NCBI GenBank assembly: GCA_013177895.1
Contig: JABLXV010000012.1
Span: forward strand, 1 to 58,725
Length of the DNA stretch: 58,725 nt
Source: Brevinematales bacterium
Lineage (GTDB): Bacteria > Spirochaetota > Brevinematia > Brevinematales > GWF1-51-8
Direction: 5' to 3'
Shown: in pieces, positions 1 to 58,725 of the stretch
Position numbering within the stretch: position 1 is the stretch's first letter
Layout of the letters: the number at the start of each line of letters is the position of its first letter
The notes under the pieces: model-generated
What the model was told of the DNA's origin: nothing
Databases searched by the model: none
Seen by the model: the letters and a program-made list of their open reading frames with translations, nothing else
Made by a program: the position numbers and the translations under genes

Positions 1-1
1 A

Positions 2-109
2 TACTTTATTGTGAACTATAATCATCATTGGATTATAGAACGATTGGGATATCAATCCCCGGTTTGTTACCGTGAGAATCAGGAAAAATTAGGCTTAAAA
101 ATTGCTTGA
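2..109 (+). CDS. IS3-family transposase (OrfB), C-terminal tail, cut by window edge
   Basis: An open frame runs from the window edge to a TGA at 107-109 and encodes about 35 residues. It reads VNYNHHW, then ERLGYQSPVCYRE. This fits the C-terminal end of the rve-type integrase domain of IS3-family OrfB proteins, where a YN..R...LGY.SP..YR signature precedes the stop. Only the tail is in the window, so the catalytic DDE residues cannot be checked. The IS end must lie within a few bases after the stop, because the next frame already encodes part of a different protein. The assignment to IS3 is a motif call on a short peptide. Confidence 0.55.
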   Translation, partial: YFIVNYNHHWIIERLGYQSPVCYRENQEKLGLKIA

Positions 110-297
110 TTAATTGGGGCCAATACAGTACCAACGAAACGGGGGAATACTTAGAAATGACTCTTCCTGTCGGGAATTTCACCGAGCTTCAGGGGAAAGT
201 ACTTCGTTACGGCGCAAAGGCAAGAATAATTGCGCCGCCGGAAATAAAACAAGCGTGTGAGAACGAGATACGTGAGATGGCAAAGCTGATAAAATGA
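110..297 (+). pseudogene. WYL-domain regulator, C-terminal fragment next to an IS end
   Basis: The frame is open from about position 76 and ends at TGA 295-297. The only possible start is a TTG at 106 that overlaps the transposase tail. The translated end (LPVGNFTELQGKVLRYG, then ARIIAPPEIKQACENEIREM) resembles the C-terminal extension of WYL transcription regulators, with the usual 'RYG..a.ViaPpelr' pattern. The N-terminal HTH and the WYL core are missing. The simplest reading is that insertion of the IS3-type element removed or separated the 5' part of the gene, so this is a dead remnant. The exact IS/gene junction, around 110-121, is not resolved. Confidence 0.5.
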
Positions 298-410
298 CCA
301 TTTCATTATCTTAAGATTACCCTCCGGCTTTCAACATTTATCCATAATCACAATCAGTGTATTAACTGTCAGGTAATAACCGTATCTGCAAAAACTTACG
401 CTATAGTATA

Positions 411-439
411 TTGACATATATTCATTTTGTTAATAACAT
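411..439 (+). promoter_or_regulatory. Candidate sigma-70 promoter for the SpoIIE-type phosphatase gene
   Basis: A perfect TTGACA (411-416) is followed by a 17-nt spacer and TAACAT (434-439). This would start transcription about 85 nt before the ATG at 534. No other gene explains the AT-rich 298-533 gap. Confidence 0.5.
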
Positions 440-533
440 ATTTAATCAGAAACAGGATTGGTATTTTAAGAGATGATTCTGGCGCTTTATGATTTCATTT
501 TTTACTAGTAAACTAATATCGGGGGTAAAAATA

Positions 534-2624
534 ATGAAACATTCGGTATTCATCTTTCTATTACTTTTTGTGAATTCATTATACCCCACAGAAATAAACC
601 CAAAAGCCGAACGAGGAGTCATCGACTTCATTCAATTTGATTTTGCTAAATATGGATCACAACAATTGAATGGAGAATGGGAAGTATTCCCGTCGAAACT
701 TTTAACACCGGAAACATATTCTACAAACCAATCGAAACCGTTTTATTATCAGATGCCTGGTATTTGGAATGGAAAAACTTTAGGAAATATTCCATTTCAA
801 AATTTTGGATATGCAACCTTCGTTTTACATGTAAGAATCAGTAATACTAATCAACTTCTTGGTATTTCTGCCAGTGAAATTTTTACTTCTTATAAATTAT
901 GGATAGATAACAAATTACTTCTTTCAAACGGTATAGTATCGGATAACCCGGCAACTTATCAACCAAATATGCTATCAATGGTAGGATTTTTTTCTCCAAA
1001 ATCCACTAATATTTGTATTATACTACAGATTGCCAACTTTCAACATAATCATGGAGGTATTCAGAGTCCTATAAAAATGGGATTATCCCATCAAATTTCT
1101 AATGAAAATAAACATAAAGAAAACACGGATATGTTCTTATTTGGTGTTTTACTTATCATGGGTCTCTATCATTTGGGTCTTTATTCTCAGAGACTCTCAG
1201 ATAAATCATCATTATATTTTGGATTGTTTTGTTTGGTCGAGGCAATCCGGACAGTCACTGTAATTACTAGTCAAGTTTTATTTAGCCATATATTTTCTGA
1301 AATGCAATGGAGCTTGGCTATTAGGATAGAATATCTCACAATGCCTTTCGGAATTATACTATTCCATGGGTTTTTAGCTGCTCTTTTTAAGACAGAAAAT
1401 TTAAAATGGTTAAAAAATGCTTTAGTAGCGATGAACTTATTGTATGCTTTGATTATTATTATATCACCTATATTTTTCTTCACTTCAATATTGATTTTCT
1501 ATCATGGTATATTAGTATTATCTGGTTTCTACATGATGGTTGTTCTATTTCTAGCAATAAAACGAAAACGTGAAGGAGCAGCACTGATATTGTTGGGATT
1601 TTTTATATTATTTTTTAGTACGCTCAATGATATACTAAATGCGAATCTCATAATTAACACTGGATATTTTCTTTCTTCCGGAGTTTTTCTTTTTATTTTT
1701 CTTCAATCCTTTATCCTTTCAGTCCGTTTTTCCAGAGCGTTTCGAAAAGAGGAAATCCTCGCAAAAGAATTGGAAACTGCAAATGTATTACTGGAAGAGA
1801 AGGTTGTTGAAAGAACATCTGAGCTTACCCAAGAGAGAAATGAACTGAGAAAGAGAAACGAGCAAATGGAAAGTGAATTGGATATGGCTAGAAAAATACA
1901 ACTCGCATTAATCCCTTCCTTAACCCCAAACCCCAATATTGCCAGTTACTATAAACCTATGGAAAAAGTGGGCGGAGATTTTTTTGATTTTATTATTTTT
2001 CCTGATAGCGATAAAATTGGGATATTTATTAGTGACGTCTCTGGACACGGCATTGCCGCTGCATTTATTACCTCAATGATAAAAAGTATTATTCTTCAAA
2101 TAGCTCCCGTAATAGATAATCCCGCAGAATTTTTAACTCATTTAAATATGTCTATTATCAATCAAACTGACGGGAATTTTATTACTGCATTCTATGGTAT
2201 CTATGATATAAACACACGCTGTTTCACATATTCAAATGCTGGGCACAATATGCCATACTTAATTGAAAATAATAAGATTAGTTTTCTCGGGTCAAATAAT
2301 AAAAGTGTTCCGCTTGCTGTGTTGAGTAACGACGAAATGTTGATGATTGATAAAACGTATAAAAACTATGAAGTAATTCTTCATCACGGGAGCAAACTGC
2401 TTCTTTATACTGATGGTTTGGTGGAGACTGTGAATTATAATGATAAAGATATTAATTCTATGACTCCTGATTTTGAAACAAAATGTCTTACTTCGGTTAT
2501 AAAAAACATTCAGGGTCTGCTTTGTGAAAACTTTATTTCCAAATTATACAACAGCCTTTGTAATTTCAGGGGAAATGAAGTTTTTGATGATGATGTTTGC
2601 ATGATATGTTTGGATGTGATATAG
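534..2624 (+). CDS. 7TM-DISM receptor with C-terminal SpoIIE/RsbU-type PP2C phosphatase domain
   Basis: This is probably a membrane signalling phosphatase that dephosphorylates an anti-sigma-factor antagonist (STAS protein). The start is placed at ATG 534, which follows GGGGG and opens a signal peptide (MKHSVFIFLLLFVN). The frame is open upstream to 489 but without a ribosome site. The order is: signal peptide, extracytoplasmic 7TMR-DISMED2-like beta domain (about 25-190), seven hydrophobic segments (about 205-410), a coiled coil rich in Glu/Lys (about 415-460), then a SpoIIE domain. The SpoIIE domain shows the family motifs ARKIQLALIP, GGDFFDF, SDVSGHG and LLLYTDGLVE. The aspartates expected to bind metal (GGD, SDVSGHG, TDG) are present. 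This architecture is common in Leptospira and other spirochaetes. The gene is visibly AT-richer than those after 16 kb. A STAS protein occurs at 41713, but a functional link is only a guess. Confidence 0.85.
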   Translation: MKHSVFIFLLLFVNSLYPTEINPKAERGVIDFIQFDFAKYGSQQLNGEWEVFPSKLLTPETYSTNQSKPFYYQMPGIWNGKTLGNIPFQNFGYATFVLHVRISNTNQLLGISASEIFTSYKLWIDNKLLLSNGIVSDNPATYQPNMLSMVGFFSPKSTNICIILQIANFQHNHGGIQSPIKMGLSHQISNENKHKENTDMFLFGVLLIMGLYHLGLYSQRLSDKSSLYFGLFCLVEAIRTVTVITSQVLFSHIFSEMQWSLAIRIEYLTMPFGIILFHGFLAALFKTENLKWLKNALVAMNLLYALIIIISPIFFFTSILIFYHGILVLSGFYMMVVLFLAIKRKREGAALILLGFFILFFSTLNDILNANLIINTGYFLSSGVFLFIFLQSFILSVRFSRAFRKEEILAKELETANVLLEEKVVERTSELTQERNELRKRNEQMESELDMARKIQLALIPSLTPNPNIASYYKPMEKVGGDFFDFIIFPDSDKIGIFISDVSGHGIAAAFITSMIKSIILQIAPVIDNPAEFLTHLNMSIINQTDGNFITAFYGIYDINTRCFTYSNAGHNMPYLIENNKISFLGSNNKSVPLAVLSNDEMLMIDKTYKNYEVILHHGSKLLLYTDGLVETVNYNDKDINSMTPDFETKCLTSVIKNIQGLLCENFISKLYNSLCNFRGNEVFDDDVCMICLDVI

Positions 2625-2777
2625 CTGAAATGTACGAGAAATATTTTTAGAAAGTAAATCGTTTTCTACCTATATCTACAAAAAAACATTTTGATGATGG
2701 TTTATGTAATAAATACTGAGATTGAGATGTCAATACACAATATGTATCATTTACCCTCTTAAATGAGCCTGATTTCT

Positions 2778-2810
2778 ATATAAATTTGGGGGCGCGCCTT
2801 AAATTTATAT
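2778..2810. repeat. Perfect 10-bp inverted repeat with GC-rich 13-nt loop
   Basis: ATATAAATTT (2778-2787) and AAATTTATAT (2801-2810) are exact reverse complements around the loop GGGGGCGCGCCTT. It lies in the 392-nt gap between the phosphatase gene and the GDSL hydrolase gene. It has no T-tract, so it is not an obvious terminator. It could be an operator or a relic of a small repeat. Confidence 0.6.
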
Positions 2811-2842
2811 TATCATCCAAACCCGTTACCCCTATTCATCAT

Positions 2843-2870
2843 AAGCGCAGGAAAATCCCGCGCTTTTTTA
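2843..2870 (+). terminator. Rho-independent terminator
   Basis: AAGCGCAGGA (2843-2852) pairs with TCCCGCGCTT (2856-2865), with one mismatch and an AAA loop. A T-run follows. It is the likely end of the phosphatase transcript. Confidence 0.75.
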
Positions 2871-2929
2871 TTGCTCTATTTTTCATGAATCATCTTATTG
2901 AATCACCCGTCGTAACATTGATTACCCGG

Positions 2930-2958
2930 TTGACGAAATATGATATCTGAGATATAGT
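2930..2958 (+). promoter_or_regulatory. Candidate promoter for the SGNH hydrolase
   Basis: TTGACG (2930-2935), a 17-nt spacer and TATAGT (2953-2958) sit about 50 nt before the start codon and downstream of the terminator. Confidence 0.55.
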
Positions 2959-3016
2959 AATGAGGCATTCGAACACGCATATTTGATTTATTCAAACAAT
3001 TCGGCAAGAGAGGACA

Positions 3017-3748
3017 ATGAGGCTTTTATTCACCGGGGACAGCATCACGCTTGGCCAGATCGGCTACAGCTACGTTAATCTGATCACAGAGAAACTTCAG
3101 GGCGCAAATATCGTCAATCTGGGTCTAGATGGTGATACGCTTTCAGGAATCATGAAACGCACTCTCTCTCATTTACACGAGACGAAGCATTACGATGCAA
3201 TCGTTATCGCGGCCGGCCACAACGATATTATTCTTCCCTATTTCCATACCCTGGGTTTTATGCACCGTAAAATCGTAAAGACTCTCTCTAAACGTGGGAG
3301 TATCCCTGTACAAGATAGTGACGAGTTTGAATTGAAGTATTGTGATTTCATCGGGGGAATCCGAAAAGTAACACCATCGCCGATTATCATTACCACTCTT
3401 AGTTGCCTTAATGAGAATCCGAACTCTATGACAAATCGCAGACGAATAGAGTTTAACGAAAGAATCCTGGCAGTAGCGAAAAAATGCCGCACGGAACTGG
3501 CGGATGCAGGGATGTGTTTTGATGAAGTACTGCGGGATAAGACAACAACTGATTATTTTATGAATAATCTACTAAATACCTTTCTGTTTGATAAAAAGGC
3601 ATGTGCCAAACCAAACGGAGCGGACCGTTTAAGTGAAAAACGGCATCTTAATTTGACCATCGACGGTGTCCATATCAATTCAACCGGAGCACAAATATAC
3701 CGGGATGTGATCCTCCGAACCATGAAAGTAATGGGACTGTTTTATTGA
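3017..3748 (+). CDS. SGNH/GDSL-family hydrolase
   Basis: This is a probable esterase or lipase of the SGNH superfamily, 243 aa and cytoplasmic, since no signal peptide is visible. Block I is at the N-terminus (TGDSITLG, nucleophile Ser about residue 9). A Gly in NLGLDGDT corresponds to block II, GHND (about 68-71) to block III, and DGVHINSTG (about 216-224) to block V with the catalytic Asp and His. The length is normal for the family. GAGAGGA precedes the ATG. The gene is monocistronic: it has its own promoter-like sequence and a convergent neighbour. The substrate cannot be inferred. Confidence 0.85.
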   Translation: MRLLFTGDSITLGQIGYSYVNLITEKLQGANIVNLGLDGDTLSGIMKRTLSHLHETKHYDAIVIAAGHNDIILPYFHTLGFMHRKIVKTLSKRGSIPVQDSDEFELKYCDFIGGIRKVTPSPIIITTLSCLNENPNSMTNRRRIEFNERILAVAKKCRTELADAGMCFDEVLRDKTTTDYFMNNLLNTFLFDKKACAKPNGADRLSEKRHLNLTIDGVHINSTGAQIYRDVILRTMKVMGLFY

Positions 3749-3813
3749 AAAAGTAATATTAAGGGAGTATCGGATTTTATATAACTGGTTCAATGGATAC
3801 TTACCCGTGCGTC

Positions 3814-3839
3814 GGTACGGCGCGCGTTGACGCCGTACC
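3814..3839. repeat. 9-bp perfect inverted repeat between convergent genes (terminator-like)
   Basis: GGTACGGCG (3814-3822) pairs with CGCCGTACC (3831-3839) around an 8-nt loop. It lies between two converging genes, the usual place for a bidirectional terminator. Neither side carries a T-run, so its termination activity is uncertain. Confidence 0.5.
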
Positions 3840-3853
3840 AATACCGTTATGGT

Positions 3854-5029
3854 CTATCCTGTGGCCTTGTCCTTGTTCTGTTTCTCCTTTCGTTCTTTTA
3901 CGAATTCCTCAAAGCTCCTGAGCTTGTAGCCGGGTCCGGATCCCGCCTCGCCGCCAAAGCGCGCGATGTTCTTGGGATTACGGTATGCCTTGTTCCGGTA
4001 GATAGCCTCTTCCGAAGCGATCACGTCTGACGGCGGTTTTTGGCCGGGTTTACAGACAGGATACGTGCGCTTCATATTTTCGATGCACTCGTCGCTGAAC
4101 CAGATGCGGCTCTCCTCCTGCTCATGCAGCCAGATCGGGTGCGTCCAGATATCGTTCCAACCAATCCCGTGGTATGCGCGAAGGATGCGTTCCCAAACAA
4201 CCAGACGCCCCGGGTTCTTCTCCTTAGTACGCCGGATATTGTACTGGGTGATCGCGGGTGTGTCGCCTATCCACCGTTCGTCGTGCGGCGCGAACGAACA
4301 GTGCGCGTCGATCCAATCATGTACGATGTTCAGGAGCCGCGAATCCCAAATCCAGAGAATGGAATCCCATTCGGCAATCGATGGCGCAAACTCCCATTCG
4401 ATACGCTGGCGCGCGATCTCGAATGCAAGGTTGTCGGCGATCCCGCATGGATTTTGCTTCGAAAGGTTCTCGTATGTTTTCAGTTGTTTTTCGTACATCC
4501 CGGTGCGCAGCTTGTCGCCCATCGCACGCGCGCACTCAAGCTGGAATTCCAGCGCGGGACGCTGTTCGCCGTTCTTCATGCGCTCGAAGATCATTTCCTC
4601 CTCACACATGCGCAGGAAGACGGGATAGGTGACGCCGGACTTTGCGATCTCGACCGCGCGCTTGACCGGCGGGAGCAGGTGTTCCATCGTCGGATCGTTC
4701 TTGAGCGTATTGTAGCTCTGTTCATAGGCGGCCAGCGATTTTCTGAGTAACTCATCGTCGTCCGGCGGCTTGGCGTTATTTGCGGCTTGCGCTGCCGAGC
4801 CCAACGCGCGCGAGTAGGCGTTACTGAAGGCGGTGTACAGGCCGTCAGTACTCAGTTTAACAGAATACGAGCTCAGGTCATCCATCGACTGCGCCAGGTC
4901 TTCCATTTTTGCCATAACACCCTTCATTTCGTCAACGTCCTTGCCCGTCAGTTTGCGATTGTCCACATCAGTAATCATATTGCGGAAGGGGTTGAGCATC
5001 GAATCAACCATAGATTTGTCGACCGGCAT
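3854..5029 (-). CDS. Uncharacterised protein, second gene of a two-gene operon
   Basis: This is a 391-aa soluble protein with no signal peptide or membrane segment; I do not recognise the family. The N-terminal third (about 1-100) is helical and polar, with a run that looks coiled. The middle is rich in aromatic residues (WEFAPSIAEWDSILWIWDSR, about 205-225) and contains several His/Trp/Cys residues. The C-terminus is very basic (KERKEKQNKDK). A GTG at 5032 is also in frame, but ATG 5029 is better spaced from GGGAGG and forms a TGATG stop/start overlap with the upstream gene, so translation is probably coupled. Genes of this kind are hypothetical; I assign no function. Confidence 0.75.
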   Translation of the reverse strand: MPVDKSMVDSMLNPFRNMITDVDNRKLTGKDVDEMKGVMAKMEDLAQSMDDLSSYSVKLSTDGLYTAFSNAYSRALGSAAQAANNAKPPDDDELLRKSLAAYEQSYNTLKNDPTMEHLLPPVKRAVEIAKSGVTYPVFLRMCEEEMIFERMKNGEQRPALEFQLECARAMGDKLRTGMYEKQLKTYENLSKQNPCGIADNLAFEIARQRIEWEFAPSIAEWDSILWIWDSRLLNIVHDWIDAHCSFAPHDERWIGDTPAITQYNIRRTKEKNPGRLVVWERILRAYHGIGWNDIWTHPIWLHEQEESRIWFSDECIENMKRTYPVCKPGQKPPSDVIASEEAIYRNKAYRNPKNIARFGGEAGSGPGYKLRSFEEFVKERKEKQNKDKATG

Positions 5030-5691
5030 CACACACCTCCCAGATAACGTTTATGTTCTTCTATGCGTTGCCTGACAACGGCGTCGGGGGCAGGAATCTT
5101 GCGCCGATGCCGGTCTTCCCAGACTAATTCATAATTCATCTTCCAGTTCGGATCCCATTCACGCGCCCGAGGTAGGGTAACTTCCCTGAACACCTTTCGG
5201 TGCGATTCGAGGTCCTCCTGCGCGTGCTGCCTGCACTCCGATTTCCATGGCTCGCCGACTTCGATTGTAGTATTCTCTTCCATATTCTCGAGCCATGTGA
5301 AGTCAAAGTACAGGTTGCCTGCGAAGCCGTCCACCGCAAGCTCGAGGTTCATCTTGTTCATCAGGTTGTTAACGGCCTCGGTCAACTCGTACACGTTGGT
5401 GACCTTTTCCGCTGCCTCGATAATCATACGGCAGTACTTTACCTTGATCGGCTCGTTGATCTCTTTGTAGAACGCCATGCGCGCGGTCTCCTGATCCTTG
5501 ACCAGCGCGATTGCGCACTTGAGAGGCAGGTCTCCCACTCTGGTTTTAAAATCCTCCAGTGTGGCGCACCCTTCGATGGCTGCCAGCATATCCAGCTCCG
5601 CCTTGTAGGAGAAAGGATACAGCGGGTTGTTTTCGTATTTCTTCACCCTGGCCCTGTAGTAAGCCAAGTAATCGGCGTGTCGCTGATCCAT
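5029..5691 (-). CDS. Uncharacterised protein, first gene of a two-gene operon
   Basis: This is a 220-aa charged, helical protein with no recognised domain, signal peptide or membrane segment. The start is set at ATG 5691, because an excellent Shine-Dalgarno (AGGAGG) lies just upstream. A longer open frame to 5730 has no such site. Trp-rich patches (FTWLENMEE, WDPNWKMNYELVWEDRHRR) recall the aromatic patches in the downstream partner, which suggests the two proteins may act together. The stop codon overlaps the start of the downstream gene. The pair is GC-rich, unlike the AT-rich genes before and after it. Confidence 0.75.
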   Translation of the reverse strand: MDQRHADYLAYYRARVKKYENNPLYPFSYKAELDMLAAIEGCATLEDFKTRVGDLPLKCAIALVKDQETARMAFYKEINEPIKVKYCRMIIEAAEKVTNVYELTEAVNNLMNKMNLELAVDGFAGNLYFDFTWLENMEENTTIEVGEPWKSECRQHAQEDLESHRKVFREVTLPRAREWDPNWKMNYELVWEDRHRRKIPAPDAVVRQRIEEHKRYLGGV

Positions 5692-5853
5692 TGTTAACCT
5701 CCTTTCAATAATGAACGTGATAAGATACATCTGGTAAACGGTTCATTCGCCAACACCGGAAAAAGTATAATGACGGTTATAAAAAAACGCAAATGGAGAA
5801 ATTTTTACTAATGTTGAAATTTTCGGTGTAATAGATAACATATGTATTAGTAT

Positions 5854-5882
5854 TTGACAATATCCCATAATAAGAATAGAAT
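5854..5882 (+). promoter_or_regulatory. Strong sigma-70-type promoter for the tolC/RND operon
   Basis: TTGACA (5854-5859), a 17-nt spacer and TAGAAT (5877-5882) lie about 16 nt before an AGGGGG ribosome site and the ATG at 5906. Confidence 0.7.
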
Positions 5883-5905
5883 ATACTAATTATTAGGGGG
5901 TTATC

Positions 5906-7417
5906 ATGCGAAGATTTACAGTTTTTGGAATTCTAATCGTCATATCTAATATTTCTTTGTTCTCTCTTGATTCAGGTACCAACCTTAATAAACCATTAAA
6001 CTATACTGAAAAATCGTTCCTTCTCGGCGTACTGAAGAATTCCTACGATGTTAAAAACCTTCAGCAGAAGAACGAAAGCTCTTACCAGAATGATATTGCG
6101 ATTCTCGAACCGTATTCTCCCGCGCTGAAGGCCGGCTATACGTTTACCTATTTTACCAACGCCGCCGCGGAGCAGGTAGGACAGTTGTTCAATCATTCCG
6201 TATATGTAGGCATCAGTAAACTATTCGAAACAGGAACTGTTTTATCAGGCGAAGTCGGGACTGGATTCAGCAGTTCATCGGTGAAAAGCTATGAGTTTTC
6301 ATTTGTGCTTTCCAAGCTGATCGAAACATACGCGGAAACCGGCGCGTCAGCGCCTTACTTAAAAGTAGGGGTGGTTCAGCCGTTATTGAAAGGGGGCTTC
6401 GGCAACTCACAACTCATGCTATCGATGGGTATCAATAAAAACATTCAGCAGATAAACCGTTTCGGTATAAAAATGGCTCTAGAACGGATTGCTTACGGCG
6501 CGCTTTTACAATATCATAAAATGCTTTTCGATATGGCGGTTTACCTGATCAATAAAAAATCCTTATCCAGCGCGAATTCGTTGTATAATAAGTACTACGA
6601 ACGGTATAAGATAGGAGCTATCAGCGAAGGGGATTTATATAAACTGAAAAAACTAAAGAGCGATACGGAACTTGTGGTAAAAAAAGCGGAAGAATCGATT
6701 CTCTCCGATATCGCGGTTATCTCAATTATGCTGAATACCAATCTTACCAAGGATTCTATCAATCTGGAAGAATCCTTTTTAGCGGAGTCCGGCGATAATT
6801 CCAATTTTAATGTGGTTTACGCGGAAGCTGTCAATAATAAAAGCGATATTATTCAGGCGAAACTGGTCATGGAAAACTCAAAAACGTCGCAGAAAATCAC
6901 CGATGCCGATGCGATGCCTCAACTCGACCTGGTGATGAATTACCAATACAGCGGATACAGCCATTCCTCCGATTTTTCTCAGGCGACCCAATGGGGGTTT
7001 CATGATTTCTTCGCCGGATTGACATTCTCCATACCGTTCGGGAGTCCGGCTAACGAGGCAAAGGCGCTGTCGAAACAGTACGAACTGAAGGCGGCGGAAT
7101 TCGACCTCGAAGCAAAAAAAATGCAGTTAAAAATAGATTTAATCGACAGTATATCGGAAATCGGTTTACAGACGACTATCATTAAGGATTCTCAGGGTCT
7201 GATAGACATCAATAAAGTGATTGTCGCAAACGTACAAAAAGAGTTCGATGTGGGAAAGGTAGGCTCCCGGGAACTGCTCCTTGCGCAGGAAGACCTTCGT
7301 ATCGCCCAGATCAAATATTTCATTGAGGTATTTAACTACAAACTGATGCTGCTCGATTTGCAATTAAAAAAAGGGTCGCTCCTGAAAACGTATGGTATTG
7401 AGCTGAAAGAAATATAA
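5906..7417 (+). CDS. TolC-family outer-membrane efflux protein
   Basis: This is an outer-membrane channel component of a tripartite efflux system. It is 503 aa with an N-terminal signal peptide (MRRFTVFGILIVISNISLFS). The body has the two-fold helical hairpin composition of the OEP family. The C-terminal half carries the typical end pattern, with FSIPFGSPANEAKA (about 375), long Lys/Glu/Leu helices and then VGKVGSRELLLAQEDLRIAQIKY (about 448-470). It lies 15 nt upstream of an RND pump gene and shares its promoter, which supports an export role. No gene for a periplasmic adaptor lies in this operon. Confidence 0.85.
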   Translation: MRRFTVFGILIVISNISLFSLDSGTNLNKPLNYTEKSFLLGVLKNSYDVKNLQQKNESSYQNDIAILEPYSPALKAGYTFTYFTNAAAEQVGQLFNHSVYVGISKLFETGTVLSGEVGTGFSSSSVKSYEFSFVLSKLIETYAETGASAPYLKVGVVQPLLKGGFGNSQLMLSMGINKNIQQINRFGIKMALERIAYGALLQYHKMLFDMAVYLINKKSLSSANSLYNKYYERYKIGAISEGDLYKLKKLKSDTELVVKKAEESILSDIAVISIMLNTNLTKDSINLEESFLAESGDNSNFNVVYAEAVNNKSDIIQAKLVMENSKTSQKITDADAMPQLDLVMNYQYSGYSHSSDFSQATQWGFHDFFAGLTFSIPFGSPANEAKALSKQYELKAAEFDLEAKKMQLKIDLIDSISEIGLQTTIIKDSQGLIDINKVIVANVQKEFDVGKVGSRELLLAQEDLRIAQIKYFIEVFNYKLMLLDLQLKKGSLLKTYGIELKEI

Positions 7418-7432
7418 TCTAGGGGGAGTATC

Positions 7433-10400
7433 ATGAAGATTATCGAGTTCTTTATAAAACAGAACAAGATTATGAATCTGATCGTCGCGCTGATTGTCGG
7501 GGTCGGGGTGTATTTCTTTATCAACGGGCAGAAAGAGGCGTTCCCGACATTTACTGTGAACCAAATATATATCAATACGATTTATCCCGGCGCTAACGCA
7601 AAAACTATTGAGAATCAGGTCACTTACCCGATTGAAGAAAAGCTAAAGAATCTGTCAGGTATTCAAAAAATAGAATCATCTTCACGCGAGAATATTTCAA
7701 GTATTATTCTGACGGTCGACCCCGCGTTTGAAAACAAATTGAACGATATTAAGAGTGATGTACAGAACCAGATTGACGAAATTGTTTTTCCTGACGGTAC
7801 CGAGAAACCCAAAGTCAATGTATTCGACGAAGGTCTGATACCTGTCATCAGGGTTCTGGTCGCGGGCGGTAAGGATGAATGGGCTCTTCGGATTGTCGCT
7901 AAGAAATTCCAGAAGGAAATCGAAGGTATCGGGGGCATCGGGGGTGTTTCCCTCCAAGGATACCGTGACGAGGAAATTATCATCGAATGCAATCCTGTTA
8001 AACTGAAAGAAAAGGGAATTTCCGTCGACGAGGTCATCAACGCTGTAAGGATGAAAAACGTCAGCGTACCGTCGGGAGAAGTCTACCAGAATGGAAAAAC
8101 CTTTCTTATCAGGGTGGAAAGTTCGTTCACTACTCCCGATGAGATTGAAAATATAGTTATCCGTGCGAACGATGCCTATCAGGGCGTATATGTCAAAGAT
8201 GTCGCTAAAGTCATCAAAGGCTTTAAAAAAGCGAGCACCTTTAACCACGCCAACGGACAAAAGGGGATCGAAGTACTGATTAAAAAGAATAAAAAAGGCG
8301 ATACGATAAAAATATCCGATTCGGTAAATGAGGTTGTGAAAAAATACCAATCCCTTTTCCCGGATATGAAATTTGTCATATACAGCGATACGGCGGTATA
8401 TGTGAAAAACAGGCTGTCAATTTTAGGCAATAACGCTTTTCTGGGACTGTTTTTTGTCGTGCTGATCCTGTTTATCTTTTTCGATTTTGCCACATCATTC
8501 TGGACGGTTCTGGGGATGCCGGTTGCATTCTGTACCGCGATCATCATTTCTAATTCTATGGGGATCAGTCTGAACCTCATGAGTATGTTCGGGTTTATCA
8601 TAGTGGTGGGAATGATTGTGGATGATTCTATTGTGATCGCGGAAAACATCTATCAGAAAAAGGAACAAGGGTTATCCAACCTTGAGGCATGCGTACAGGG
8701 CACCCGCGAGGTCATCCTGCCTATTTTTGTTTCTATCCTGACTACAATCGCCGCATTTATGCCGCTCCTTTTAATCACGGGTACGATCGGAAAATTTTTC
8801 AGCGTAATACCGACAGTAGTAACAATAACCCTCATCGCGTCTCTGGCCGAAGCCTTGCTGGTACTACCGGGGCATTTGTTTCATATCAAATGGAAAAAGA
8901 AACAAGGCGAAACGGGTGCGTTGTCAAAGAAGTCCCAGATGTTTCGTTGGCTTCAGGTTAAATATTCCGCGTTTCTCGGAAATGTGCTGAAACATAAATT
9001 TATTTCGCTGGCTATTTTTCTGGTAGTTTCAGGAGCCCTGATGTATGTTTCGGTGATAAATGTCCCGTTCCAGTTCAATACCGGGCGTGTCGACGAATAT
9101 GAAATCGTGATGGATCTGCCGCCGTCTTATTCACTGACGATGACCGATCAAGCTGTTTCAAATATCGAGGTATTCCTCCTTTCAAAATCCCCTACGATTG
9201 TACAGGATGTTGTCTCGGTAATCGGTCAGGAAAGCGCGGGGACATTCCTTGTGACCGGGGATAATAAAGCTACCATTCGAGTCATCCTGAATCCGGCGAG
9301 ACCGGAGAATTTTAACGAGATAGAATTCCGGGATGAAATTATCGCGTTCGCGAAAACAAACTATCAGTTGGGAAACCTTGAGGTGAGGGCGATTGTGGCG
9401 GGGCCTCCCCCGAAGAAAGCGGTCGATGTGGTGTTGACCGGGGAGAATTTTAATGAAATACTTTCCGCGGCGGAATTAGTTAAAAGCTATGTCGCCACTC
9501 TCTCCAATACCGCGGATGTCCGGCTCGATTACCAGGAAGGTAAATCCGAGGTGTGGCTTGTGATTGACGAGCTAAAGGCGAAGTCGGTACAGTTGTCGCC
9601 CTCGCAGATCGCCGCGGCTATTCGTAACGTGTTCGACGGCGGGATTGCTACATCGATCAAAGAAAAGGGCGACGAAATAAAAGTTCGCGTCAAATACGAT
9701 GCGATAAGCAGCGCTACCTATAAGACATTGAAAGAATTAAAGATAAAAAACTCGATGGGATATTCCATCGACTATAACTTTTTTGGCAGTCTTGAAACTA
9801 AAAAGGGTATTTCTGAAACCCGGCATTTTAATCTTGACCCGACTGTTTCAGTACTGGGAAATCTGAAAAATCCGTACGATAAATTCAATTCCTCAGCAAC
9901 GATCAACCAGAAGATCAAGATGCAGTATAAGAACGGGATACCTGAATTTCCCGGGGTAAAGGTTCAGTATGGCGGGGAGGACGAAGACTCCGGCAGGACT
10001 GTCAGGGATATTTTATTCGCATACCTGATCGCATTCGTCCTGATCTTTATCCAACTGGTGGCGCTCTTTAAGCGTTATTCTCAGACCCTGATTGTCCTTC
10101 TTACCATACCCTTCGGCCTGATCGGGGCGTATTTCGGATTGTTCCTGAACGGGATGTCGCTGAGTTCGACCGCTATGATCGGGATTGTAGCCCTCAGCGG
10201 GGTAGTAGTGAATAGCGCGATCATTATGATCGACTATATCAACTCAAAACGGAAGGACGGACTATCCTCTCACGACGCGATCATCGAAGGGTCGGCAAAG
10301 CGGCTGCGCTCGGTTGTGATGACGACATTTACAACGATCGTGGGATTGGTACCGCTGGCGTACGGATGGGGCGGAAAGGAAGAATACCTGATGCCGCTCG

Positions 10401-10552
10401 GGGTTACGCTTGTCTTCGGTATCACATTCTCGACCCTGCTGACACTGATACTGGTGCCGGTATTGTATTCGATTTTAGAAGTGACCCTGAAGGAGACGTT
10501 ACCCGAACGGGTCAGGAAGCTCGCGGGTAAGATATTTCCGAAGAAGGCTTAA
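7433..10552 (+). CDS. RND (AcrB/HAE1-type) efflux pump
   Basis: This is an inner-membrane proton-driven exporter of 1039 aa, the normal length for the AcrB superfamily. The N-terminal transmembrane helix is followed by a large periplasmic porter domain. The family motif GMIVDDSIVIAENI (about residues 391-404) lies in TM4 with the adjacent acidic pair expected for proton relay. A second set of helices follows from about 855, with IGIVALSGVVVNSAI and a long C-terminal helical hairpin. A Gly-rich ribosome site (AGGGGGAG) precedes the ATG. The gene follows the TolC gene closely. The substrate is unknown. The missing adaptor gene is odd: it may lie elsewhere, or another adaptor may be shared. Confidence 0.9.
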   Translation: MKIIEFFIKQNKIMNLIVALIVGVGVYFFINGQKEAFPTFTVNQIYINTIYPGANAKTIENQVTYPIEEKLKNLSGIQKIESSSRENISSIILTVDPAFENKLNDIKSDVQNQIDEIVFPDGTEKPKVNVFDEGLIPVIRVLVAGGKDEWALRIVAKKFQKEIEGIGGIGGVSLQGYRDEEIIIECNPVKLKEKGISVDEVINAVRMKNVSVPSGEVYQNGKTFLIRVESSFTTPDEIENIVIRANDAYQGVYVKDVAKVIKGFKKASTFNHANGQKGIEVLIKKNKKGDTIKISDSVNEVVKKYQSLFPDMKFVIYSDTAVYVKNRLSILGNNAFLGLFFVVLILFIFFDFATSFWTVLGMPVAFCTAIIISNSMGISLNLMSMFGFIIVVGMIVDDSIVIAENIYQKKEQGLSNLEACVQGTREVILPIFVSILTTIAAFMPLLLITGTIGKFFSVIPTVVTITLIASLAEALLVLPGHLFHIKWKKKQGETGALSKKSQMFRWLQVKYSAFLGNVLKHKFISLAIFLVVSGALMYVSVINVPFQFNTGRVDEYEIVMDLPPSYSLTMTDQAVSNIEVFLLSKSPTIVQDVVSVIGQESAGTFLVTGDNKATIRVILNPARPENFNEIEFRDEIIAFAKTNYQLGNLEVRAIVAGPPPKKAVDVVLTGENFNEILSAAELVKSYVATLSNTADVRLDYQEGKSEVWLVIDELKAKSVQLSPSQIAAAIRNVFDGGIATSIKEKGDEIKVRVKYDAISSATYKTLKELKIKNSMGYSIDYNFFGSLETKKGISETRHFNLDPTVSVLGNLKNPYDKFNSSATINQKIKMQYKNGIPEFPGVKVQYGGEDEDSGRTVRDILFAYLIAFVLIFIQLVALFKRYSQTLIVLLTIPFGLIGAYFGLFLNGMSLSSTAMIGIVALSGVVVNSAIIMIDYINSKRKDGLSSHDAIIEGSAKRLRSVVMTTFTTIVGLVPLAYGWGGKEEYLMPLGVTLVFGITFSTLLTLILVPVLYSILEVTLKETLPERVRKLAGKIFPKKA

Positions 10553-10636
10553 ACGCCTCCGTATAAAAGCTTTTCAGAAATATATAAAAATATGGTAGAA
10601 AGATAGATTGAATAAAACTTTTTATAGGGGTTTATT

Positions 10637-12256
10637 ATGGGTTTCTCTTCTTATTCAGATATACTAATAGTCGGCGGGGGAATAGCCGGACTGACTGCCG
10701 CCGCATTTCTTTCAAAAGCGGGATTAAAAATTGAACTTTGCGAGAAGGAAAAAACCACCGGCGGATTGGTTAATTCATTTAATCATAATGGGTTTGTTTT
10801 CGACGGCGGAATACGCTCGATAGAAAATTCCGGGATAGTATTTCCCATGCTGAAACAGTTAGGAATTGAAATAGAATTCCTACCCAGTGAAGTATCTATC
10901 GGTATCGGAAAAGACGTTATAAAGGTGTTATCCAAGGATAGCCTAGAAGATTATCATCAACTCCTTAATAAAACATTTCCGGGGAACATAAAAGATGTTT
11001 CAGCGATCATTCAAGAAATCAGGAAGATTATGGGATATATGGATATTCTGTATGGCATTGAGAATCCTCTTTTTATGGATTTAAAGAATAATCCGAAGTA
11101 TGTTTTCAAGACCATTTTGCCGTGGGTTTTAAAATATATGCTAGTAATGCCAAAGATATCGAAATTGAATAATCCGGTTGACGAATACCTGACAAAGTTC
11201 TCGGATAATCAGGAACTAATCGATATCATCGCGCAGCATTTTTTCCAAAAAACGCCGACATTTTTCGCACTCAGCTATTTCAGTCTTTATCTGGATTATC
11301 GTTATCCTAAAGGGGGCACAGGAACTCTTACCTCGGAACTGGAAAAGTTCATTACCCGCAATGGCGGTATTATCAGAAAAGAAGTTGAAATTGTCGAAAT
11401 CAATCCGCAAATTAATGAGGCGGCCGACATTCATGGAAATATTTACGGTTATAAAAAACTTCTTTGGGCGGCAGATCAAAAGAACCTGTATAACATCGTC
11501 GATTTGGAATCGTTTACCAATCAGAAGGCTGCGCGAAAAATTCAGGCAAGACAAGAATTGCTGAAGGATAAGATCGGGTGCGATTCAGTATTTACATTAT
11601 ATCTGACGGTTAATCTGGATAAATCTTATTTTTCCGATATTGCAAGCGCCCATTTATTCTATACACCTTACAAAATCGGATTATCAAAAATTCCGTTAAA
11701 GCAGATAATGAATTCCGATCTGAATGGACAAGCATCATTTATCAACAATAAACCGCAGATCAAGGAATGGCTGCAAAAATACCTTGAATTGACTACCTAT
11801 GAAATTTCAATCCCCGTACTTCGGGATAATTCACTTGCCCCCGCCGGTAAAACAGGATTGATTGTTAGTACTCTGTTTGATTATTCTCTGATGGAACATA
11901 TACAAAAAAACGGATGGTATGATGAGCTAAAGAAATTTATGGCAGATTGTATGGTAGATGTTTTGAACTCTACAATTTTCCCCGAATTAAAAAAATCGGT
12001 TATCGATAATTTTACATCATCCCCGTTAACATTAAAAAGGATTTCCGGTAATTCGGATGGCGCGATTACCGGATGGTCGTTTACCAATGAAACAATTCCC
12101 GCGGTGAATAAAATGATTAAGGTATCCAAGTCGGTTTTTACACCTATACCGGATACTTATCAGGCGGGGCAATGGACGTATAGTCCATCGGGGCTACCGA
12201 TTTCTATTCTGACAGGGAAACTCGCGGCGGATAAAATCCTTAAAGACCTGAAGTAA
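10637..12256 (+). CDS. FAD-dependent phytoene-desaturase/carotene-isomerase-like oxidoreductase
   Basis: This is a 539-aa flavoprotein of the CrtI/CrtO/retinol-saturase superfamily. The N-terminus carries the dinucleotide-binding motif IVGGGIAGLTAAAFLSKAG (about 11-29), then the acidic residue and EKEKTTGG sequence that follow it in this family. The C-terminal signature TYQAGQWTYSPSGLPISI (about 508-525) matches the 'G.w..PG.G...' block that contacts FAD. Substrates of relatives include carotenoids, retinoids and other polyenes; this one is unknown. The gene converges on an SDR gene and overlaps its 3' end by 17 nt. It is AT-richer than the core genes downstream of 16 kb. Confidence 0.8.
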   Translation: MGFSSYSDILIVGGGIAGLTAAAFLSKAGLKIELCEKEKTTGGLVNSFNHNGFVFDGGIRSIENSGIVFPMLKQLGIEIEFLPSEVSIGIGKDVIKVLSKDSLEDYHQLLNKTFPGNIKDVSAIIQEIRKIMGYMDILYGIENPLFMDLKNNPKYVFKTILPWVLKYMLVMPKISKLNNPVDEYLTKFSDNQELIDIIAQHFFQKTPTFFALSYFSLYLDYRYPKGGTGTLTSELEKFITRNGGIIRKEVEIVEINPQINEAADIHGNIYGYKKLLWAADQKNLYNIVDLESFTNQKAARKIQARQELLKDKIGCDSVFTLYLTVNLDKSYFSDIASAHLFYTPYKIGLSKIPLKQIMNSDLNGQASFINNKPQIKEWLQKYLELTTYEISIPVLRDNSLAPAGKTGLIVSTLFDYSLMEHIQKNGWYDELKKFMADCMVDVLNSTIFPELKKSVIDNFTSSPLTLKRISGNSDGAITGWSFTNETIPAVNKMIKVSKSVFTPIPDTYQAGQWTYSPSGLPISILTGKLAADKILKDLK

Positions 12257-13169
12257 GACCGGTTAGTTTCATACTGATATCCCAGATCATTTTTCCTGTT
12301 TCCCTATCCAGCGCGTGAGGAGCCGGTTTTTCATCAATCGTTAAATGGAAAAATCTCCCGCTAATTTCAGCCATTTCCGGCGAGGCGGCAAGATAATAAA
12401 GGGCTTCCCCGGAAATCACCGGGTTTTTTAGAAAATGCCAGATCACATGATGAAGAAACCACCTGTACAAAGGCCCGTTATTATTACCAATATTTGTTCT
12501 GACATCACCCGGATGCATAGCATTTATGGTAACTCCGGTTCCTTTCAGCATATCGGCAAATTCCCATGTGGTAAGAAGCTGGGCGGTCTTAGAGGCTCCA
12601 TAACCCTTAAGGCCCGTATAATGATGATGTTTCCAATCCAGATCATTGATATTCACTCCATTAAATCGGTGCCCTTCAGAATTCACATGAATGATACGCG
12701 ACGGAGCGTTTTCCTTCATTCTATCGAGCAGGAGATGGGTTAGGAGGAAAGTCGACAGATGATTCACGCAAAAAACCAATTCAAATCCAGCAGGCGTGTA
12801 CTTTTTAGTTGTTGAATGCATTCCCGCTGAATTGATTAACACATCAATACGAGGATATTTATCGAGAAGTATCCCCGCGGCATTTCTGACATCATTTAAA
12901 TCACTAAAATCAGCAGTCACTATATCGATAGTTACATGATGAGTTTTAGTCAGTTCCTCGCGAATAGGCTCTGCCTTCTCGGAATTACGGCAGACCATCA
13001 CAATATGTGCCTTTCCCTGTGCCAGACGTTTCACAGCCTCAAGCCCAACCCCGGATGTCGATCCGGTTACCACACATACTTTTCCCTGCATGGATTCGCC
13101 GGTTGTTTTCTGGATAGCCTTACTGTTCTCCATAAACATCAATTCGTCAGGAAGCTTTCTTTTACCCAC
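12240..13169 (-). CDS. Short-chain dehydrogenase/reductase (SDR)
   Basis: This is a 309-aa NAD(P)-dependent oxidoreductase. The Rossmann motif TGSTSGVG lies at about 36-43, the NSAG block (LINSAGMHS) at about 110, and the catalytic YGASK at about 190-194. The start is a GTG at 13169 preceded by AAGGGG. An N-terminal extension of about 27 residues precedes the conserved VCVVTG strand, and internal ATG codons at residues 11, 13 and 27 are alternatives. It follows the NTF2-like gene with a 9-nt gap, so the two are probably co-transcribed. Retinol-dehydrogenase-like SDRs have this general look. Together with the convergent polyene-type flavoprotein it hints at isoprenoid or lipid modification. 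Confidence 0.85.
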   Translation of the reverse strand: MGKRKLPDELMFMENSKAIQKTTGESMQGKVCVVTGSTSGVGLEAVKRLAQGKAHIVMVCRNSEKAEPIREELTKTHHVTIDIVTADFSDLNDVRNAAGILLDKYPRIDVLINSAGMHSTTKKYTPAGFELVFCVNHLSTFLLTHLLLDRMKENAPSRIIHVNSEGHRFNGVNINDLDWKHHHYTGLKGYGASKTAQLLTTWEFADMLKGTGVTINAMHPGDVRTNIGNNNGPLYRWFLHHVIWHFLKNPVISGEALYYLAASPEMAEISGRFFHLTIDEKPAPHALDRETGKMIWDISMKLTGLTSGL

Positions 13170-13178
13170 TTTTACCCC

Positions 13179-13688
13179 TTATCCGAAATGCTTGCGCATA
13201 AATTTTCGGTATCCTTTTTTAAAAAACGGTATGCCGTTGAAAATATCACCCCAAAGATCGTAAAAATCGCGTTGTTCGATAATCCTTCCATCATCATGAA
13301 GAGTTAATTTTGTACAGCCATAAATTGGAGTATTCGGTGATTTCTTAAAAACCATAGTCATCGTCCAATCCATGAAGATTACATTCTTTTCCTTAACTAT
13401 AGAATGAAGATCCATTTGCAGTTTTTCACATCTTTTAGTGAGGCGTTCGCAGAGCGCGACAAACTCAATCATCCCATCGATTCGTTGGATAGAATCCTGA
13501 AAAACAACTTCGGGATGATAATAGGGATAAATATGGGACCAATCCGGTTTACCTTCAGAATTATATGTTTTTGACCATAATTCCCGTACTGAGATTATTG
13601 TTAATCTCTTTCTTGGAATTTTCAGATTCAATCGTTCCAAGATAGATTCAGCCTCAATTAAACTTTTCTCCCGGTTTTTATCTTTCAT
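13179..13688 (-). CDS. SnoaL/NTF2-like protein
   Basis: This is a 169-aa protein with an NTF2-like cone-fold pattern: an N-terminal helix, WSHIYPYYHPEVVFQDSI (a typical 'y.pdv.f.d' element), then FMDWTMTMVF and IYGCTKLTLHDDGRIIEQRDFYDLW. The last element matches the conserved 'G.s.~~fd.dGkI...~dy.D' end of SnoaL-like proteins. ATG 13688 is preferred over the in-frame TTG at 13709, because AGGAAA lies at the right distance from it. It leads an operon with the SDR gene. Members can be enzymes (isomerase or hydroxylase) or binding proteins; no specific role is assigned. Confidence 0.75.
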   Translation of the reverse strand: MKDKNREKSLIEAESILERLNLKIPRKRLTIISVRELWSKTYNSEGKPDWSHIYPYYHPEVVFQDSIQRIDGMIEFVALCERLTKRCEKLQMDLHSIVKEKNVIFMDWTMTMVFKKSPNTPIYGCTKLTLHDDGRIIEQRDFYDLWGDIFNGIPFFKKGYRKFMRKHFG

Positions 13689-13916
13689 AAAATATTTCCT
13701 GTCTTTCAAATTATTTTCATCTTTTGTCTATAGAAAATTTAAACTATAAATAATTATATAATATAACTGGGATATATGCAAAAAAACAATAATATATGAT
13801 ATTATCATTATATGTTATGATTTCCAATACAAATATTTCTTAATTCATAATGCCCAAAAACTCTATTGTCCGGTTCCGAGCATATTATCAAAGGGACTAA
13901 CAGCCAGCGATAATTA

Positions 13917-13934
13917 GGGCTTGCTGAAAAACGC
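13917..13934 (+). repeat. IS terminal inverted repeat, left (IRL)
   Basis: 18-bp repeat, the exact reverse complement of 15486-15503. Confidence 0.95.
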
Positions 13935-13970
13935 GCAATTCATTGATATATAATGAAATATTTTAAGATT

Positions 13971-14031
13971 CGCCTTAGAATAATGCAAGGAAAAGCGCGG
14001 AAAAAACGAAAAAACCTTGCATTATGAGGCG
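13971..14031 (+). promoter_or_regulatory. Hairpin that would bury the transposase ribosome-binding site
   Basis: ATAATGCAAGG (13980-13990) pairs perfectly with CCTTGCATTAT (14015-14025), and the stem is extended by CGCCT/AGGCG (13971-13975 with 14027-14031). The right arm holds the ATG at 14024 and the GAGG that would serve ATG 14036. A transcript entering from outside the IS would fold this stem and hide the start region. A transcript started inside the left arm would not. This kind of protection from read-through is known in other IS families. Confidence 0.55.
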
Positions 14032-14035
14032 AAAA

Positions 14036-15475
14036 ATGTATAAGAAAAAGAACCCCGAAGTACTTGAGTTTAAGGACTTCTATCAGCCGTTCGGCGGAAA
14101 GATGAACGCGGACAATCGATGGATCAAGATGGCGGATATCGTGCCGTGGGACGTGCTGGAAGAGAAATACGCCAGGCATTTCAAGGCGCTCGGACGGGGC
14201 GCGAAGAAAGTGAGGATGGCGATCGGGGCGCTTCTCATCCAGCAGCGTTTCGGATATTCCGACGAAGAGACAGTGGAGCAGATCATCGAAAATCCTTATC
14301 TGCAATACTTCATGCAATACTTCATCGGACTGCCGGAGTATCAGGGAAAGAAGCCGTTCGACGCGTCGATGATGGTATATTTCCGTAAACGCGTCACGCC
14401 CGAAATGCTGGAAGAAGCGAACCGCGCGGTGTTTGCGGAGAATGTCTCGAAGAAAGATGATGACGATGACGGACCAAAGAACAAGGGCTTGTCCTCGCAA
14501 CACGGGGGAAAACTGATTGTGGACGCGACATGCGTGCCGTCCGATATCAAGTATCCGACCGACCTGAATCTTTTAAACGAGGGGCGGGAGAAACTGGAAA
14601 AGATGATCGACGTTTGTTATGACGGGGAGAAGAAACCGAGAACATACCGGAAAAAGGCACGGCGTGATTACTTAAGGGCGGCAAAGAACAGAAGACTGAG
14701 CGTCAATAATTTGAAAAAGGCGATACGGAAGCAGTTGAATTACGTGAAACGGGATTTGAATTACTTGGAGAATAAGGAGTTAGACCGATTAGGCGATAGA
14801 GAACGGAAGGAAATGGAGACGATAAAGAAACTGTATGCCCAGCAGAAACAGATGTACGATAATATGACGCACAGTGTCTCGAACAGGATTGTAAGTATTT
14901 CCCAGCCTCATATTCGGCCGATAGTGCGCGGGAAAGCGGGAGCTGATGTCGAATTCGGCGCGAAGGTCACGATCAGTCTGATCGACGGGTTCGCGTTCAT
15001 AGACCGGATTGACTTTGAGAATTTCAATGAGGGAACTGTGTTGAAAAGACAGGCTGAAGCATACAGGGAACGAATCGGGGTCTACCCGGAAGAGCTTCTG
15101 GCGGACGGGATTTACAGGACGCGGGAAAACTTGAATTACTGCAAAGAACGGGGTATCCGTTTGAGCGGGCCTCAGTTGGGGCGCCCGACAACCGACGAGG
15201 TAGAAAGGGTGAAGCAAAAAAAGCAAGAGAAAAAGGATACCTCGGAACGGAACGCGGTGGAAGGAGAATACGGTACGGGTAAGCGAAAATTGAATCTGGG
15301 ACTGATAATGACCAAGCTTCCTGAAACAAGCATAGCGGTAATCGGCCTCAACTTCTTCCTGATGAATTTGGAAAAGAAGCTCCGGCTTCTTTTGCTTGTA
15401 TCGAGCGCAGCCGAGATGCGCCAAATCATTTTACGGTGGTTCGGGGTCTTATTTCCCGCTTTGCCGTGTGCGTAG
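14036..15475 (+). CDS. IS5/IS1182-family DDE transposase
   Basis: This intact transposase is about 479 aa. The N-terminal DUF772-type region shows NRWIKMADIVPW, ENPYLQYF and FDASMMVYFRKR, the usual signature block of this group. The catalytic DDE residues are expected in LIVDATCVPSD, LLADGIYRTRENL and RNAVEGEYGTGKRKL, and all three are present. The middle has a charged insertion (about 190-270). ATG 14036 has GAGG six bases upstream. ATG 14024 (four residues longer) is also possible but lacks a ribosome site. No frameshift is seen, so the element is probably still mobile. Confidence 0.88.
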   Translation: MYKKKNPEVLEFKDFYQPFGGKMNADNRWIKMADIVPWDVLEEKYARHFKALGRGAKKVRMAIGALLIQQRFGYSDEETVEQIIENPYLQYFMQYFIGLPEYQGKKPFDASMMVYFRKRVTPEMLEEANRAVFAENVSKKDDDDDGPKNKGLSSQHGGKLIVDATCVPSDIKYPTDLNLLNEGREKLEKMIDVCYDGEKKPRTYRKKARRDYLRAAKNRRLSVNNLKKAIRKQLNYVKRDLNYLENKELDRLGDRERKEMETIKKLYAQQKQMYDNMTHSVSNRIVSISQPHIRPIVRGKAGADVEFGAKVTISLIDGFAFIDRIDFENFNEGTVLKRQAEAYRERIGVYPEELLADGIYRTRENLNYCKERGIRLSGPQLGRPTTDEVERVKQKKQEKKDTSERNAVEGEYGTGKRKLNLGLIMTKLPETSIAVIGLNFFLMNLEKKLRLLLLVSSAAEMRQIILRWFGVLFPALPCA

Positions 15476-15485
15476 CCGAGTGATT

Positions 15486-15503
15486 GCGTTTTTCAGCAAG
15501 CCC
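15486..15503 (-). repeat. IS terminal inverted repeat, right (IRR)
   Basis: 18-bp repeat. Its outermost base supplies the third base of the TAG stop codon of the neighbouring AlkD-like gene. Confidence 0.95.
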
Positions 15504-16219
15504 TATTTCGCCTTCTTGAAACGCGCCCGCTCTTCCTTCGGCATCTTCTCGGCCGCGTACTGGATCACCACACGCGCGGCCGTATCCTTGACCGATAGCA
15601 GAAATTCCTCCACCGGGGCGGGGAGTTTCTTCCATGCCTCCCGTAGGTACCACCCCGTGCCCTGTCCGACCGTGCGTTCCGGGTCGCCGCAGAGCGGGCG
15701 GATAAATTCGAGCATCACCGGGATATTATCCGGCGTGAGCGTCTTAAAAAGGCTCACCGGCACCGCCCGCCGCACCCAACGGGACTTGTTCTCCCGCCAC
15801 GGCGCGAGCGCCTGATAATCGATGACCCCCGTATTCACGAACTGGTAGACGATTTCGCCGCAGAGTACGTCGCAATGCGCCCAGTTCGCGATATGCTTCT
15901 CGAGCCATGTGCGGATGATGTCGAGATGGGGCTTCTTCCATTCCTTTTTATACCGCCCGAGGAGCCATACCCCGAAATTCGGGGGCTCGTACTTCCCGGT
16001 AGCGTAGAGCATCCCGGTGAGCGAGAGCACGTCGCCGACAGACAGCCCCGCGGTCCATTCCTTCACGCGCTCCTTGCGGAACTCCTCGACCGTATTCTGC
16101 GAAAGCCCGTATGCGTCGTATCCCTCCTTGAAGTAACGGGAGTATTTTTCTACGATTGCCGGGTCGGCGTTCTTTTCGCAGAACGCGATGATTTCTTTAA
16201 AAACGGCGGATTTGTCCAT
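15503..16219 (-). CDS. AlkD-like DNA alkylation repair protein (HEAT-repeat glycosylase family)
   Basis: This 238-aa all-helical protein resembles the DNA alkylation repair (AlkD/AlkC) family: KEWTAGLSVGDVLSLTGMLYATGKYEPPNFGVWLLGRY, WVRRAVPVSLF, TVGQGTGWYLREAWKK. The last two match the conserved 'W.RR.a.v' and 'vG.g..W.LRe' helices. Relatives remove 3- and 7-alkyl purines. The start is ATG 16219 behind GGAAGGGC; a longer frame exists but has no ribosome site. The stop codon is formed at the boundary with the IS: TA from the gene and G from the IS. The protein sequence is therefore complete and unchanged despite the insertion. Confidence 0.7.
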   Translation of the reverse strand: MDKSAVFKEIIAFCEKNADPAIVEKYSRYFKEGYDAYGLSQNTVEEFRKERVKEWTAGLSVGDVLSLTGMLYATGKYEPPNFGVWLLGRYKKEWKKPHLDIIRTWLEKHIANWAHCDVLCGEIVYQFVNTGVIDYQALAPWRENKSRWVRRAVPVSLFKTLTPDNIPVMLEFIRPLCGDPERTVGQGTGWYLREAWKKLPAPVEEFLLSVKDTAARVVIQYAAEKMPKEERARFKKAK

Positions 16220-16295
16220 ATGCCCTTCCTGAAGTTTATCCCTTATTATAACTATCCCATTTGAAACCGCAAGCAAAAACCGCTTTCCCGCATTT

Positions 16296-16324
16296 TTGAT
16301 TTTTTCAACGTTATCGGCTAAAAT
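16296..16324 (+). promoter_or_regulatory. Candidate promoter for hisF and the HAD-Smr gene
   Basis: TTGATT (16296-16301), a 17-nt spacer and TAAAAT (16319-16324) lie about 100 nt before the hisF ATG. Confidence 0.45.
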
Positions 16325-16423
16325 ATGTGCGGATTACCAGCGTGACGGTTGGAATGAAAGACGCCGTATCCGGTTCTTGCCTTCCGCTTTCAACCTGTCG
16401 CTTTTTACTTCAAAGGAGTCCCC

Positions 16424-17200
16424 ATGCTTGCCAAACGTATTATCCCATGCCTCGATATCGATAATGGACGTGTCGTTAAATGCGTTAAGTTTGTGAATAT
16501 GCGCGACGCGGGCGACCCGGTTGAAAACGCGAAGGTCTATAACGACGAGGGCGCGGACGAAATTGTCTTCCTCGATATAAAAGCTAGCCACGAGGGACGT
16601 AATACGGTGGTCGATCTCGCGCGGAGGGTCGCGAAGGAGATATTTATCCCGTTCACGATCGGCGGGGGTATCCGTACTCTCGACGATATCCGCAACGTTC
16701 TCAAGGCGGGCGCGGACAAGATATCGATCAACTCCGCCGCGGTGAAGAACCCGGAGTTCGTACGCGAGGCCGCCCGGATGTTCGGGTCGTCCACTATCGT
16801 GGTCGCTATCGACGCCAAACGGGTCGCGCCGGGGAAGTGGAACGTATTCATCAACGGCGGACGGATCGATACCGGTACCGACGCGGTCGAATGGGCGCGG
16901 CGGGTGTATGATTACGGCGCGGGGGAAATTCTGCTGACCTCGATGGATAAGGACGGTACGAAGGACGGGTACGACCTCGAGCTCACGCGGGCGATCGCCG
17001 ATTCGGTGACTATCCCGGTGATAGCGTCGGGCGGCGCGGGGACGATCGACCACTTCCGCACGGCGTTCACCGACGGGCATGCCAGCGCGGCGCTTGCCGC
17101 GTCGTTGTTCCATTTCCGCGAGCTCTCCATCACCGACGTGAAAAGTTACCTGAACGCCAACGGGGTGCATGTCCGGCTGGACTATACCGCGAATCAATGA
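16424..17200 (+). CDS. hisF: Imidazole glycerol phosphate synthase, cyclase subunit HisF
   Basis: This subunit closes the imidazole ring in histidine biosynthesis, using ammonia delivered by HisH to convert PRFAR to IGP and AICAR. It is 258 aa, the normal length. The diagnostic N-terminus is present ([20 protein letters not shown], catalytic Asp about residue 11). VVAIDAKR (about 128-135) carries the second catalytic Asp. The phosphate-binding loops GGGIRT and IASGGAGT are also present. AAAGGAG precedes the ATG. No other his gene is in the window, and the next gene overlaps it by 4 nt. In this organism hisF therefore sits outside a his operon, or heads a small separate one. Confidence 0.95.
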
Positions 17201-18102
17201 AATATCTTTTATATATCTTCGATATCGACGGCACATTGATCGACAGCCGCGCGACTATCACAGGCGCGTTGTACGCGGCGGGCGCGGAGTTCGGTACGCC
17301 CCCCGCGAAAACCGCCGAGGCCGCCGCGATGGTCGGGCAGACGCTCGATATTATCATGGACGTGATGGGAGTTCCCGAGGACCGTATCGAATGGGGCAAG
17401 AATGTTTACCGTAAATATTACTTCGAACGGATCGGCGAGGAAAAACCCTATCCGGGGATAGCGGACACGGTCGGCGAATTGTCAAAATCCGTTCTCCTAT
17501 CGGTCGCGACCAATAAGGGCAGGAACGGGGCGACCCGCACGCTCGAGAATAACGGACTGCTGAAGTACTTCGATTACCTCGCGTGCATGGACAACTCGGT
17601 AGCCAAGCCCGACCCGTCGTCTTTCGGGCAAATCCTCGACTTCTATAAATTGCAGGGCAAGCCGCTGGAACCGTCGGACTGCCTCGTGATCGGCGATAGC
17701 CCGTTCGACGCGGACTATGCGCGGAACGCCGGGGCGGACTTCGCGTTCGCGGCATGGGGCTTCTTTGGCGCGGACGCCCTTTCCTACGACCCCGCTTATA
17801 TTATCGAACATCCGCGCGATCTGGTCAGCCTCAACGAGGAAGCGGTGGAAATCGAGGTGACTCCCGAGCTCGACCTGCATACGTACCTTCCGCGCGACGT
17901 TAAGAAAGTAACCGAATGGTATCTTTCCGAGGCGCGGGAGAAAGGCTTCGCGAGCGTGCGGATCGTGCACGGAAAGGGGCGGGGGGTGCAGAAGGAGATC
18001 GTGCGCGGGGTGTTGTCGAAGACCCCGTTCGTGCGGAAGTTCTATGACGCTCCCGCGTATCTGGGCGGGTTCGGCGCGACTATCGCCGATCTGGACGGGT
18101 GA
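17197..18102 (+). CDS. HAD-family phosphatase fused to a C-terminal Smr domain
   Basis: This is a 301-aa two-domain protein. Residues about 1-215 are a HAD hydrolase of the phosphoglycolate-phosphatase type: [10 protein letters not shown] with the nucleophile Asp at about 9, a Thr in VATNKGRN, the Lys in AKPDPSSF, and the acidic motif [14 protein letters not shown]. Residues about 223-300 match a small MutS-related (Smr) domain: ELDLHTYLP, then [16 protein letters not shown], then [10 protein letters not shown]. The LDLH and HGKG motifs are the hallmarks of Smr nucleases. The ATG overlaps the hisF stop (ATGA), so it is translationally coupled to hisF. The HAD part predicts a small-phosphate substrate and the Smr part predicts nucleic-acid binding or cleavage. 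The combined role is unknown. Confidence 0.85.
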
Positions 18103-18693
18103 TTATTTCCTGCGGCAGACCAGTACGCCGTGCCCGACCGGGACGATGGTGCAGTCGAAACGCGGATCGGACTGAGCCTTGTCTATCATCGGCTTGATCG
18201 TTTCATAATGATTGATCGCGTTATCTGCGGCGAGTATCCCGCCGGCGACCATTTTCCCGCTGAGGATATCCCAGCACTTTTCGTAAAGGTCTTTTTCCGT
18301 ATCGAGGAAACAGAACGAAACGTTCTCATATCCCCCGATATTCGCCACCGCGTCGCCCTCGATCAGTTCGACATATTCGTCGATACCGGCGGCGGCGAAT
18401 GTTTCCCGCGCGAGACGGATTTTTTCCGGGAGGAGTTCGTGGGTTTTCAGCCGGATACCCCGGGCTTTCGCCGCGAGCGAAATCCACATGGTCGAATATC
18501 CCGCGCTCGTGCCGATCTCGACCCATTCCCCGAATGGGACATTGACGGCGATCAGGGTGAGAAGCCGTCCCGTTTCCGGGGGAACCTGCCGGAGTCTCTC
18601 CATACGCGGGGTATCGTCCGCGCGGTCATTCCGGTCGATATCCTCGAGATATTTCATCCGCGCCTGCATCGCGGGGGTGATTTCGGAAAACAT
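18103..18693 (-). CDS. SAM-dependent O-methyltransferase (family 3 type)
   Basis: This 196-aa methyltransferase is of the catechol/caffeoyl-CoA O-methyltransferase type. WVEIGTSAGYSTMWIS (about 56-71) is motif I, and LKTHELLPEKIRLARETFAAAGI (about 82-105) follows the usual 'E.dp..~~~A~~n~~~AG' pattern. CFLDTEKDLYEKCWDIL and GGILAADNAINH match the metal-site region ('f.Da.K..Y..y.......GG.~~~DN'), although the usual Asp-Ala is here Asp-Thr. AGGAGA precedes the ATG. Its stop codon abuts the stop of the HAD-Smr gene with no base between, so the two transcripts must overlap. Confidence 0.82.
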   Translation of the reverse strand: MFSEITPAMQARMKYLEDIDRNDRADDTPRMERLRQVPPETGRLLTLIAVNVPFGEWVEIGTSAGYSTMWISLAAKARGIRLKTHELLPEKIRLARETFAAAGIDEYVELIEGDAVANIGGYENVSFCFLDTEKDLYEKCWDILSGKMVAGGILAADNAINHYETIKPMIDKAQSDPRFDCTIVPVGHGVLVCRRK

Positions 18694-18707
18694 TTATCTT
18701 CTCCTGT

Positions 18708-19781
18708 TTATATCCATTTTTTGATTCTGAAGAAAACCAACAGGCCGATGCCGATTGTGGCCATCACACCCAATACGATGAAATACGCCACCGGGCTATC
18801 CAGTTCGGGCATATGCTTAAAATTCATCCCGTATACTCCCGCGATAAAAGTCAACGGTATGAATATGGTCGACATGATGGTCAGCACCTTCATAATCTGG
18901 TTCGTGTTCTGGCTCATCGACGAGACGTAGATATCCATGATGCCCGATACGCGTTCGTCGAGCGATTTGATGGATTCGATATTCCGCAGGACGTTGTCGT
19001 ATACGTCGCGGAAATACGGAGAAAGTGTTTCGTCGATCAGATCCGATTCGCCCTTCTGGAGGTAACGGATGACCTCGCCGAGGGGAGCGACCGAATGACG
19101 GATTTGCAGGATATTATTCTTAATATTCGCGATTTTTTCCAATATCAGAGGCTTCGCGTTAGACAGGGCGAAACGTTCCAGCTGCACGACGTCTTCCTCG
19201 ATATTTTCTACCACGAGGAAGTAATTGTCGACTATCGCGTCGATCAGGGAATACGCGAGATACCCCGCCCCCGATTTGCGGATACGCCCCTTATTGGAAA
19301 GGATATTTTTTCGTACCAGCCCCCATACGTCGCCGGGGTTTTCCTGAAACGTGATGAGAAAATCCTGGAAGATGAACGTACTGACTTGTTCGATGAAGAT
19401 TTTTTTCTCTTTTTTATCGACATAGAGCATTTTAATGATAAAATAAAGATAATCGCCGTAGTCGTCGATTTTTATGCGCTGGTCGTTGTCGAGAATATCC
19501 TCTATCGCGAGGAGGTGGATTTTAAATTGTACGGCGAGGCTTTCGACCACGTCGAGGTCGTGGATACCGTCCACATTCAGCCACTTGATGCCCGGATTCT
19601 TTATCATATCGTTCAGGTGGGACATATCGGTAATGTCGATCTTCTCCGAACGTTCGCGGTCGTAGGTAATCAGCGACATGGTGATCGGCTCATGCGACAT
19701 CTTTATACCGTCGGGAAAAACTTTCTCTACGGGCAGGATTTCGATTTCTTCTACATCGGTGATAATTTTTTTCTGCGGCAT
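18708..19781 (-). CDS. corA: CorA-type magnesium/cobalt transporter
   Basis: This is a pentameric divalent-cation channel. The 357-aa protein has a long acidic cytoplasmic N-terminal domain and two C-terminal transmembrane helices. The first helix ends with the CorA signature YGMNF (about 322-326), and the second ends with basic residues (FFRIKKW). The loop HMPELDSP between them is acidic, as usual. ATG 19781 follows AGAGAG and is preferred over the in-frame start at 19814. It is 14 nt upstream of the O-methyltransferase gene on the same strand, so the two may be co-transcribed. There is no functional link between them that I can see. Confidence 0.9.
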   Translation of the reverse strand: MPQKKIITDVEEIEILPVEKVFPDGIKMSHEPITMSLITYDRERSEKIDITDMSHLNDMIKNPGIKWLNVDGIHDLDVVESLAVQFKIHLLAIEDILDNDQRIKIDDYGDYLYFIIKMLYVDKKEKKIFIEQVSTFIFQDFLITFQENPGDVWGLVRKNILSNKGRIRKSGAGYLAYSLIDAIVDNYFLVVENIEEDVVQLERFALSNAKPLILEKIANIKNNILQIRHSVAPLGEVIRYLQKGESDLIDETLSPYFRDVYDNVLRNIESIKSLDERVSGIMDIYVSSMSQNTNQIMKVLTIMSTIFIPLTFIAGVYGMNFKHMPELDSPVAYFIVLGVMATIGIGLLVFFRIKKWI

Positions 19782-19852
19782 ATCTTTTCTCTCTGTTTTA
19801 TTTAGATACTGCATTTGATTATCGGAATTTACCCCGTTCTTCTTTGATGTTC

Positions 19853-19881
19853 TTGACGGGGAATTTTTCGCGGGTTAAAAT
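19853..19881 (+). promoter_or_regulatory. Candidate promoter for the methyltransferase-rtcB operon
   Basis: TTGACG (19853-19858), a 17-nt spacer and TAAAAT (19876-19881) lie 32 nt before the ATG at 19914. Confidence 0.55.
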
Positions 19882-19913
19882 GGAACACTAATAAATTACG
19901 ACAGGAGTTTCCG

Positions 19914-20594
19914 ATGGACAATACCACTCCGCACCAATCGACCGAATACGATACGCAGGTAGCGAGGACTATCCCCGGATACGAACGGTTTTTCGCAGAA
20001 ACCATCGGCCTTGTGAAGGCGTATCTGCCTCACCCGGGGATTTGGCTCGATACGGGATGCGGCACAGGGACGATGGCGCTGCTCGCGATGCGGGAATTCC
20101 GGGATACCCGTTTCATCCTCGCCGACCCGTCGGAGGGAATGCTCGCGCAGGCGAAGACGAAGCTCGCGGCGGTCGGAGCGAACGCGGAGATACTCGCGCC
20201 CACGGGCAGCGCGGGACTTCCCGGTGTTATCAACGAAACCCCAGATATCATTACCGCGGTCATGTGCCATCACTACCTTGACCCAGCCGGACGGAAGGCC
20301 GCCGTGAGCGCGTGCCGCAGTCTTCTGCGCGAAGGGGGATTATTCGTTACGTTCGAGAATATCCGCCCGTTCACCGCGCGGGGAACGGAGATAGGTCTGC
20401 GCCGCTGGAAGGAGTTCCAGCTATCCGCCGGGCGTCCCGCCGAAACAGTCGACAAGCACATGACGCGTTTCGGTACGGAGTATTTCCCCATTACGGCCGG
20501 CGAACATCTCGACCTTCTGAGGGAGTGCGGTTTCAGTACGGTTGAAATCCTGTTCTACGGGACGATGCAGGCAGGGTTTTACGCGGTGAAATAG
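19914..20594 (+). CDS. Class I SAM-dependent methyltransferase
   Basis: This 226-aa protein has a standard Rossmann methyltransferase core: IWLDTGCGTGTMALLA (motif I, about 43-58), FILADPSEGMLAQAKTKL (motif II, about 68-86), ITAVMCHHYL (motif IV region) and LREGGLFVTFENI (motif VI). The substrate is unknown; the family covers small molecules, RNA and protein. It lies 8 nt upstream of rtcB and is probably co-transcribed with it. A role in RNA repair is conceivable but is only suggested by position. Confidence 0.8.
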   Translation: MDNTTPHQSTEYDTQVARTIPGYERFFAETIGLVKAYLPHPGIWLDTGCGTGTMALLAMREFRDTRFILADPSEGMLAQAKTKLAAVGANAEILAPTGSAGLPGVINETPDIITAVMCHHYLDPAGRKAAVSACRSLLREGGLFVTFENIRPFTARGTEIGLRRWKEFQLSAGRPAETVDKHMTRFGTEYFPITAGEHLDLLRECGFSTVEILFYGTMQAGFYAVK

Positions 20595-20602
20595 GAGGCA
20601 TC

Positions 20603-21775
20603 TTGTTCGAGATAAAGGGCAGTAAAAATACCGCGAAGGTCATGCTCCCGGATGAGAATACGCTCGATCCTGAGACCCGCCGCCAGATCGAGACGTTTGT
20701 CAATCACCCGGCGTTCGAGGGGCCGAATATCGCGATCATGCCGGATACCCATGCCGGGATGGGCGCGGTCATCGGCTTCACGATGCGGATGAACGATTAT
20801 GTTATCCCCAATGTAGTCGGGGTGGATATCGGGTGCGGGGTGGATACCTACACCCTCGGAGAGACACCGGGCTTCAATCCCGCGAAGCTCGACAAGTTTA
20901 TCCGTGAACGGATACCGTCGGGATTCGAGAAACGCCGCCGCGACCCGCTTGCGGAGACCGCCGTATCGCTGTATCTAACCCGCGCCGATACGGCGCTCGC
21001 GGACGGGGATGTCGCCGACACGGTGCGCGCGACCGGGCAGGATGCCGAAAATGTCCGTTACTCGATCGGTACGCTCGGCGGCGGGAATCATTTTATCGAG
21101 GCGGGGATCGACTCCATGGGGCGGCTCCGGCTGACACTCCATTCCGGCTCCCGGAACTTCGGCCTGCGGATAGCGAATTTCCACCAACGCCGCGCGAAGG
21201 ACGCGCAGGGGAAGAATGCCGAAGTGAAGGGACTCGAGTATCTGCCCGCGAAGAAGCAGGGCGCGGAGTACCTCCGGGATATGGGCGTCGCGCAGCGTTA
21301 TGCCGACCTGAACCGGCGGGTGATGGCGATGATCATTATCCGCGAGTTCTTCGGGCTGGATTTCGGCCGGGTCGAACGGATCACGTCGGTGCATAACTAC
21401 ATCGATTTCGACGATAAGATTATCCGTAAGGGTGCGATACGCGCCTATAAAGGCGAGCGTCTCGTAATCCCGTTCAATATGGAGGACGGCATAATTATCG
21501 GTACCGGAAAGTCAAACCGCGAGTGGAACTGCTCCGCGCCGCATGGAGCGGGACGGGTACTGTCGAGGCGGCGCGCGAAGGAGATGTTAGACCTGTCCGC
21601 CGCGCGGGATGCGATGCGGGAGAAGGGGATTTTTACCACCTCCCTGAATCAGGAGACTCTCGACGAGGTACGGCAGGCGTATAAGGACAAGGAACTGATC
21701 ATGCGGAGTATCGAGCCTACGGTGGAGGTGATCGATTTTATCCGCCCCGTCTATAATTTCAAAGCGTCGGAATAA
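20603..21775 (+). CDS. rtcB: RtcB-family RNA ligase
   Basis: This is a 3'-phosphate/2',3'-cyclic-phosphate RNA ligase of 390 aa, a compact form compared with the 480-aa archaeal enzyme. The metal and catalytic residues seem complete: PDTHAGMGAVIG, VGVDIGCG (Cys about 76), LGGGNHFIE, HSGSRNFG, VHNYIDF and APHGAGRVLSR (the last His is the expected GMP-accepting residue). The start is TTG at 20603, because an AGGAGG lies just upstream and the conserved N-terminus begins there. Bacterial RtcB proteins serve in RNA repair; no rtcA or rtcR lies nearby. Confidence 0.9.
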   Translation: MFEIKGSKNTAKVMLPDENTLDPETRRQIETFVNHPAFEGPNIAIMPDTHAGMGAVIGFTMRMNDYVIPNVVGVDIGCGVDTYTLGETPGFNPAKLDKFIRERIPSGFEKRRRDPLAETAVSLYLTRADTALADGDVADTVRATGQDAENVRYSIGTLGGGNHFIEAGIDSMGRLRLTLHSGSRNFGLRIANFHQRRAKDAQGKNAEVKGLEYLPAKKQGAEYLRDMGVAQRYADLNRRVMAMIIIREFFGLDFGRVERITSVHNYIDFDDKIIRKGAIRAYKGERLVIPFNMEDGIIIGTGKSNREWNCSAPHGAGRVLSRRRAKEMLDLSAARDAMREKGIFTTSLNQETLDEVRQAYKDKELIMRSIEPTVEVIDFIRPVYNFKASE

Positions 21776-21859
21776 TAGAAAAAATTCCCGCTTTACTTTA
21801 AATATTTCGATAATAGGTGTATGATATATCGATAGAATTATTCTTCCGGAGGCGAATTT

Positions 21860-22690
21860 ATGAAAAGAAAGTCTTTATGGTATACTATTGTAACAATAGT
21901 AGGGGTTGCGGCGATACTGAGTATCGGTTTCGCGGCGGCCGCGAAAAAGAACACGATCCAATCCTATTCGGGGGTTGTCGAAATATCGAAAGATAACGGG
22001 AAGAAATGGATCAAGGTTTCCGCCGATATGGAAGTTCAGAATAAGGATATTATCCGCACTAAGGATAAATCGTCCTGCGAAATTCTCATCCCTGATCTGG
22101 GAGTTTTCCGCGTCGGGCCGAACACCCAGGCTACGCTGGATAACCTGACCGGTAAAGATAAAAAAGTCGCGGTTAAAAGCGGGGCTGTCGGGATAAATGT
22201 CAAGATCAAACTCAAGCCCGGCGAAACCTTCAAGGTGGAGACCGATACGGCGGTAGCCGAAGTACGCGGTACGATCTTCGCGATCGAAGCCGACAGCGAG
22301 AAGACGAAAGCGACATGCGCCGAGGGCGAGGTCGAATTACTGCGGAATGTCAATATACCCGCCGGGGATGCCGATCTCGCGGAACTTCAGAGCATGCTGA
22401 AGGTGAAGATCAAAGCGAATAAGGAAATCGAGATGACGATGCAGGAGAATAAAGAACTGGAAAATCTCCTTCAGAAAGCCAAAAAGAATATGGCCGAGGT
22501 CAAGGATATCCTGAAGCAGTACAACTCCAAGGACCTGATGAAGATACGTCTCGCTAAAAAGGCTCAGAACCTGATTGACGAACTCAGCGGCGATGGGTCG
22601 GGGGGAAATCTCGACCAGTTCTTTGAAGATGAAGACAAGGACGACGGTGACGGCGGTACGGACGACCTGATGAATAAAATAAAGAAATAA
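21860..22690 (+). CDS. FecR-domain protein, membrane-anchored or secreted
   Basis: This 276-aa protein has an N-terminal hydrophobic segment (WYTIVTIVGVAAILSIGFAAAA) that serves as anchor or signal. A FecR domain follows (about 40-160): VQNKDIIRTKDKSSCEIL, DLGVFRVGPNTQATLDNL, VETDTAVAEVRGTIFAI. That is the 'G..v.T...s...l..~dgs.irl.~~t' and 'V.TptavagvRGT.f' pattern seen in many spirochaete surface proteins. The C-terminal third is a helical region rich in Lys/Glu/Met with an acidic Asp/Gly-rich tail. It is not next to a FecA receptor or a sigma factor, so an iron role is not implied. GGAGG precedes the ATG. Confidence 0.8.
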   Translation: MKRKSLWYTIVTIVGVAAILSIGFAAAAKKNTIQSYSGVVEISKDNGKKWIKVSADMEVQNKDIIRTKDKSSCEILIPDLGVFRVGPNTQATLDNLTGKDKKVAVKSGAVGINVKIKLKPGETFKVETDTAVAEVRGTIFAIEADSEKTKATCAEGEVELLRNVNIPAGDADLAELQSMLKVKIKANKEIEMTMQENKELENLLQKAKKNMAEVKDILKQYNSKDLMKIRLAKKAQNLIDELSGDGSGGNLDQFFEDEDKDDGDGGTDDLMNKIKK

Positions 22691-22698
22691 CTTTACAG

Positions 22699-22726
22699 GG
22701 GCTGTCTTTGCGACAGCCCTTTTTTT
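22699..22726 (+). terminator. Rho-independent terminator after the FecR-domain gene
   Basis: GGGCTGTC (22699-22706) pairs with GACAGCCC (22712-22719) around a 5-nt loop. Seven T follow. Confidence 0.9.
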
Positions 22727-22751
22727 ATCTCTAAAAACACCGGAGGTAATG

Positions 22752-23045
22752 ATGGATATACTTTTAGCGATCATTCTGCTACTCGGAGGCGGCGCCGGGG
22801 GATTTTTCCTCGGGCAGGCTACCGCCCCGAAAGTCGTCAACAACATCACGGAAATTCATAACATCAATAATAACAGCGCTATTTCGATGAGCGCCGCTAT
22901 CGATATCGAGGACGGCGGAGTGCACCGTTTCCTCGTATTCCAGATAGACGGGCTGACGAACATCCAGATAATGACGGTTACCAACGGGCTGACGAATATG
23001 CTGACGAATTATACGATGAGCGGGGTGAAAAAATCCGGGCAGTAG
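22752..23045 (+). CDS. Small membrane-anchored Asn/Thr-rich protein, paralogue of a phage-island gene
   Basis: This protein is about 97 aa: one N-terminal transmembrane helix with a Gly-rich face (ILLLGGGAGGFFLGQATAPK), then a polar, Asn-rich outer part ending TNIQIMTVTNGLTNMLTN. The same plan and motifs occur in the protein at 57033-57302 (GAGGGFSLGYVSAPK, then TNITVLTVTNGVTN), so the two are homologous. ATG 22752 is spaced better from GGAGG than ATG 22749. No function is known. The presence of a copy at the end of the phage island suggests a phage origin for this one too. Confidence 0.7.
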   Translation: MDILLAIILLLGGGAGGFFLGQATAPKVVNNITEIHNINNNSAISMSAAIDIEDGGVHRFLVFQIDGLTNIQIMTVTNGLTNMLTNYTMSGVKKSGQ

Positions 23046-23083
23046 GGGGCGTGTTGACGAAGTCGGAAATTTAACTATTTTCC

Positions 23084-23237
23084 GTCACTGCGAGCCCTGT
23101 GATGCAATATTTTTCCGATACACGGGGTAAAGCAGTCTGTTTGATTTAATAACCGATAATAAAATAGATTGCTTCGGCTATGGTTCGGCATCCCGCTGAA
23201 CGCGGGACAAGCGTTCACCATGACGCCTCGCAATGAC
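23084..23237. repeat. MITE/REP-like imperfect inverted-repeat element
   Basis: The left side reads GTCACTGCGAGCCC (23084-23097) and AAGCAGTCTGTTT (from 23130). The right side, read on the opposite strand, gives GTCATTGCGAGGCG and AAGCAATCTATTT. The two halves are an imperfect inverted pair about 150 bp long. The wording resembles the dispersed 'cattgcgag..gaagcaatc' repeats found between genes in many bacterial genomes. It fills most of the gap between the small membrane protein and tRNA-Tyr. No gene is seen in it. Confidence 0.55.
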
Positions 23238-23366
23238 TATCGTTTTTTGTCAAGCCAGAGGGATTATCCTTCGATATCCCGCTCAGGATGACAGCATGGA
23301 TCGAAAGAAATAACACATTGAAATATTGTTATGTTGCGTGGGGGTTTTCGGATAAGGAAAAAAAAT

Positions 23367-23448
23367 TGGAGAGGGATGGATTTGAACCATCGAAGGCGAA
23401 GCCAGCAGATTTACAGTCTGCCCCCTTTGGCCACTCGGGAACCTCTCC
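23367..23448 (-). tRNA. tRNA-Tyr (GTA)
   Basis: On the minus strand the sequence starts GGAGAGG and ends CCTCTCC followed by A, a 7-bp acceptor stem. The anticodon stem-loop is CAGA-CTGTAAA-TCTG with anticodon GTA. The long variable arm of a type II tRNA (CTGGCTTCGCC) and the TPsiC arm GATGGTTCAAATCCATC are present. It is about 82 nt, and CCA is not encoded. It lies alone between the inverted-repeat element and the CHAD gene. Confidence 0.95.
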
Positions 23449-23536
23449 AAGCGTGTTTAAAAGCGGATATTATTATATTACGCGATAGAGGTTTTGTCAA
23501 ATAAGTGAAAACTTTTTATCTGTTTACGGGGATGAA

Positions 23537-24382
23537 ATGAAAAATAAAAAAAGTACGCTCAGGCCGATTTCCAAAAAGCTCGCGAAGCTGGAACGGGATT
23601 TTTTCGCCGCCGTTAAAAAAACGGGGGAAAATTTCCTGGAAGACGATATTCACAAACTCCGTATCCGTATCAGGAAGCTCGCCGCTATTTTCGATATCAT
23701 CCGGTTTTACGGTTCGATGAAGGGCATCGATAAAATCACCAAACACTTTAAAACTATTTTCAACGACCTTCAGGAGCTTCGAGATAATCAGGTACTGATC
23801 GGCATGGTTTCGGCGATGTCGGCGAAATACCCCGAAACGGACGATTACCTCAGGGGATTGATCGCCGGGGAAGCCCTCCTGCATAATAAAGCGTGGAATA
23901 GCCTGAAGAATACGGATCTGGTCGACCTGCGGGCAAAGTTCGATCTGCTTCGCGAAGCCGCCGCGAATATCCCGATCGAGGGCGCGGTGGAATGCGCGAG
24001 TATTGCCTATAAAAAGGCGCTGATTGCGAAACGGTCGATCGATCCGTCGCGAATCCGTACTCTGCACCGCTGCCGCATCGAATTTAAAAAATTCCGTTAT
24101 ACGGTAGAGGCGTTAGCCGACACTCTCGGGATCGGGAAAAGCGTCATCGCGCGGATGAGCCGTTATCAGGACAAGCTCGGATTGGTGCAGGACCTCGACG
24201 TGCTTTCCCGGAATATGAAAAATTTCCGTTACCGGGGCGGGAAGATCGACGGGGCTATCAGGGAGATCGAGCAGAGGAAAGCCCGCGCTGTCACGAGGTT
24301 TTTACGGCATGCCGACGATATTTCCGGTTTTTGGAAACATCGCGTAGAATCATGGATAACAATCAATCGACGGGGAGAATAA
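23537..24382 (+). CDS. CHAD-domain protein
   Basis: This 281-aa helical protein has the conserved-histidine alpha-helical domain that binds inorganic polyphosphate in characterised members. The family pattern appears twice: DIHKLRIRIRKLAAIFDIIRFYG (about 37-59) and TLHRCRIEFKKFRYTVEAL (about 175-193), then YQDKLGLVQDLDVL. His and basic residues line these helices. No CYTH domain is attached, so it is the stand-alone type. It ends one base before the amylase gene, so the two are probably co-transcribed. A link between polyphosphate and glucan metabolism is only positional. Confidence 0.8.
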   Translation: MKNKKSTLRPISKKLAKLERDFFAAVKKTGENFLEDDIHKLRIRIRKLAAIFDIIRFYGSMKGIDKITKHFKTIFNDLQELRDNQVLIGMVSAMSAKYPETDDYLRGLIAGEALLHNKAWNSLKNTDLVDLRAKFDLLREAAANIPIEGAVECASIAYKKALIAKRSIDPSRIRTLHRCRIEFKKFRYTVEALADTLGIGKSVIARMSRYQDKLGLVQDLDVLSRNMKNFRYRGGKIDGAIREIEQRKARAVTRFLRHADDISGFWKHRVESWITINRRGE

Positions 24383-24383
24383 A

Positions 24384-26015
24384 ATGAAAAATCTTATATG
24401 TATCGCGGCTTTTTTCGCGTTTATCGGGTGCGCCTCGGATTTCGAGTTTAACCCCGCGCCGTTACCCGCGAAAATCGACGCCGGAAATTTCAGCGCGTTT
24501 CCGGTGTCGCTGAACGGGTACTCGTGCCGGATTATAAAAATCAGCAACTATACCGGGACGATCGATACGAACGGGGGTTGGTGGCGCGACGCTGTGGTGT
24601 ATCAGGTATTCGTGCGCAGTTTCAAGGATAGCGGCAGCGACGGTAAGGGCGACCTGAACGGGCTGATCTCGAAGCTCGACTATATCACCAATACCGGGTT
24701 TAACGCGATCTGGACTCTGCCCGTATTCAATAGCCCGTCCACCCACGGCTACGACACGATCGACTACCGCGCTATCGAGCCGGATTACGGGACGATGGGC
24801 GATTTCGATAATTATATATCGCAGTCGCACGCGCGGGGAGTGAAGGTCATCCTCGATATGGTGATCAATCACACGTCCGGCCAGAATACGTGGTTCACCC
24901 AGTCCGCCGCGAATAACGTAACCTATCAGGACTGGTATGTCTGGCAGAACCCGATGCCGCCGGGATGGCAATACCCGTGGGGCGGCGGGTCGTCGCCGGA
25001 CGTATGGAAATGGAACTCGACACGGGGCGCGTATTATTACGCGGCGTTTTGGGATCAGATGCCCGACCTGAACTATGACACCCCCGCGGTAAAGGCCGAG
25101 ATCAAGGATATCGCTTATTTCTGGATCGCGAAGGGCGTAGACGGATTCCGTCTCGACGCCGCGAGGTATATTATCGAGAGCGGGCCGTATCCCCAGCAGG
25201 CGGACACCTCGGGGACGAAGGCGTGGTGGCGGGAATACCGCACCGCGTTAAACTCCTCCAACGCGAACTTTATGACGGTCGGAGAGGTGTGGACGTCCGA
25301 AAACATAGTCGCATCCTACTATGACAGCGGGCTGGGACTGGATATGGCGTTCGACTTCGATTTCTATTATCGGTTAACCGAAGCGATACAAAGTGAAAAC
25401 GCTTCGGGTTTTAAAAATTTCATCAATACGCATAATAATTACGCGCCGTGGGCTTTTTTCGCGCCGTTTCTGGACAACCACGATAATGTTATCGATAACG
25501 ACCGGACGATGGATGTTATGGAAGGAAGCGGTAAGAAGGCTAAGCTCGCCGCCGCGATGCTGATGACCTCGCCGGGTACGCCGTTCGTGTACTACGGCAC
25601 GGAGATCGGGATGAAGAAGGGCTCGCAGGGCGGCGACCTCGCGAAACGGACTCCGATGCAGTGGACGAGCGGGGCGAACGCGGGATTTACGCCGGGAAGC
25701 CCGTGGACGTCTATCGCGGGGAATACGTCGATTTATAGCGTTTCGGTGCAGGAGCCGGATACGAATTCGATACTCAATTATTACAAGTGGCTTATCGGGA
25801 TACGGAAGAGCGAGCCGGCGTTCGCGCGGGGACAGCATATTTCTATAGACACAGGAACAGACCTGGCGATGGCGTTTATCTGCCCCGGCACGAACTACAC
25901 GATCCTTGTGGTCGCGAATTTCTCGTCCGTGCCGCTGAACGTACATCTGAACTTTACCGGGAGCGGGCTGGTAAACGGGACATCCTATCCTGTCATGGAA
26001 TACTTGATGAAGTAG
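24384..26015 (+). CDS. GH13 alpha-amylase-family lipoprotein
   Basis: This is a probable surface or periplasmic alpha-glucan hydrolase, 543 aa, with a lipoprotein signal peptide (lipobox FIGC, Cys about 16). The GH13 regions are all present: DMVINHTS (I), GVDGFRLDAARYI with the nucleophile Asp (II), FMTVGEVWTSE with the acid/base Glu (III) and FLDNHDN with the third catalytic Asp (IV). A C-terminal beta domain closes the protein (about 460-543). The oligo-1,6-glucosidase/alpha-amylase subfamilies look closest. GGAG lies close before the ATG. The lipid anchor implies digestion of external or periplasmic oligosaccharides. Confidence 0.9.
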   Translation: MKNLICIAAFFAFIGCASDFEFNPAPLPAKIDAGNFSAFPVSLNGYSCRIIKISNYTGTIDTNGGWWRDAVVYQVFVRSFKDSGSDGKGDLNGLISKLDYITNTGFNAIWTLPVFNSPSTHGYDTIDYRAIEPDYGTMGDFDNYISQSHARGVKVILDMVINHTSGQNTWFTQSAANNVTYQDWYVWQNPMPPGWQYPWGGGSSPDVWKWNSTRGAYYYAAFWDQMPDLNYDTPAVKAEIKDIAYFWIAKGVDGFRLDAARYIIESGPYPQQADTSGTKAWWREYRTALNSSNANFMTVGEVWTSENIVASYYDSGLGLDMAFDFDFYYRLTEAIQSENASGFKNFINTHNNYAPWAFFAPFLDNHDNVIDNDRTMDVMEGSGKKAKLAAAMLMTSPGTPFVYYGTEIGMKKGSQGGDLAKRTPMQWTSGANAGFTPGSPWTSIAGNTSIYSVSVQEPDTNSILNYYKWLIGIRKSEPAFARGQHISIDTGTDLAMAFICPGTNYTILVVANFSSVPLNVHLNFTGSGLVNGTSYPVMEYLMK

Positions 26016-26029
26016 ACGGAAGGGTAGTA

Positions 26030-26058
26030 TTGAAAATATTTTCACATCATGTTAAAAT
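26030..26058 (+). promoter_or_regulatory. Candidate promoter for the aldo/keto reductase gene
   Basis: TTGAAA (26030-26035), a 17-nt spacer and TAAAAT (26053-26058) lie 27 nt before the ATG at 26086. Confidence 0.5.
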
Positions 26059-26085
26059 ATATCACATTCGAACGAAGGAACTATT

Positions 26086-26973
26086 ATGCCGCTTATTCAA
26101 AGGGAGTACGGAAATACGGGTATCATGGTCAGCGCGCTGGGATTCGGGGGCGGGCATATCGGCGATCCGAATACTGGCGAGGACGAGGTCGGGAGTCTGC
26201 TCAACCGGGCGCTCGATATGGGGATTACCCTTTTCGATACCGCGCGGGGGTACGGCGTATCCGAGGAACGGATCGGGCGGCATCTGTCCTACCGCCGCAA
26301 GGATTTCGTGATCTCCACCAAGGTGGGCTACGGTATCGACGGCATTCCCGACTGGACGTACGAATGTATCCTTGCCGGGGTCGACCGCGCGTTAAGCATG
26401 ATGCGTACCGATTATATCGACATCGTGCACCTCCATTCCTGTAATTTAGAGATACTGGAACGCGGGGATGTTATCCGCGCGCTGGAAAAAGCCGTACAGG
26501 ACGGGAAAGTCCGCGCGGCGGCGTACTCCGGGGAGAACCGTGAACTCCAATTCGCGGTGACCTGCGGATGTTTTAACGGTGTCCAGTGCTCGGTTAATAT
26601 CTGCGACCAGCGATCCCTTGAGGAGATTATCCCCACCGCGATCAAGAACGGGATGGGGATCATCGCCAAACGCCCGCTCGCGAATTCGCCGTGGCGGTTC
26701 GACGAGCGCCCCTACGGGAATTACTGCGAGGACTACTGGCTGCGTCTGCGTAAAATGGCGCTGCCGTCGGAGATCGGGGATTTTCACGAGACGGCGCTGC
26801 GGTTTGCCGTTTTCTCGCCGGGGGTGAGCTCGGCCATCGTGGGCTCGGCGAATATCGAACATATCAGGAAGAATATCGAGCTGATAGAGAAAGGCCCGTT
26901 ACCGAAGGAATTGCAGAAGGCGATCTACGACGGTTTCCGTGACGCGGACGAGGAATGGATAGGTCTGGTATAG
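26086..26973 (+). CDS. Aldo/keto reductase
   Basis: This is an NAD(P)H-dependent carbonyl reductase of 295 aa. The family start YGNTGIMVSALGFGGG is present, with FDTARGYGVSEERIGRHL (catalytic Asp and Tyr, about 45-62), VISTKVG (catalytic Lys), YIDIVHLHS (catalytic His) and SSAIVGSANIEHI near the C-terminus. Its length suggests a short AKR of the YdbC/Aad type. It converges on the HEPN gene, whose stop codon abuts its own. The substrate is unknown. Confidence 0.88.
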   Translation: MPLIQREYGNTGIMVSALGFGGGHIGDPNTGEDEVGSLLNRALDMGITLFDTARGYGVSEERIGRHLSYRRKDFVISTKVGYGIDGIPDWTYECILAGVDRALSMMRTDYIDIVHLHSCNLEILERGDVIRALEKAVQDGKVRAAAYSGENRELQFAVTCGCFNGVQCSVNICDQRSLEEIIPTAIKNGMGIIAKRPLANSPWRFDERPYGNYCEDYWLRLRKMALPSEIGDFHETALRFAVFSPGVSSAIVGSANIEHIRKNIELIEKGPLPKELQKAIYDGFRDADEEWIGLV

Positions 26974-27360
26974 TTATTCCAGAATCTTGTTATAGATAAA
27001 TTCGTAGACGGTTTTTGCAATCCGGTATGCTTCCCGTGCTTCAGGGATATCCGGGAGGTAGAAATCGTCGGGGTATCGTACTTCGATCGCATACCCGGTA
27101 AGCATCCCTGTTTCTGTTTGTTCAAATGTCGAATCAACCGCGATACACTGTTTACATAATGATTCAAGATCATGGGTTCGTGGAAATATAGAATTTTTAC
27201 TAATCAGGAATGCTTTAAAAGATTTTTTAGCGCATTGCTGGCAGTGGAAACAAACACCGTCGGTGACGATTTCATTGTCATTTCTTTCCAATTCATGCCG
27301 GGCAAGCAGAAGGTCATGCTGAGCCTTTATCATCCATTGTTTGACTATTTCAGAGGCCAT
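26974..27360 (-). CDS. HEPN-domain protein, toxin partner of a HEPN/MNT pair
   Basis: This 128-aa helical protein matches the MNT-associated HEPN group: KAQHDLLLARHEL, then FHCQQCAKKSFKAFL and RTHDLESLCKQC. The 'h.QQ..EK.lKA.L' and 'THdL..L' blocks are typical. HEPN proteins of this type are usually toxins or RNases that the adjacent nucleotidyltransferase modifies and neutralises. The catalytic R..H motif of active HEPN RNases is present only in the short RTH form, so activity is uncertain. The gene overlaps the MNT gene by 16 nt, as expected for a coupled pair. Confidence 0.82.
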   Translation of the reverse strand: MASEIVKQWMIKAQHDLLLARHELERNDNEIVTDGVCFHCQQCAKKSFKAFLISKNSIFPRTHDLESLCKQCIAVDSTFEQTETGMLTGYAIEVRYPDDFYLPDIPEAREAYRIAKTVYEFIYNKILE

Positions 27361-27698
27361 ATCACTTTTCCCTCAATCAATGCCTGTGCTGTAACACTGA
27401 ATGCAAGCGAGCGGAACTTCTCCGCCTCAGCCGGGGTACGGATAATTATATCCGTTCCTGAGGCTATACGGTTTTTCAGGTACAATTCCGCCAGTTCATT
27501 TCTAATCATTTTTGCCAGTATTGCTTTCTGCGCTCTATTCAATTTTGTGTCGCTAATAAGAAGCAAATCGAAATCGCTATTATTAAAATTTGTGCCCTTC
27601 GCGCGCGAACCGAACAGGATAATTTTATTTAGCGAAACTTTATTTGCTGTAAGAATATTATGGATTACTTTCGATATATCTTTTAGTATTTTATCCAT
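27345..27698 (-). CDS. MNT-type minimal nucleotidyltransferase, antitoxin partner
   Basis: This 117-aa protein has the nucleotidyltransferase motif GSRAKGTNFNNSDFDLLLI (about 31-49). Gly-Ser and two Asp are in place, with a third acidic position near GTDIII. In characterised HEPN/MNT modules this enzyme adds AMP groups to a residue of the HEPN toxin. It is the upstream gene of the pair and overlaps the HEPN gene. The pair is AT-richer than the flanking genes, consistent with horizontal transfer. Confidence 0.85.
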   Translation of the reverse strand: MDKILKDISKVIHNILTANKVSLNKIILFGSRAKGTNFNNSDFDLLLISDTKLNRAQKAILAKMIRNELAELYLKNRIASGTDIIIRTPAEAEKFRSLAFSVTAQALIEGKVIWPLK

Positions 27699-27779
27699 CG
27701 CTTTTCCCCGGATTCATAGAGCATTGTAGTGATATCATGTGAAAATATCAAAAAGATAATCACTACTTATTCTTATATA

Positions 27780-28121
27780 TTATTTCTTAATTTCCACAGT
27801 CTGGGGGAACGGTTCCATCAGGCGTTTCCATGTATCCCCGTCGATATCCCCGATATACTCCACCGGCCACGCGGGCGTCTGTCCGTAGAAGATGCAGATA
27901 TACCCGCCGTTAGACGTATACGCGAGACCGCCCCGTGGGATGGACGGTACGGGGGATTCCGTACCCAGATCGGCATGCACCGGTCCGTAGGCCTCGCCGC
28001 CCCATGTCGTCAGTTTTACGCTGACCGGCAGGATGCCGTAGAACTTCTCCGCGATAACGGTATCGTTCAGAGTCGCGCGCAGGGAGAACTCCCCGAAATC
28101 CAGTACGATCGGTTTACTCAT
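27780..28121 (-). CDS. Cyclophilin-like fold protein (TM1367/DUF3830-like)
   Basis: This 113-aa all-beta protein resembles the small cyclophilin-like family: an N-terminal strand with LNDTVIAEKFYGILP, then SVKLTTWGGEAYGPV, GGLAYTSNGGYICIFYGQTP, and a C-terminal DTWKRLMEPFPQTVEI. The 'tWGdEiYf' and 'Gd.~yw..g~~l~ifyG.TP' patterns are those of the family. Prolyl-isomerase activity has not been established for such proteins. It follows the ankyrin gene on the same strand with an 8-nt gap, so the two are probably one operon. Confidence 0.75.
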   Translation of the reverse strand: MSKPIVLDFGEFSLRATLNDTVIAEKFYGILPVSVKLTTWGGEAYGPVHADLGTESPVPSIPRGGLAYTSNGGYICIFYGQTPAWPVEYIGDIDGDTWKRLMEPFPQTVEIKK

Positions 28122-28129
28122 AATCCCTT

Positions 28130-29047
28130 CTATTTCTGTTTCTTTTTCTTTTTATCAGGTTCGGTTGAGGATTTGTCGATTTTCTTCGCGGTCACGAGAA
28201 GCATCACGATATCGGGATGGTCGTACAGGCGCGCGACGTCGGCGGGAATCGATCCGGGCGGGATTTTATCCCACATGATCAGGGTACGCGCGAACGGGTC
28301 GGCGCCCGATTCGAGAAGGAGCCGTATCATCTCGACATTGCCGTTCATCGCCGCGATATGCAGCGGCGTCATCCCGTGATAGCTGTAAGCATCCATCGCC
28401 GCGCCGTTCTCGAGCAGGAGTTTCACCGCTTCGATATTGTTCTCATACGCCGCCCAGTGCATCGGGGTGAACTTATGGATACTCAACGTATTGACCGATA
28501 CCCCCGCCTTGAGGAGCATCTCGGCGATAGTGAAATATTTCTTGGATAACGCGATATTGAGGGGCGAGTAATTCCGGTAATAAGCATGGGTAGACGCGTC
28601 GGCGCCGTAACGGAGCAGGAGCTGGACGATTTCCGTATAGCCGCCCTCCGCCGCCGAATAAAGCGGGGTCTTTCCGGTAAATTCTTCCTGTGTGTTGATA
28701 TTCGCGCCCCATCCGATCATCAGCTTCACGAAGTTCATGTCTCCCTTGACGCATGCGATATGCAGGGGAGTCAGGCCGTCATGGTTGGGACTGTTCCGGT
28801 CCGCGCCGAGAGCGAGGAGAGTCTGCACCATTTTACTGTCGCCATGGAACGCCGCGTAATGCATCGCGGTATTCCCGTCGAACGGGTCGGCTGTATCCAC
28901 CTCCGCTCCGCGCGCAACATAGGTGCGGATATCGCTGATGTTCCCTTTTTTCGCGGCGGACAAGAGCAATGAATTCAGGCTGGTTTCCGAATAGACGGTT
29001 CCACAAAGGATAGAGAGGAGTGTGATTGTTATTACGCGTTTCAACAA
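28130..29047 (-). CDS. Secreted ankyrin-repeat protein
   Basis: This 305-aa protein has a signal peptide (ITITLLSILCGTVYS) and about seven or eight ankyrin repeats (for example GNTAMHYAAFHG, GLTPLHIACVKG, GKTPLYSAAEGG, GMTPLHIAAMNG). It ends in a Lys-rich tail (PDKKKKKQK). Ankyrin repeats mediate protein binding, and the signal peptide places it in the periplasm or outside. The start is a TTG behind AAGGAAA. A second ankyrin protein occurs at 36103-37170. The ligand is unknown. Confidence 0.85.
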   Translation of the reverse strand: MLKRVITITLLSILCGTVYSETSLNSLLLSAAKKGNISDIRTYVARGAEVDTADPFDGNTAMHYAAFHGDSKMVQTLLALGADRNSPNHDGLTPLHIACVKGDMNFVKLMIGWGANINTQEEFTGKTPLYSAAEGGYTEIVQLLLRYGADASTHAYYRNYSPLNIALSKKYFTIAEMLLKAGVSVNTLSIHKFTPMHWAAYENNIEAVKLLLENGAAMDAYSYHGMTPLHIAAMNGNVEMIRLLLESGADPFARTLIMWDKIPPGSIPADVARLYDHPDIVMLLVTAKKIDKSSTEPDKKKKKQK

Positions 29048-29242
29048 GGTTTCCTTTACTGTCTATTTAGTATTATATCAAATAGCGGCGAGAATTGCCA
29101 GTATATTATCGGGATTAGGCGCCTGAAAATAAAGAAGCGTAAACTTTTACTTATCATTCATCGTAAACGATAATAGTACTGAAAAATATGATATTTTCAT
29201 CGAAACGGATTATAATATGCTTGAGGGGAACAGGAGGTTAAT

Positions 29243-31033
29243 ATGAAAAAGGGACTTTTTTCCGCCTATTTAACGCTCTTGGTGATGCTGATCCTTCCGC
29301 TGGCATTCCCGCTGGAAGTGAGTCTAAGCGAATTAAAGAATGTTCAATCGATAAAATTCGAGAATTACACGGGCGGGGAAGGAAAACCGTCCTACCAGAA
29401 CACGGTCGAGGAAGTGATGGGAATCGGGCGGTTTCTTGCCGACGGTATCGTGAAACAGGATAAGAATACATGGTTCCATTACTTTATGAAATACTCCATC
29501 ATCCACGCCTATTCGAAGGACGAGACCAATAAACTTTCCGCCGACATATTCTCCATCGACAAGGAAGCCAAGGTCAATCATGTCAAGAACATCAAACGCA
29601 TTATCGCGGGTTATCTCGAGGGGATGTATAATTACACTGAGAAACAGGCGCGCGTGCTCGCGATATTCATTCTCTATTATAACGCGGTTTACCGCGGCGA
29701 TATGGACTACTTCGCGGCGAAGTATAAATCGGTCGTGCTGAAAAATATCGATAAGGGTAACGCGGGTATCTCCACCAAGTACTACGATTGGCCGGGTAAG
29801 ACGAAGATGCTGATTCCTCTCACCGAGAGCGCCGAACGGGATAACCTGAACTCGCTCGATTCGTCGATAATATCCGACGATAAGATTATCGAGGAGTTCC
29901 AGAAGCTCGAGGATATGGGTATCGACGAGCGCAAGGATTTGGTCGAGATTAAGGAAGAGCAGGTAGTCGAGAAAAAGGAAAAGATCGAGGAAAAGAAAGA
30001 GGATATCGAGAAGCAGAAGGATAAGATAAAAGACGACGAAAAGAAGCTGGATGAGAAAAAGAAGGAAACCGAGAAGAAGCAGGACGAGATAAAAAAGGAT
30101 AAGGAAAAAATCGATACGATTAAGGACCCTGTTGAAAAAGAAAAGAAAAAGGAAGAAATTAAGAAAAAAGAGGACGAGATCAAAAAGGACAAGGAAGATA
30201 TCAAGAAGGAAGAAAAGAAGATCGAGGAAACCAAGAAAGATGTGACCAAGAAAGAGGACGAGGTCAAGAAAGAAGAAAAGGAAATCGTAAAAAAGGAAGA
30301 CGAGATCAAGAAAGATAAAGAGCTGATCACGACGGATGAAAAGATAGTTGAGGAAAAGAAGACCGATATTAACAATCCCCAGGGCGATAAAACCACTATT
30401 GCCGACGAAAAGAAGAAAATCGAAGATGAAAAGAAAAAGATAGAGGAAGAGAAGAAGAAGATCGACGAGAAGCAGAAGGAACTCGATACCCGTGAGGACG
30501 AGCTCAAGCAGGGTGTGGACGACAAGGTATTCGACGGAAAGTTCTACTATCTCAAGATCAAGGACTATCTCCCCGACGGGGTTTACGAGAACGAGATGTA
30601 TATTATCAACGCCGCCACCCGCAAGATAGAAGTCCGTTCGCCGTACCAGACCATATCCGGCAGTAAGTACGACGTCTACAAAAGCGGGGTGGTGGTCATC
30701 GGCTTCGAGGGCAAGGAGCTCTACAATCACAAGCTGGTATTGCTCGACCGTCTCACTCTCGAACCGGTCGCCGTATCGAGCGAACTGATATTCTGGCGGA
30801 GTTTTATCGAGATACGCGACGATTTTATCTACGCGATATGCATGAAGGAAGGGAAGTATTTCCTCGGGAAGTTTGACGGCAAGCTGAACAAGGTCGCGCA
30901 GTCGTCGGTCGCCATATCCAAGGACACGTTCCTGACATTCTATAAAGATTATGTCTATATCAACGACGAGGCGAAGAAGATCGCGGTACTGAACGTGACG
31001 GACCTCATGCTGATCGAGACGATCGAACCTTGA
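29243..31033 (+). CDS. P83/100 family antigen homologue with long charged coiled coil
   Basis: This 596-aa protein has an N-terminal signal peptide (SAYLTLLVMLILPLAFP). Residues about 30-200 resemble the P83/100 N-terminal domain of Borrelia and Treponema (VEEVMGIGRFLADGI, AYLE-like helices, YYNAVYRGDMDYF). Residues about 225-430 are an extreme Lys/Glu/Asp coiled coil. A C-terminal beta-rich domain (about 440-590) looks like a beta-propeller fragment. The family is known from spirochaetes and its function is not established. The coiled coil produces long meaningless frames on the opposite strand. AGGAGG precedes the ATG, and a TATAAT lies at 29211-29216. This is strong evidence for the host phylum. 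Confidence 0.85.
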   Translation: MKKGLFSAYLTLLVMLILPLAFPLEVSLSELKNVQSIKFENYTGGEGKPSYQNTVEEVMGIGRFLADGIVKQDKNTWFHYFMKYSIIHAYSKDETNKLSADIFSIDKEAKVNHVKNIKRIIAGYLEGMYNYTEKQARVLAIFILYYNAVYRGDMDYFAAKYKSVVLKNIDKGNAGISTKYYDWPGKTKMLIPLTESAERDNLNSLDSSIISDDKIIEEFQKLEDMGIDERKDLVEIKEEQVVEKKEKIEEKKEDIEKQKDKIKDDEKKLDEKKKETEKKQDEIKKDKEKIDTIKDPVEKEKKKEEIKKKEDEIKKDKEDIKKEEKKIEETKKDVTKKEDEVKKEEKEIVKKEDEIKKDKELITTDEKIVEEKKTDINNPQGDKTTIADEKKKIEDEKKKIEEEKKKIDEKQKELDTREDELKQGVDDKVFDGKFYYLKIKDYLPDGVYENEMYIINAATRKIEVRSPYQTISGSKYDVYKSGVVVIGFEGKELYNHKLVLLDRLTLEPVAVSSELIFWRSFIEIRDDFIYAICMKEGKYFLGKFDGKLNKVAQSSVAISKDTFLTFYKDYVYINDEAKKIAVLNVTDLMLIETIEP

Positions 31034-31051
31034 TTCTGTTCGGGAGGACGG

Positions 31052-31627
31052 ATGGGGAATCGCAATATCAAGATATCGTGGGGGATTATCCCCGCGATGG
31101 TAATGGGGATAGTGCTCGCCGTATGGGGCATACCCGCGCTGATCAACAGGCTCACTATCGGCGCGCTGACGCAGAAGGTGCTCGATAAGAACACCCCCCC
31201 CGACAGCAGCGTCCCGCTCAAAACGTACCAGCTCCCCGTGATCCGTACCGAACTCCCGTCCGGCACCGGTAAGGCGTATGTCGAGGCGGGGATAGGGTTG
31301 GGGTATCCCGATAAACCGGGCTTGGAGGATGAGATCAGGCAAAACATCCCGCTATTGAAGAGCCTCGCGATCGAGGTGCTTGCGACGTTCAACACCGGGC
31401 AGATCGACGACCCAACCGGGCGGGAAGCGCTCGCGCTCGAACTCGCGCACCGTTTCAATAAGGCGCTGACCAAGGGCACGGTCGAGGAGATATTCTTTTA
31501 CAGCTTTCTGATTACCGACCTCGATCAGATAGGCGGCACGGGAAATAAGCTCCAGCCGGACGAATTGTCCAATAAAATCCAGAGTATACAGCATGAGACC
31601 CTTCCGGGAATGGAGGGCGGGGAATAA
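31052..31627 (+). CDS. FliL-like single-pass membrane protein
   Basis: This 191-aa protein has one N-terminal transmembrane helix (GIIPAMVMGIVLAVWGIPAL) and a periplasmic domain resembling FliL: QLPVIRTELPSGTGKAYVEAGIGLGYPD, a middle 'r.~i~~ll.~ls' region, and then EALALELAHRFNKALTKGTVEEIFFYSFLI. The last part matches the conserved FliL end 'lr.ei...in..l..G.v..v.ft.f'. FliL supports stators and flagellar stiffness. This copy is outside a flagellar operon, 18 nt behind the P83/100 gene, so it may be a divergent paralogue tied to P83/100 function. Confidence 0.7.
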   Translation: MGNRNIKISWGIIPAMVMGIVLAVWGIPALINRLTIGALTQKVLDKNTPPDSSVPLKTYQLPVIRTELPSGTGKAYVEAGIGLGYPDKPGLEDEIRQNIPLLKSLAIEVLATFNTGQIDDPTGREALALELAHRFNKALTKGTVEEIFFYSFLITDLDQIGGTGNKLQPDELSNKIQSIQHETLPGMEGGE

Positions 31628-31630
31628 AAA

Positions 31631-31651
31631 AGCCCCGCTTCTCGCGGGGCT
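31631..31651. terminator. Bidirectional Rho-independent terminator
   Basis: AGCCCCGC (31631-31638) pairs with GCGGGGCT (31644-31651). A-run on the left and T-rich on the right, between two convergent genes. Confidence 0.85.
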
Positions 31652-31698
31652 TGTGTTTAATTCAATTCTACGTCGATTTCGACCGAAAGCTGAGATTA

Positions 31699-32220
31699 CT
31701 AATCTTCTACTTCAAGGTTAATTTCCAACGAAACCTGCACGGTATCGTCATATTTAAAATCGGGCATTTCCTTCTGAACTTCCTGTTCCAAATCAGCGTC
31801 CGGCGGCGGGGTTTCCGGATCGATAGAGGTGAGTTCCTCTTTTGAGAAATCGAGATCCTTCGGCACCGGTTTCTTATTCGCTTTGATTGCGCCAATCGCG
31901 AGAATACGCGCGAACTTGGAATGATATGTCGCTTTCAGGTACATTTTTTTCTTCCAAAGCGTTTTCGCGTAGGTTTGGTGCGCGATTGCCTTCGCGAGTT
32001 TTCCGGTATACACCTTGCCTTCCTTGACAACAGCTTTCGCGTGTTTAAGCAATAGATATGTCTTATTGACAAACTTCTTCATGTCCTGCAATGCCCACTT
32101 CTTTACCACTACAGCCTTTCCCGGTTTACCGGGACCCTTTACGGCCTTACCGGAAAACGCTAATCCCAACGGCAGTGCGACCAGAACTGCTACAAACAAA
32201 ACATTTCTAAAAAAATTCAT
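31699..32220 (-). CDS. Secreted basic protein with acidic tail, unknown function
   Basis: This 173-aa protein has a signal peptide (MNFFRNVLFVAVLVALPLGLAFS). The mature part is very Lys-rich and helical (KAVKGPGKPGKAVVVKKW, KLAKAIAHQTYAKTLWKKKMY), then turns strongly acidic in the last 50 residues (DPETPPPDADLEQEV, INLEVED). I do not recognise a family. The charge switch suggests an intramolecular or multimeric charge interaction in the periplasm. GGAGG lies upstream of the ATG. Confidence 0.65.
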   Translation of the reverse strand: MNFFRNVLFVAVLVALPLGLAFSGKAVKGPGKPGKAVVVKKWALQDMKKFVNKTYLLLKHAKAVVKEGKVYTGKLAKAIAHQTYAKTLWKKKMYLKATYHSKFARILAIGAIKANKKPVPKDLDFSKEELTSIDPETPPPDADLEQEVQKEMPDFKYDDTVQVSLEINLEVED

Positions 32221-32294
32221 ATCGGCCTCCTATGCTTTTCTTTAAAGTAACATAGCATGAGTTTTTTGTCAAAAAAATATCCGACTTTCGCTCT

Positions 32295-32323
32295 TTGACA
32301 ATAACCCCCATCGTCATTATAAT
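32295..32323 (+). promoter_or_regulatory. Consensus sigma-70 promoter
   Basis: TTGACA (32295-32300), a 17-nt spacer and a perfect TATAAT (32318-32323) lie 60 nt before the exonuclease-like gene. Confidence 0.8.
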
Positions 32324-32383
32324 ACTACCCGTACCGGCGGGCATTTTACCCGTCGATAAAATCGTCTCAATCGCGGGAGAATT

Positions 32384-33274
32384 ATGCTTCGTCATACGTT
32401 CTGTCATCTCAAGGGTGTCGGTAAAAAGCGGGAGAGCATCCTATGGGAGCATGGGATACTCTGTTGGGAGGACGCGCTCGAACGGAAACGTCTCGATAGC
32501 GCAGTCTCCGGGCATACGACAGGGATTTCCCCCGAGCTCGCGGATAGCATTTCGCGCGGCGCGCGCGAATCGATCGAGCGGTTGGCCGCGGGTGATCTTC
32601 CGTACTTTATGAAACATCTCCACCCGTCGGAGCATTGGCGGGTGTTCCGGGAATTCCGCGCCGGGACGGCATATTTCGATATCGAGACCGACGGCCTATC
32701 GAACGAAACCGGGCGGATAACCACTGTTTCGCTCTATGACGGCCGCGCGGTGAACACTTATATCAACGGCGGCAATCTCGGCGAGTTCCCCGATGAGTTC
32801 TCCGCTTATCGGCTCATCGTTTCTTATAACGGGAAGTGCTTCGACGTGCCGTTTATCAACCATTATTTCGGGATACATGTGGATATTCCGCATATCGACC
32901 TCTGCCCGGTCATGCATTCGCTGGGATTTTACGGCGGATTGAAGGGCACCGAGAAGGCGTTAGGGATAGACCGGGGCGAATTGGACGGGGTGGATGGGTA
33001 CTTCGCGGTGCTGCTCTGGAACGAGTACGAGAACCATGATAATATAAACGCGCTCGAAACGCTGCTCGCGTACAATATCGAGGATGTGGTGAACCTGGAG
33101 TTCCTGATGATCGAGGCGTACAACCGCAAGATCGGGGAGTACCCGGCGTTCAGGCATAATACTATTCCGGTGCCCGAACGGCCGGAAATTCCCTTTAAAC
33201 CGGACTATTCTCTGGTACAGCGTTATCGTCAGAAATTCCTAGGCGCCGGGGCTAATCTTCCTCCGCGGAATTGA
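32384..33274 (+). CDS. YprB-type RNase-H-like exonuclease domain protein
   Basis: This 296-aa protein starts with a helix-hairpin-helix-like segment ([18 protein letters not shown]), followed by an RNase_H_2/DEDD exonuclease-type core: [10 protein letters not shown] (first acidic pair, about 96-105), [17 protein letters not shown] (about 147-163), [10 protein letters not shown], and [13 protein letters not shown] with the last Asp. Such proteins are predicted 3'-5' nucleases acting on RNA or DNA. The last 23 nt overlap the 3' end of the convergent MsrBA gene. It has a near-perfect promoter of its own. Confidence 0.8.
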
Positions 33275-34223
33275 CATCCACATGGCAGTACCCGTAAGGG
33301 TTCTTTTCGAGATACCGCTGGTGGTAATCCTCGGCGAGATAAAATTCGCCCGCCTTCGCGAATTCGGTGACAATCCGTTTACCGGGGCGATGCTCCTGTA
33401 TCTTCATCGCGTCCGCCTTCGCGGCTTTTTCCTGTTCTTCCGATAAGTAGAATACCGCCGAACGGTACTGCGTTCCGATGTCGTTTCCCTGCCGGTTGAG
33501 CGAGGCGGGGTCGTGGATTTTCCAGAAGTGGCGCAGGAGTTTCCCGTAGCTCACGATAGCGGGGTCGAACTCGATCCATACCGCCTCCGCGTGCCCGGTG
33601 CGCCCGTCGCATACCTCGCGGTATGACGGGTGGGGGGTTGTCCCTCCGATATAGCCGACGCGGGTATCGATCACGCCCTTCACACGGCGGAAGTACGCCT
33701 CGACGCCCCAGAAACATCCCGCCGCGAATATGGCGTTCTCGCTCACGCGTCCCGATTTATGGTACTCATTCGGGAACAGGTAGAGATAATTTCCATATCC
33801 TTCCGCGTCGAGATGATCCGATGGGACAAAACGGAGCGACGCGGAATTGATGCAGTAACGTTTCCCGGCCGGTTCGGGGCCGTCGTCGAACACATGCCCC
33901 AAGTGGGCGTCGCCTGTGCGGCTGCGTACCTCGGTACGGGGTATCCCCATCGAGCGATCGGCCTTCTCGATTATCTCCTGCCTATGCAACGGTCTTGTAA
34001 AACTCGGCCATCCGGTGCCTGAATCGAATTTATCCAACGAGCTGAAGAGGGGTTCGCCGGATATGACGTCGACATAAATCCCCGGCTTTTTGTTATCCCA
34101 ATACGCGTTATGAAAGGACGGCTCGGTTCCCCCGCATTTCACGATTTCGTACTGCTGGGGCGATAGCCTGTCCTTCAATTCAGGAGGGACGGTACAGAGA
34201 GTGTTTTCTTGATAATCCAACAT
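33252..34223 (-). CDS. Bifunctional methionine sulfoxide reductase MsrBA
   Basis: This 323-aa fusion repairs both R- and S-methionine sulfoxide. The N-terminal MsrB domain shows [24 protein letters not shown] and RYCINSAS with the catalytic Cys. The paired CxxC zinc ligands of many MsrB proteins are missing, so this is the zinc-free type. The C-terminal MsrA domain (about 160-315) shows [18 protein letters not shown] with its catalytic Cys, then [12 protein letters not shown] and [10 protein letters not shown]. The domain order is B-A. No signal peptide is visible, so it is cytoplasmic. AAGGAGG lies at the right distance from the ATG. Confidence 0.93.
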
Positions 34224-34249
34224 ACGCGGCCTCCTTGAGGTTTAGTATA

Positions 34250-34292
34250 GGTCACTTCCTTTCCACCGATTCCCGGTGGCAAGGAAGTGACC
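34250..34292. repeat. Long near-perfect hairpin between msrBA and the upstream gene
   Basis: GGTCACTTCCTT (34250-34261) pairs with AAGGAAGTGACC (34281-34292), and CCACCG (34263-34268) pairs with CGGTGG (34274-34279), with a single T/C mismatch and a 5-nt loop. There is no T-run on either side. It lies 26 nt upstream of the msrBA start, so it could be an operator, an RNA control element or a small repeat. The remaining gap to 34432 shows nothing else clear. Confidence 0.6.
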
Positions 34293-34432
34293 ATTGGGCG
34301 TATCTTAAAGATATACCAAAAGTAATATTAAAAATGTTAATAGCTTTTGCGTCAGTCCCCGTCAGGGGGGAACCGCCCTATAGTAAATATAACCCCGCCG
34401 GAGGAATAAATCAAGTAAAATAGTAGGAATAT

Positions 34433-34921
34433 TTATCCGATGCGCAGTCCTTTGCTCTCTATGGAGAGGAGAATGCAGTATCCGTTCACGAGCGGGAATA
34501 TTTCGCCCGCGAGATGCTCGCCGGGCTTGAGCGATTCCAGCCAGCTCCCCGGCAGGATGAGGGGATAATCCCCGATCAGGTAACGGTCGGTATCGCCGCG
34601 CTTAGTATGCACCTTAGCGATACTGTACGCGCCCTCGATAGGGACGGCCAGCATTTCGGGGATATGCAGGAACGAGTGACTGCGGATACTGAACCACGAC
34701 ACAATCGTGAGGAGGTTGCCCACACCGAGAAGCGCGAAGAAGCGGATGTCGCGATATCCCTGGAAGATGAAATAAGCGGATATCAGGTCGGCGGCGATCA
34801 GGATGCACATCAGCGCGATAGACAGCGTTTTTCCGCGTTTCTGGTGGGGGAACATGATGATACGGATATGTTCTACTTCGGCGGGAGTTAGCGCCCGTCC
34901 GGCAGGAAATTTGTCTTGCAT
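34433..34921 (-). CDS. Uncharacterised two-TM membrane protein
   Basis: This 162-aa protein has two central transmembrane helices (TLSIALMCILIAADLISAYFIF and FFALLGVGNLLTIVSWFSI, about 32-78). These are flanked by a short cytoplasmic N-terminus with a His-rich patch (IRIIMFPHQKRGK) and a C-terminal beta-type domain of about 75 residues. No family is recognised. It lies 36 nt behind the WD40 lipoprotein gene and may be co-transcribed with it. Confidence 0.65.
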   Translation of the reverse strand: MQDKFPAGRALTPAEVEHIRIIMFPHQKRGKTLSIALMCILIAADLISAYFIFQGYRDIRFFALLGVGNLLTIVSWFSIRSHSFLHIPEMLAVPIEGAYSIAKVHTKRGDTDRYLIGDYPLILPGSWLESLKPGEHLAGEIFPLVNGYCILLSIESKGLRIG

Positions 34922-34957
34922 ATTGACCTCGCAGTATATTTAAAGGCTGAAAATTGG

Positions 34958-35986
34958 TTACTGTACGCCGAACTCCCGGATGAACGCGCCCGAGGAGGAC
35001 CAAAGTTTCACCGACTTATCGGAGGAACCTGTCGCGATATATTTCCCGTCCGGGCTGAACGCCGCCTGCAGGACTGCCCCGGTATGCCCGGTCAGTATGC
35101 CCACCGCCTTGCCGTCGAGGCTCCATAGCCGGACTGTGCCGTCGCGCGATGCGCTCGCGAGCGTCTTCCCGTCGGGACTCCACGCGATATCCTCGACTCC
35201 GTCGGTATGCCCCTTGAGGTCGAGCGCGATTTTCCCGTCGAGAGTCCACACCTTGACGGTCTTGTCCTTCGAGCAGCTCGCGATCATTTTCCCGTCGGGG
35301 CTGAACGCAACTCCCTCGACATAATCGGTGTGATTGGTGAACACGAGCACGCATACGCCCTGTTTGTTCCAGAGGCGCACCGTCTTATCGACCGAGCCAG
35401 ACGCGATCAGTTTCGAGTCCGGGCTGATAGCGACCGATGTCACGATACTTTTATGCCCCGCGAACTCGCCGAGCTGTTTGCCCTTCAGGTCCCATATTTT
35501 TACCAGCCCGTCCCATCCCGCGGTCGCCATAAATGTCCCGTCCGGGCTGAATTTTACCTCGGAGATATACGACTGCTGGATCGGCAGGGCGAACTGGATA
35601 ACGCCCGCGCTTGTCCAGAGCTGGACGAACTTGTCCCATCCGCTCGACGCGATCATTTTCCCGTCGGGGCTGAATGCCACCCCGCTGATGGGCGCGCTGT
35701 GCACGGCGAGCGCTTTGATGAATTTGCCGTCGATTGTCCAGAGTTTCACTTTTTTATCGGCGGAACCGGTTGCGATCGTTTTCCCGTGGGGACTGAACGC
35801 GAGCGCGGTGACCATCCCCTCATGCGACGACGGTTTGTTATCGACGATGACCGTCGTATGGTTGGTAACTGCCACTGTGGTCTGGTTGGTGGCGGCTACG
35901 CCGGGTTTGACACTACCGTCCCCGCAGGAAAGAAGCGTCGTCATGGACGCGATTAAGACCGCGTGACCTGCTATACTCTTTTTCAT
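34958..35986 (-). CDS. WD40-repeat lipoprotein (seven-bladed propeller)
   Basis: This 342-aa protein has a lipoprotein signal (lipobox LLSC, Cys about 21), a Thr/Asn-rich linker (TNQTTVAVTNHTTV), then exactly seven WD40 repeats. Each has the pattern H...V..v.FSPDGk.iAsgs.Dk.vklW. One closed seven-bladed propeller is therefore expected on the periplasmic or outer face. The repeats are very alike, which suggests recent internal duplication. It is a scaffold for protein binding; the partner is unknown. It is divergent from the thioredoxin-ankyrin gene, another secreted repeat protein. Confidence 0.88.
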   Translation of the reverse strand: MKKSIAGHAVLIASMTTLLSCGDGSVKPGVAATNQTTVAVTNHTTVIVDNKPSSHEGMVTALAFSPHGKTIATGSADKKVKLWTIDGKFIKALAVHSAPISGVAFSPDGKMIASSGWDKFVQLWTSAGVIQFALPIQQSYISEVKFSPDGTFMATAGWDGLVKIWDLKGKQLGEFAGHKSIVTSVAISPDSKLIASGSVDKTVRLWNKQGVCVLVFTNHTDYVEGVAFSPDGKMIASCSKDKTVKVWTLDGKIALDLKGHTDGVEDIAWSPDGKTLASASRDGTVRLWSLDGKAVGILTGHTGAVLQAAFSPDGKYIATGSSDKSVKLWSSSGAFIREFGVQ

Positions 35987-36049
35987 ATGGCCCTCCCATA
36001 AACAGTATATTATCCCTTATAAACCGAAAAAATTCAAAATTCGGAAAGG

Positions 36050-36077
36050 TTGACATAGGGGAACGGCGCGATATAAT
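36050..36077 (+). promoter_or_regulatory. Consensus sigma-70 promoter
   Basis: TTGACA (36050-36055), a 16-nt spacer and TATAAT (36072-36077) lie 25 nt before the ATG at 36103. Confidence 0.8.
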
Positions 36078-36102
36078 ATTAGACATAAATATGAGGAAGA
36101 CA

Positions 36103-37170
36103 ATGAGAAAGATAATACTTTTAGCGCTCATCGTTATCCCGTCGATCGCGGGCGCGGCGCAGCCGTCGAAAGACTTTCGGTATATCGACGTTCTTACCGG
36201 CGCGACGAACAGTTTTCTGCACGTACAGGGTAAGGTCGTCATCGTGAACCTGTTCGCGACATGGTGCCCCCCGTGCCGTCAGGAACTCCCGGTGCTGAAC
36301 CGGATCGCGGACGAATATCCCGATAATGTGATCGTGATAGCGGGGGCGCTCGATCATGTGACTGCGGACGCACTGAAGGAGTACGCGGCTAACCGGGGAT
36401 TGACCATACCCGTCTTTTTCGCGGATAAGGCCGTCTCTAAATGGTGGGACAATCCCTCTACTATTCCGGTGACCTATATTATCGGGACGAATTTCCAGAT
36501 TGCCGAGGTGATTTTCGGCGCCAAGAGTTATGAGACGTATATCGAAGTATTAGACAGAGTTCTCCCGAAAAAAGTCTATAACATCCTTTCGCCGTTAGAC
36601 TCCTCCCTTCTCCACGCCGCGAAGTTCGGGAATTATGACGAGCTCAAGGATTTCATCAAACAGGGCGCGAATATTAAAGCGATGGACGACAGTACGAATA
36701 CCGCGCTTCACCGCGCGGCGGCGTACGGACATCTGAATATCGTCCGGTACCTTGTGGAACTGGGCGCGGATATCAACCAGAAGGCATGCTATGGGGCGAC
36801 CCCGCTTCTCGAGGCATGCAAGTACGGGAAAACGGATGTCGCGAAGTACCTGATTACGGCGGGTTCCGAAGTCGGCACGACGGATATGTACGGGGCGACT
36901 CCCCTGCATTGGGCCGCGAAGGGGGGATATACCGATATTATCGAGGCGCTGATAGCCGCCGGGGCGGAGGTGAACGCCGAGGACGAGTATTACCGCACCC
37001 CGCTGCATTACGCCGCATACGCCGGGGAGATCGGCGCGGTACAGCTCCTGCTGAAAAAGGGCGCGAAGCTCGATCTGCACGACACAGGAGGCAATACCCC
37101 GTTCTTCTACGCGAAGGAACAGAACCGTCAGGAAGTCGTCGAATACCTCTCCTCCATTAACGCGCCGTAA
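36103..37170 (+). CDS. Thioredoxin-like (TlpA/ResA) domain fused to ankyrin repeats, secreted
   Basis: This 355-aa fusion has a signal peptide (IILLALIVIPSIAGAA). Residues about 25-155 form a TlpA/ResA-type thioredoxin fold with the active site ATWCPPCRQELP (CPPC at about 55-58) and a cis-Pro loop in STIPVTYII. Residues about 165-350 hold six ankyrin repeats (NTALHRAAAYG, GATPLHWAAKGG, RTPLHYAAYAG and others). ATG 36103 is preferred over ATG 36091 because GAGGAAG is spaced for it. The protein predicts a periplasmic thiol oxidoreductase tethered to a protein-binding scaffold. I do not know this pairing as a common architecture. Confidence 0.85.
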   Translation: MRKIILLALIVIPSIAGAAQPSKDFRYIDVLTGATNSFLHVQGKVVIVNLFATWCPPCRQELPVLNRIADEYPDNVIVIAGALDHVTADALKEYAANRGLTIPVFFADKAVSKWWDNPSTIPVTYIIGTNFQIAEVIFGAKSYETYIEVLDRVLPKKVYNILSPLDSSLLHAAKFGNYDELKDFIKQGANIKAMDDSTNTALHRAAAYGHLNIVRYLVELGADINQKACYGATPLLEACKYGKTDVAKYLITAGSEVGTTDMYGATPLHWAAKGGYTDIIEALIAAGAEVNAEDEYYRTPLHYAAYAGEIGAVQLLLKKGAKLDLHDTGGNTPFFYAKEQNRQEVVEYLSSINAP

Positions 37171-37190
37171 ATCCCCTAACGATTTATTCG

Positions 37191-37219
37191 TTGACAATTC
37201 GGCTTATTCAGCCTACAAT
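37191..37219 (+). promoter_or_regulatory. Candidate promoter for the tandem spirochaetal gene pair and gpmA
   Basis: TTGACA (37191-37196), a 17-nt spacer and TACAAT (37214-37219). Confidence 0.65.
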
Positions 37220-37307
37220 AAAGTGGGCGGTGCGGAAATCCTGTCATCATTTTATCTCGAATTTCTGTTCGCAATAACATCACGCCCGGTATATCTGAGG
37301 AGGCATT

Positions 37308-39062
37308 GTGCCTGAAAAAGTAGTCAATCCTGAATTGCGGGCCGAGTCCGAAGTCTATATGAGGATCGCGAAACTTCTCCAGAAGAAGCGCGACACCAAA
37401 ACGAACGCGAAGGTTCAGGAAATAATCGCCGGGCCGCTGCCGATAGAGCAAAAGCTCGCCCAGATAGAACTGATCGATAACGAAGAACTTCTCAAGAAGA
37501 AGAAAATTATCACCCCGCAGGCCGCGGAGGCTCTCCTCTGTACGATTAAGAAACCCATCAAACGTAACGGATTTTTCATCTATATGATGCGGGACTACCG
37601 GAGGATCAACGAATTCGGGAAAGCGACGGGGCTGGTGAACGCGTCCCTGATACCCCCGAAGGTGGGGGTGAATGTCAAGGAGATTCTCCCGTTACTGGGG
37701 TCGCTGCAGCGCGACGCCGCGATTATCATCCCGATCATCGATTTTGTGCTCGAGAGCGGGTGGACGATCCTGGATAAGAACGACTACAACCTGATCGCGG
37801 AGTTTAAAAAGCTCTGCGAAGCCATCCAGCGGGTGGTGATTAACACGATGACCGCGCGCGCGCTATTGGACGCGTTCAGCGCGGTGGAGACCTATTTCCT
37901 GCTATGTAACTATATGCCGGAGTACCCGGAAATCATTATTTCGAGTATCCGCCATGTCCTCCGTTCGAATCAGCGCCCTGAGGGAAAGATAGCCGCGGCC
38001 ACCACGATCGCGCGGAGACTCCTCCAGCAGACTGCGGGGTCTCAGCCGCTGTATCATCTCATCATGTCCCTCAACATGGCGGAGTATCGCCGGTTCCTGT
38101 CGCTGAAAGACCTGATACTGATACAGCCGCAGGGAGTGATCTCCAATTTCGATTTTAACTGCGGCGACGATATAAAAGCAAGGATTCAGCAGTTTGTACG
38201 GGATAATTCCTCGATGCTCGATACGCTGATGAAAGAGAAATACGATGTGGATAAGGTGCGGAGATTCCTGCGGGAATACTCCCAGCGTTCGGCGAATCCC
38301 GACGATAACGACCGTTACGATTTCCAGTTGATCGCGTCGTTCTACGAGCCGAAGAAATCCGGCACCCAGTACCGTTTCGCGCAGGACAAGGACAATATGG
38401 CAGCGTTCGCGGCGAACTATTTTACCCGTTTCCTCGACGAGTTCGAGGATTTCCTGATCGACAGGATTCCTATCGACGACTTCGGCCTCGTGAAGGTGTT
38501 CGATTCGGAGTGTTTCAGCCTCGAAGTCAACCGTATCCGTAATACGCTGGGCAAACTGTCCCGCGTAGTGTTCTCATGCCCGCACCTGACCCGTCAGCGA
38601 TACTTCCAGTTCAAGCAGATCAACCGCGACATATCCCCGTCCCCGCAGGAGCTTGCGGCGATGCAGTTCGCCGAGGAGCTTACGGATATCGCGATCACTA
38701 TCGGCGAGAAGATCGGGCATATCACGATGAACCACCAGTTCGACCCGAACCTTGTGGTTGTGCCGGAAAACCTTCGCCCCATCGAGCCGGCGTTCAACTC
38801 GCAGACCGCGTTCTCTCTGCCGTACTGGGAGAAGAAGATACAGTTCGACGGGTACCTGAAAAATATGGCATTCCGGGACGCGCTCTCGCGGGTGGCGTCG
38901 CTCTGCTTCCTATCCGGCATCTATTTTTATAATACGCATCTCCACGCCCTGCTCGAGAAAGAGAAGAAGATCGACAGCGCTATCTTTGAAATACGCGAAC
39001 GGCTGGAGAAGGTGACGGACGTGATTACGATGGAAAAACTGAAGAATAAGTACGCTTTTTGA
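37308..39062 (+). CDS. Large cytoplasmic protein, tandem paralogue 1 (spirochaetal family, possibly DUF5312)
   Basis: This 584-aa, mostly helical protein has no signal peptide. The start is a GTG behind GAGGAGG. It is clearly homologous to the next gene, with shared blocks: YRRINEFGKATGLVNASLIPPKV against YWRLRSYGKKVHLFSAMIFPPKV; MAEYRRFLSLKDLILIQPQGVISNFDFNC against MAQYRRFIKLRDLINTVDGGVISDYDFDC; and FSCPHLTRQRYF against FSCPCLSRKRFM. The style recalls a hypothetical spirochaete family that I tentatively equate with DUF5312. No catalytic motif is visible. It heads an apparent operon of three genes ending in gpmA. Confidence 0.75.
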   Translation: MPEKVVNPELRAESEVYMRIAKLLQKKRDTKTNAKVQEIIAGPLPIEQKLAQIELIDNEELLKKKKIITPQAAEALLCTIKKPIKRNGFFIYMMRDYRRINEFGKATGLVNASLIPPKVGVNVKEILPLLGSLQRDAAIIIPIIDFVLESGWTILDKNDYNLIAEFKKLCEAIQRVVINTMTARALLDAFSAVETYFLLCNYMPEYPEIIISSIRHVLRSNQRPEGKIAAATTIARRLLQQTAGSQPLYHLIMSLNMAEYRRFLSLKDLILIQPQGVISNFDFNCGDDIKARIQQFVRDNSSMLDTLMKEKYDVDKVRRFLREYSQRSANPDDNDRYDFQLIASFYEPKKSGTQYRFAQDKDNMAAFAANYFTRFLDEFEDFLIDRIPIDDFGLVKVFDSECFSLEVNRIRNTLGKLSRVVFSCPHLTRQRYFQFKQINRDISPSPQELAAMQFAEELTDIAITIGEKIGHITMNHQFDPNLVVVPENLRPIEPAFNSQTAFSLPYWEKKIQFDGYLKNMAFRDALSRVASLCFLSGIYFYNTHLHALLEKEKKIDSAIFEIRERLEKVTDVITMEKLKNKYAF

Positions 39063-39101
39063 CGATATATACGGGATATCTGGCAGGGGAAAGGAGGCGA
39101 C

Positions 39102-40910
39102 ATGCAGAAGGCGGCGAATCAGAAAACGCCCGAATCTGTTCAACCGGAAGCCCGGCAGCAATTACAAATCCTCGATCTGATAAAAAAGAAGCGATCGCCC
39201 GAGGATGATCTGCGGGTGCATGAGGTTATCGCAAGCCATCTGAAACTCGAGGAAAAAATCGAGGAAATCCGCAAGATCGATCATCCTGAAATATCCGCGC
39301 CAATCGCAGTCAACGAGAAAACCCCCGAACAGCAGCTTCCCTCTATGGAGCTTATCCGAATCGACAACCGCGAATATATCCGCCAGAACATACGCATGAT
39401 GCAGAAAAACATGTCGCGGAATAAACTGATCCGCTACATCCTTTACGATTACTGGCGGCTCAGGAGCTACGGTAAAAAGGTGCATCTTTTCAGCGCGATG
39501 ATCTTCCCGCCGAAAGTTCTGCTGGACAGGTCGATTTCCGAAAACGTCCTCGCGATCCAGACCGAGACCGCCAAGATTCTCCCGCTCGTGTATTTCGCCG
39601 CCGAGATCGGCTGGCTTCATCTCGGTAAATTCGAGTATAATCTCCTGACCAAGCTGAAAGAATTCTGCGAAGCGATCATGCGCATCGACACCGTCCCGGT
39701 CAAGAAACATATCCCGGCGGAGCGTTTTAACGAACTTCGGCGGGCTATCCTTGCCTGCCATTACGACGAGGCATATCCCACGATGATCGTTAATTCGCTG
39801 ACGACGGCGCTGAACCGGTATGCGAATACCAAGCCGAGATCGGAGATTGCCGGGAATATCGCGTATAACCTGATGGCGGAGTCGTCCGGCGCGCCGTGCC
39901 CCTATACGCTCGTGATGGCGGCGGCGATGGCGCAGTACCGGCGGTTTATCAAACTCCGCGACCTGATCAATACGGTCGACGGCGGGGTGATCAGCGACTA
40001 TGATTTCGACTGCGACGAAAAGACCCGCGCGAAGATCTACGCGCATATCTATATGCTGACTAAAAAGATCGAAACTCTGCTCGACGAACGGAAGAAGGTC
40101 GAACAGGTGAATTTCTTTGTCAACCAGTTCGTGCCGTCGATCAACGCCGAGCGCGGGAGTTACGATTTCCATCTGCTGGTGGAATTTTACGAGGCCGGCG
40201 CCGGGGTCGAGAAGTACCAGTTCATGCGGGATAACGACGAGGTCGCCATTTTCGTCATCAACTACTTCAAGCGGTTCTTTACCGAGTTCGAGATGCTTCT
40301 GTTCGACGCGGTGGAGGTGGAGGGCGAGGGGATGCTGCGGCTGTTCAGCTTCGAGATCGCCAATACGGAAATCTCCCATATAAAAAACGAGCTTCACGCG
40401 CTCAATAAAATGATATTTTCATGCCCGTGCCTGTCGCGGAAACGGTTTATGATGCTGAAGGATAAGAACCAGCCGGAGGTTCCGTCGCCCGAGGAGGCGT
40501 TCGTGCTTCATATCGTGGACGAACTGAACCATGTGATGAGCGCGTTCGGGGAAAAGATCGGCGGGATATGCCTGGGCCATACGAAGGAACCCACGCCCGG
40601 CGAGGAGCACCGTATCCTCAAACTGATCGACCCGTCGGTGTTTATCGGGAAACGTTTCGAACTCTATTACTGGAACCGGATGATACTTACCCCGGGATAT
40701 ATGCGCGGAAAAACGTTGGGGAAAGTCCTGAACAATATCGCATCCCTCTGCTTCCTTTTCCCGCTTTATTTCTTAGATCAGAAACTGTTCAGCTTTATCG
40801 ACAAGGAACGGGATATTCAGGATAAGCTGGGTATCGCCAAGGAAGAACTGGCGCATGCGGCGAATCCGTCGGCATACAACGGGATAAAAAACAAGTATCA
40901 TTTGAAGTGA
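39102..40910 (+). CDS. Large cytoplasmic protein, tandem paralogue 2
   Basis: This is a 602-aa paralogue of the preceding gene, aligned along its whole length by eye. It has a slightly longer N-terminus, with the motif LIKKKRSPEDDLRVHEVIASHLKLEEKI matching LLQKKRDTKTNAKVQEIIAGPLPIEQKL in the first copy. Both copies end with a helix (ERDIQDKLGIAKEEL...IKNKYHLK against EKKIDSAIFEIRERL...LKNKYAF). A strong GGAGG precedes the ATG. The 39-nt gap and gene order suggest tandem duplication. Function unknown. Confidence 0.75.
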   Translation: MQKAANQKTPESVQPEARQQLQILDLIKKKRSPEDDLRVHEVIASHLKLEEKIEEIRKIDHPEISAPIAVNEKTPEQQLPSMELIRIDNREYIRQNIRMMQKNMSRNKLIRYILYDYWRLRSYGKKVHLFSAMIFPPKVLLDRSISENVLAIQTETAKILPLVYFAAEIGWLHLGKFEYNLLTKLKEFCEAIMRIDTVPVKKHIPAERFNELRRAILACHYDEAYPTMIVNSLTTALNRYANTKPRSEIAGNIAYNLMAESSGAPCPYTLVMAAAMAQYRRFIKLRDLINTVDGGVISDYDFDCDEKTRAKIYAHIYMLTKKIETLLDERKKVEQVNFFVNQFVPSINAERGSYDFHLLVEFYEAGAGVEKYQFMRDNDEVAIFVINYFKRFFTEFEMLLFDAVEVEGEGMLRLFSFEIANTEISHIKNELHALNKMIFSCPCLSRKRFMMLKDKNQPEVPSPEEAFVLHIVDELNHVMSAFGEKIGGICLGHTKEPTPGEEHRILKLIDPSVFIGKRFELYYWNRMILTPGYMRGKTLGKVLNNIASLCFLFPLYFLDQKLFSFIDKERDIQDKLGIAKEELAHAANPSAYNGIKNKYHLK

Positions 40911-40916
40911 GGGCTT

Positions 40917-41588
40917 ATGGGTAAACTGGTACTGATCAGGCACGGGCAATCCATGTGGAACCTCAAGAATATTTTTACCGGATGGGTGGACGTGCCGTTA
41001 TCGGCCGAAGGGATTGAGGAGGCTGTCCGCGCGGGGAAGGAGCTTGCGGGAGTGGGGTTCGATATTGTTTATGTGTCGACTCTGGTGCGCGCGATGGAGA
41101 CAGCGATGCTGGTTCTGGCGGGCAACAATTCCGGTAAAACCCCGGCGGTGATGCACGATTCGGGGAAAATGTCCGAATGGGGGAGAATCTATTCGGCGGA
41201 GGCGGAGAACGGCATTCTCCCGGTGTACACCGCGTGGGAGCTCAACGAGCGTTACTACGGCGAGCTCCAGGGGCTGAATAAGGCGGCTACGGCGCAGAAG
41301 TACGGCGACGAGCAGGTACGGATATGGCGGAGGAGTTACGATGTCCCGCCGCCGAACGGGGAAGCGCTGAAGAATACCGCCGAGCGGACAATCCCGTACT
41401 TCACCGGTACTGTGATGCCCGCGGTGCGCGAGGGGAAGAATATTCTCATCAGCGCCCACGGGAACAGCCTGCGTTCGATTATCATGCATCTGGACCATCT
41501 CAGTAACGAGGAAGTGTTAATGCTGGAACTACCGACGGGCGCGCCGGTTATATACGAATGGACGGGAAAAGGGCTGGTTAAAATATAG
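40917..41588 (+). CDS. gpmA: 2,3-bisphosphoglycerate-dependent phosphoglycerate mutase
   Basis: This glycolytic enzyme interconverts 3- and 2-phosphoglycerate. It is 223 aa, slightly shorter than the usual 230-250. LVLIRHGQSMWN (phospho-His about 10), FTGWVDVPLSAEG, VYVSTLVRAMETA, WELNERYYGELQGLNK (catalytic Glu), NGEALKNTAERTIPYF and LISAHGNSLRSI (second His) are all present. The gene begins 6 nt after the upstream paralogue and is probably its operon partner. Confidence 0.93.
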   Translation: MGKLVLIRHGQSMWNLKNIFTGWVDVPLSAEGIEEAVRAGKELAGVGFDIVYVSTLVRAMETAMLVLAGNNSGKTPAVMHDSGKMSEWGRIYSAEAENGILPVYTAWELNERYYGELQGLNKAATAQKYGDEQVRIWRRSYDVPPPNGEALKNTAERTIPYFTGTVMPAVREGKNILISAHGNSLRSIIMHLDHLSNEEVLMLELPTGAPVIYEWTGKGLVKI

Positions 41589-41646
41589 GAAAAGCCCTGC
41601 TTCGCGCTATGAAAATAAAAAATTAATCTAAAATAGCTCTTGGGGC

Positions 41647-41674
41647 TTTACAGAACTGAAAAAATAGCTATAAT
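41647..41674 (+). promoter_or_regulatory. Candidate promoter for the STAS gene
   Basis: TTTACA (41647-41652), a 16-nt spacer and TATAAT (41669-41674) lie 38 nt before ATG 41713. Confidence 0.6.
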
Positions 41675-41712
41675 AATAGCTGGAAAATACGGTTTTTTAA
41701 TTGGAGCGGTTA

Positions 41713-42102
41713 ATGGACGGAATGGATTCCGATATTTCAATCAGCATCAGGGTAGAGGAAAAAGGCCCGATTATCGTCTTCTACCTCGGCGGAACACTTG
41801 AAATTATGAACAGCCTGCAACTAGAGAAGCAAATTGAGGACTATCACCAGAAATCATATAAGTTTTTTATATTCGATTTGGGTTCGGTCAGTCATCTCAG
41901 CAGCAGCGGCATCCGCGTTTTTGTGACCACGATGCGGTTATTGAACGATATCGAGGGAAAGATGCTGATCTGCAACCTGAGCCCGATAGTACACAGGATG
42001 TTTGTCGCAATCGAATTAATGGAAATATTCGAAATCGTGGACACACGCGACGAAGCAGTGAAGATAATCGAAGATTTCATTCAAGAAAAAACGAAAAAAT
42101 AA
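41713..42102 (+). CDS. STAS-domain anti-sigma-factor antagonist (SpoIIAA/RsbV-like)
   Basis: This 129-aa protein is a single STAS domain: IVFYLGGTLEIMNSLQLEKQI, KFFIFDLGSVSHLSSSGIRVFVTTMRLL, GKMLICNLSPIVHRMFVAIELMEIFEI. The Ser cluster SSSG holds the expected phosphorylation site, although the usual Asp before it (DSSG) is here Ser. Such proteins release sigma factors or regulators when a SpoIIE-type phosphatase dephosphorylates them. ATG 41713 follows GGAG; a TTG at 41701 is in frame. The anti-sigma kinase is not in the window. Confidence 0.82.
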   Translation: MDGMDSDISISIRVEEKGPIIVFYLGGTLEIMNSLQLEKQIEDYHQKSYKFFIFDLGSVSHLSSSGIRVFVTTMRLLNDIEGKMLICNLSPIVHRMFVAIELMEIFEIVDTRDEAVKIIEDFIQEKTKK

Positions 42103-42111
42103 TTTCCGGTA

Positions 42112-42140
42112 TTGACAAATTCAAAAAGAATAACTAAAAT
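42112..42140 (+). promoter_or_regulatory. Candidate promoter for the acidic protein gene
   Basis: TTGACA (42112-42117), a 17-nt spacer and TAAAAT (42135-42140). Confidence 0.65.
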
Positions 42141-42197
42141 CAGTAGCAAAAAAAATTGTGTCGAATTGGGTGTTCAAATTGATTTAAGGAGATTATT

Positions 42198-42488
42198 ATG
42201 CAGAATTTTACTAAGAACTTATGGGTATTGTTCACCCTCCTTTCCGTTAAATTGAAGGAATTTGAGAATAATAAAAAACGCGGTCTGTCGTGGAACCTGT
42301 ATGGGGATTCCGACGATGATTATAACGATGATTATGACGATGACGCGGAAGATATGGAAGACGAAGAATATTTCGACGATGAGCTTGACGACGATGCAGA
42401 CGCGGATTCTTTAGACGACCTTTACGAGGAAGACGACGAGGATTTCGAGGACGAAGAATGGGATGATGATGAGGAAGTAGAAGAATAA
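42198..42488 (+). CDS. Small, extremely acidic protein
   Basis: This 96-aa protein has a short ordinary N-terminus (MQNFTKNLWVLFTLLSVKLKEFENNKKRGLSW). The C-terminal 60 residues are almost only Asp and Glu, with a few Tyr, Phe and Trp. AAGGAG precedes the ATG and a good promoter lies upstream, so it is a real gene. No family can be named for so biased a sequence. It might act as a nucleic-acid mimic, a cation buffer or a chaperone for a basic partner; none of these can be shown here. Confidence 0.7.
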   Translation: MQNFTKNLWVLFTLLSVKLKEFENNKKRGLSWNLYGDSDDDYNDDYDDDAEDMEDEEYFDDELDDDADADSLDDLYEEDDEDFEDEEWDDDEEVEE

Positions 42489-42597
42489 ACCTTCATTCGG
42501 CAGTCTTATCATAACACGATTGTTTTCTTGATATTTTTCTCTACTTATGATAACTTATAGTATAGAAGTTTAGGGAAAAAGCGATCAGGATGGGAAG

Positions 42598-45363
42598 ATG
42601 GATGTTTATCGCCGTTTCTTTCATTCCCTTTCCACCCCCATAATTATTATTTCCGCCGATGGGAATATTATCGATGTCAATCCGGCGTTTGCGAAGTTTT
42701 CGGGGTGTTCCGCCGGTGAAGTTACAGGCAAGCCTTTTCAGGCTGTTTCCATTTATCCCCTGCTTAAAATCCCTCATTCTATTAAATCGTTGACAGAATA
42801 CTTTTCCGCCAATCAGGGAATTGAATACCCGTTCGAATTTATAAAAGACGGAAGGCATCTACAGGGGCAGTACCGTTTTGTCCCGATCGGTACGTACGGT
42901 GAAAAAGCGGATTTCGCGGTCGAATTTTTATATACCGCCGATATGCTTTTAGACACCGGCGAACGTAAAGTAATGGAAAGCGAACTGTATTTCTCGAAGA
43001 ATCTCCTCGAGGCGGTGGTCGACCAGGCTCCGTTCGGTATCATCATCGCCCAGGGCAAACCCGACGATTGGAGTCTGTCATCGCTCAATCAGGAAGCCCG
43101 GCGAATTCTGGGAATCTCCGAAGATATATTGGATATTATAAAAGGGGAAAAGGGCGCATCCCTCGCCGATTTAATGATGTACTTCAAGGTATGCCGCTAT
43201 GATGGGTCTGTAGTGCCAAAGCCCGAATTGCCGATCAGCAGGGTATTTCAGAACGAAGAAACAATTCTGGATGAGACCTACATCATCAACCGGGCGGACG
43301 GTAAAACACGGGATATCCGTGTTTCCGGTACGCCTATCTACCGGCAGGATAAAACCGTACAGGGCGGTCTTCTTATCCTGACGGATATCACCGAAAACAG
43401 GAAAAAAACCGAGGAATTGGAATTAACCCGGAGTTTACTCGAGGCGGTATTCGAGCAAAACAGTTCGCCCATTGGTATTGTTACGTATCCTGACGGTATC
43501 GTCCGAATGCTGAATCAGGCTGCATTAACTCTGCTGGGTATTGAAGAAGATGAGCCCTATATCGGGAAGAACCTTTACGACGCCCGAAAAACATGGCTGG
43601 AATACGATACCGGGGGAAACCCTATCCCTATCGAAGATTTGCCCCTGACTAAGGCGATGAGGGGGATACCTACCGAGAACAGGCTCATGCGGGTAGTCAG
43701 GAAAGACGGCACGGAACGGTGGGAATTGGCGAACGGGATGCCAATCAATAATTCCAAAGGCGACCAGATCGCCGCGATGGTGGTTTTTCCCGATATTACC
43801 GAACTCAAACTCACCCAGGATTCGCTCTATGAAAGCGAGGGGCGGTACCGTTTTCTATTTGAAATGGCCAACGACGGGCTGGCTCTGATTACGGATATTT
43901 ACTTTGTGGAATGTAATAAGCGCTTCTGCGAGATTTTCGGGCGGTCGAGGGACGATATTATCGGCCACACGCCCGGGGAGTTTTCTCCCGATATGCAGGA
44001 AGGTAAGAGATCGTCCCATCAGGAATCCACCAATTATATAAGGAACGCCCGTGACGGGAATCCCCAACTTTTCAACTGGATTCATGTTAAACCGGACGGT
44101 ACTATTTTCGAGGTCGAGGTGTCTCTGAGTAGTTTTAAAATTTACGGAGAGGTTTATATCCTTGCGATGGTTCGGGATATCACCGAGAAGAAAGCGCTCG
44201 AAGAGGCATTACGGAAAAGCGAGGAGCAGCTCCTGCAATCGCAGAAGCTCGAGTCAATCGGGCGGCTGGCCGGCGGGGTCGCGCATGACCTGAACAATCT
44301 GCTCACCCCCATTATCGGGTACTCCGATCTTTTACTGACTTCCGAACTTTCCGAAGACAATCCGATTTATGAAATGATAAAAAACATCTCCGACGCCGCC
44401 GAACGCGCGAAAATTTTAACCCACCAGCTTCTGGCGTTCGGACGCAAGCAAACCCTGGTGATGGAAACATTGAACCTGAACGATGTACTGCGGAGCTTCG
44501 GCAGTATTCTGCAGCGGACTATTCGTGAAAATATTGTGATAACAACCGGTTATGCCGCGGACCTGAAAAACACTTTGGGCGATGTCTCCCAGATAGAACA
44601 GGTCATCCTGAACCTGATTGTGAACGCGCAGGACGCTATGCCCGATGGCGGACGGATTCTTATTGAAACTAAGAATACCGTTCTTAGCGAAGAGTTCCTG
44701 TTAGTTCGCAAGGAAGTCATCCCCGGCGAATATGTGATGATGAGCATCAGCGATTCGGGAATCGGTATCTCCGAGGAATTACAGGAACATATCTTCGAAC
44801 CGTTTTTTACCACGAAACCCAAGGGGCAGGGTACCGGATTGGGGCTATCGACCGTCTACGGTATCGTCAAACAGCATAACGGTAACGTGTGGCTTTATAG
44901 CGAACCGGGGAAAGGGACAACCTTCAAGGTATATCTCCCGGTCGTTCAGAACGAAGTATCTGTCAAAGAGAAATCGACCTATACTTTAACCGGTAAGAAT
45001 ACGGAAAAATTTATTCTGCTGGTTGAGGATAACAAGACGGTAAAGGAGATGACCGCTCAATTATTGATTCGGCTGGGTTATAAAATGTACGTATCCGAAT
45101 CCGGCCGGGATGCGTTAAAATATGCGAAAAATCACCCCTTCGACCTTTTACTTACCGATGTGATTATGCCGGAAATGACAGGGGTAGAATTGTATAAGAA
45201 AATCGCAAAAACCCAGCCGGGTATAAAAGTACTCTATATGTCAGGTTATACCGATAACGTGATCGCGCATCACGGCGTTCTCGACGATGGAATCAAATTC
45301 CTCCAGAAGCCGTTTTCCACCAAGGCTCTCGCGGAAAAACTCGACGAAATTTTCGGTTCCTGA
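42598..45363 (+). CDS. Multi-PAS hybrid histidine kinase with receiver domain
   Basis: This 921-aa cytoplasmic sensor has no membrane helix. About four PAS domains (about 5-110, 135-265, 280-395, 415-530) come first. The HisKA segment ESIGRLAGGVAHDLNNLL follows with the phospho-His at about 562, and then the HATPase boxes NLIVNAQDAMPDGG, DSGIGISEE and GTGLGLSTVYGIVKQHNG. The C-terminal receiver (about 800-920) holds ILLVEDN, the phospho-Asp in LLLTDVIMPEMTG, and the Lys in FLQKPFS. No dedicated output partner lies next to it. Multiple PAS domains suggest sensing of redox, light or small ligands. Confidence 0.93.
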   Translation: MDVYRRFFHSLSTPIIIISADGNIIDVNPAFAKFSGCSAGEVTGKPFQAVSIYPLLKIPHSIKSLTEYFSANQGIEYPFEFIKDGRHLQGQYRFVPIGTYGEKADFAVEFLYTADMLLDTGERKVMESELYFSKNLLEAVVDQAPFGIIIAQGKPDDWSLSSLNQEARRILGISEDILDIIKGEKGASLADLMMYFKVCRYDGSVVPKPELPISRVFQNEETILDETYIINRADGKTRDIRVSGTPIYRQDKTVQGGLLILTDITENRKKTEELELTRSLLEAVFEQNSSPIGIVTYPDGIVRMLNQAALTLLGIEEDEPYIGKNLYDARKTWLEYDTGGNPIPIEDLPLTKAMRGIPTENRLMRVVRKDGTERWELANGMPINNSKGDQIAAMVVFPDITELKLTQDSLYESEGRYRFLFEMANDGLALITDIYFVECNKRFCEIFGRSRDDIIGHTPGEFSPDMQEGKRSSHQESTNYIRNARDGNPQLFNWIHVKPDGTIFEVEVSLSSFKIYGEVYILAMVRDITEKKALEEALRKSEEQLLQSQKLESIGRLAGGVAHDLNNLLTPIIGYSDLLLTSELSEDNPIYEMIKNISDAAERAKILTHQLLAFGRKQTLVMETLNLNDVLRSFGSILQRTIRENIVITTGYAADLKNTLGDVSQIEQVILNLIVNAQDAMPDGGRILIETKNTVLSEEFLLVRKEVIPGEYVMMSISDSGIGISEELQEHIFEPFFTTKPKGQGTGLGLSTVYGIVKQHNGNVWLYSEPGKGTTFKVYLPVVQNEVSVKEKSTYTLTGKNTEKFILLVEDNKTVKEMTAQLLIRLGYKMYVSESGRDALKYAKNHPFDLLLTDVIMPEMTGVELYKKIAKTQPGIKVLYMSGYTDNVIAHHGVLDDGIKFLQKPFSTKALAEKLDEIFGS

Positions 45364-45364
45364 A

Positions 45365-46219
45365 CTACTTCACCTGTTTCGTTCCGCTGCCGGTCCATTG
45401 ATACGATTCCGATTTCTTTTTATTCGATACTTCGTTACCTTCCTCATCCAGTTCGATCGTCGTCGTATCGATTTTTATTGTGTTCTTCAGTTTTTTCCCG
45501 TCGGGATAGGTAACCTCGTAGTCAAAGCCGCCCATTTCGTTCCCAACCCCCATCGCGGTGGTCACATAGTACAGCTTCTTCCCGTCATAGAGAACAATGA
45601 CTTCCCCGTAAGGGCAGTCGCATGCCCCGTAATCGAACCCGATTACGATAGGCTTCGCGGTTGGGGTGAATACCGCGTCATCGACTACTTTGATCGCGAC
45701 CGTATGCCCTAGTACGGAGGTATCGAATAACGGATTGACGAACGCGGGAAGATCGCCGCTCTCCGCGATAATTTTCCCGTTCTGCACGAGACGCACGTTA
45801 ATGTATAAATTATATTCCTTGATCGACGTCACCCCGACCAGTACGGTGACCTTCTTCTTTCCCATGATGTCGCCGATATAGGCAGTTTTGGAGATCAGCC
45901 CGCCCCAAATATATCCTTCCCCGGTTTTCCCGTCGCTTCCGGTGTATTCCACCTTGTACCATTCCTCTCTATATCCGTTCTGTTCCAGATAATTCCCTTC
46001 GTCTACCCCGATAATATTTACCTCTGACGCGATAGGTAATTGCGCGATTACTTTCCCGTCTACCGATGCCTTATCCCGCACGTTCACCTTATCCCCGTAT
46101 AATACTACGGTCTCACTTTCCTCGTACTTGTTGAAACCATACTGCCCGATCATTTCGGGGGATGCCCCGGCGGTCTGTAGAAGAACGAGAGCCGTAACGG
46201 CGATGAAAATCTTTTTCAT
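45365..46219 (-). CDS. Secreted SH3-domain protein
   Basis: This 284-aa protein has a signal peptide (KKIFIAVTALVLLQTAGA). A bacterial SH3 domain (about 38-112) contains LYGDKVNVRDKASVDGKVIAQL and EEWYKVEY...GEGYIWGGLIS. A long C-terminal beta-rich region (about 120-284) of unknown type includes Cys-Asp-Cys (GACDCPYG). SH3b domains often bind peptidoglycan. AAAGGAG precedes the ATG. It converges on the hybrid kinase gene with one base between the stops. Confidence 0.8.
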   Translation of the reverse strand: MKKIFIAVTALVLLQTAGASPEMIGQYGFNKYEESETVVLYGDKVNVRDKASVDGKVIAQLPIASEVNIIGVDEGNYLEQNGYREEWYKVEYTGSDGKTGEGYIWGGLISKTAYIGDIMGKKKVTVLVGVTSIKEYNLYINVRLVQNGKIIAESGDLPAFVNPLFDTSVLGHTVAIKVVDDAVFTPTAKPIVIGFDYGACDCPYGEVIVLYDGKKLYYVTTAMGVGNEMGGFDYEVTYPDGKKLKNTIKIDTTTIELDEEGNEVSNKKKSESYQWTGSGTKQVK

Positions 46220-46307
46220 AGACGCTCCTTTGCGGAATATTGATGATATGGAAACAGAAACTTGCCATAATAGATAAATCTACCGGATATTAGGTTTCAT
46301 TAAAGAA

Positions 46308-46550
46308 TTATCGCTTCTCTTCGCTGTTCCGCGCGCACGCGACCAGATGGCCTACCGTCATCTGGTCGTCCGATAACGTTAACGGGATACTGGTCTCGAA
46401 CGTGCTCTCGACCGATACGTATATCTCTATCAGGTCTGTTTCGCTGGCGCCTAAATCCTTAATGAGATAGGAAAACATATCGATTTCCCGGCGGGGCATT
46501 CTGAGTTGTTCGGATACAATTTTAGTGACCCGGTTATAGATCCTACCCAT
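46308..46550 (-). CDS. Acyl-carrier-protein-like protein with altered attachment site
   Basis: This 80-aa protein follows the ACP fold pattern along its length: VTKIVSEQL near the start, then LIKDLGASETDLIEIYVSVESTFETSIP and a final TVGHLVACA. In ordinary ACPs the second helix starts LGADSLD, where Ser carries phosphopantetheine. Here the aligned residue is Glu (LGASETD) and a Ser sits one place earlier. Either the attachment has shifted or the protein does not carry an acyl chain. ATG 46550 with GAGGAAA is the best start. It is divergent from the phage island, and no fatty-acid or polyketide gene is near. Confidence 0.75.
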   Translation of the reverse strand: MGRIYNRVTKIVSEQLRMPRREIDMFSYLIKDLGASETDLIEIYVSVESTFETSIPLTLSDDQMTVGHLVACARNSEEKR

Positions 46551-46749
46551 GCTTTCCTCTTCCTGAAGTTTTGAAAAGGAGAATTCGGAAAAAAACGCCC
46601 GAATTCTATCGCCTAACGGTCGCTTCATTCTATTTTGTCCGCTGAAAAATGTCCAATTTATTTCGGATTCCCGTATAAAAAAAACGTCAACCGTACTCCC
46701 TCTAAAATTGGCTACTATATAGAAAGCACAAAAAAAGGAGGACTGACGG

Positions 46750-47601
46750 ATGATAACGCTGAAGAATATCGAAATGCTTCGGGCGGGGCCGACCAACGAC
46801 GGGCGATATGTGTCCGGGAGAAAAATCGCCAAGATATACCGGGATACCCTGATCGCGATGGCGGACGGCCTCAATCCTAAGGTGAAGGTGGGGGATTCGC
46901 ATGATTCCGCCGAGGTGTCCGGCGTCATATCGAGAATCCTGCATGCGGGCGACGCGCTGATGGGGGATATCGATGTCGCCGACGAGATGTTCGAGAGTTT
47001 GCGGAACGGCGCCATCCCCGACGACCGCTCGGTCGAGATCGCCTTCGGTTTCACCCTCTCCAACGGGCGGACGCTGAAGCACGTACTGACCGGTATCGTA
47101 TTCGGTGTGGCTCTCCCGGCGGAGCATTCGCTCGCCTCCGTGTTCGAGTCCGCAGCCAATGCCAGTTACTTCCGGCATATCTCCCACTCCACCGCGGTTA
47201 CCGCCGCGACAGTGGAAATCGGGATTGCCGAGTACTCGCGGCTCAAGACGGCCGCCGGAGAGTCGATACCGCAGTCCGGCGAGGCGGACGAGCGTATCGA
47301 ACGGTACGAACGCGAGGCGAAGGAATTATACCTTGACACGGCGCTCGACAGCGACGTTGCGTTCCCCGGCCTGCGCAAAAATCTTGAGACTATCTACGAG
47401 GGAGTGAAACGGATGTCCGGGCATGATAACGCGCTTCGCTGTATCCGCGAACTGTTCACATCGGGAGCGATACTGCATACGTCGCCGGGCATACCGCTCG
47501 TGAGCGCCGAACGCCAGCCCAAGACCTGCGCGGCGGACGGGGGTTTGGATCCCACCAGTCATTACGATAATTACATAGGAGGTTTCAATGGCTCTCATTG
47601 A
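46750..47601 (+). CDS. Phage prohead protease/scaffold (Mu gpI-like)
   Basis: This 283-aa protein begins the island. Residues about 1-140 resemble the Mu I/prohead protease group: GDSHDSAEVSGVISRILHAGDALMGDIDVADEMF, RNGAIPDDRSVEIAFGF, and HVLTGIVFGVALPAEH. The 'l.gdidvpd.~~~~i..G..p.rSvei' block is the usual guide. A possible catalytic His lies in GDSHD, with Ser in DRSVEI. Residues about 165-283 are helical and charged, as expected for a fused scaffold. An AGGAGG precedes the ATG. Its 3' end overlaps the decoration gene by 14 nt. Confidence 0.75.
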   Translation: MITLKNIEMLRAGPTNDGRYVSGRKIAKIYRDTLIAMADGLNPKVKVGDSHDSAEVSGVISRILHAGDALMGDIDVADEMFESLRNGAIPDDRSVEIAFGFTLSNGRTLKHVLTGIVFGVALPAEHSLASVFESAANASYFRHISHSTAVTAATVEIGIAEYSRLKTAAGESIPQSGEADERIERYEREAKELYLDTALDSDVAFPGLRKNLETIYEGVKRMSGHDNALRCIRELFTSGAILHTSPGIPLVSAERQPKTCAADGGLDPTSHYDNYIGGFNGSH

Positions 47602-48199
47602 GAAGTTTAAAGACGAGGGAGTCGAACGTCTCGGTAACGGGGTGGTCGCCGCAGGGGAGAGTGTCGTACGCGGGACTATCGCCATGTTCAACGCCGCGGG
47701 GTATATCGAGGAAGTGGACGATACCGCCGGATGCGTGTTCGCGGGTATCGTGAAAGCGTCGGCGGACGAGGGCGAATCGGCCGAGTTCGACTACGGCAAT
47801 CCGTACTTCTATCCCTCGGCGGGCGCGGTTCTCTCGGATATCGGCGATCCGGTATATCTTTCCGGCGCGGGTACGCTCGCGAAGACCTCGGCGAATTTCA
47901 TCCCCGCCGGGCGTATTATCGACGCCGAACCCGGTGTAGGATGGTGGATCGATCCGCTCGCGGTCGCTTTGCCCGCGTGGGGTCAGGTTACCACCGACGC
48001 GGGCGGCGAAGTCGCGGTTACCGGGATGAGCGCGGACGGTATCGTCCTCGCGACTCTCGCGGAAGACCCCGGTTCCTACAAGTCCCTTTCGGATGTCGTA
48101 TGCGAAAGCGGAAAGTTCACAGTCTATGCGACCACCGGTTCCGCCCGCGCGGCTCTCGCGTCCAAGAAAATCAATTACCTTATTCTCGCTAAGGCATAG
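47588..48199 (+). CDS. Phage capsid decoration protein (DUF2190-like)
   Basis: This 203-aa beta-rich protein has the DUF2190 pattern in its first half: SVVRGTIAMFNAAGYIEEVDDTAGCVFAGIV, then GAVLSDIGDPVYLSGAGTLAKTS and GWWIDPLAV. Such proteins are small capsid cementing proteins. The second half (about 130-203) is an extra domain with Ala/Gly-rich strands. It sits between protease and capsid genes, exactly where decoration proteins lie in Mu-like and lambda-like heads. AGGAGG precedes the ATG. Confidence 0.75.
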   Translation: MALIEKFKDEGVERLGNGVVAAGESVVRGTIAMFNAAGYIEEVDDTAGCVFAGIVKASADEGESAEFDYGNPYFYPSAGAVLSDIGDPVYLSGAGTLAKTSANFIPAGRIIDAEPGVGWWIDPLAVALPAWGQVTTDAGGEVAVTGMSADGIVLATLAEDPGSYKSLSDVVCESGKFTVYATTGSARAALASKKINYLILAKA

Positions 48200-48220
48200 C
48201 GGAATAAAAAGGAGGAAACG

Positions 48221-49102
48221 ATGCCTATTGACATAGCGGAACTCAACCAGATCGAGAAACTGGTGCGCGACGAATTCGGACAGGCCTTTTCGCAGGCTCC
48301 GGTGAGCTACCAGCTCTACACGTCCGAAATCGTCGACACCGAATCGATAACCCCGTTCGAATGGATCGGCGCCCTTCCGCGGGTACGCGAATGGATCGGC
48401 GCGCGCCATATCGAAGATATGAAGAACTACGACTACACGATCAAGAAGAAGGATTGGGAATTGACCATCCGCGTGCCCTACCGCAAGATGTGGGAAAGCT
48501 CGAAGACCATGCTCGCGGCGTTCGTACGCCAGCGGGTTTCCCAGCTTGGCTCCCAATTCAGGAAGGACTATCCCTCGGAGATCGTCGTACAGGCGCTCGA
48601 GAACGGGACTTCCAATCTGGCGTATGACGGTATCCCGTTCTTCGCGGACAGCGGGCGTACCAATGTGAACCTCAAGAACGGCAGCGGTACGACGGTGGAT
48701 AATCTGATCACGGATATCGAGACCTGCCGCGCGGCGATGAAAAAGTTCAAGGACGACAAGGGCAGAACCCTGAATATTACCGGCGACGTCGCGGTTATCC
48801 CGCCCGAACTGGAAATCAAGTTCATGGAGATCACCCGCGCCCGGCTTCGCGACGGTTCGGACAACGTGCACTTCGGCTCGCTCGAGTACGTGGTCGACGC
48901 GCGTCTGACCGATACCTCGGACTGGTACTTCATCGCGTCCAACGAGTTCATCAAGCCCGTGCTTTTCGTATCGCTCGGCGGCGTAAACGTCGCCGTCAAG
49001 GATACCACGTTCGATAACAAGTCCCTGACTGTCGGCGCTGACGCCACAGGGAATGTCGGTTATTCGTTCCCCGAACTCGCCATAAAGGTCGTGAACTCAT
49101 AG
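48221..49102 (+). CDS. Phage major capsid protein (Mu gpT-like)
   Basis: This 293-aa protein, about the usual length for gpT, carries the family's N-terminal pattern: FGQAFSQAPVSYQLYTSEIVDTESITPFEWIGALPRVREWIG, then DYTIKKKDWELTIRVPYRKMWE, and LAYDGIPFFADSGRTN in the middle with LEIKFMEITRARLRDGSDNVHFG later. This is the shell subunit of an HK97-fold head. There is no sign of truncation, so the head could still be built. AGGAGG precedes the ATG. Confidence 0.88.
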   Translation: MPIDIAELNQIEKLVRDEFGQAFSQAPVSYQLYTSEIVDTESITPFEWIGALPRVREWIGARHIEDMKNYDYTIKKKDWELTIRVPYRKMWESSKTMLAAFVRQRVSQLGSQFRKDYPSEIVVQALENGTSNLAYDGIPFFADSGRTNVNLKNGSGTTVDNLITDIETCRAAMKKFKDDKGRTLNITGDVAVIPPELEIKFMEITRARLRDGSDNVHFGSLEYVVDARLTDTSDWYFIASNEFIKPVLFVSLGGVNVAVKDTTFDNKSLTVGADATGNVGYSFPELAIKVVNS

Positions 49103-49117
49103 CGCTCCCTCCCATCC

Positions 49118-49147
49118 GCGGGCCGGGGACCTCCGTTCCCGGTCCGC
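49118..49147 (+). other. GC-rich hairpin after the capsid gene
   Basis: GCGGGCCGGGGA (49118-49129) pairs with TTCCCGGTCCGC (49136-49147): 12 bp including two G-T wobbles, with a 6-nt loop. There is no T-run. It may be a partial attenuator or RNA-stability element separating the highly expressed capsid message from the tail genes. Confidence 0.55.
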
Positions 49148-49171
49148 AAATATTATGAAAAGGAGAAAAGG

Positions 49172-49333
49172 ATGACGTCTGCGAATACAAAAAAAGATTC
49201 GCCCCAGATTATGAAGAGAACCGGCCGCCTTGTTCTGCTGGACAAACTCACGGGCAAACCGTTCGAGGTGAAAGACCCCGACATCTGTGAGAAACTTTTG
49301 TCCAAAGACAACGGGCGCTATCTCCGGGCGTAG
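49172..49333 (+). CDS. Small phage protein (53 aa), position of Mu gp35
   Basis: This short frame starts with ATG 49172 behind AGGAGAAAAGG and ends at TAG 49331-49333, 8 nt before the next gene. It reads as a normal basic protein with RTGRLVLLDKLTGKPFEV and ICEKLLSKDNGRYLRA. It sits between capsid and gp36-like genes, where Mu has gp35, but it is much shorter and no sequence match is claimed. The good ribosome site and tight packing support a real gene. Confidence 0.6.
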   Translation: MTSANTKKDSPQIMKRTGRLVLLDKLTGKPFEVKDPDICEKLLSKDNGRYLRA

Positions 49334-49341
49334 GAGCGGGT

Positions 49342-49746
49342 ATGGCATACTGTACGGTGGACGATGTTAAGGCGGTGAAGGCGGTCAAACGGCTTCTCGT
49401 GCCGGACGGGGCATGGAGCGACGACGATATCTCCGGCCTGATCGACCAGATCGGCGGGAATGTGATCGATGCGCGGATAGGGAAGTGGTATCAGGTTCCG
49501 GTGACCCCGGCTCCGGGCGTGCTCTCGCGCATATGCAGGCTGAAGACCGCCTACGAGATGCTCGCGCAGGAGTACGGCGAGAACAAGGGTGAGTACGCCT
49601 ACCTGAACCGCGAAGCGGAGTGGCTCCTCGAAGGCGTAGCAGGGCGGAGAATCCCGCTCGAGTACGCGGAGACCGAGGCTTATCCCGCGCCGGGGATTGT
49701 GAACGGCGAAGGACGCTTCTTCTCGCTGGAGGATAACGATGGATGA
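49342..49746 (+). CDS. Phage head-tail connector (DUF1320, Mu gp36-like)
   Basis: This 134-aa protein has the DUF1320 pattern: MAYCTVDDVKAVKAVKRLL, ISGLIDQIGGNVIDARIGKWY, then LSRICRLKTAYEMLAQEYG. Such proteins act at the head-to-tail joint (adaptor) of Mu-like and related phages. The next gene overlaps its end by 8 nt. AGGAGCGGGT precedes the ATG. Confidence 0.8.
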   Translation: MAYCTVDDVKAVKAVKRLLVPDGAWSDDDISGLIDQIGGNVIDARIGKWYQVPVTPAPGVLSRICRLKTAYEMLAQEYGENKGEYAYLNREAEWLLEGVAGRRIPLEYAETEAYPAPGIVNGEGRFFSLEDNDG

Positions 49747-50173
49747 GATACTTCTCGCGCTGAAGGAAATCCTCGCGGAACTCACGGGAGTGGATTCGGT
49801 AATCATCGGCGAGAGTACGTCCGATGTTCCCGCGAGCGCGCGCGTCTTTATTATTATCGGCGAGGACGACCCGTCGGAGGCCTACGAGTACTCCGGCACG
49901 ATGAAGCGGCACGGTTTCGCGGCGCGCATCCGAACCTGTTCGGCGCATCCAGACCCGTTCGCCGAAAAGGCGATACTGGCGTCTATCGCGCTGTCGGGGA
50001 GTGTGCGTGACAAAATCGCCGGTAACCGGACGCTCGGCGGGCTGGTCTCATCGGCGCGGCTCGAAAGTATCGGCGCGTCGGTCGAGAACGCATCATCGGC
50101 GGGACATACGAACGAACGGATAAGAACGCGGGAGATGCGTTACGAATTCTCCCGTTTCGAGGCCGCGGAATAA
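49739..50173 (+). CDS. Phage tail-completion/neck protein (Mu gp37/DUF1834-like)
   Basis: This 144-aa protein starts MDEILLALKEILAELTG, then GESTSDVPASARVFIIIGEDD, and has a beta-rich middle typical of tail terminator and neck proteins. The order after the gp36-like gene matches Mu gp36-gp37. The sequence match to DUF1834 is weak by eye, so the call rests mainly on position and fold pattern. Confidence 0.6.
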   Translation: MDEILLALKEILAELTGVDSVIIGESTSDVPASARVFIIIGEDDPSEAYEYSGTMKRHGFAARIRTCSAHPDPFAEKAILASIALSGSVRDKIAGNRTLGGLVSSARLESIGASVENASSAGHTNERIRTREMRYEFSRFEAAE

Positions 50174-50183
50174 AGGAGGTAGA

Positions 50184-51104
50184 ATGGCATACGATATGAA
50201 TCCCCAGGCTATATCGCTGGGGGCGTGTAAAATCTGGTTCTGGGACGACGACGACTGGACGGCGATCGGCGCCACATCCGGCGGGACTGTTATCTCCTAC
50301 GAGCCCACATATTACGACCTGAAAATCGACCAGCTCGGGGAAACGGTCGTGAAGAAGATGCTGCGCGGGGAATCCGCGAGCATCAGTTTCGGGATAGCCG
50401 AGACGGGGCTGGATAAGCTCCAGATCGCCATACCGTTCGGGACAATGTATACCGACGGGGGCGACCGCGCGATGGGGGTGGGCGTGAACGCCGGGGGCGA
50501 CCTGCTCGATAAGACCCTCAAGCTCAGGGTGCATCCCATCAACCGCAGGGGTACCGGCGGTACGGACGACGAAACCTATCTCGACGACGATTTTGTTATC
50601 TGGAAGGCGGGCAACGCGGGTGCGGTGGAAATCCCGTTCTCGCCGGACGAGCCCCGGGTGTACCGCGTGACGATGGCTATATTCCCCGACCTGGAGCAGG
50701 CCGCAGGGTGCTACCTCTTCATAGTGGGAGACCCCACGGTCGCGGGAGTCGATACGACGCCGCCGTCGGTGAGCGCGGGTAAGGTCGACGTCGCGGGCGT
50801 AGAGACCGATATCGCGGGCGCGGCCGATGTGGATATAGATACGGCTATCGAGCTGACGTTCAGCGAGGAGATCAATCCCGCTACGGTAAGCGGTTCCTTC
50901 TTCATCCTGAAGGCGGATGATAGTACGTCGGCGGTCAACTGTACACTGAGCTACGACTCGGATAATAAAAAGGTCACGATGACCCCGCCGTCGAACCTCG
51001 CGAACAGTACGGTATATGAAGTGATTGTGAACGGCGTGCGGGACTTGTCCGATAACAGGATGTCCACCCCGTATATCGCGCGTTTTACTACAGAATCGGT
51101 ATAA
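50184..51104 (+). CDS. Phage major tail tube protein with C-terminal Ig-like (Big_5/SbsA) domain
   Basis: This 306-aa protein has a tube-like N-terminal domain (about 1-185): KIWFWDDDDWTAIGATSGGTVISYEPTYYDLKIDQLGETVVKKMLRGESASISFGIAE, TGLDKLQIAIPFG, which is the 'G.~~~GG~~~~~~~~~~~i~vD..g' start of siphophage tube proteins. From about 190 a SbsA-type Ig-like domain follows (DTTPPSVSAG, IELTFSEEINPATVSGSFFI, YEVIVNGVRDLSDN). Ig domains on tube proteins decorate the tail surface and can bind cell surfaces. No sheath gene accompanies it, so the tail should be non-contractile. Confidence 0.78.
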   Translation: MAYDMNPQAISLGACKIWFWDDDDWTAIGATSGGTVISYEPTYYDLKIDQLGETVVKKMLRGESASISFGIAETGLDKLQIAIPFGTMYTDGGDRAMGVGVNAGGDLLDKTLKLRVHPINRRGTGGTDDETYLDDDFVIWKAGNAGAVEIPFSPDEPRVYRVTMAIFPDLEQAAGCYLFIVGDPTVAGVDTTPPSVSAGKVDVAGVETDIAGAADVDIDTAIELTFSEEINPATVSGSFFILKADDSTSAVNCTLSYDSDNKKVTMTPPSNLANSTVYEVIVNGVRDLSDNRMSTPYIARFTTESV

Positions 51105-51106
51105 TC

Positions 51107-51194
51107 CGGGACTGTCCCGGACACGGAAGGGGAAATCCGGACTCGTCAACCGAGGGATTTCCCCGGTGCGCGGAAACAATTACGGGACAGCCCG
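51107..51194 (+). ncRNA. Candidate structured RNA element in the phage tail operon
   Basis: The gap between tube and chaperone genes folds into nested stems. P1 has 12 bp with one bulged A (51107-51119 with 51183-51194). P2 is a short CAC/GTG stem (51122-51124 with 51166-51168). P3 has ten perfect pairs (51129-51138 with 51155-51164). P4 has CTCG/CGAG around a 5-nt loop (51142-51145, 51151-51154). The fold covers 88 nt of a 114-nt gap. It has no T-run, so it is not a simple terminator. It could be a structured RNA, a regulatory switch for the tape-measure half of the operon, or an inserted small repeat. Confidence 0.6.
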
Positions 51195-51218
51195 CGTCTT
51201 TATTCATTCGGAGGCGTT

Positions 51219-51770
51219 ATGGGAATTTTCGCGAGTATGGAAATATATATCGAGATCAAAGCCGGATGGGGAGGGAAGGTGCGGGTGCGGAAGCTCCCGT
51301 TGGGCGAACGGATGGAATTCATCGTCGCCTACGATAGTTATGTAGTGAATCCTAGCCCCCATGCGGAGTACGAACTGGCCGCGCGGGTAGCGGTAAACCC
51401 GCCCGTTTTACTGAGCGGAAAGGATAGAAGGAAGATCATATCCGCCGCGCTGCGGCTCAATTCGCGCGGGAATGCGGGCGGAAACGGTGGGAACCCGGGC
51501 GAGGCATGTCTCCAGCATGTGCTCGCGTACTTCGGGCGGGAGTTCGGGTACAGCAAGGACGATACGATGCGGCTATACCCCGAGGAAATTGAGCTGATGA
51601 TCGCGGAGAACGAGAAAATGAAACGCGCGGACCTGACGCTTCTCGCGGGGATGGTGCATATCCCCCGGAAGACCCTGCAAACTCTCGAAAATGCCGACCG
51701 GGCCCGAACGGACGCGGGTCTCGACCGGCGCGCAGTGGATACCCTGAAGAAAACACAAAGGAGACGATAA
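51219..51770 (+). CDS. Phage tail assembly chaperone-like protein
   Basis: This 183-aa protein lies directly before the tape measure gene, the position of tail chaperones. It has MEIYIEIKAGWGGKVRVRKLPLGERMEFIVAY, a middle tail-chaperone-like helix region, and a C-terminal AYFGREFGYSKDDTMRLYPEEIELMIAENEKM. This recalls the 'D...m...w..~~.l.~le...~~~~' end of gpT-type extensions. No slippery site for a programmed frameshift was identified, and the gene reads as one continuous frame. A Gly-rich low-complexity spot (GNAGGNGGNPG) marks a linker. GGAGGCG precedes the ATG. Confidence 0.55.
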   Translation: MGIFASMEIYIEIKAGWGGKVRVRKLPLGERMEFIVAYDSYVVNPSPHAEYELAARVAVNPPVLLSGKDRRKIISAALRLNSRGNAGGNGGNPGEACLQHVLAYFGREFGYSKDDTMRLYPEEIELMIAENEKMKRADLTLLAGMVHIPRKTLQTLENADRARTDAGLDRRAVDTLKKTQRRR

Positions 51771-52720
51771 TGGCGGTGGATATACGTGAAGCGGGCGATT
51801 ACCTGAACGCGATGCGGCAATCGGAAGGATACGCGCAGAAGCTGAAAAAGGACTGGGCGGATATCGCCGGGATTACCGGGGAGGCCGGGGGCGCGCAGGA
51901 TAACCTGAACGGTAAAGTGCGGGAGCAGAACGAATTGACGAAAAATCAGAAACGCGAACTCCGCGACGCCCTATCGGTCACGAACTCATTGATAGACGAA
52001 TTCGTAAAGCTCGCGCCGGAGACCCGGGATTGGGCGGACGCGCTGCAGGGCGCGTTAAGCGCGGCGGTGCGTTTCGCGAGCGGCGATATAATCGGCGGTA
52101 TCCTCCAGGCGATCGGAAGTATCGGCGAAGCGATCAGCGAGGTTATTCTCGTGACCAAGTCTTGGGGAGACACGCTGAAAAATGTAGACGATCTGTACGA
52201 CGACGTCAGAAGCGCGGTCGAGAAATCGTGGACTACGATGGATAAACAGGTAAAAGCGGGTGAATTGAGTCTTCAAGACGAACTCGCGGCGCTGAAAACT
52301 CAGCAGAAATTTCAGGGATTTTTAAACCTGAGCGATGAGGAACGTCTCGACCTGAAATTAAAAATAATGGATATAGAGAAGGATATCTACGATCAATCCG
52401 TCAAGAAGGAAGAGGAACTCAGGAAAGCGCAGGAGGCGCGCCGGAACAGTGAAATCGCCGACCTCCGGAAAAAGATCGAACTCGGATTGATCGATATGGA
52501 AAATCTCCGCGCGGTGAACGGCGTAGGGTCGACGCTGCGTTCGCTCGGATACAGCGGAATCGACCTTGCGGGAGAGCTGAAAAATCTGGGAATGGGAGGT
52601 TTTGCCGGACAGCGATCCGTCAGCGTCGGGCAGATCAACCAGTATAATTACGAGGCCACCCCGGATTACGCGGCGCGCGGTATCAGCGGGATTATCAGGG
52701 ATACCACGTCAGGGGGATAA
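51770..52720 (+). CDS. Short phage tape measure-like protein
   Basis: This 316-aa protein has helical N-terminal and C-terminal parts and a hydrophobic Gly/Ala-rich centre (ALSAAVRFASGDIIGGILQAIGSIGEAI, about 95-122), the usual composition of tape measure proteins. The ATG overlaps the upstream stop (TAATG), so it is coupled to the chaperone-like gene. Tape measure length sets tail length at about 0.15 nm per residue, so 316 residues would give only about 45-50 nm. Most phages have more than 600 residues. This fits a short-tailed particle, or a reduced relic. Confidence 0.6.
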   Translation: MAVDIREAGDYLNAMRQSEGYAQKLKKDWADIAGITGEAGGAQDNLNGKVREQNELTKNQKRELRDALSVTNSLIDEFVKLAPETRDWADALQGALSAAVRFASGDIIGGILQAIGSIGEAISEVILVTKSWGDTLKNVDDLYDDVRSAVEKSWTTMDKQVKAGELSLQDELAALKTQQKFQGFLNLSDEERLDLKLKIMDIEKDIYDQSVKKEEELRKAQEARRNSEIADLRKKIELGLIDMENLRAVNGVGSTLRSLGYSGIDLAGELKNLGMGGFAGQRSVSVGQINQYNYEATPDYAARGISGIIRDTTSGG

Positions 52721-52811
52721 CCGTTCCGTAAATCCGCGGATAACGGCATATTAATAAAATCGAATCAAATTGACAGGATAGCATCCCCTCATACGGGGAC
52801 AGGAGGAAACT

Positions 52812-54521
52812 ATGCTCAGCGGAAAATCGCTAAAAATGATGGCGTTTCAGGAAAAGAAACTATTCTTAGAGAATATTCTGCCTACCTTCCAGGAGATCAA
52901 ACGGGATTACGCGACGCTCCTCGGGACATACACCCTGTACGATATTCCCGCCGAAGGAGGTTTATCCTATCTGGATACGAAAGCCGCGGATTCTTACCTC
53001 TGCGTGTGGAAGACCGCCGCCCCGGCGTATCTGGATACCCCGTTAACCGGAATGGCAGCGGCGGGTACGAACAACACAACCCATATTACTCTCGCGGCGG
53101 GAGCCTCCGCTATCGACGACTATTATAACGGGATGGTGATCCGGTTCACGGCGGGGACGGGGAGCGGACAGGTCAATATTATCACGGACTATAACGGGTC
53201 GACACGGGTGGCGACGGTTACGAAGGCATGGGGAACCGCCCCGGTAGAGAGTAATACGTCCTATAAGATCGGCGGGAGTGATAAAATCGAGACCTCTGAT
53301 ATATCCGCGCATACCCATATTATCGTTACCGGCCTGACGGTAAATTCTTATAACCAGATTCAGACGGTGTATAACAAAGTATCGTTCGGGTTCGCGACAA
53401 TGGACGGGGATTTTTCGAAGGTTCTGCTGAGCTATATGGTGTTTGTCGACGATACCAATATGCAAACCGGATACCCTATAGTCAGCGGATGGGGCGCGTA
53501 CGGGGTCGAGATCAGCAGGTTGGATATTCACGGGGAGAACGAAATTACCCATAAGAATATCATCCTGAACAATGTCCTGATAAAGTACGATTTTTCTTAT
53601 ATGCCCTTTGCAACCCCCGTCTATTTTAACACCGATACTGCCTGGAGCAATATCATTATAGAGAATACCAGCCCCGTGAGCGAGCATTTTCAACTTTTAC
53701 TGTACGGCGGTGTGATGAGTTTACAGAACGTGCTGACCGGGCCGTCGGTAATTTTCAGTGTGGGGAAGTTCGCCGGAACACCCGGTTTGAATCTTACCAA
53801 CGTCCATATAGGCGGAGGCTTCGGCTTCTGGGGAGTGAACGGCGAGCCCGGGTATAATGTGGTCTTTGCCCGCTCGTTACAGGTTTCGGTAAACTCAGTG
53901 GAGAACTATATTGTTCTCCCCGAACAGGACAGCAGGGTATTCTATCTAGGAAACTTTTCCATAGACTATAATCTGTTAGATTTCGACAGCTTTATCGGCC
54001 AAACCGCCGAATTCAGCGCGGAGTATGTTTCCGATGTGACTCTTTTCGGAAAGGGAACGAAGCTGTACTATACGATGCGTTTTATTCCTGCGCAGGTTGA
54101 CGATAATCTGAAACGTTTCGGCGACGGTTGGATATTTGCGGTCCAGCGGGAGGATTTCGAATACGAACTGGTTACCGCGCAGAAGTATATCAAGAACTTC
54201 AAGCTCTACAATGAGGCGGGATGCACCACCGAATACGATTACCAGAACGACGAAAATTTTCTGATCCTCGGGGTGGATGCGCAGGGCAATAAAGCGGTGA
54301 TTTGCTGGTTCGGGAATATGCTCTATTCCACCATCCTGTCCGGCTGCGCGGATAATACGGTCTATACGGTGGCTCATTGTTTCCAGATATGGACGCCGGA
54401 AACGCGCCAGAATCTTGCGAATATTTTTAAAGATCAGTCTACCCATCGCGGTGTGACGAATAGCCCGATGTCCGGGGAAGTCCGTTTTAATAATATGGAC
54501 AACGAGATTCTTTTTTACTAA
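52812..54521 (+). CDS. Phage fibre/surface protein 1
   Basis: This 569-aa protein has a short N-terminal helix region and then the repeated-fibre motif AAGASAIDDYYNGMVIRFTAGTGSGQVNIITDYNGSTRVATVTKAWGTAP (about 92-142), which is a common building block in tail fibres. After it comes a long beta-rich region with many Asn, Gly and Ser, as in a receptor-binding or beta-helical stalk. The gap before it (52721-52811) holds two small palindromes and a TTGACA. AGGAGG precedes the ATG. Host range is unknown. Confidence 0.65.
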   Translation: MLSGKSLKMMAFQEKKLFLENILPTFQEIKRDYATLLGTYTLYDIPAEGGLSYLDTKAADSYLCVWKTAAPAYLDTPLTGMAAAGTNNTTHITLAAGASAIDDYYNGMVIRFTAGTGSGQVNIITDYNGSTRVATVTKAWGTAPVESNTSYKIGGSDKIETSDISAHTHIIVTGLTVNSYNQIQTVYNKVSFGFATMDGDFSKVLLSYMVFVDDTNMQTGYPIVSGWGAYGVEISRLDIHGENEITHKNIILNNVLIKYDFSYMPFATPVYFNTDTAWSNIIIENTSPVSEHFQLLLYGGVMSLQNVLTGPSVIFSVGKFAGTPGLNLTNVHIGGGFGFWGVNGEPGYNVVFARSLQVSVNSVENYIVLPEQDSRVFYLGNFSIDYNLLDFDSFIGQTAEFSAEYVSDVTLFGKGTKLYYTMRFIPAQVDDNLKRFGDGWIFAVQREDFEYELVTAQKYIKNFKLYNEAGCTTEYDYQNDENFLILGVDAQGNKAVICWFGNMLYSTILSGCADNTVYTVAHCFQIWTPETRQNLANIFKDQSTHRGVTNSPMSGEVRFNNMDNEILFY

Positions 54522-54587
54522 GGAATAACATCCCTCGACACATTCGGGATGACGGGATGCGGTACAGAAGTGAAACAGGAGTAAAAT

Positions 54588-55769
54588 ATGCGTTTTATAT
54601 GCCCGGAAATCGAAGGAGAGGTTGCGTTAAGCGACCAGATATTACAATTATACGGGATGGAGGATGTGCCGAAGGAGTTCCTGACGGACAGCGACGGGAA
54701 CACGCTTAAGCGCCTGATAAACAGCACCCGATACGACAGCGGACAGGTGAAATCGCGGCACTTCCTGTACGGACGGCATGGGACTCTCGCGAGGTACTTT
54801 CAGTCGTACCCTTACGCACCGTACACCCCGCGGACGATCGCCCAACTCGCCGCGAGCGCGGGGATTTCTATCGATACGAATTTCAGCGACAGCGCGAGCT
54901 ATTATTTCCACTTCCGCGCGTTTCTCGACCCTGCTGCGCCCTTCCGTACCAATCTTTGGTACAGCGTTTTTACCGATAACGGGATATTTCTTGCCCAGCC
55001 GGTCCGGCGTTCGGGCGCGGTACAGTTGACTGGATTTACGCTGGTCTCGGTGGTCGAGCGCGAGGAGTTTTTCGGCAATCCCGGATACACCGGGGATACC
55101 GCGAAAAACTTCCTGCTGAACGGGGATTTCACTTCCATCATCCCCGCGGCTATGAATTCCGCCCAGAAAACCCGGGTACTGAATAAGTACGCCTCCCAGA
55201 ACGGGGTGGTGAAAATATGGAGCGGTAAGAATTGCGTCCTTCCATGCGATTATTTTATTACCGGCGGTAAGGTCTACGTGGTGCTGTCGAAGAAAGACCT
55301 GCGGAACGGGATGTACGAGTATATCGGGGTGCGCGAAACGGATGAAACGCACTCATTTACAGTGACCGACGATAGTTATAATGTCCGCCCATATGCCTAT
55401 ACGCCGGAAATAATCGACCAGTGGCACTACGTGGGGACGACCGGCGAACCTTCGTTTGTTTATTCATGGGTGAATTATAACGCGAGCGCCGGAGGGAATA
55501 TGAAACTCCGCTTCAGGCGCATTCCCGGCGGACTACTGAAAGTCGAGGGAATGATAAAAAGCGGGACGTCCAATCAGGTATTCACCCTGCCGTCCGGCTA
55601 TCGCCCGGCGAACCCGGCATCCTCGGAAGCGGAAGGGATAGCGGTTCATTATGACGGGACTACTCAAAAGCCGGGACGGACATTTATTACATCGAACGGG
55701 AATTTCTATGTTTCTCAGGCGCAGGGTGCATATTGGGTGGCGATTAACCTGAGTTTCGGTTTGGATTAA
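54588..55769 (+). CDS. Phage tail fibre/tip protein 2
   Basis: This 393-aa protein has an N-terminal part of unknown type and a C-terminal domain (about 310-393) that looks like a fibre tip: LLKVEGMIKSGTSNQVFTLPSGYRPANPASSEAEGIAVHYDG, then FITSNGNFYVSQAQG. The 'vkG.vk.g....f.LP.GyrP' pattern is typical of phage fibre tips. The 66-nt gap before it holds a repeat remnant (CATCCCTCGACA...CGGGATGACGGG). AGGAG precedes the ATG. The two fibre-like genes in series suggest a fibre and an accessory. Confidence 0.65.
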   Translation: MRFICPEIEGEVALSDQILQLYGMEDVPKEFLTDSDGNTLKRLINSTRYDSGQVKSRHFLYGRHGTLARYFQSYPYAPYTPRTIAQLAASAGISIDTNFSDSASYYFHFRAFLDPAAPFRTNLWYSVFTDNGIFLAQPVRRSGAVQLTGFTLVSVVEREEFFGNPGYTGDTAKNFLLNGDFTSIIPAAMNSAQKTRVLNKYASQNGVVKIWSGKNCVLPCDYFITGGKVYVVLSKKDLRNGMYEYIGVRETDETHSFTVTDDSYNVRPYAYTPEIIDQWHYVGTTGEPSFVYSWVNYNASAGGNMKLRFRRIPGGLLKVEGMIKSGTSNQVFTLPSGYRPANPASSEAEGIAVHYDGTTQKPGRTFITSNGNFYVSQAQGAYWVAINLSFGLD

Positions 55770-55779
55770 GGAGGCTGAT

Positions 55780-56112
55780 ATGGCGACGGTAAAAGAGGTG
55801 CTCGAGCGGGTGACGGAGACGAATACGAAACTCGACGCGCTCGATATCAAACTCGACGATTATAAGGAACAGCAGAACAGGGTATATAACGAGCTCGAAA
55901 AACGTATCCGCGATATGGAATATCGCCATGAGGTATGCTCGAGGGAAAAGGGCGCGAAACTGGACGAACTGATGCCCCGCAACAGGATGAACCGTTGGAG
56001 GGAACTGCTCATGTTCCTGGTTGCAATCGGGGCGGTGGTCGTATCGGTAATCATTCCGGTCGCGGTACTGATTCAGCGGGTGTCGGCGATGATTCCGGGG
56101 GCGGTGAAATGA
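55780..56112 (+). CDS. Coiled-coil single-pass membrane protein (XhlA/holin-like)
   Basis: This 110-aa protein is a long helical coiled coil (VKEVLERVTETNTKLDALDIKLDDYKEQQNRVYNELEKRI) ending in one hydrophobic segment (LLMFLVAIGAVVVSVIIPVAVLI, about 76-98). This is the plan of phage XhlA-type lysis helpers, which associate with holins. AAGGAGG precedes the ATG. Its stop overlaps the next gene. Confidence 0.65.
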   Translation: MATVKEVLERVTETNTKLDALDIKLDDYKEQQNRVYNELEKRIRDMEYRHEVCSREKGAKLDELMPRNRMNRWRELLMFLVAIGAVVVSVIIPVAVLIQRVSAMIPGAVK

Positions 56113-56411
56113 GCGTCCGGCGCGGAGGGAGTATGAAGCCCGGGAAGGGATGGATACGCGCCCGGCTCCGGCGGACGGCGTATCATATGATGACCCTGTC
56201 GTTTCTGACATGGTGCGCGCTCCTCGCGTGCTACTTCATTAACCGGCAGGATATCGATATCCAGTTCCTGACATTCACGGCGGCGGTGATCGGGATTAAA
56301 CGGTTTCTGACCCTTCGGCAGGCTCAGGGTGACGTCATTCCGGGCGCTCGTCCCGACTCCCTTGGCGGGGTGTCGAGGAAAGGAGAAGATGGTGATGATG
56401 AAAATTATTAA
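56109..56411 (+). CDS. Small basic membrane protein, possible holin, with repeat-derived tail
   Basis: This protein is about 100 aa. Its ATG at 56109 overlaps the upstream stop (ATGA). ATG 56133 with GGAGG nearby is an alternative start. A basic N-terminus (KGWIRARLRRTAYHMM) precedes two short hydrophobic segments (TLSFLTWCALLACYFI and FLTFTAAVIGI), a holin-like plan. The last 35 residues (LRQAQGDVIPGARPDSLGG) come from an intergenic repeat ('cccttcggcaggctcagggtgac') that has been read through. The natural C-terminus is therefore probably altered. The gene overlaps the start of the next. Confidence 0.5.
   Translation: MSVRRGGSMKPGKGWIRARLRRTAYHMMTLSFLTWCALLACYFINRQDIDIQFLTFTAAVIGIKRFLTLRQAQGDVIPGARPDSLGGVSRKGEDGDDENY
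56311..56333. repeat. Dispersed-repeat-type sequence inside a gene
   Basis: This stretch begins CCCTTCGGCAGGCTCAGGG and resembles the 'cttcg.caggctcaggg.tgac' repeats found between genes in many bacteria. Its counterpart just before 54588 (CATCCC...GGGATGACGGG) is a second such remnant. Its presence inside an open frame is unusual. Confidence 0.45.
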
Positions 56412-56907
56412 AATCGTCCGCGGCGGGTCGCGGGATACGCTGACGCTCGCGAACGTGGACAGGTACGACAGCGCTATCGAGGTGATTAATAGCGCGGGCG
56501 CGTTGATATACCGCGGCGAGCATGTGAACACCGACCCGACTATCGCGCATCACGGGGGCGTGCTCGCGCAGGGGGTGTATTACTACTTCATCGGGCTGCA
56601 CAAGGGAACGTACCGGGCGCCGTTATTATTCACAGTCACCGACACCGACCGGCTCGTGAAAATCCGCCAATCGGGCCACCTCACCCTGTCAGAACGCACC
56701 CTGCCGTCGATAGTCCCGAATCCCGCGCAGGGCGGCCGCATGATAATGACCTGCGTCAATATCCATAAGGGCGGGAAGTACGAGGACTTGTCGGAAGGGT
56801 GTATCACGATTTACCCTGCGGAGTGGGACGGGTTTATCGCGTGCTTCGAGGCGGGGGAGATCGGGTACTGCGAGCTGATACAAGTAAGCGAAGGAAGGCG
56901 TACATAA
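56389..56907 (+). CDS. Candidate phage cell-wall enzyme with L,D-transpeptidase-like H...SxGC motif
   Basis: This protein is about 172 aa. Near its C-terminus (about 126-143) it carries MTCVNIHKGGKYEDLSEGCITI. A His followed about 10 residues later by Ser-x-Gly-Cys is the signature of L,D-transpeptidase/YkuD-type and related phage cysteine enzymes that act on peptidoglycan. The N-terminal part is beta-rich (TLANVDRYDSAIEVINSAGALIYRGEH). AAGGAG precedes a run of possible starts (ATG 56389, 56395, 56398). Its place after the holin-like genes fits a lysis role. The class is not certain. Confidence 0.55.
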   Translation: MVMMKIIKIVRGGSRDTLTLANVDRYDSAIEVINSAGALIYRGEHVNTDPTIAHHGGVLAQGVYYYFIGLHKGTYRAPLLFTVTDTDRLVKIRQSGHLTLSERTLPSIVPNPAQGGRMIMTCVNIHKGGKYEDLSEGCITIYPAEWDGFIACFEAGEIGYCELIQVSEGRRT

Positions 56908-56946
56908 ATCGAGAGGCGTTATTATGGTAAGCCGTCCCGCTCCTCC

Positions 56947-57017
56947 CCGCGCAATAAAAAGTGTGTAGCGCGGGATCGCGGGACTTTGCCGCGCAATAAA
57001 AATAAATTGAAGCGCGG
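56947..57017 (+). repeat. Two tandem hairpins with identical CCGCGC/GCGCGG stems
   Basis: CCGCGC (56947-56952) with GCGCGG (56968-56973), and CCGCGC (56989-56994) with GCGCGG (57012-57017). Each loop begins AATAAAAA. The two copies are about 42 nt apart in the short gap before the last gene of the island. They may be a protein-binding RNA pair or a small tandem duplication. Confidence 0.55.
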
Positions 57018-57032
57018 TATCGGAGGAAATAA

Positions 57033-57302
57033 ATGACATTGAAATGCGACGTGATACTGATCATTATATTTTTCATCATCGGGGCGGGCGGGGGATTTTC
57101 CCTCGGGTACGTATCCGCGCCGAAGGAGATCACGAATATCCAGAATATCGAGCAGACACAGATTCAGACACAGGCGCAAGGGCAGGTGACCGTGACGGTC
57201 GCGGGAGGCCGCGAACTCCAGTCTGTGCAGGTACAGCTCGACAGCCTCACGAATATCACGGTGCTGACGGTTACGAACGGGGTGACGAATAAATTACAAT
57301 AG
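57033..57302 (+). CDS. Small membrane-anchored protein, paralogue of 22752-23045
   Basis: This 89-aa protein has an N-terminal transmembrane helix with a Gly-rich face (IIFFIIGAGGGFSLGYVSAPKE), a Gln/Thr/Asn-rich middle (TNIQNIEQTQIQTQAQGQ) and the end LTNITVLTVTNGVTNKLQ. It shares the plan, the SAPK/TAPK junction and the TVTNG.TN end with the protein at 22752. The last part of its gene (57269-57291) is one copy of the 23-bp direct repeat found again at 58576. Function unknown; placement after the lysis-type genes allows a spanin-like or envelope role. Confidence 0.7.
   Translation: MTLKCDVILIIIFFIIGAGGGFSLGYVSAPKEITNIQNIEQTQIQTQAQGQVTVTVAGGRELQSVQVQLDSLTNITVLTVTNGVTNKLQ
57269..57291 (+). 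repeat. 23-bp direct repeat, left copy
   Basis: Identical to 58576-58598; starts GGTTACGAACGG and ends GACGAATA. This copy encodes VTNGVTN near the end of the small membrane protein. Confidence 0.9.
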
Positions 57303-57324
57303 AATAGTATCAGTTTTCTAAAAA

Positions 57325-57353
57325 TTGCATTATTAATATTTTGCAAATATAAT
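57325..57353 (+). promoter_or_regulatory. Candidate promoter for the AT-rich cassette
   Basis: TTGCAT (57325-57330), a 17-nt spacer and a perfect TATAAT (57348-57353). The spacer and -10 together form a loose palindrome (TTATTAATATT...AAATATAATAA), which could be an operator. Confidence 0.55.
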
Positions 57354-57411
57354 AAAATTCCTTTTCAAATGCCGATAAATATGTTATTATAGTATATAGG
57401 ATAAAAATAAA

Positions 57412-57798
57412 ATGTTGAAAGAAATTCACGCAATATTACTTTGCGATCATATCATTACCGACGATAGAGGGAAAAAATCCGCAATCGGAATATTTAATTA
57501 CTTATATGCAAAAAATTTTCCAATTAGTATTCCACTTTGGAAAATTATGCTCATTGGAGAATGCGAAAGTAAAAAAGTAAAAATAACGATAATATTAGAG
57601 AATGAAGAACAAGTACCATTAGTAAAAATTGAAAGTGACATGGAAATTCATAAACCTCCTTATTTTGAAGTAGGTTTTGCATTTCCTGTTATTATTAATC
57701 TGGAAAAGCCCGGAAAATATAGTATTAAAGCATTTATTGATGATGAGTTAAAGAAGACAAAAACTTTTATAACAGAAAAAGTAAAAGAACTCAAGTAG
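57412..57798 (+). CDS. DUF6941-like protein
   Basis: This 128-aa protein resembles the DUF6941 pattern: KEIHAILLCDHIITDDRGKKSAIGIFNYLYAKNFP near the start, then a beta-rich body with LWKIMLIGECESKKVKI and a C-terminal KYSIKAFIDDELKKTKTF. The 'LLCD.v..d..GK.siiGvf' start is the guide. The function is unknown. It is the first gene of an AT-rich, three-gene cassette and precedes a HicB/HicA-like pair by 9 nt. Codon use is clearly AT-biased against the phage island. Confidence 0.65.
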   Translation: MLKEIHAILLCDHIITDDRGKKSAIGIFNYLYAKNFPISIPLWKIMLIGECESKKVKITIILENEEQVPLVKIESDMEIHKPPYFEVGFAFPVIINLEKPGKYSIKAFIDDELKKTKTFITEKVKELK

Positions 57799-57807
57799 GA
57801 GTTACAA

Positions 57808-58254
57808 ATGTATTCTATAAATTGTGATATCTCTCCTGACATTAAACCCGATTTTGTAACTGGAAGTAGTGAATTAAAAATAAATAGAGAATATATTCCC
57901 TCTATTAATAATGATTACGAACACACTATTCCAAAAGATTTAATGAACGAAAATAAAATTGAAAGTTGTGAAATTATCAATGAAAATTTTATTATAAACG
58001 GGGAATTTGAGGGTCTAATGCAGATTAAAGCTATAAAAGCGAAAATCGAAATTAAAGACGAGATGTACTTTATTACAACTAATCCATTTAATATTGTAGG
58101 TCATGGATGTAGTATGGAGGAGGCAATAAAAAGTCTTGCCATGAAATGGAGTATCGTATATGAAGATAATAAAAATACACCGGAAGAGGAATATCACCCG
58201 AAATATAAGCATTATAAAAAATTATTCGATGAATATCTTATGGAAGTAAAGTAA
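57808..58254 (+). CDS. HicB-like antitoxin candidate
   Basis: This 148-aa protein includes FNIVGHGCSMEEAIKSLAMKWSIVYE (about 90-115), which resembles the partial RNase-H-like fold of HicB ('G.G.T.eEA..~l...~'). The N-terminal half is beta-rich. It is directly coupled to the HicA-like gene: its TAA and the next ATG share a base (TAATG). No DNA-binding tail is visible. It is a candidate antitoxin by position and by a short motif only. Confidence 0.5.
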   Translation: MYSINCDISPDIKPDFVTGSSELKINREYIPSINNDYEHTIPKDLMNENKIESCEIINENFIINGEFEGLMQIKAIKAKIEIKDEMYFITTNPFNIVGHGCSMEEAIKSLAMKWSIVYEDNKNTPEEEYHPKYKHYKKLFDEYLMEVK

Positions 58255-58541
58255 TGAGTTCCTATAAACCAAAGGAAATTGAAACAGCTTTAAAGAATAA
58301 AGGGTTCTCTAAAAAGAACAACTCTCATAAGTATTTCAGTTTCTACTATGAAGGAAAAAAAATAGGGGATATTTACCCTTTTATTTCTCATAGCAAAGGA
58401 AAAGAGTATAATGACAGCTTACTAGATGCTTTAAAAAAAGAAATGAAAATGGATAGTAAAGAAAATCTATGTAAATTTATTGAATGTTCATTAACTCAAG
58501 AAGATTATATCAGAATTCTCAAATCACAAAATGTCATATAG
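58254..58541 (+). CDS. HicA-like toxin candidate
   Basis: This 95-aa protein resembles HicA-type mRNA interferases: PKEIETALKNKGFSKKNNSHKYFSFYYEGKKI (about 6-37), with the catalytic-type His in NSHKYF. ISHSKGKEYNDSLLDALKKEMKM follows, and then FIECSLTQEDYIRIL. The 'l.~~Gf.......H.~~~~.dgk....~~SHG.' series is that of HicA-like proteins of the longer group. The partner lies upstream, the reverse of the usual hicA-hicB order, although both orders occur. Confidence 0.6.
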   Translation: MSSYKPKEIETALKNKGFSKKNNSHKYFSFYYEGKKIGDIYPFISHSKGKEYNDSLLDALKKEMKMDSKENLCKFIECSLTQEDYIRILKSQNVI

Positions 58542-58575
58542 AAATACTGTATCAATACTGAAATACATTCAATAA

Positions 58576-58598
58576 GGTTACGAACGGGGTGACGAATA
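58576..58598 (+). repeat. 23-bp direct repeat, right copy
   Basis: Identical to 57269-57291. It bounds the right side of the AT-rich cassette; 1284 nt lie between the two copies. It abuts the left end of an IS256-type element. Confidence 0.9.
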
Positions 58599-58725
58599 GA
58601 GGGTATAGAAAAAACTGTGTAAATGGTCAATTTGTAGTATAATAATATGGAGGAAAACAAATGACCATCAAATCAGAAGTTTTAGACGAGATTCTGAAGG
58701 GTTATAAAAACCCGGAAGATTTTAA
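58599..58725 (+). mobile_element. IS256-family element, left end, cut by window edge
   Basis: The transposase start is preceded by about 60 nt that include ACTGTGTAAATGGTC, in the style of an IS256 terminal repeat. The exact end of the element is not resolved; it may be at the boundary of the direct repeat. Confidence 0.6.
58661..58725 (+). CDS. IS256-family transposase, N-terminal part
   Basis: The frame starts MTIKSEVLDEILKGYKNPEDF and runs off the window. 'lL.gyknPEDL.ge.G' is the standard start of IS256 mutator-type transposases. GGAGG precedes the ATG. Only 21 residues are visible. Confidence 0.75.
   Translation, partial: MTIKSEVLDEILKGYKNPEDF

Follow-up and report, generated by a model that had tools for sequence, protein, structure and literature searches.

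To our knowledge, the genetic basis of only a few lineages of gene transfer agents (GTAs) has been established, and we know of none that carries DNA replication genes. Because GTA genes are scattered, these elements are hard to separate from prophage remnants by sequence (PMC11841831). They are defined by particle proteins derived from tailed phages, by fully endogenised genes, often placed at several loci, and by vertical inheritance alongside the host; their particles contain host DNA that is mostly random, have heads unable to hold the complete element and pass DNA on to other cells (PMC9662315). The small terminases of known GTAs have no DNA-binding domain, a trait that stands outside the formal definition (PMC11841831). 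The island described below, in our opinion, probably encodes one half (head, tail and lysis) of a GTA-type phage particle that the host has domesticated and whose genes are split; the other half lies on a second contig, C65. Gene scatter can be traced here by synteny among three species together with a shared promoter motif.

The host genus consists of uncultured groundwater spirochaetes. The cross-species comparison covers three draft assemblies, i.e., GCA_013177895.1 (3.6 Mb, hereafter G000) and those of the other two species with good coverage in the genus (G001 and G003). The window, which is the whole stretch of DNA that was analysed (58,725 nt), constitutes an entire contig of G000. As the initial annotation had proposed, its island (46750–57302) carries intact head, tail and lysis genes in head-to-tail order around a gpT (Mu-type) capsid, and every listed frame is present and open:

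46685–46722, + strand: shared promoter-like motif of the structural operon (CGTCAA-N-TTGGCTACTATATAG)
46750–47601, + strand: head maturation protease/scaffold (phrog_3894, 9e-5; orthologues 77% and 56% identical)
47588–48199, + strand: capsid cement/decoration protein (phrog_1731, 1.3e-12)
48221–49102, + strand: major capsid protein, Mu gpT type (PF10124, 1.5e-35)
49172–49333, + strand: the "small protein" of the initial annotation, 53 aa, an open frame conserved in three species
49342–49746, + strand: gp36-like head-tail adaptor (PF07030, 2.5e-5; phrog_195, 1.3e-4)
49739–50173, + strand: gp37-like tail completion protein, named by position (orthologues 80% and 54% identical; no family match in the profile search)
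50184–51104, + strand: tail tube with a C-terminal Ig-like (Big_5) domain (phrog_2175, 2e-34; PF13205, 1.4e-17)
51219–51770, + strand: tail assembly chaperone-like protein, 183 aa (position, weak homology)
51770–52720, + strand: short tape-measure-like protein, 316 aa (position, weak homology)
52812–54521, + strand: tail tip/fibre-like protein 1 (73% and 43% identical in the sister species; no family match in the profile search)
54588–55769, + strand: tail fibre/minor tail protein 2 (phrog_3285, 4e-9)
55780–56112, + strand: membrane protein, possibly holin-like (weak match to the holin family phrog_689, 0.09; G003 orthologue 47% identical)
56109–56411, + strand: small membrane protein (G003 orthologue 52% identical)
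56386–56907, + strand: putative cell-wall enzyme, a weak assignment
57033–57302, + strand: small membrane protein, the last gene of the island (G003 orthologue 61% identical)

The capsid protein, which is 95% identical in G001 and 88% identical in G003, matches the solved gpT capsid 8rkc at 8e-28. Neither the chaperone-like nor the tape-measure-like protein gave a significant family match in the profile search; the roles first given to them are kept on the strength of position and weak homology to a colinear prophage. The former is 25–26% identical to the corresponding prophage protein (E 2e-7 to 5e-11), and the latter is 25% identical to part of a sister-species prophage tape measure (E 8e-4). 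The original call of a cell-wall enzyme is weakened, its sole match, CHU_C, being below the cut-off. An SEGC-type motif was read by eye in this protein, and its structural model was too poor (pLDDT 39) for a structure-based identity. In G003, a different protein, M15-peptidase-like by motif alone, occupies the slot.

It should be noted that no terminase or portal is encoded in the window. The initial claim that packaging genes are missing thus holds for the window and fails for the genome: the suggested search of the rest of G000 found a portal and terminases on C65. A terminase-portal block just outside the window was set aside, the window being the whole contig and the right side of the G003 island being closed by host genes (a TPR protein and murG). 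The C65 genes encode the portal, an S24-type repressor (peptidase domain, 7e-22), a Rad52-like annealing protein, and the small and large terminases; the early operon contains the annealing protein and a sigma-region-4-like regulator. Matches of the large terminase, small terminase and portal were to PF03237 (1e-9), phrog_2 (2e-45), phrog_309 (5e-32) and PF06074 (6e-36). Orthologues in G001 and G003 are 91% and 74% identical for the large terminase, in which the Walker A motif and the acidic nuclease residues are intact and invariant, and 90% and 67% identical for the portal. The small terminase carries an HTH at residues 16–47 (PF13384, HTH_23, 8e-8). The best 23 structural matches of the annealing protein are all RAD52, a call made from a model of low confidence (mean pLDDT 48; core 70–86). 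C65 holds the sole Mu-type portal, as judged by a search for that family, and the sole PF03237 terminase in G000, which argues against another prophage acting as helper there; the Mu-type portal is likewise single in G003. Neither G000 nor G003 has a gpF.

G001 and G003 each carry both loci in intact, orthologous form, with the same chromosomal position, gene order and flanking genes. In G001, the loci lie ~36 kb apart, separated by ~25 collinear host genes; in G003, the matching host gene order is spread over two contigs. Together they amount to ~18 kb, and GC is ~55.8% at both, as against 49–50% in the host. The comparison of relatives proposed in the initial annotation thus returned a conserved position and purifying selection, with dN/dS of 0.03–0.39 across the loci, similar to that of flanking host genes. 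Moreover, no att pair or frameshift, the signs named at the outset as contrary, was seen. Decay is ruled out, because all frames are intact and dN/dS is well below 1. On three taxa, dS and the rank of distances agree with those of host genes, dS being near saturation for the distant species pair. Both loci are, on these sequence comparisons, best read as vertically inherited and as having co-diversified with the host.

Another line of evidence joining the two loci is the promoter-like motif, of which the 3.6-Mb G000 has exactly two copies, one 5′ of the structural operon and one 5′ of the C65 portal, while three 3.6-Mb Markov nulls gave no match. Across four genomes, the motif has 10 sites, compared with 1 for the reversed pattern. 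The same scan revealed five lone terS paralogues in G001 and G003, each with the motif or a variant upstream, and none in G000; it offers a general route to the missing parts of split particles. Counted against the split-particle reading are orphan intergenic motif copies in G003 and G001, as well as a fourth congener (73% complete) in which nothing was found. We regard a strict-motif site before amtB in G002, and another site next to a plasmid-like rep/par region in G003, as unexplained or due to chance. Kinship to sigma-54 promoters is not claimed; a −12-like GC is there, but the structural promoters have no −24 GG. The palindromic operator of the repressor was ruled out as a common switch for both loci: each genome has one perfect site, and that site is at the repressor.

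The two loci are best read as encoding a co-regulated, vertically inherited particle that packages DNA, as opposed to a DNA-free device or a decaying remnant. They point to a tamed virus-like particle that cells may use to export pieces of DNA. The original suggestion of a domesticated particle with packaging genes elsewhere is strongly supported by the conservation of the second locus in three species and by the shared motif. The particle might work as follows. The repressor, bound to its single operator, would keep the early/terminase operon off until DNA damage, acting through RecA, led to the self-cleavage that its S24 domain suggests. The early operon would then supply terminase and an activator, and the activator would switch on the shared promoter of both the portal gene and the structural operon. 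Heads would fill with DNA and subsequently gain short, non-contractile tails, after which the host cell would lyse. We infer the route of induction, the identity of the activator, the packaging of DNA, which DNA is packaged and its delivery to other cells.

Whether packaging would be random or aimed is made testable by the retained DNA-binding small terminase. A domesticated particle whose packaging is aimed at chosen sites of the chromosome, instead of taking host DNA at random, is a sub-case of the GTA-type reading, with which its probability overlaps, and is in itself rather unlikely: the HTH kept on the small terminase and the lone terS genes behind the motif speak for it, but G000 has no lone terS and no pac site was identified. 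A bolder version, which we offer tentatively and consider similarly improbable, is a co-regulated split particle, specific to spirochaetes, by which selected stretches of the chromosome are exported. In it, the main small terminase with its HTH and the lone ones, which stand behind the late promoter used for portal and capsid, would be interchangeable aiming factors for one shared portal, motor and head.

The HTH on the small terminase, a trait of sequence-specific phages that counts against the GTA-type reading, would suit a still-active temperate phage, able to replicate and move, that had been broken in two by genome rearrangement or by inserted host DNA, as would the phage-type repressor and operator, the Rad52-like annealing protein and the lysis-like genes. 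Such a phage is unlikely, since three species that differ widely at synonymous sites have identical positions and order, and host genes lie between the loci and at both sides. Furthermore, no gene at either locus was recognised as encoding an integrase, transposase, polymerase, primase or helicase, and the marks of a functional temperate phage (integrase or transposase, replication genes, att sites, a single excisable unit) were not seen.

A different origin for each half has to be weighed as well. The gpT capsid and the order protease-cement-capsid-gp36-tube-chaperone-tape measure-fibre are common to the island, to Mu-like-headed siphophages (Pseudomonas phage JBD30) and to a complete conventional prophage on contig C1 of G001. 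In this prophage, unlike in the island, the capsid gene stands in one series with those for the large terminase, portal, gpF and virion morphogenesis protein, and the tape measure has 1072 aa rather than 316; the comparison implies that gpF, PF05069 and two thirds of the tape measure were lost here. The terminase and portal of the phages nearest in structural genes are not close to those of C65, so that the two halves need not share one phage origin. A search of IMG/VR found no single phage in which all three marker proteins have close relatives. Two unrelated prophage remnants, complementary by chance and decaying or kept for other reasons, could account for these differing relatives. This is quite unlikely given that the motif is unique to both loci in G000, GC is equal, the complementarity is exact and without overlap, and both are retained jointly in three species with intact frames under selection.

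Very improbable is the other original proposal, a capsid or tail device for protein delivery or of a bacteriocin-like kind that never packages DNA: the structural operon by itself does lack a packaging gene, but the portal and both terminase subunits are intact and conserved under purifying selection (dN/dS 0.08–0.33), the active-site residues of the large terminase are invariant and the structural operon is the only other place in G000 to carry the promoter motif of the portal.

The GTA-type reading agrees with those defining features of GTAs that sequence can show, vertical inheritance included, in that the gpT capsid, Mu-type portal, both terminases and tail tube were identified by profile search as tailed-phage proteins and their genes are endogenised at two loci placed alike in three species. 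The likeness to VSH-1 noted initially stands as an analogy only. BhGTA/VSH-1 of Brachyspira hyodysenteriae (Brachygtaviriformidae) also has a spirochaete host, a structural cluster about as large (16.3 kb), a single large terminase outside that cluster, and a history of co-diversification with its host genus (PMC9662315). In contrast, gene order is syntenic between species here, whereas synteny is reported to be absent among the clusters of Brachyspira. Among 393 Spirochaetota genomes, perhaps not including Brachyspira, distant matches alone were found beyond the genus, in one genome for the large terminase and in two for the gpT capsid. RcGTA of Rhodobacter capsulatus likewise has genes at several loci, ~20 kb in all, and, as we predict for our particle, combines a short tape measure with a short, non-contractile tail (PMC9662315; PMC7296036). 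It differs in that our particle has a gpT-type capsid, a Mu-type portal and a main structural cluster without portal and terminase, and in that the RcGTA small terminase has no HTH (PMC6854486). The annealing protein, too, is kept against the GTA habit of carrying no replication genes. As read from the sequences, the departures from known GTAs are the additional, lone terS genes and the HTH that the small terminase retains. This gives a second spirochaete lineage to set beside that of Brachyspira, one in which the capsid, portal, terminase, repressor and tail have each been identified.

The structural genes at 46750-57302 and a packaging locus on contig C65 of the same genome (handle L002) likely build one particle, and that particle likely takes up DNA, as judged from their complementary gene content, their joint conservation, a shared and unique promoter, and equal GC content. 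The source genome comprises 3.6 Mb in 112 contigs, of which the window is C12, and is estimated to be 95% complete. All the structural genes listed in the initial annotation are present, in the order stated and with open frames. The protease, cement, gpT capsid, gp36-like adaptor, Ig-domain tail tube, and minor tail protein are backed by profile searches. The 183-aa and 316-aa proteins found no family match in these searches; in a colinear prophage, their counterparts by position and, weakly, by sequence are the tail chaperone and the tape measure. The 53-aa protein at 49172-49333 is conserved.

The gene described as a cell-wall enzyme is there and open, but that assignment is weak. The proteins at this position differ between the two lineages: by eye, an L,D-transpeptidase-like motif is seen at 56386-56907 and an M15-peptidase-like motif at the same place in G003 (L017:5354-5959), one of two other well-covered species of the genus; a non-orthologous replacement of the lysis enzyme between the two lineages is possible from these motifs. 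The contig's right end (57808-58541) carries a HicB/HicA-like toxin-antitoxin pair, judged by sequence appearance, beside a DUF6941 protein.

The initial annotation had proposed looking for a terminase and portal elsewhere in the genome, and both were found together on C65. It carries the only PF03237 terminase in the whole genome, in the following setting.

Genes of the packaging locus (coordinates in L002)
3386-4675, minus strand: large terminase (profile search)
4665-5120, minus strand: small terminase, with an HTH domain (profile search)
5355-5582, minus strand: small sigma-region-4-like regulator (phrog_36, 4e-5)
same neighbourhood, listed between the regulator and the 299-aa protein: two proteins of no assigned family
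6264-7163, minus strand: 299-aa protein, predicted RAD52-like core fold
7767-8441, plus strand: S24-type repressor
8551-9534, plus strand: FRG-domain protein (PADLOC candidate PDC-S15, 1.5e-35)
9854-11065, minus strand: Mu-type portal

In the large terminase, the Walker A lysine and threonine, E127, D255, D316, D390, and D394, which we take to be the active-site residues, are invariant. The repressor retains the S24 serine and lysine as well as an Ala-Gly site. The predicted core of the 299-aa protein is RAD52-like, its top 23 solved-structure matches all being RAD52, in a model of low overall confidence. Searches with PF06074 found one Mu-type portal each in G000 (the source genome) and G003, and no gpF protein was found in either.

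Several neighbours deserve mention. The FRG-domain protein keeps its position between repressor and portal in three species while evolving faster than its neighbours, and may serve as a guard of the element or in superinfection defence. In each of the three species, the portal gene has upstream of it a ThiF/E1-like protein (L002:12564-13754) that is weakly similar to E1-E2 and BilD defence proteins. In G000 and G001, though not in G003, a DUF433/DUF5615-type pair (L002:2636-2713 and 2711-3326) lies directly past the large terminase, and in G000 a second copy of the final 26 terL codons comes after it; the pair looks like an insertion at the terL 3′ end that created a direct repeat.

Our comparison rests on three draft genomes, G000, G001, and G003. 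Of three congeners, two have a capsid orthologue (95% and 88% identical); the remaining congener is only 73% complete. The same two genomes also contain orthologues of the large terminase and portal. Gene by gene, each locus has the same order and flanks across the genomes: PAS kinase, SH3 protein, and carrier-like protein at the structural locus; vanY, beta-helix protein, and adenosine deaminase at the packaging locus. In G001 the packaging locus, at ~27-38 kb, shares a contig with the structural locus, which runs from 74 kb, and the ~25 host genes between them are collinear with 15.5-46 kb of the window; G003 has the same order spread across two contigs. The initial annotation had allowed for a terminase-portal block just beyond the window; in G003 a TPR protein and murG directly follow the structural locus. 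Across genes of both loci, dN/dS is 0.03-0.39 (Nei-Gojobori; approximate), and dS falls within the range of the host flanks. GC content is ~55.8% at both loci versus 49-50% in host DNA. Divergent from the structural operon, a small acyl-carrier-like protein (46308-46550; sister-species identities 94% and 74%) is more conserved than the adjacent SH3 and PAS-kinase genes and may be part of the element.

Alignment of intergenic regions from three species identified one promoter-like motif (CGTNAA, ~18 bases, TTNGCT, TATATAG) conserved upstream of both the structural operon and the portal gene. Its strict form has 10 matches in four genomes, versus 1 for the reversed pattern. In G000 it occurs at exactly two places, the structural and packaging loci, and a relaxed pattern returns only these again. 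No match arose in three simulated 3.6-Mb sequences. The switch of the early operon differs: adjoining the repressor gene is a perfect 20-base palindrome, found once per genome; beyond that, G001 has one site with three mismatches. The relaxed scan also returned orphan copies of the motif between genes in G003 and G001, none followed by an obvious protein gene (L080, L081, L082, L087, and L088, position 1501-1537; L059:12902-12939), one of which adjoins a plasmid-like iteron/Rep_3/ParA region.

The motif scan, run without any protein information, likewise reached a lone gene for a second small terminase in G001 and G003. There are five such genes, three in G001 and two in G003 (L061:3947-4639, L060:12433-13095, L066, L067:1498-2169, and L068), and none in G000. 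The motif or a variant precedes all five, and those inspected have no adjacent large terminase. These paralogues possibly point to the particle being used in a mobile or satellite-like manner.

Contig C1 of G001 (L018) carries a complete, conventional gpT-type siphophage-like prophage with relatives in IMG/VR. Its order is large-terminase-like protein, portal-gpF fusion, protease, cement, gpT capsid (46%), gp36-like protein, virion morphogenesis protein, tube, chaperone, 1072-aa tape measure, and two fibres; the portal is fused to gpF and a PBECR2 nuclease-like domain (964 aa). Compared with this prophage, whose portal and terminase lie in line, the split element has them at a second locus. 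It lacks, through loss, both gpF and the PF05069 protein, and its tape measure does not reach one third of the length of the prophage protein.

Among 393 genomes of the phylum, the large terminase has one distant match outside the genus and the capsid two; in the genomes sampled, the element is restricted to the genus. The likeness to VSH-1 of Brachyspira drawn in the initial annotation thus stands only as an analogy of layout. Strict status as a gene transfer agent (GTA) depends on experimental criteria (random host DNA in particles, head size, and delivery) rather than on sequence (PMC9662315). Small terminases of known GTAs are without a DNA-binding domain (PMC11841831, PMC6854486), whereas the one described here carries an HTH domain; given this domain and the lone small-terminase genes, packaging may be aimed.
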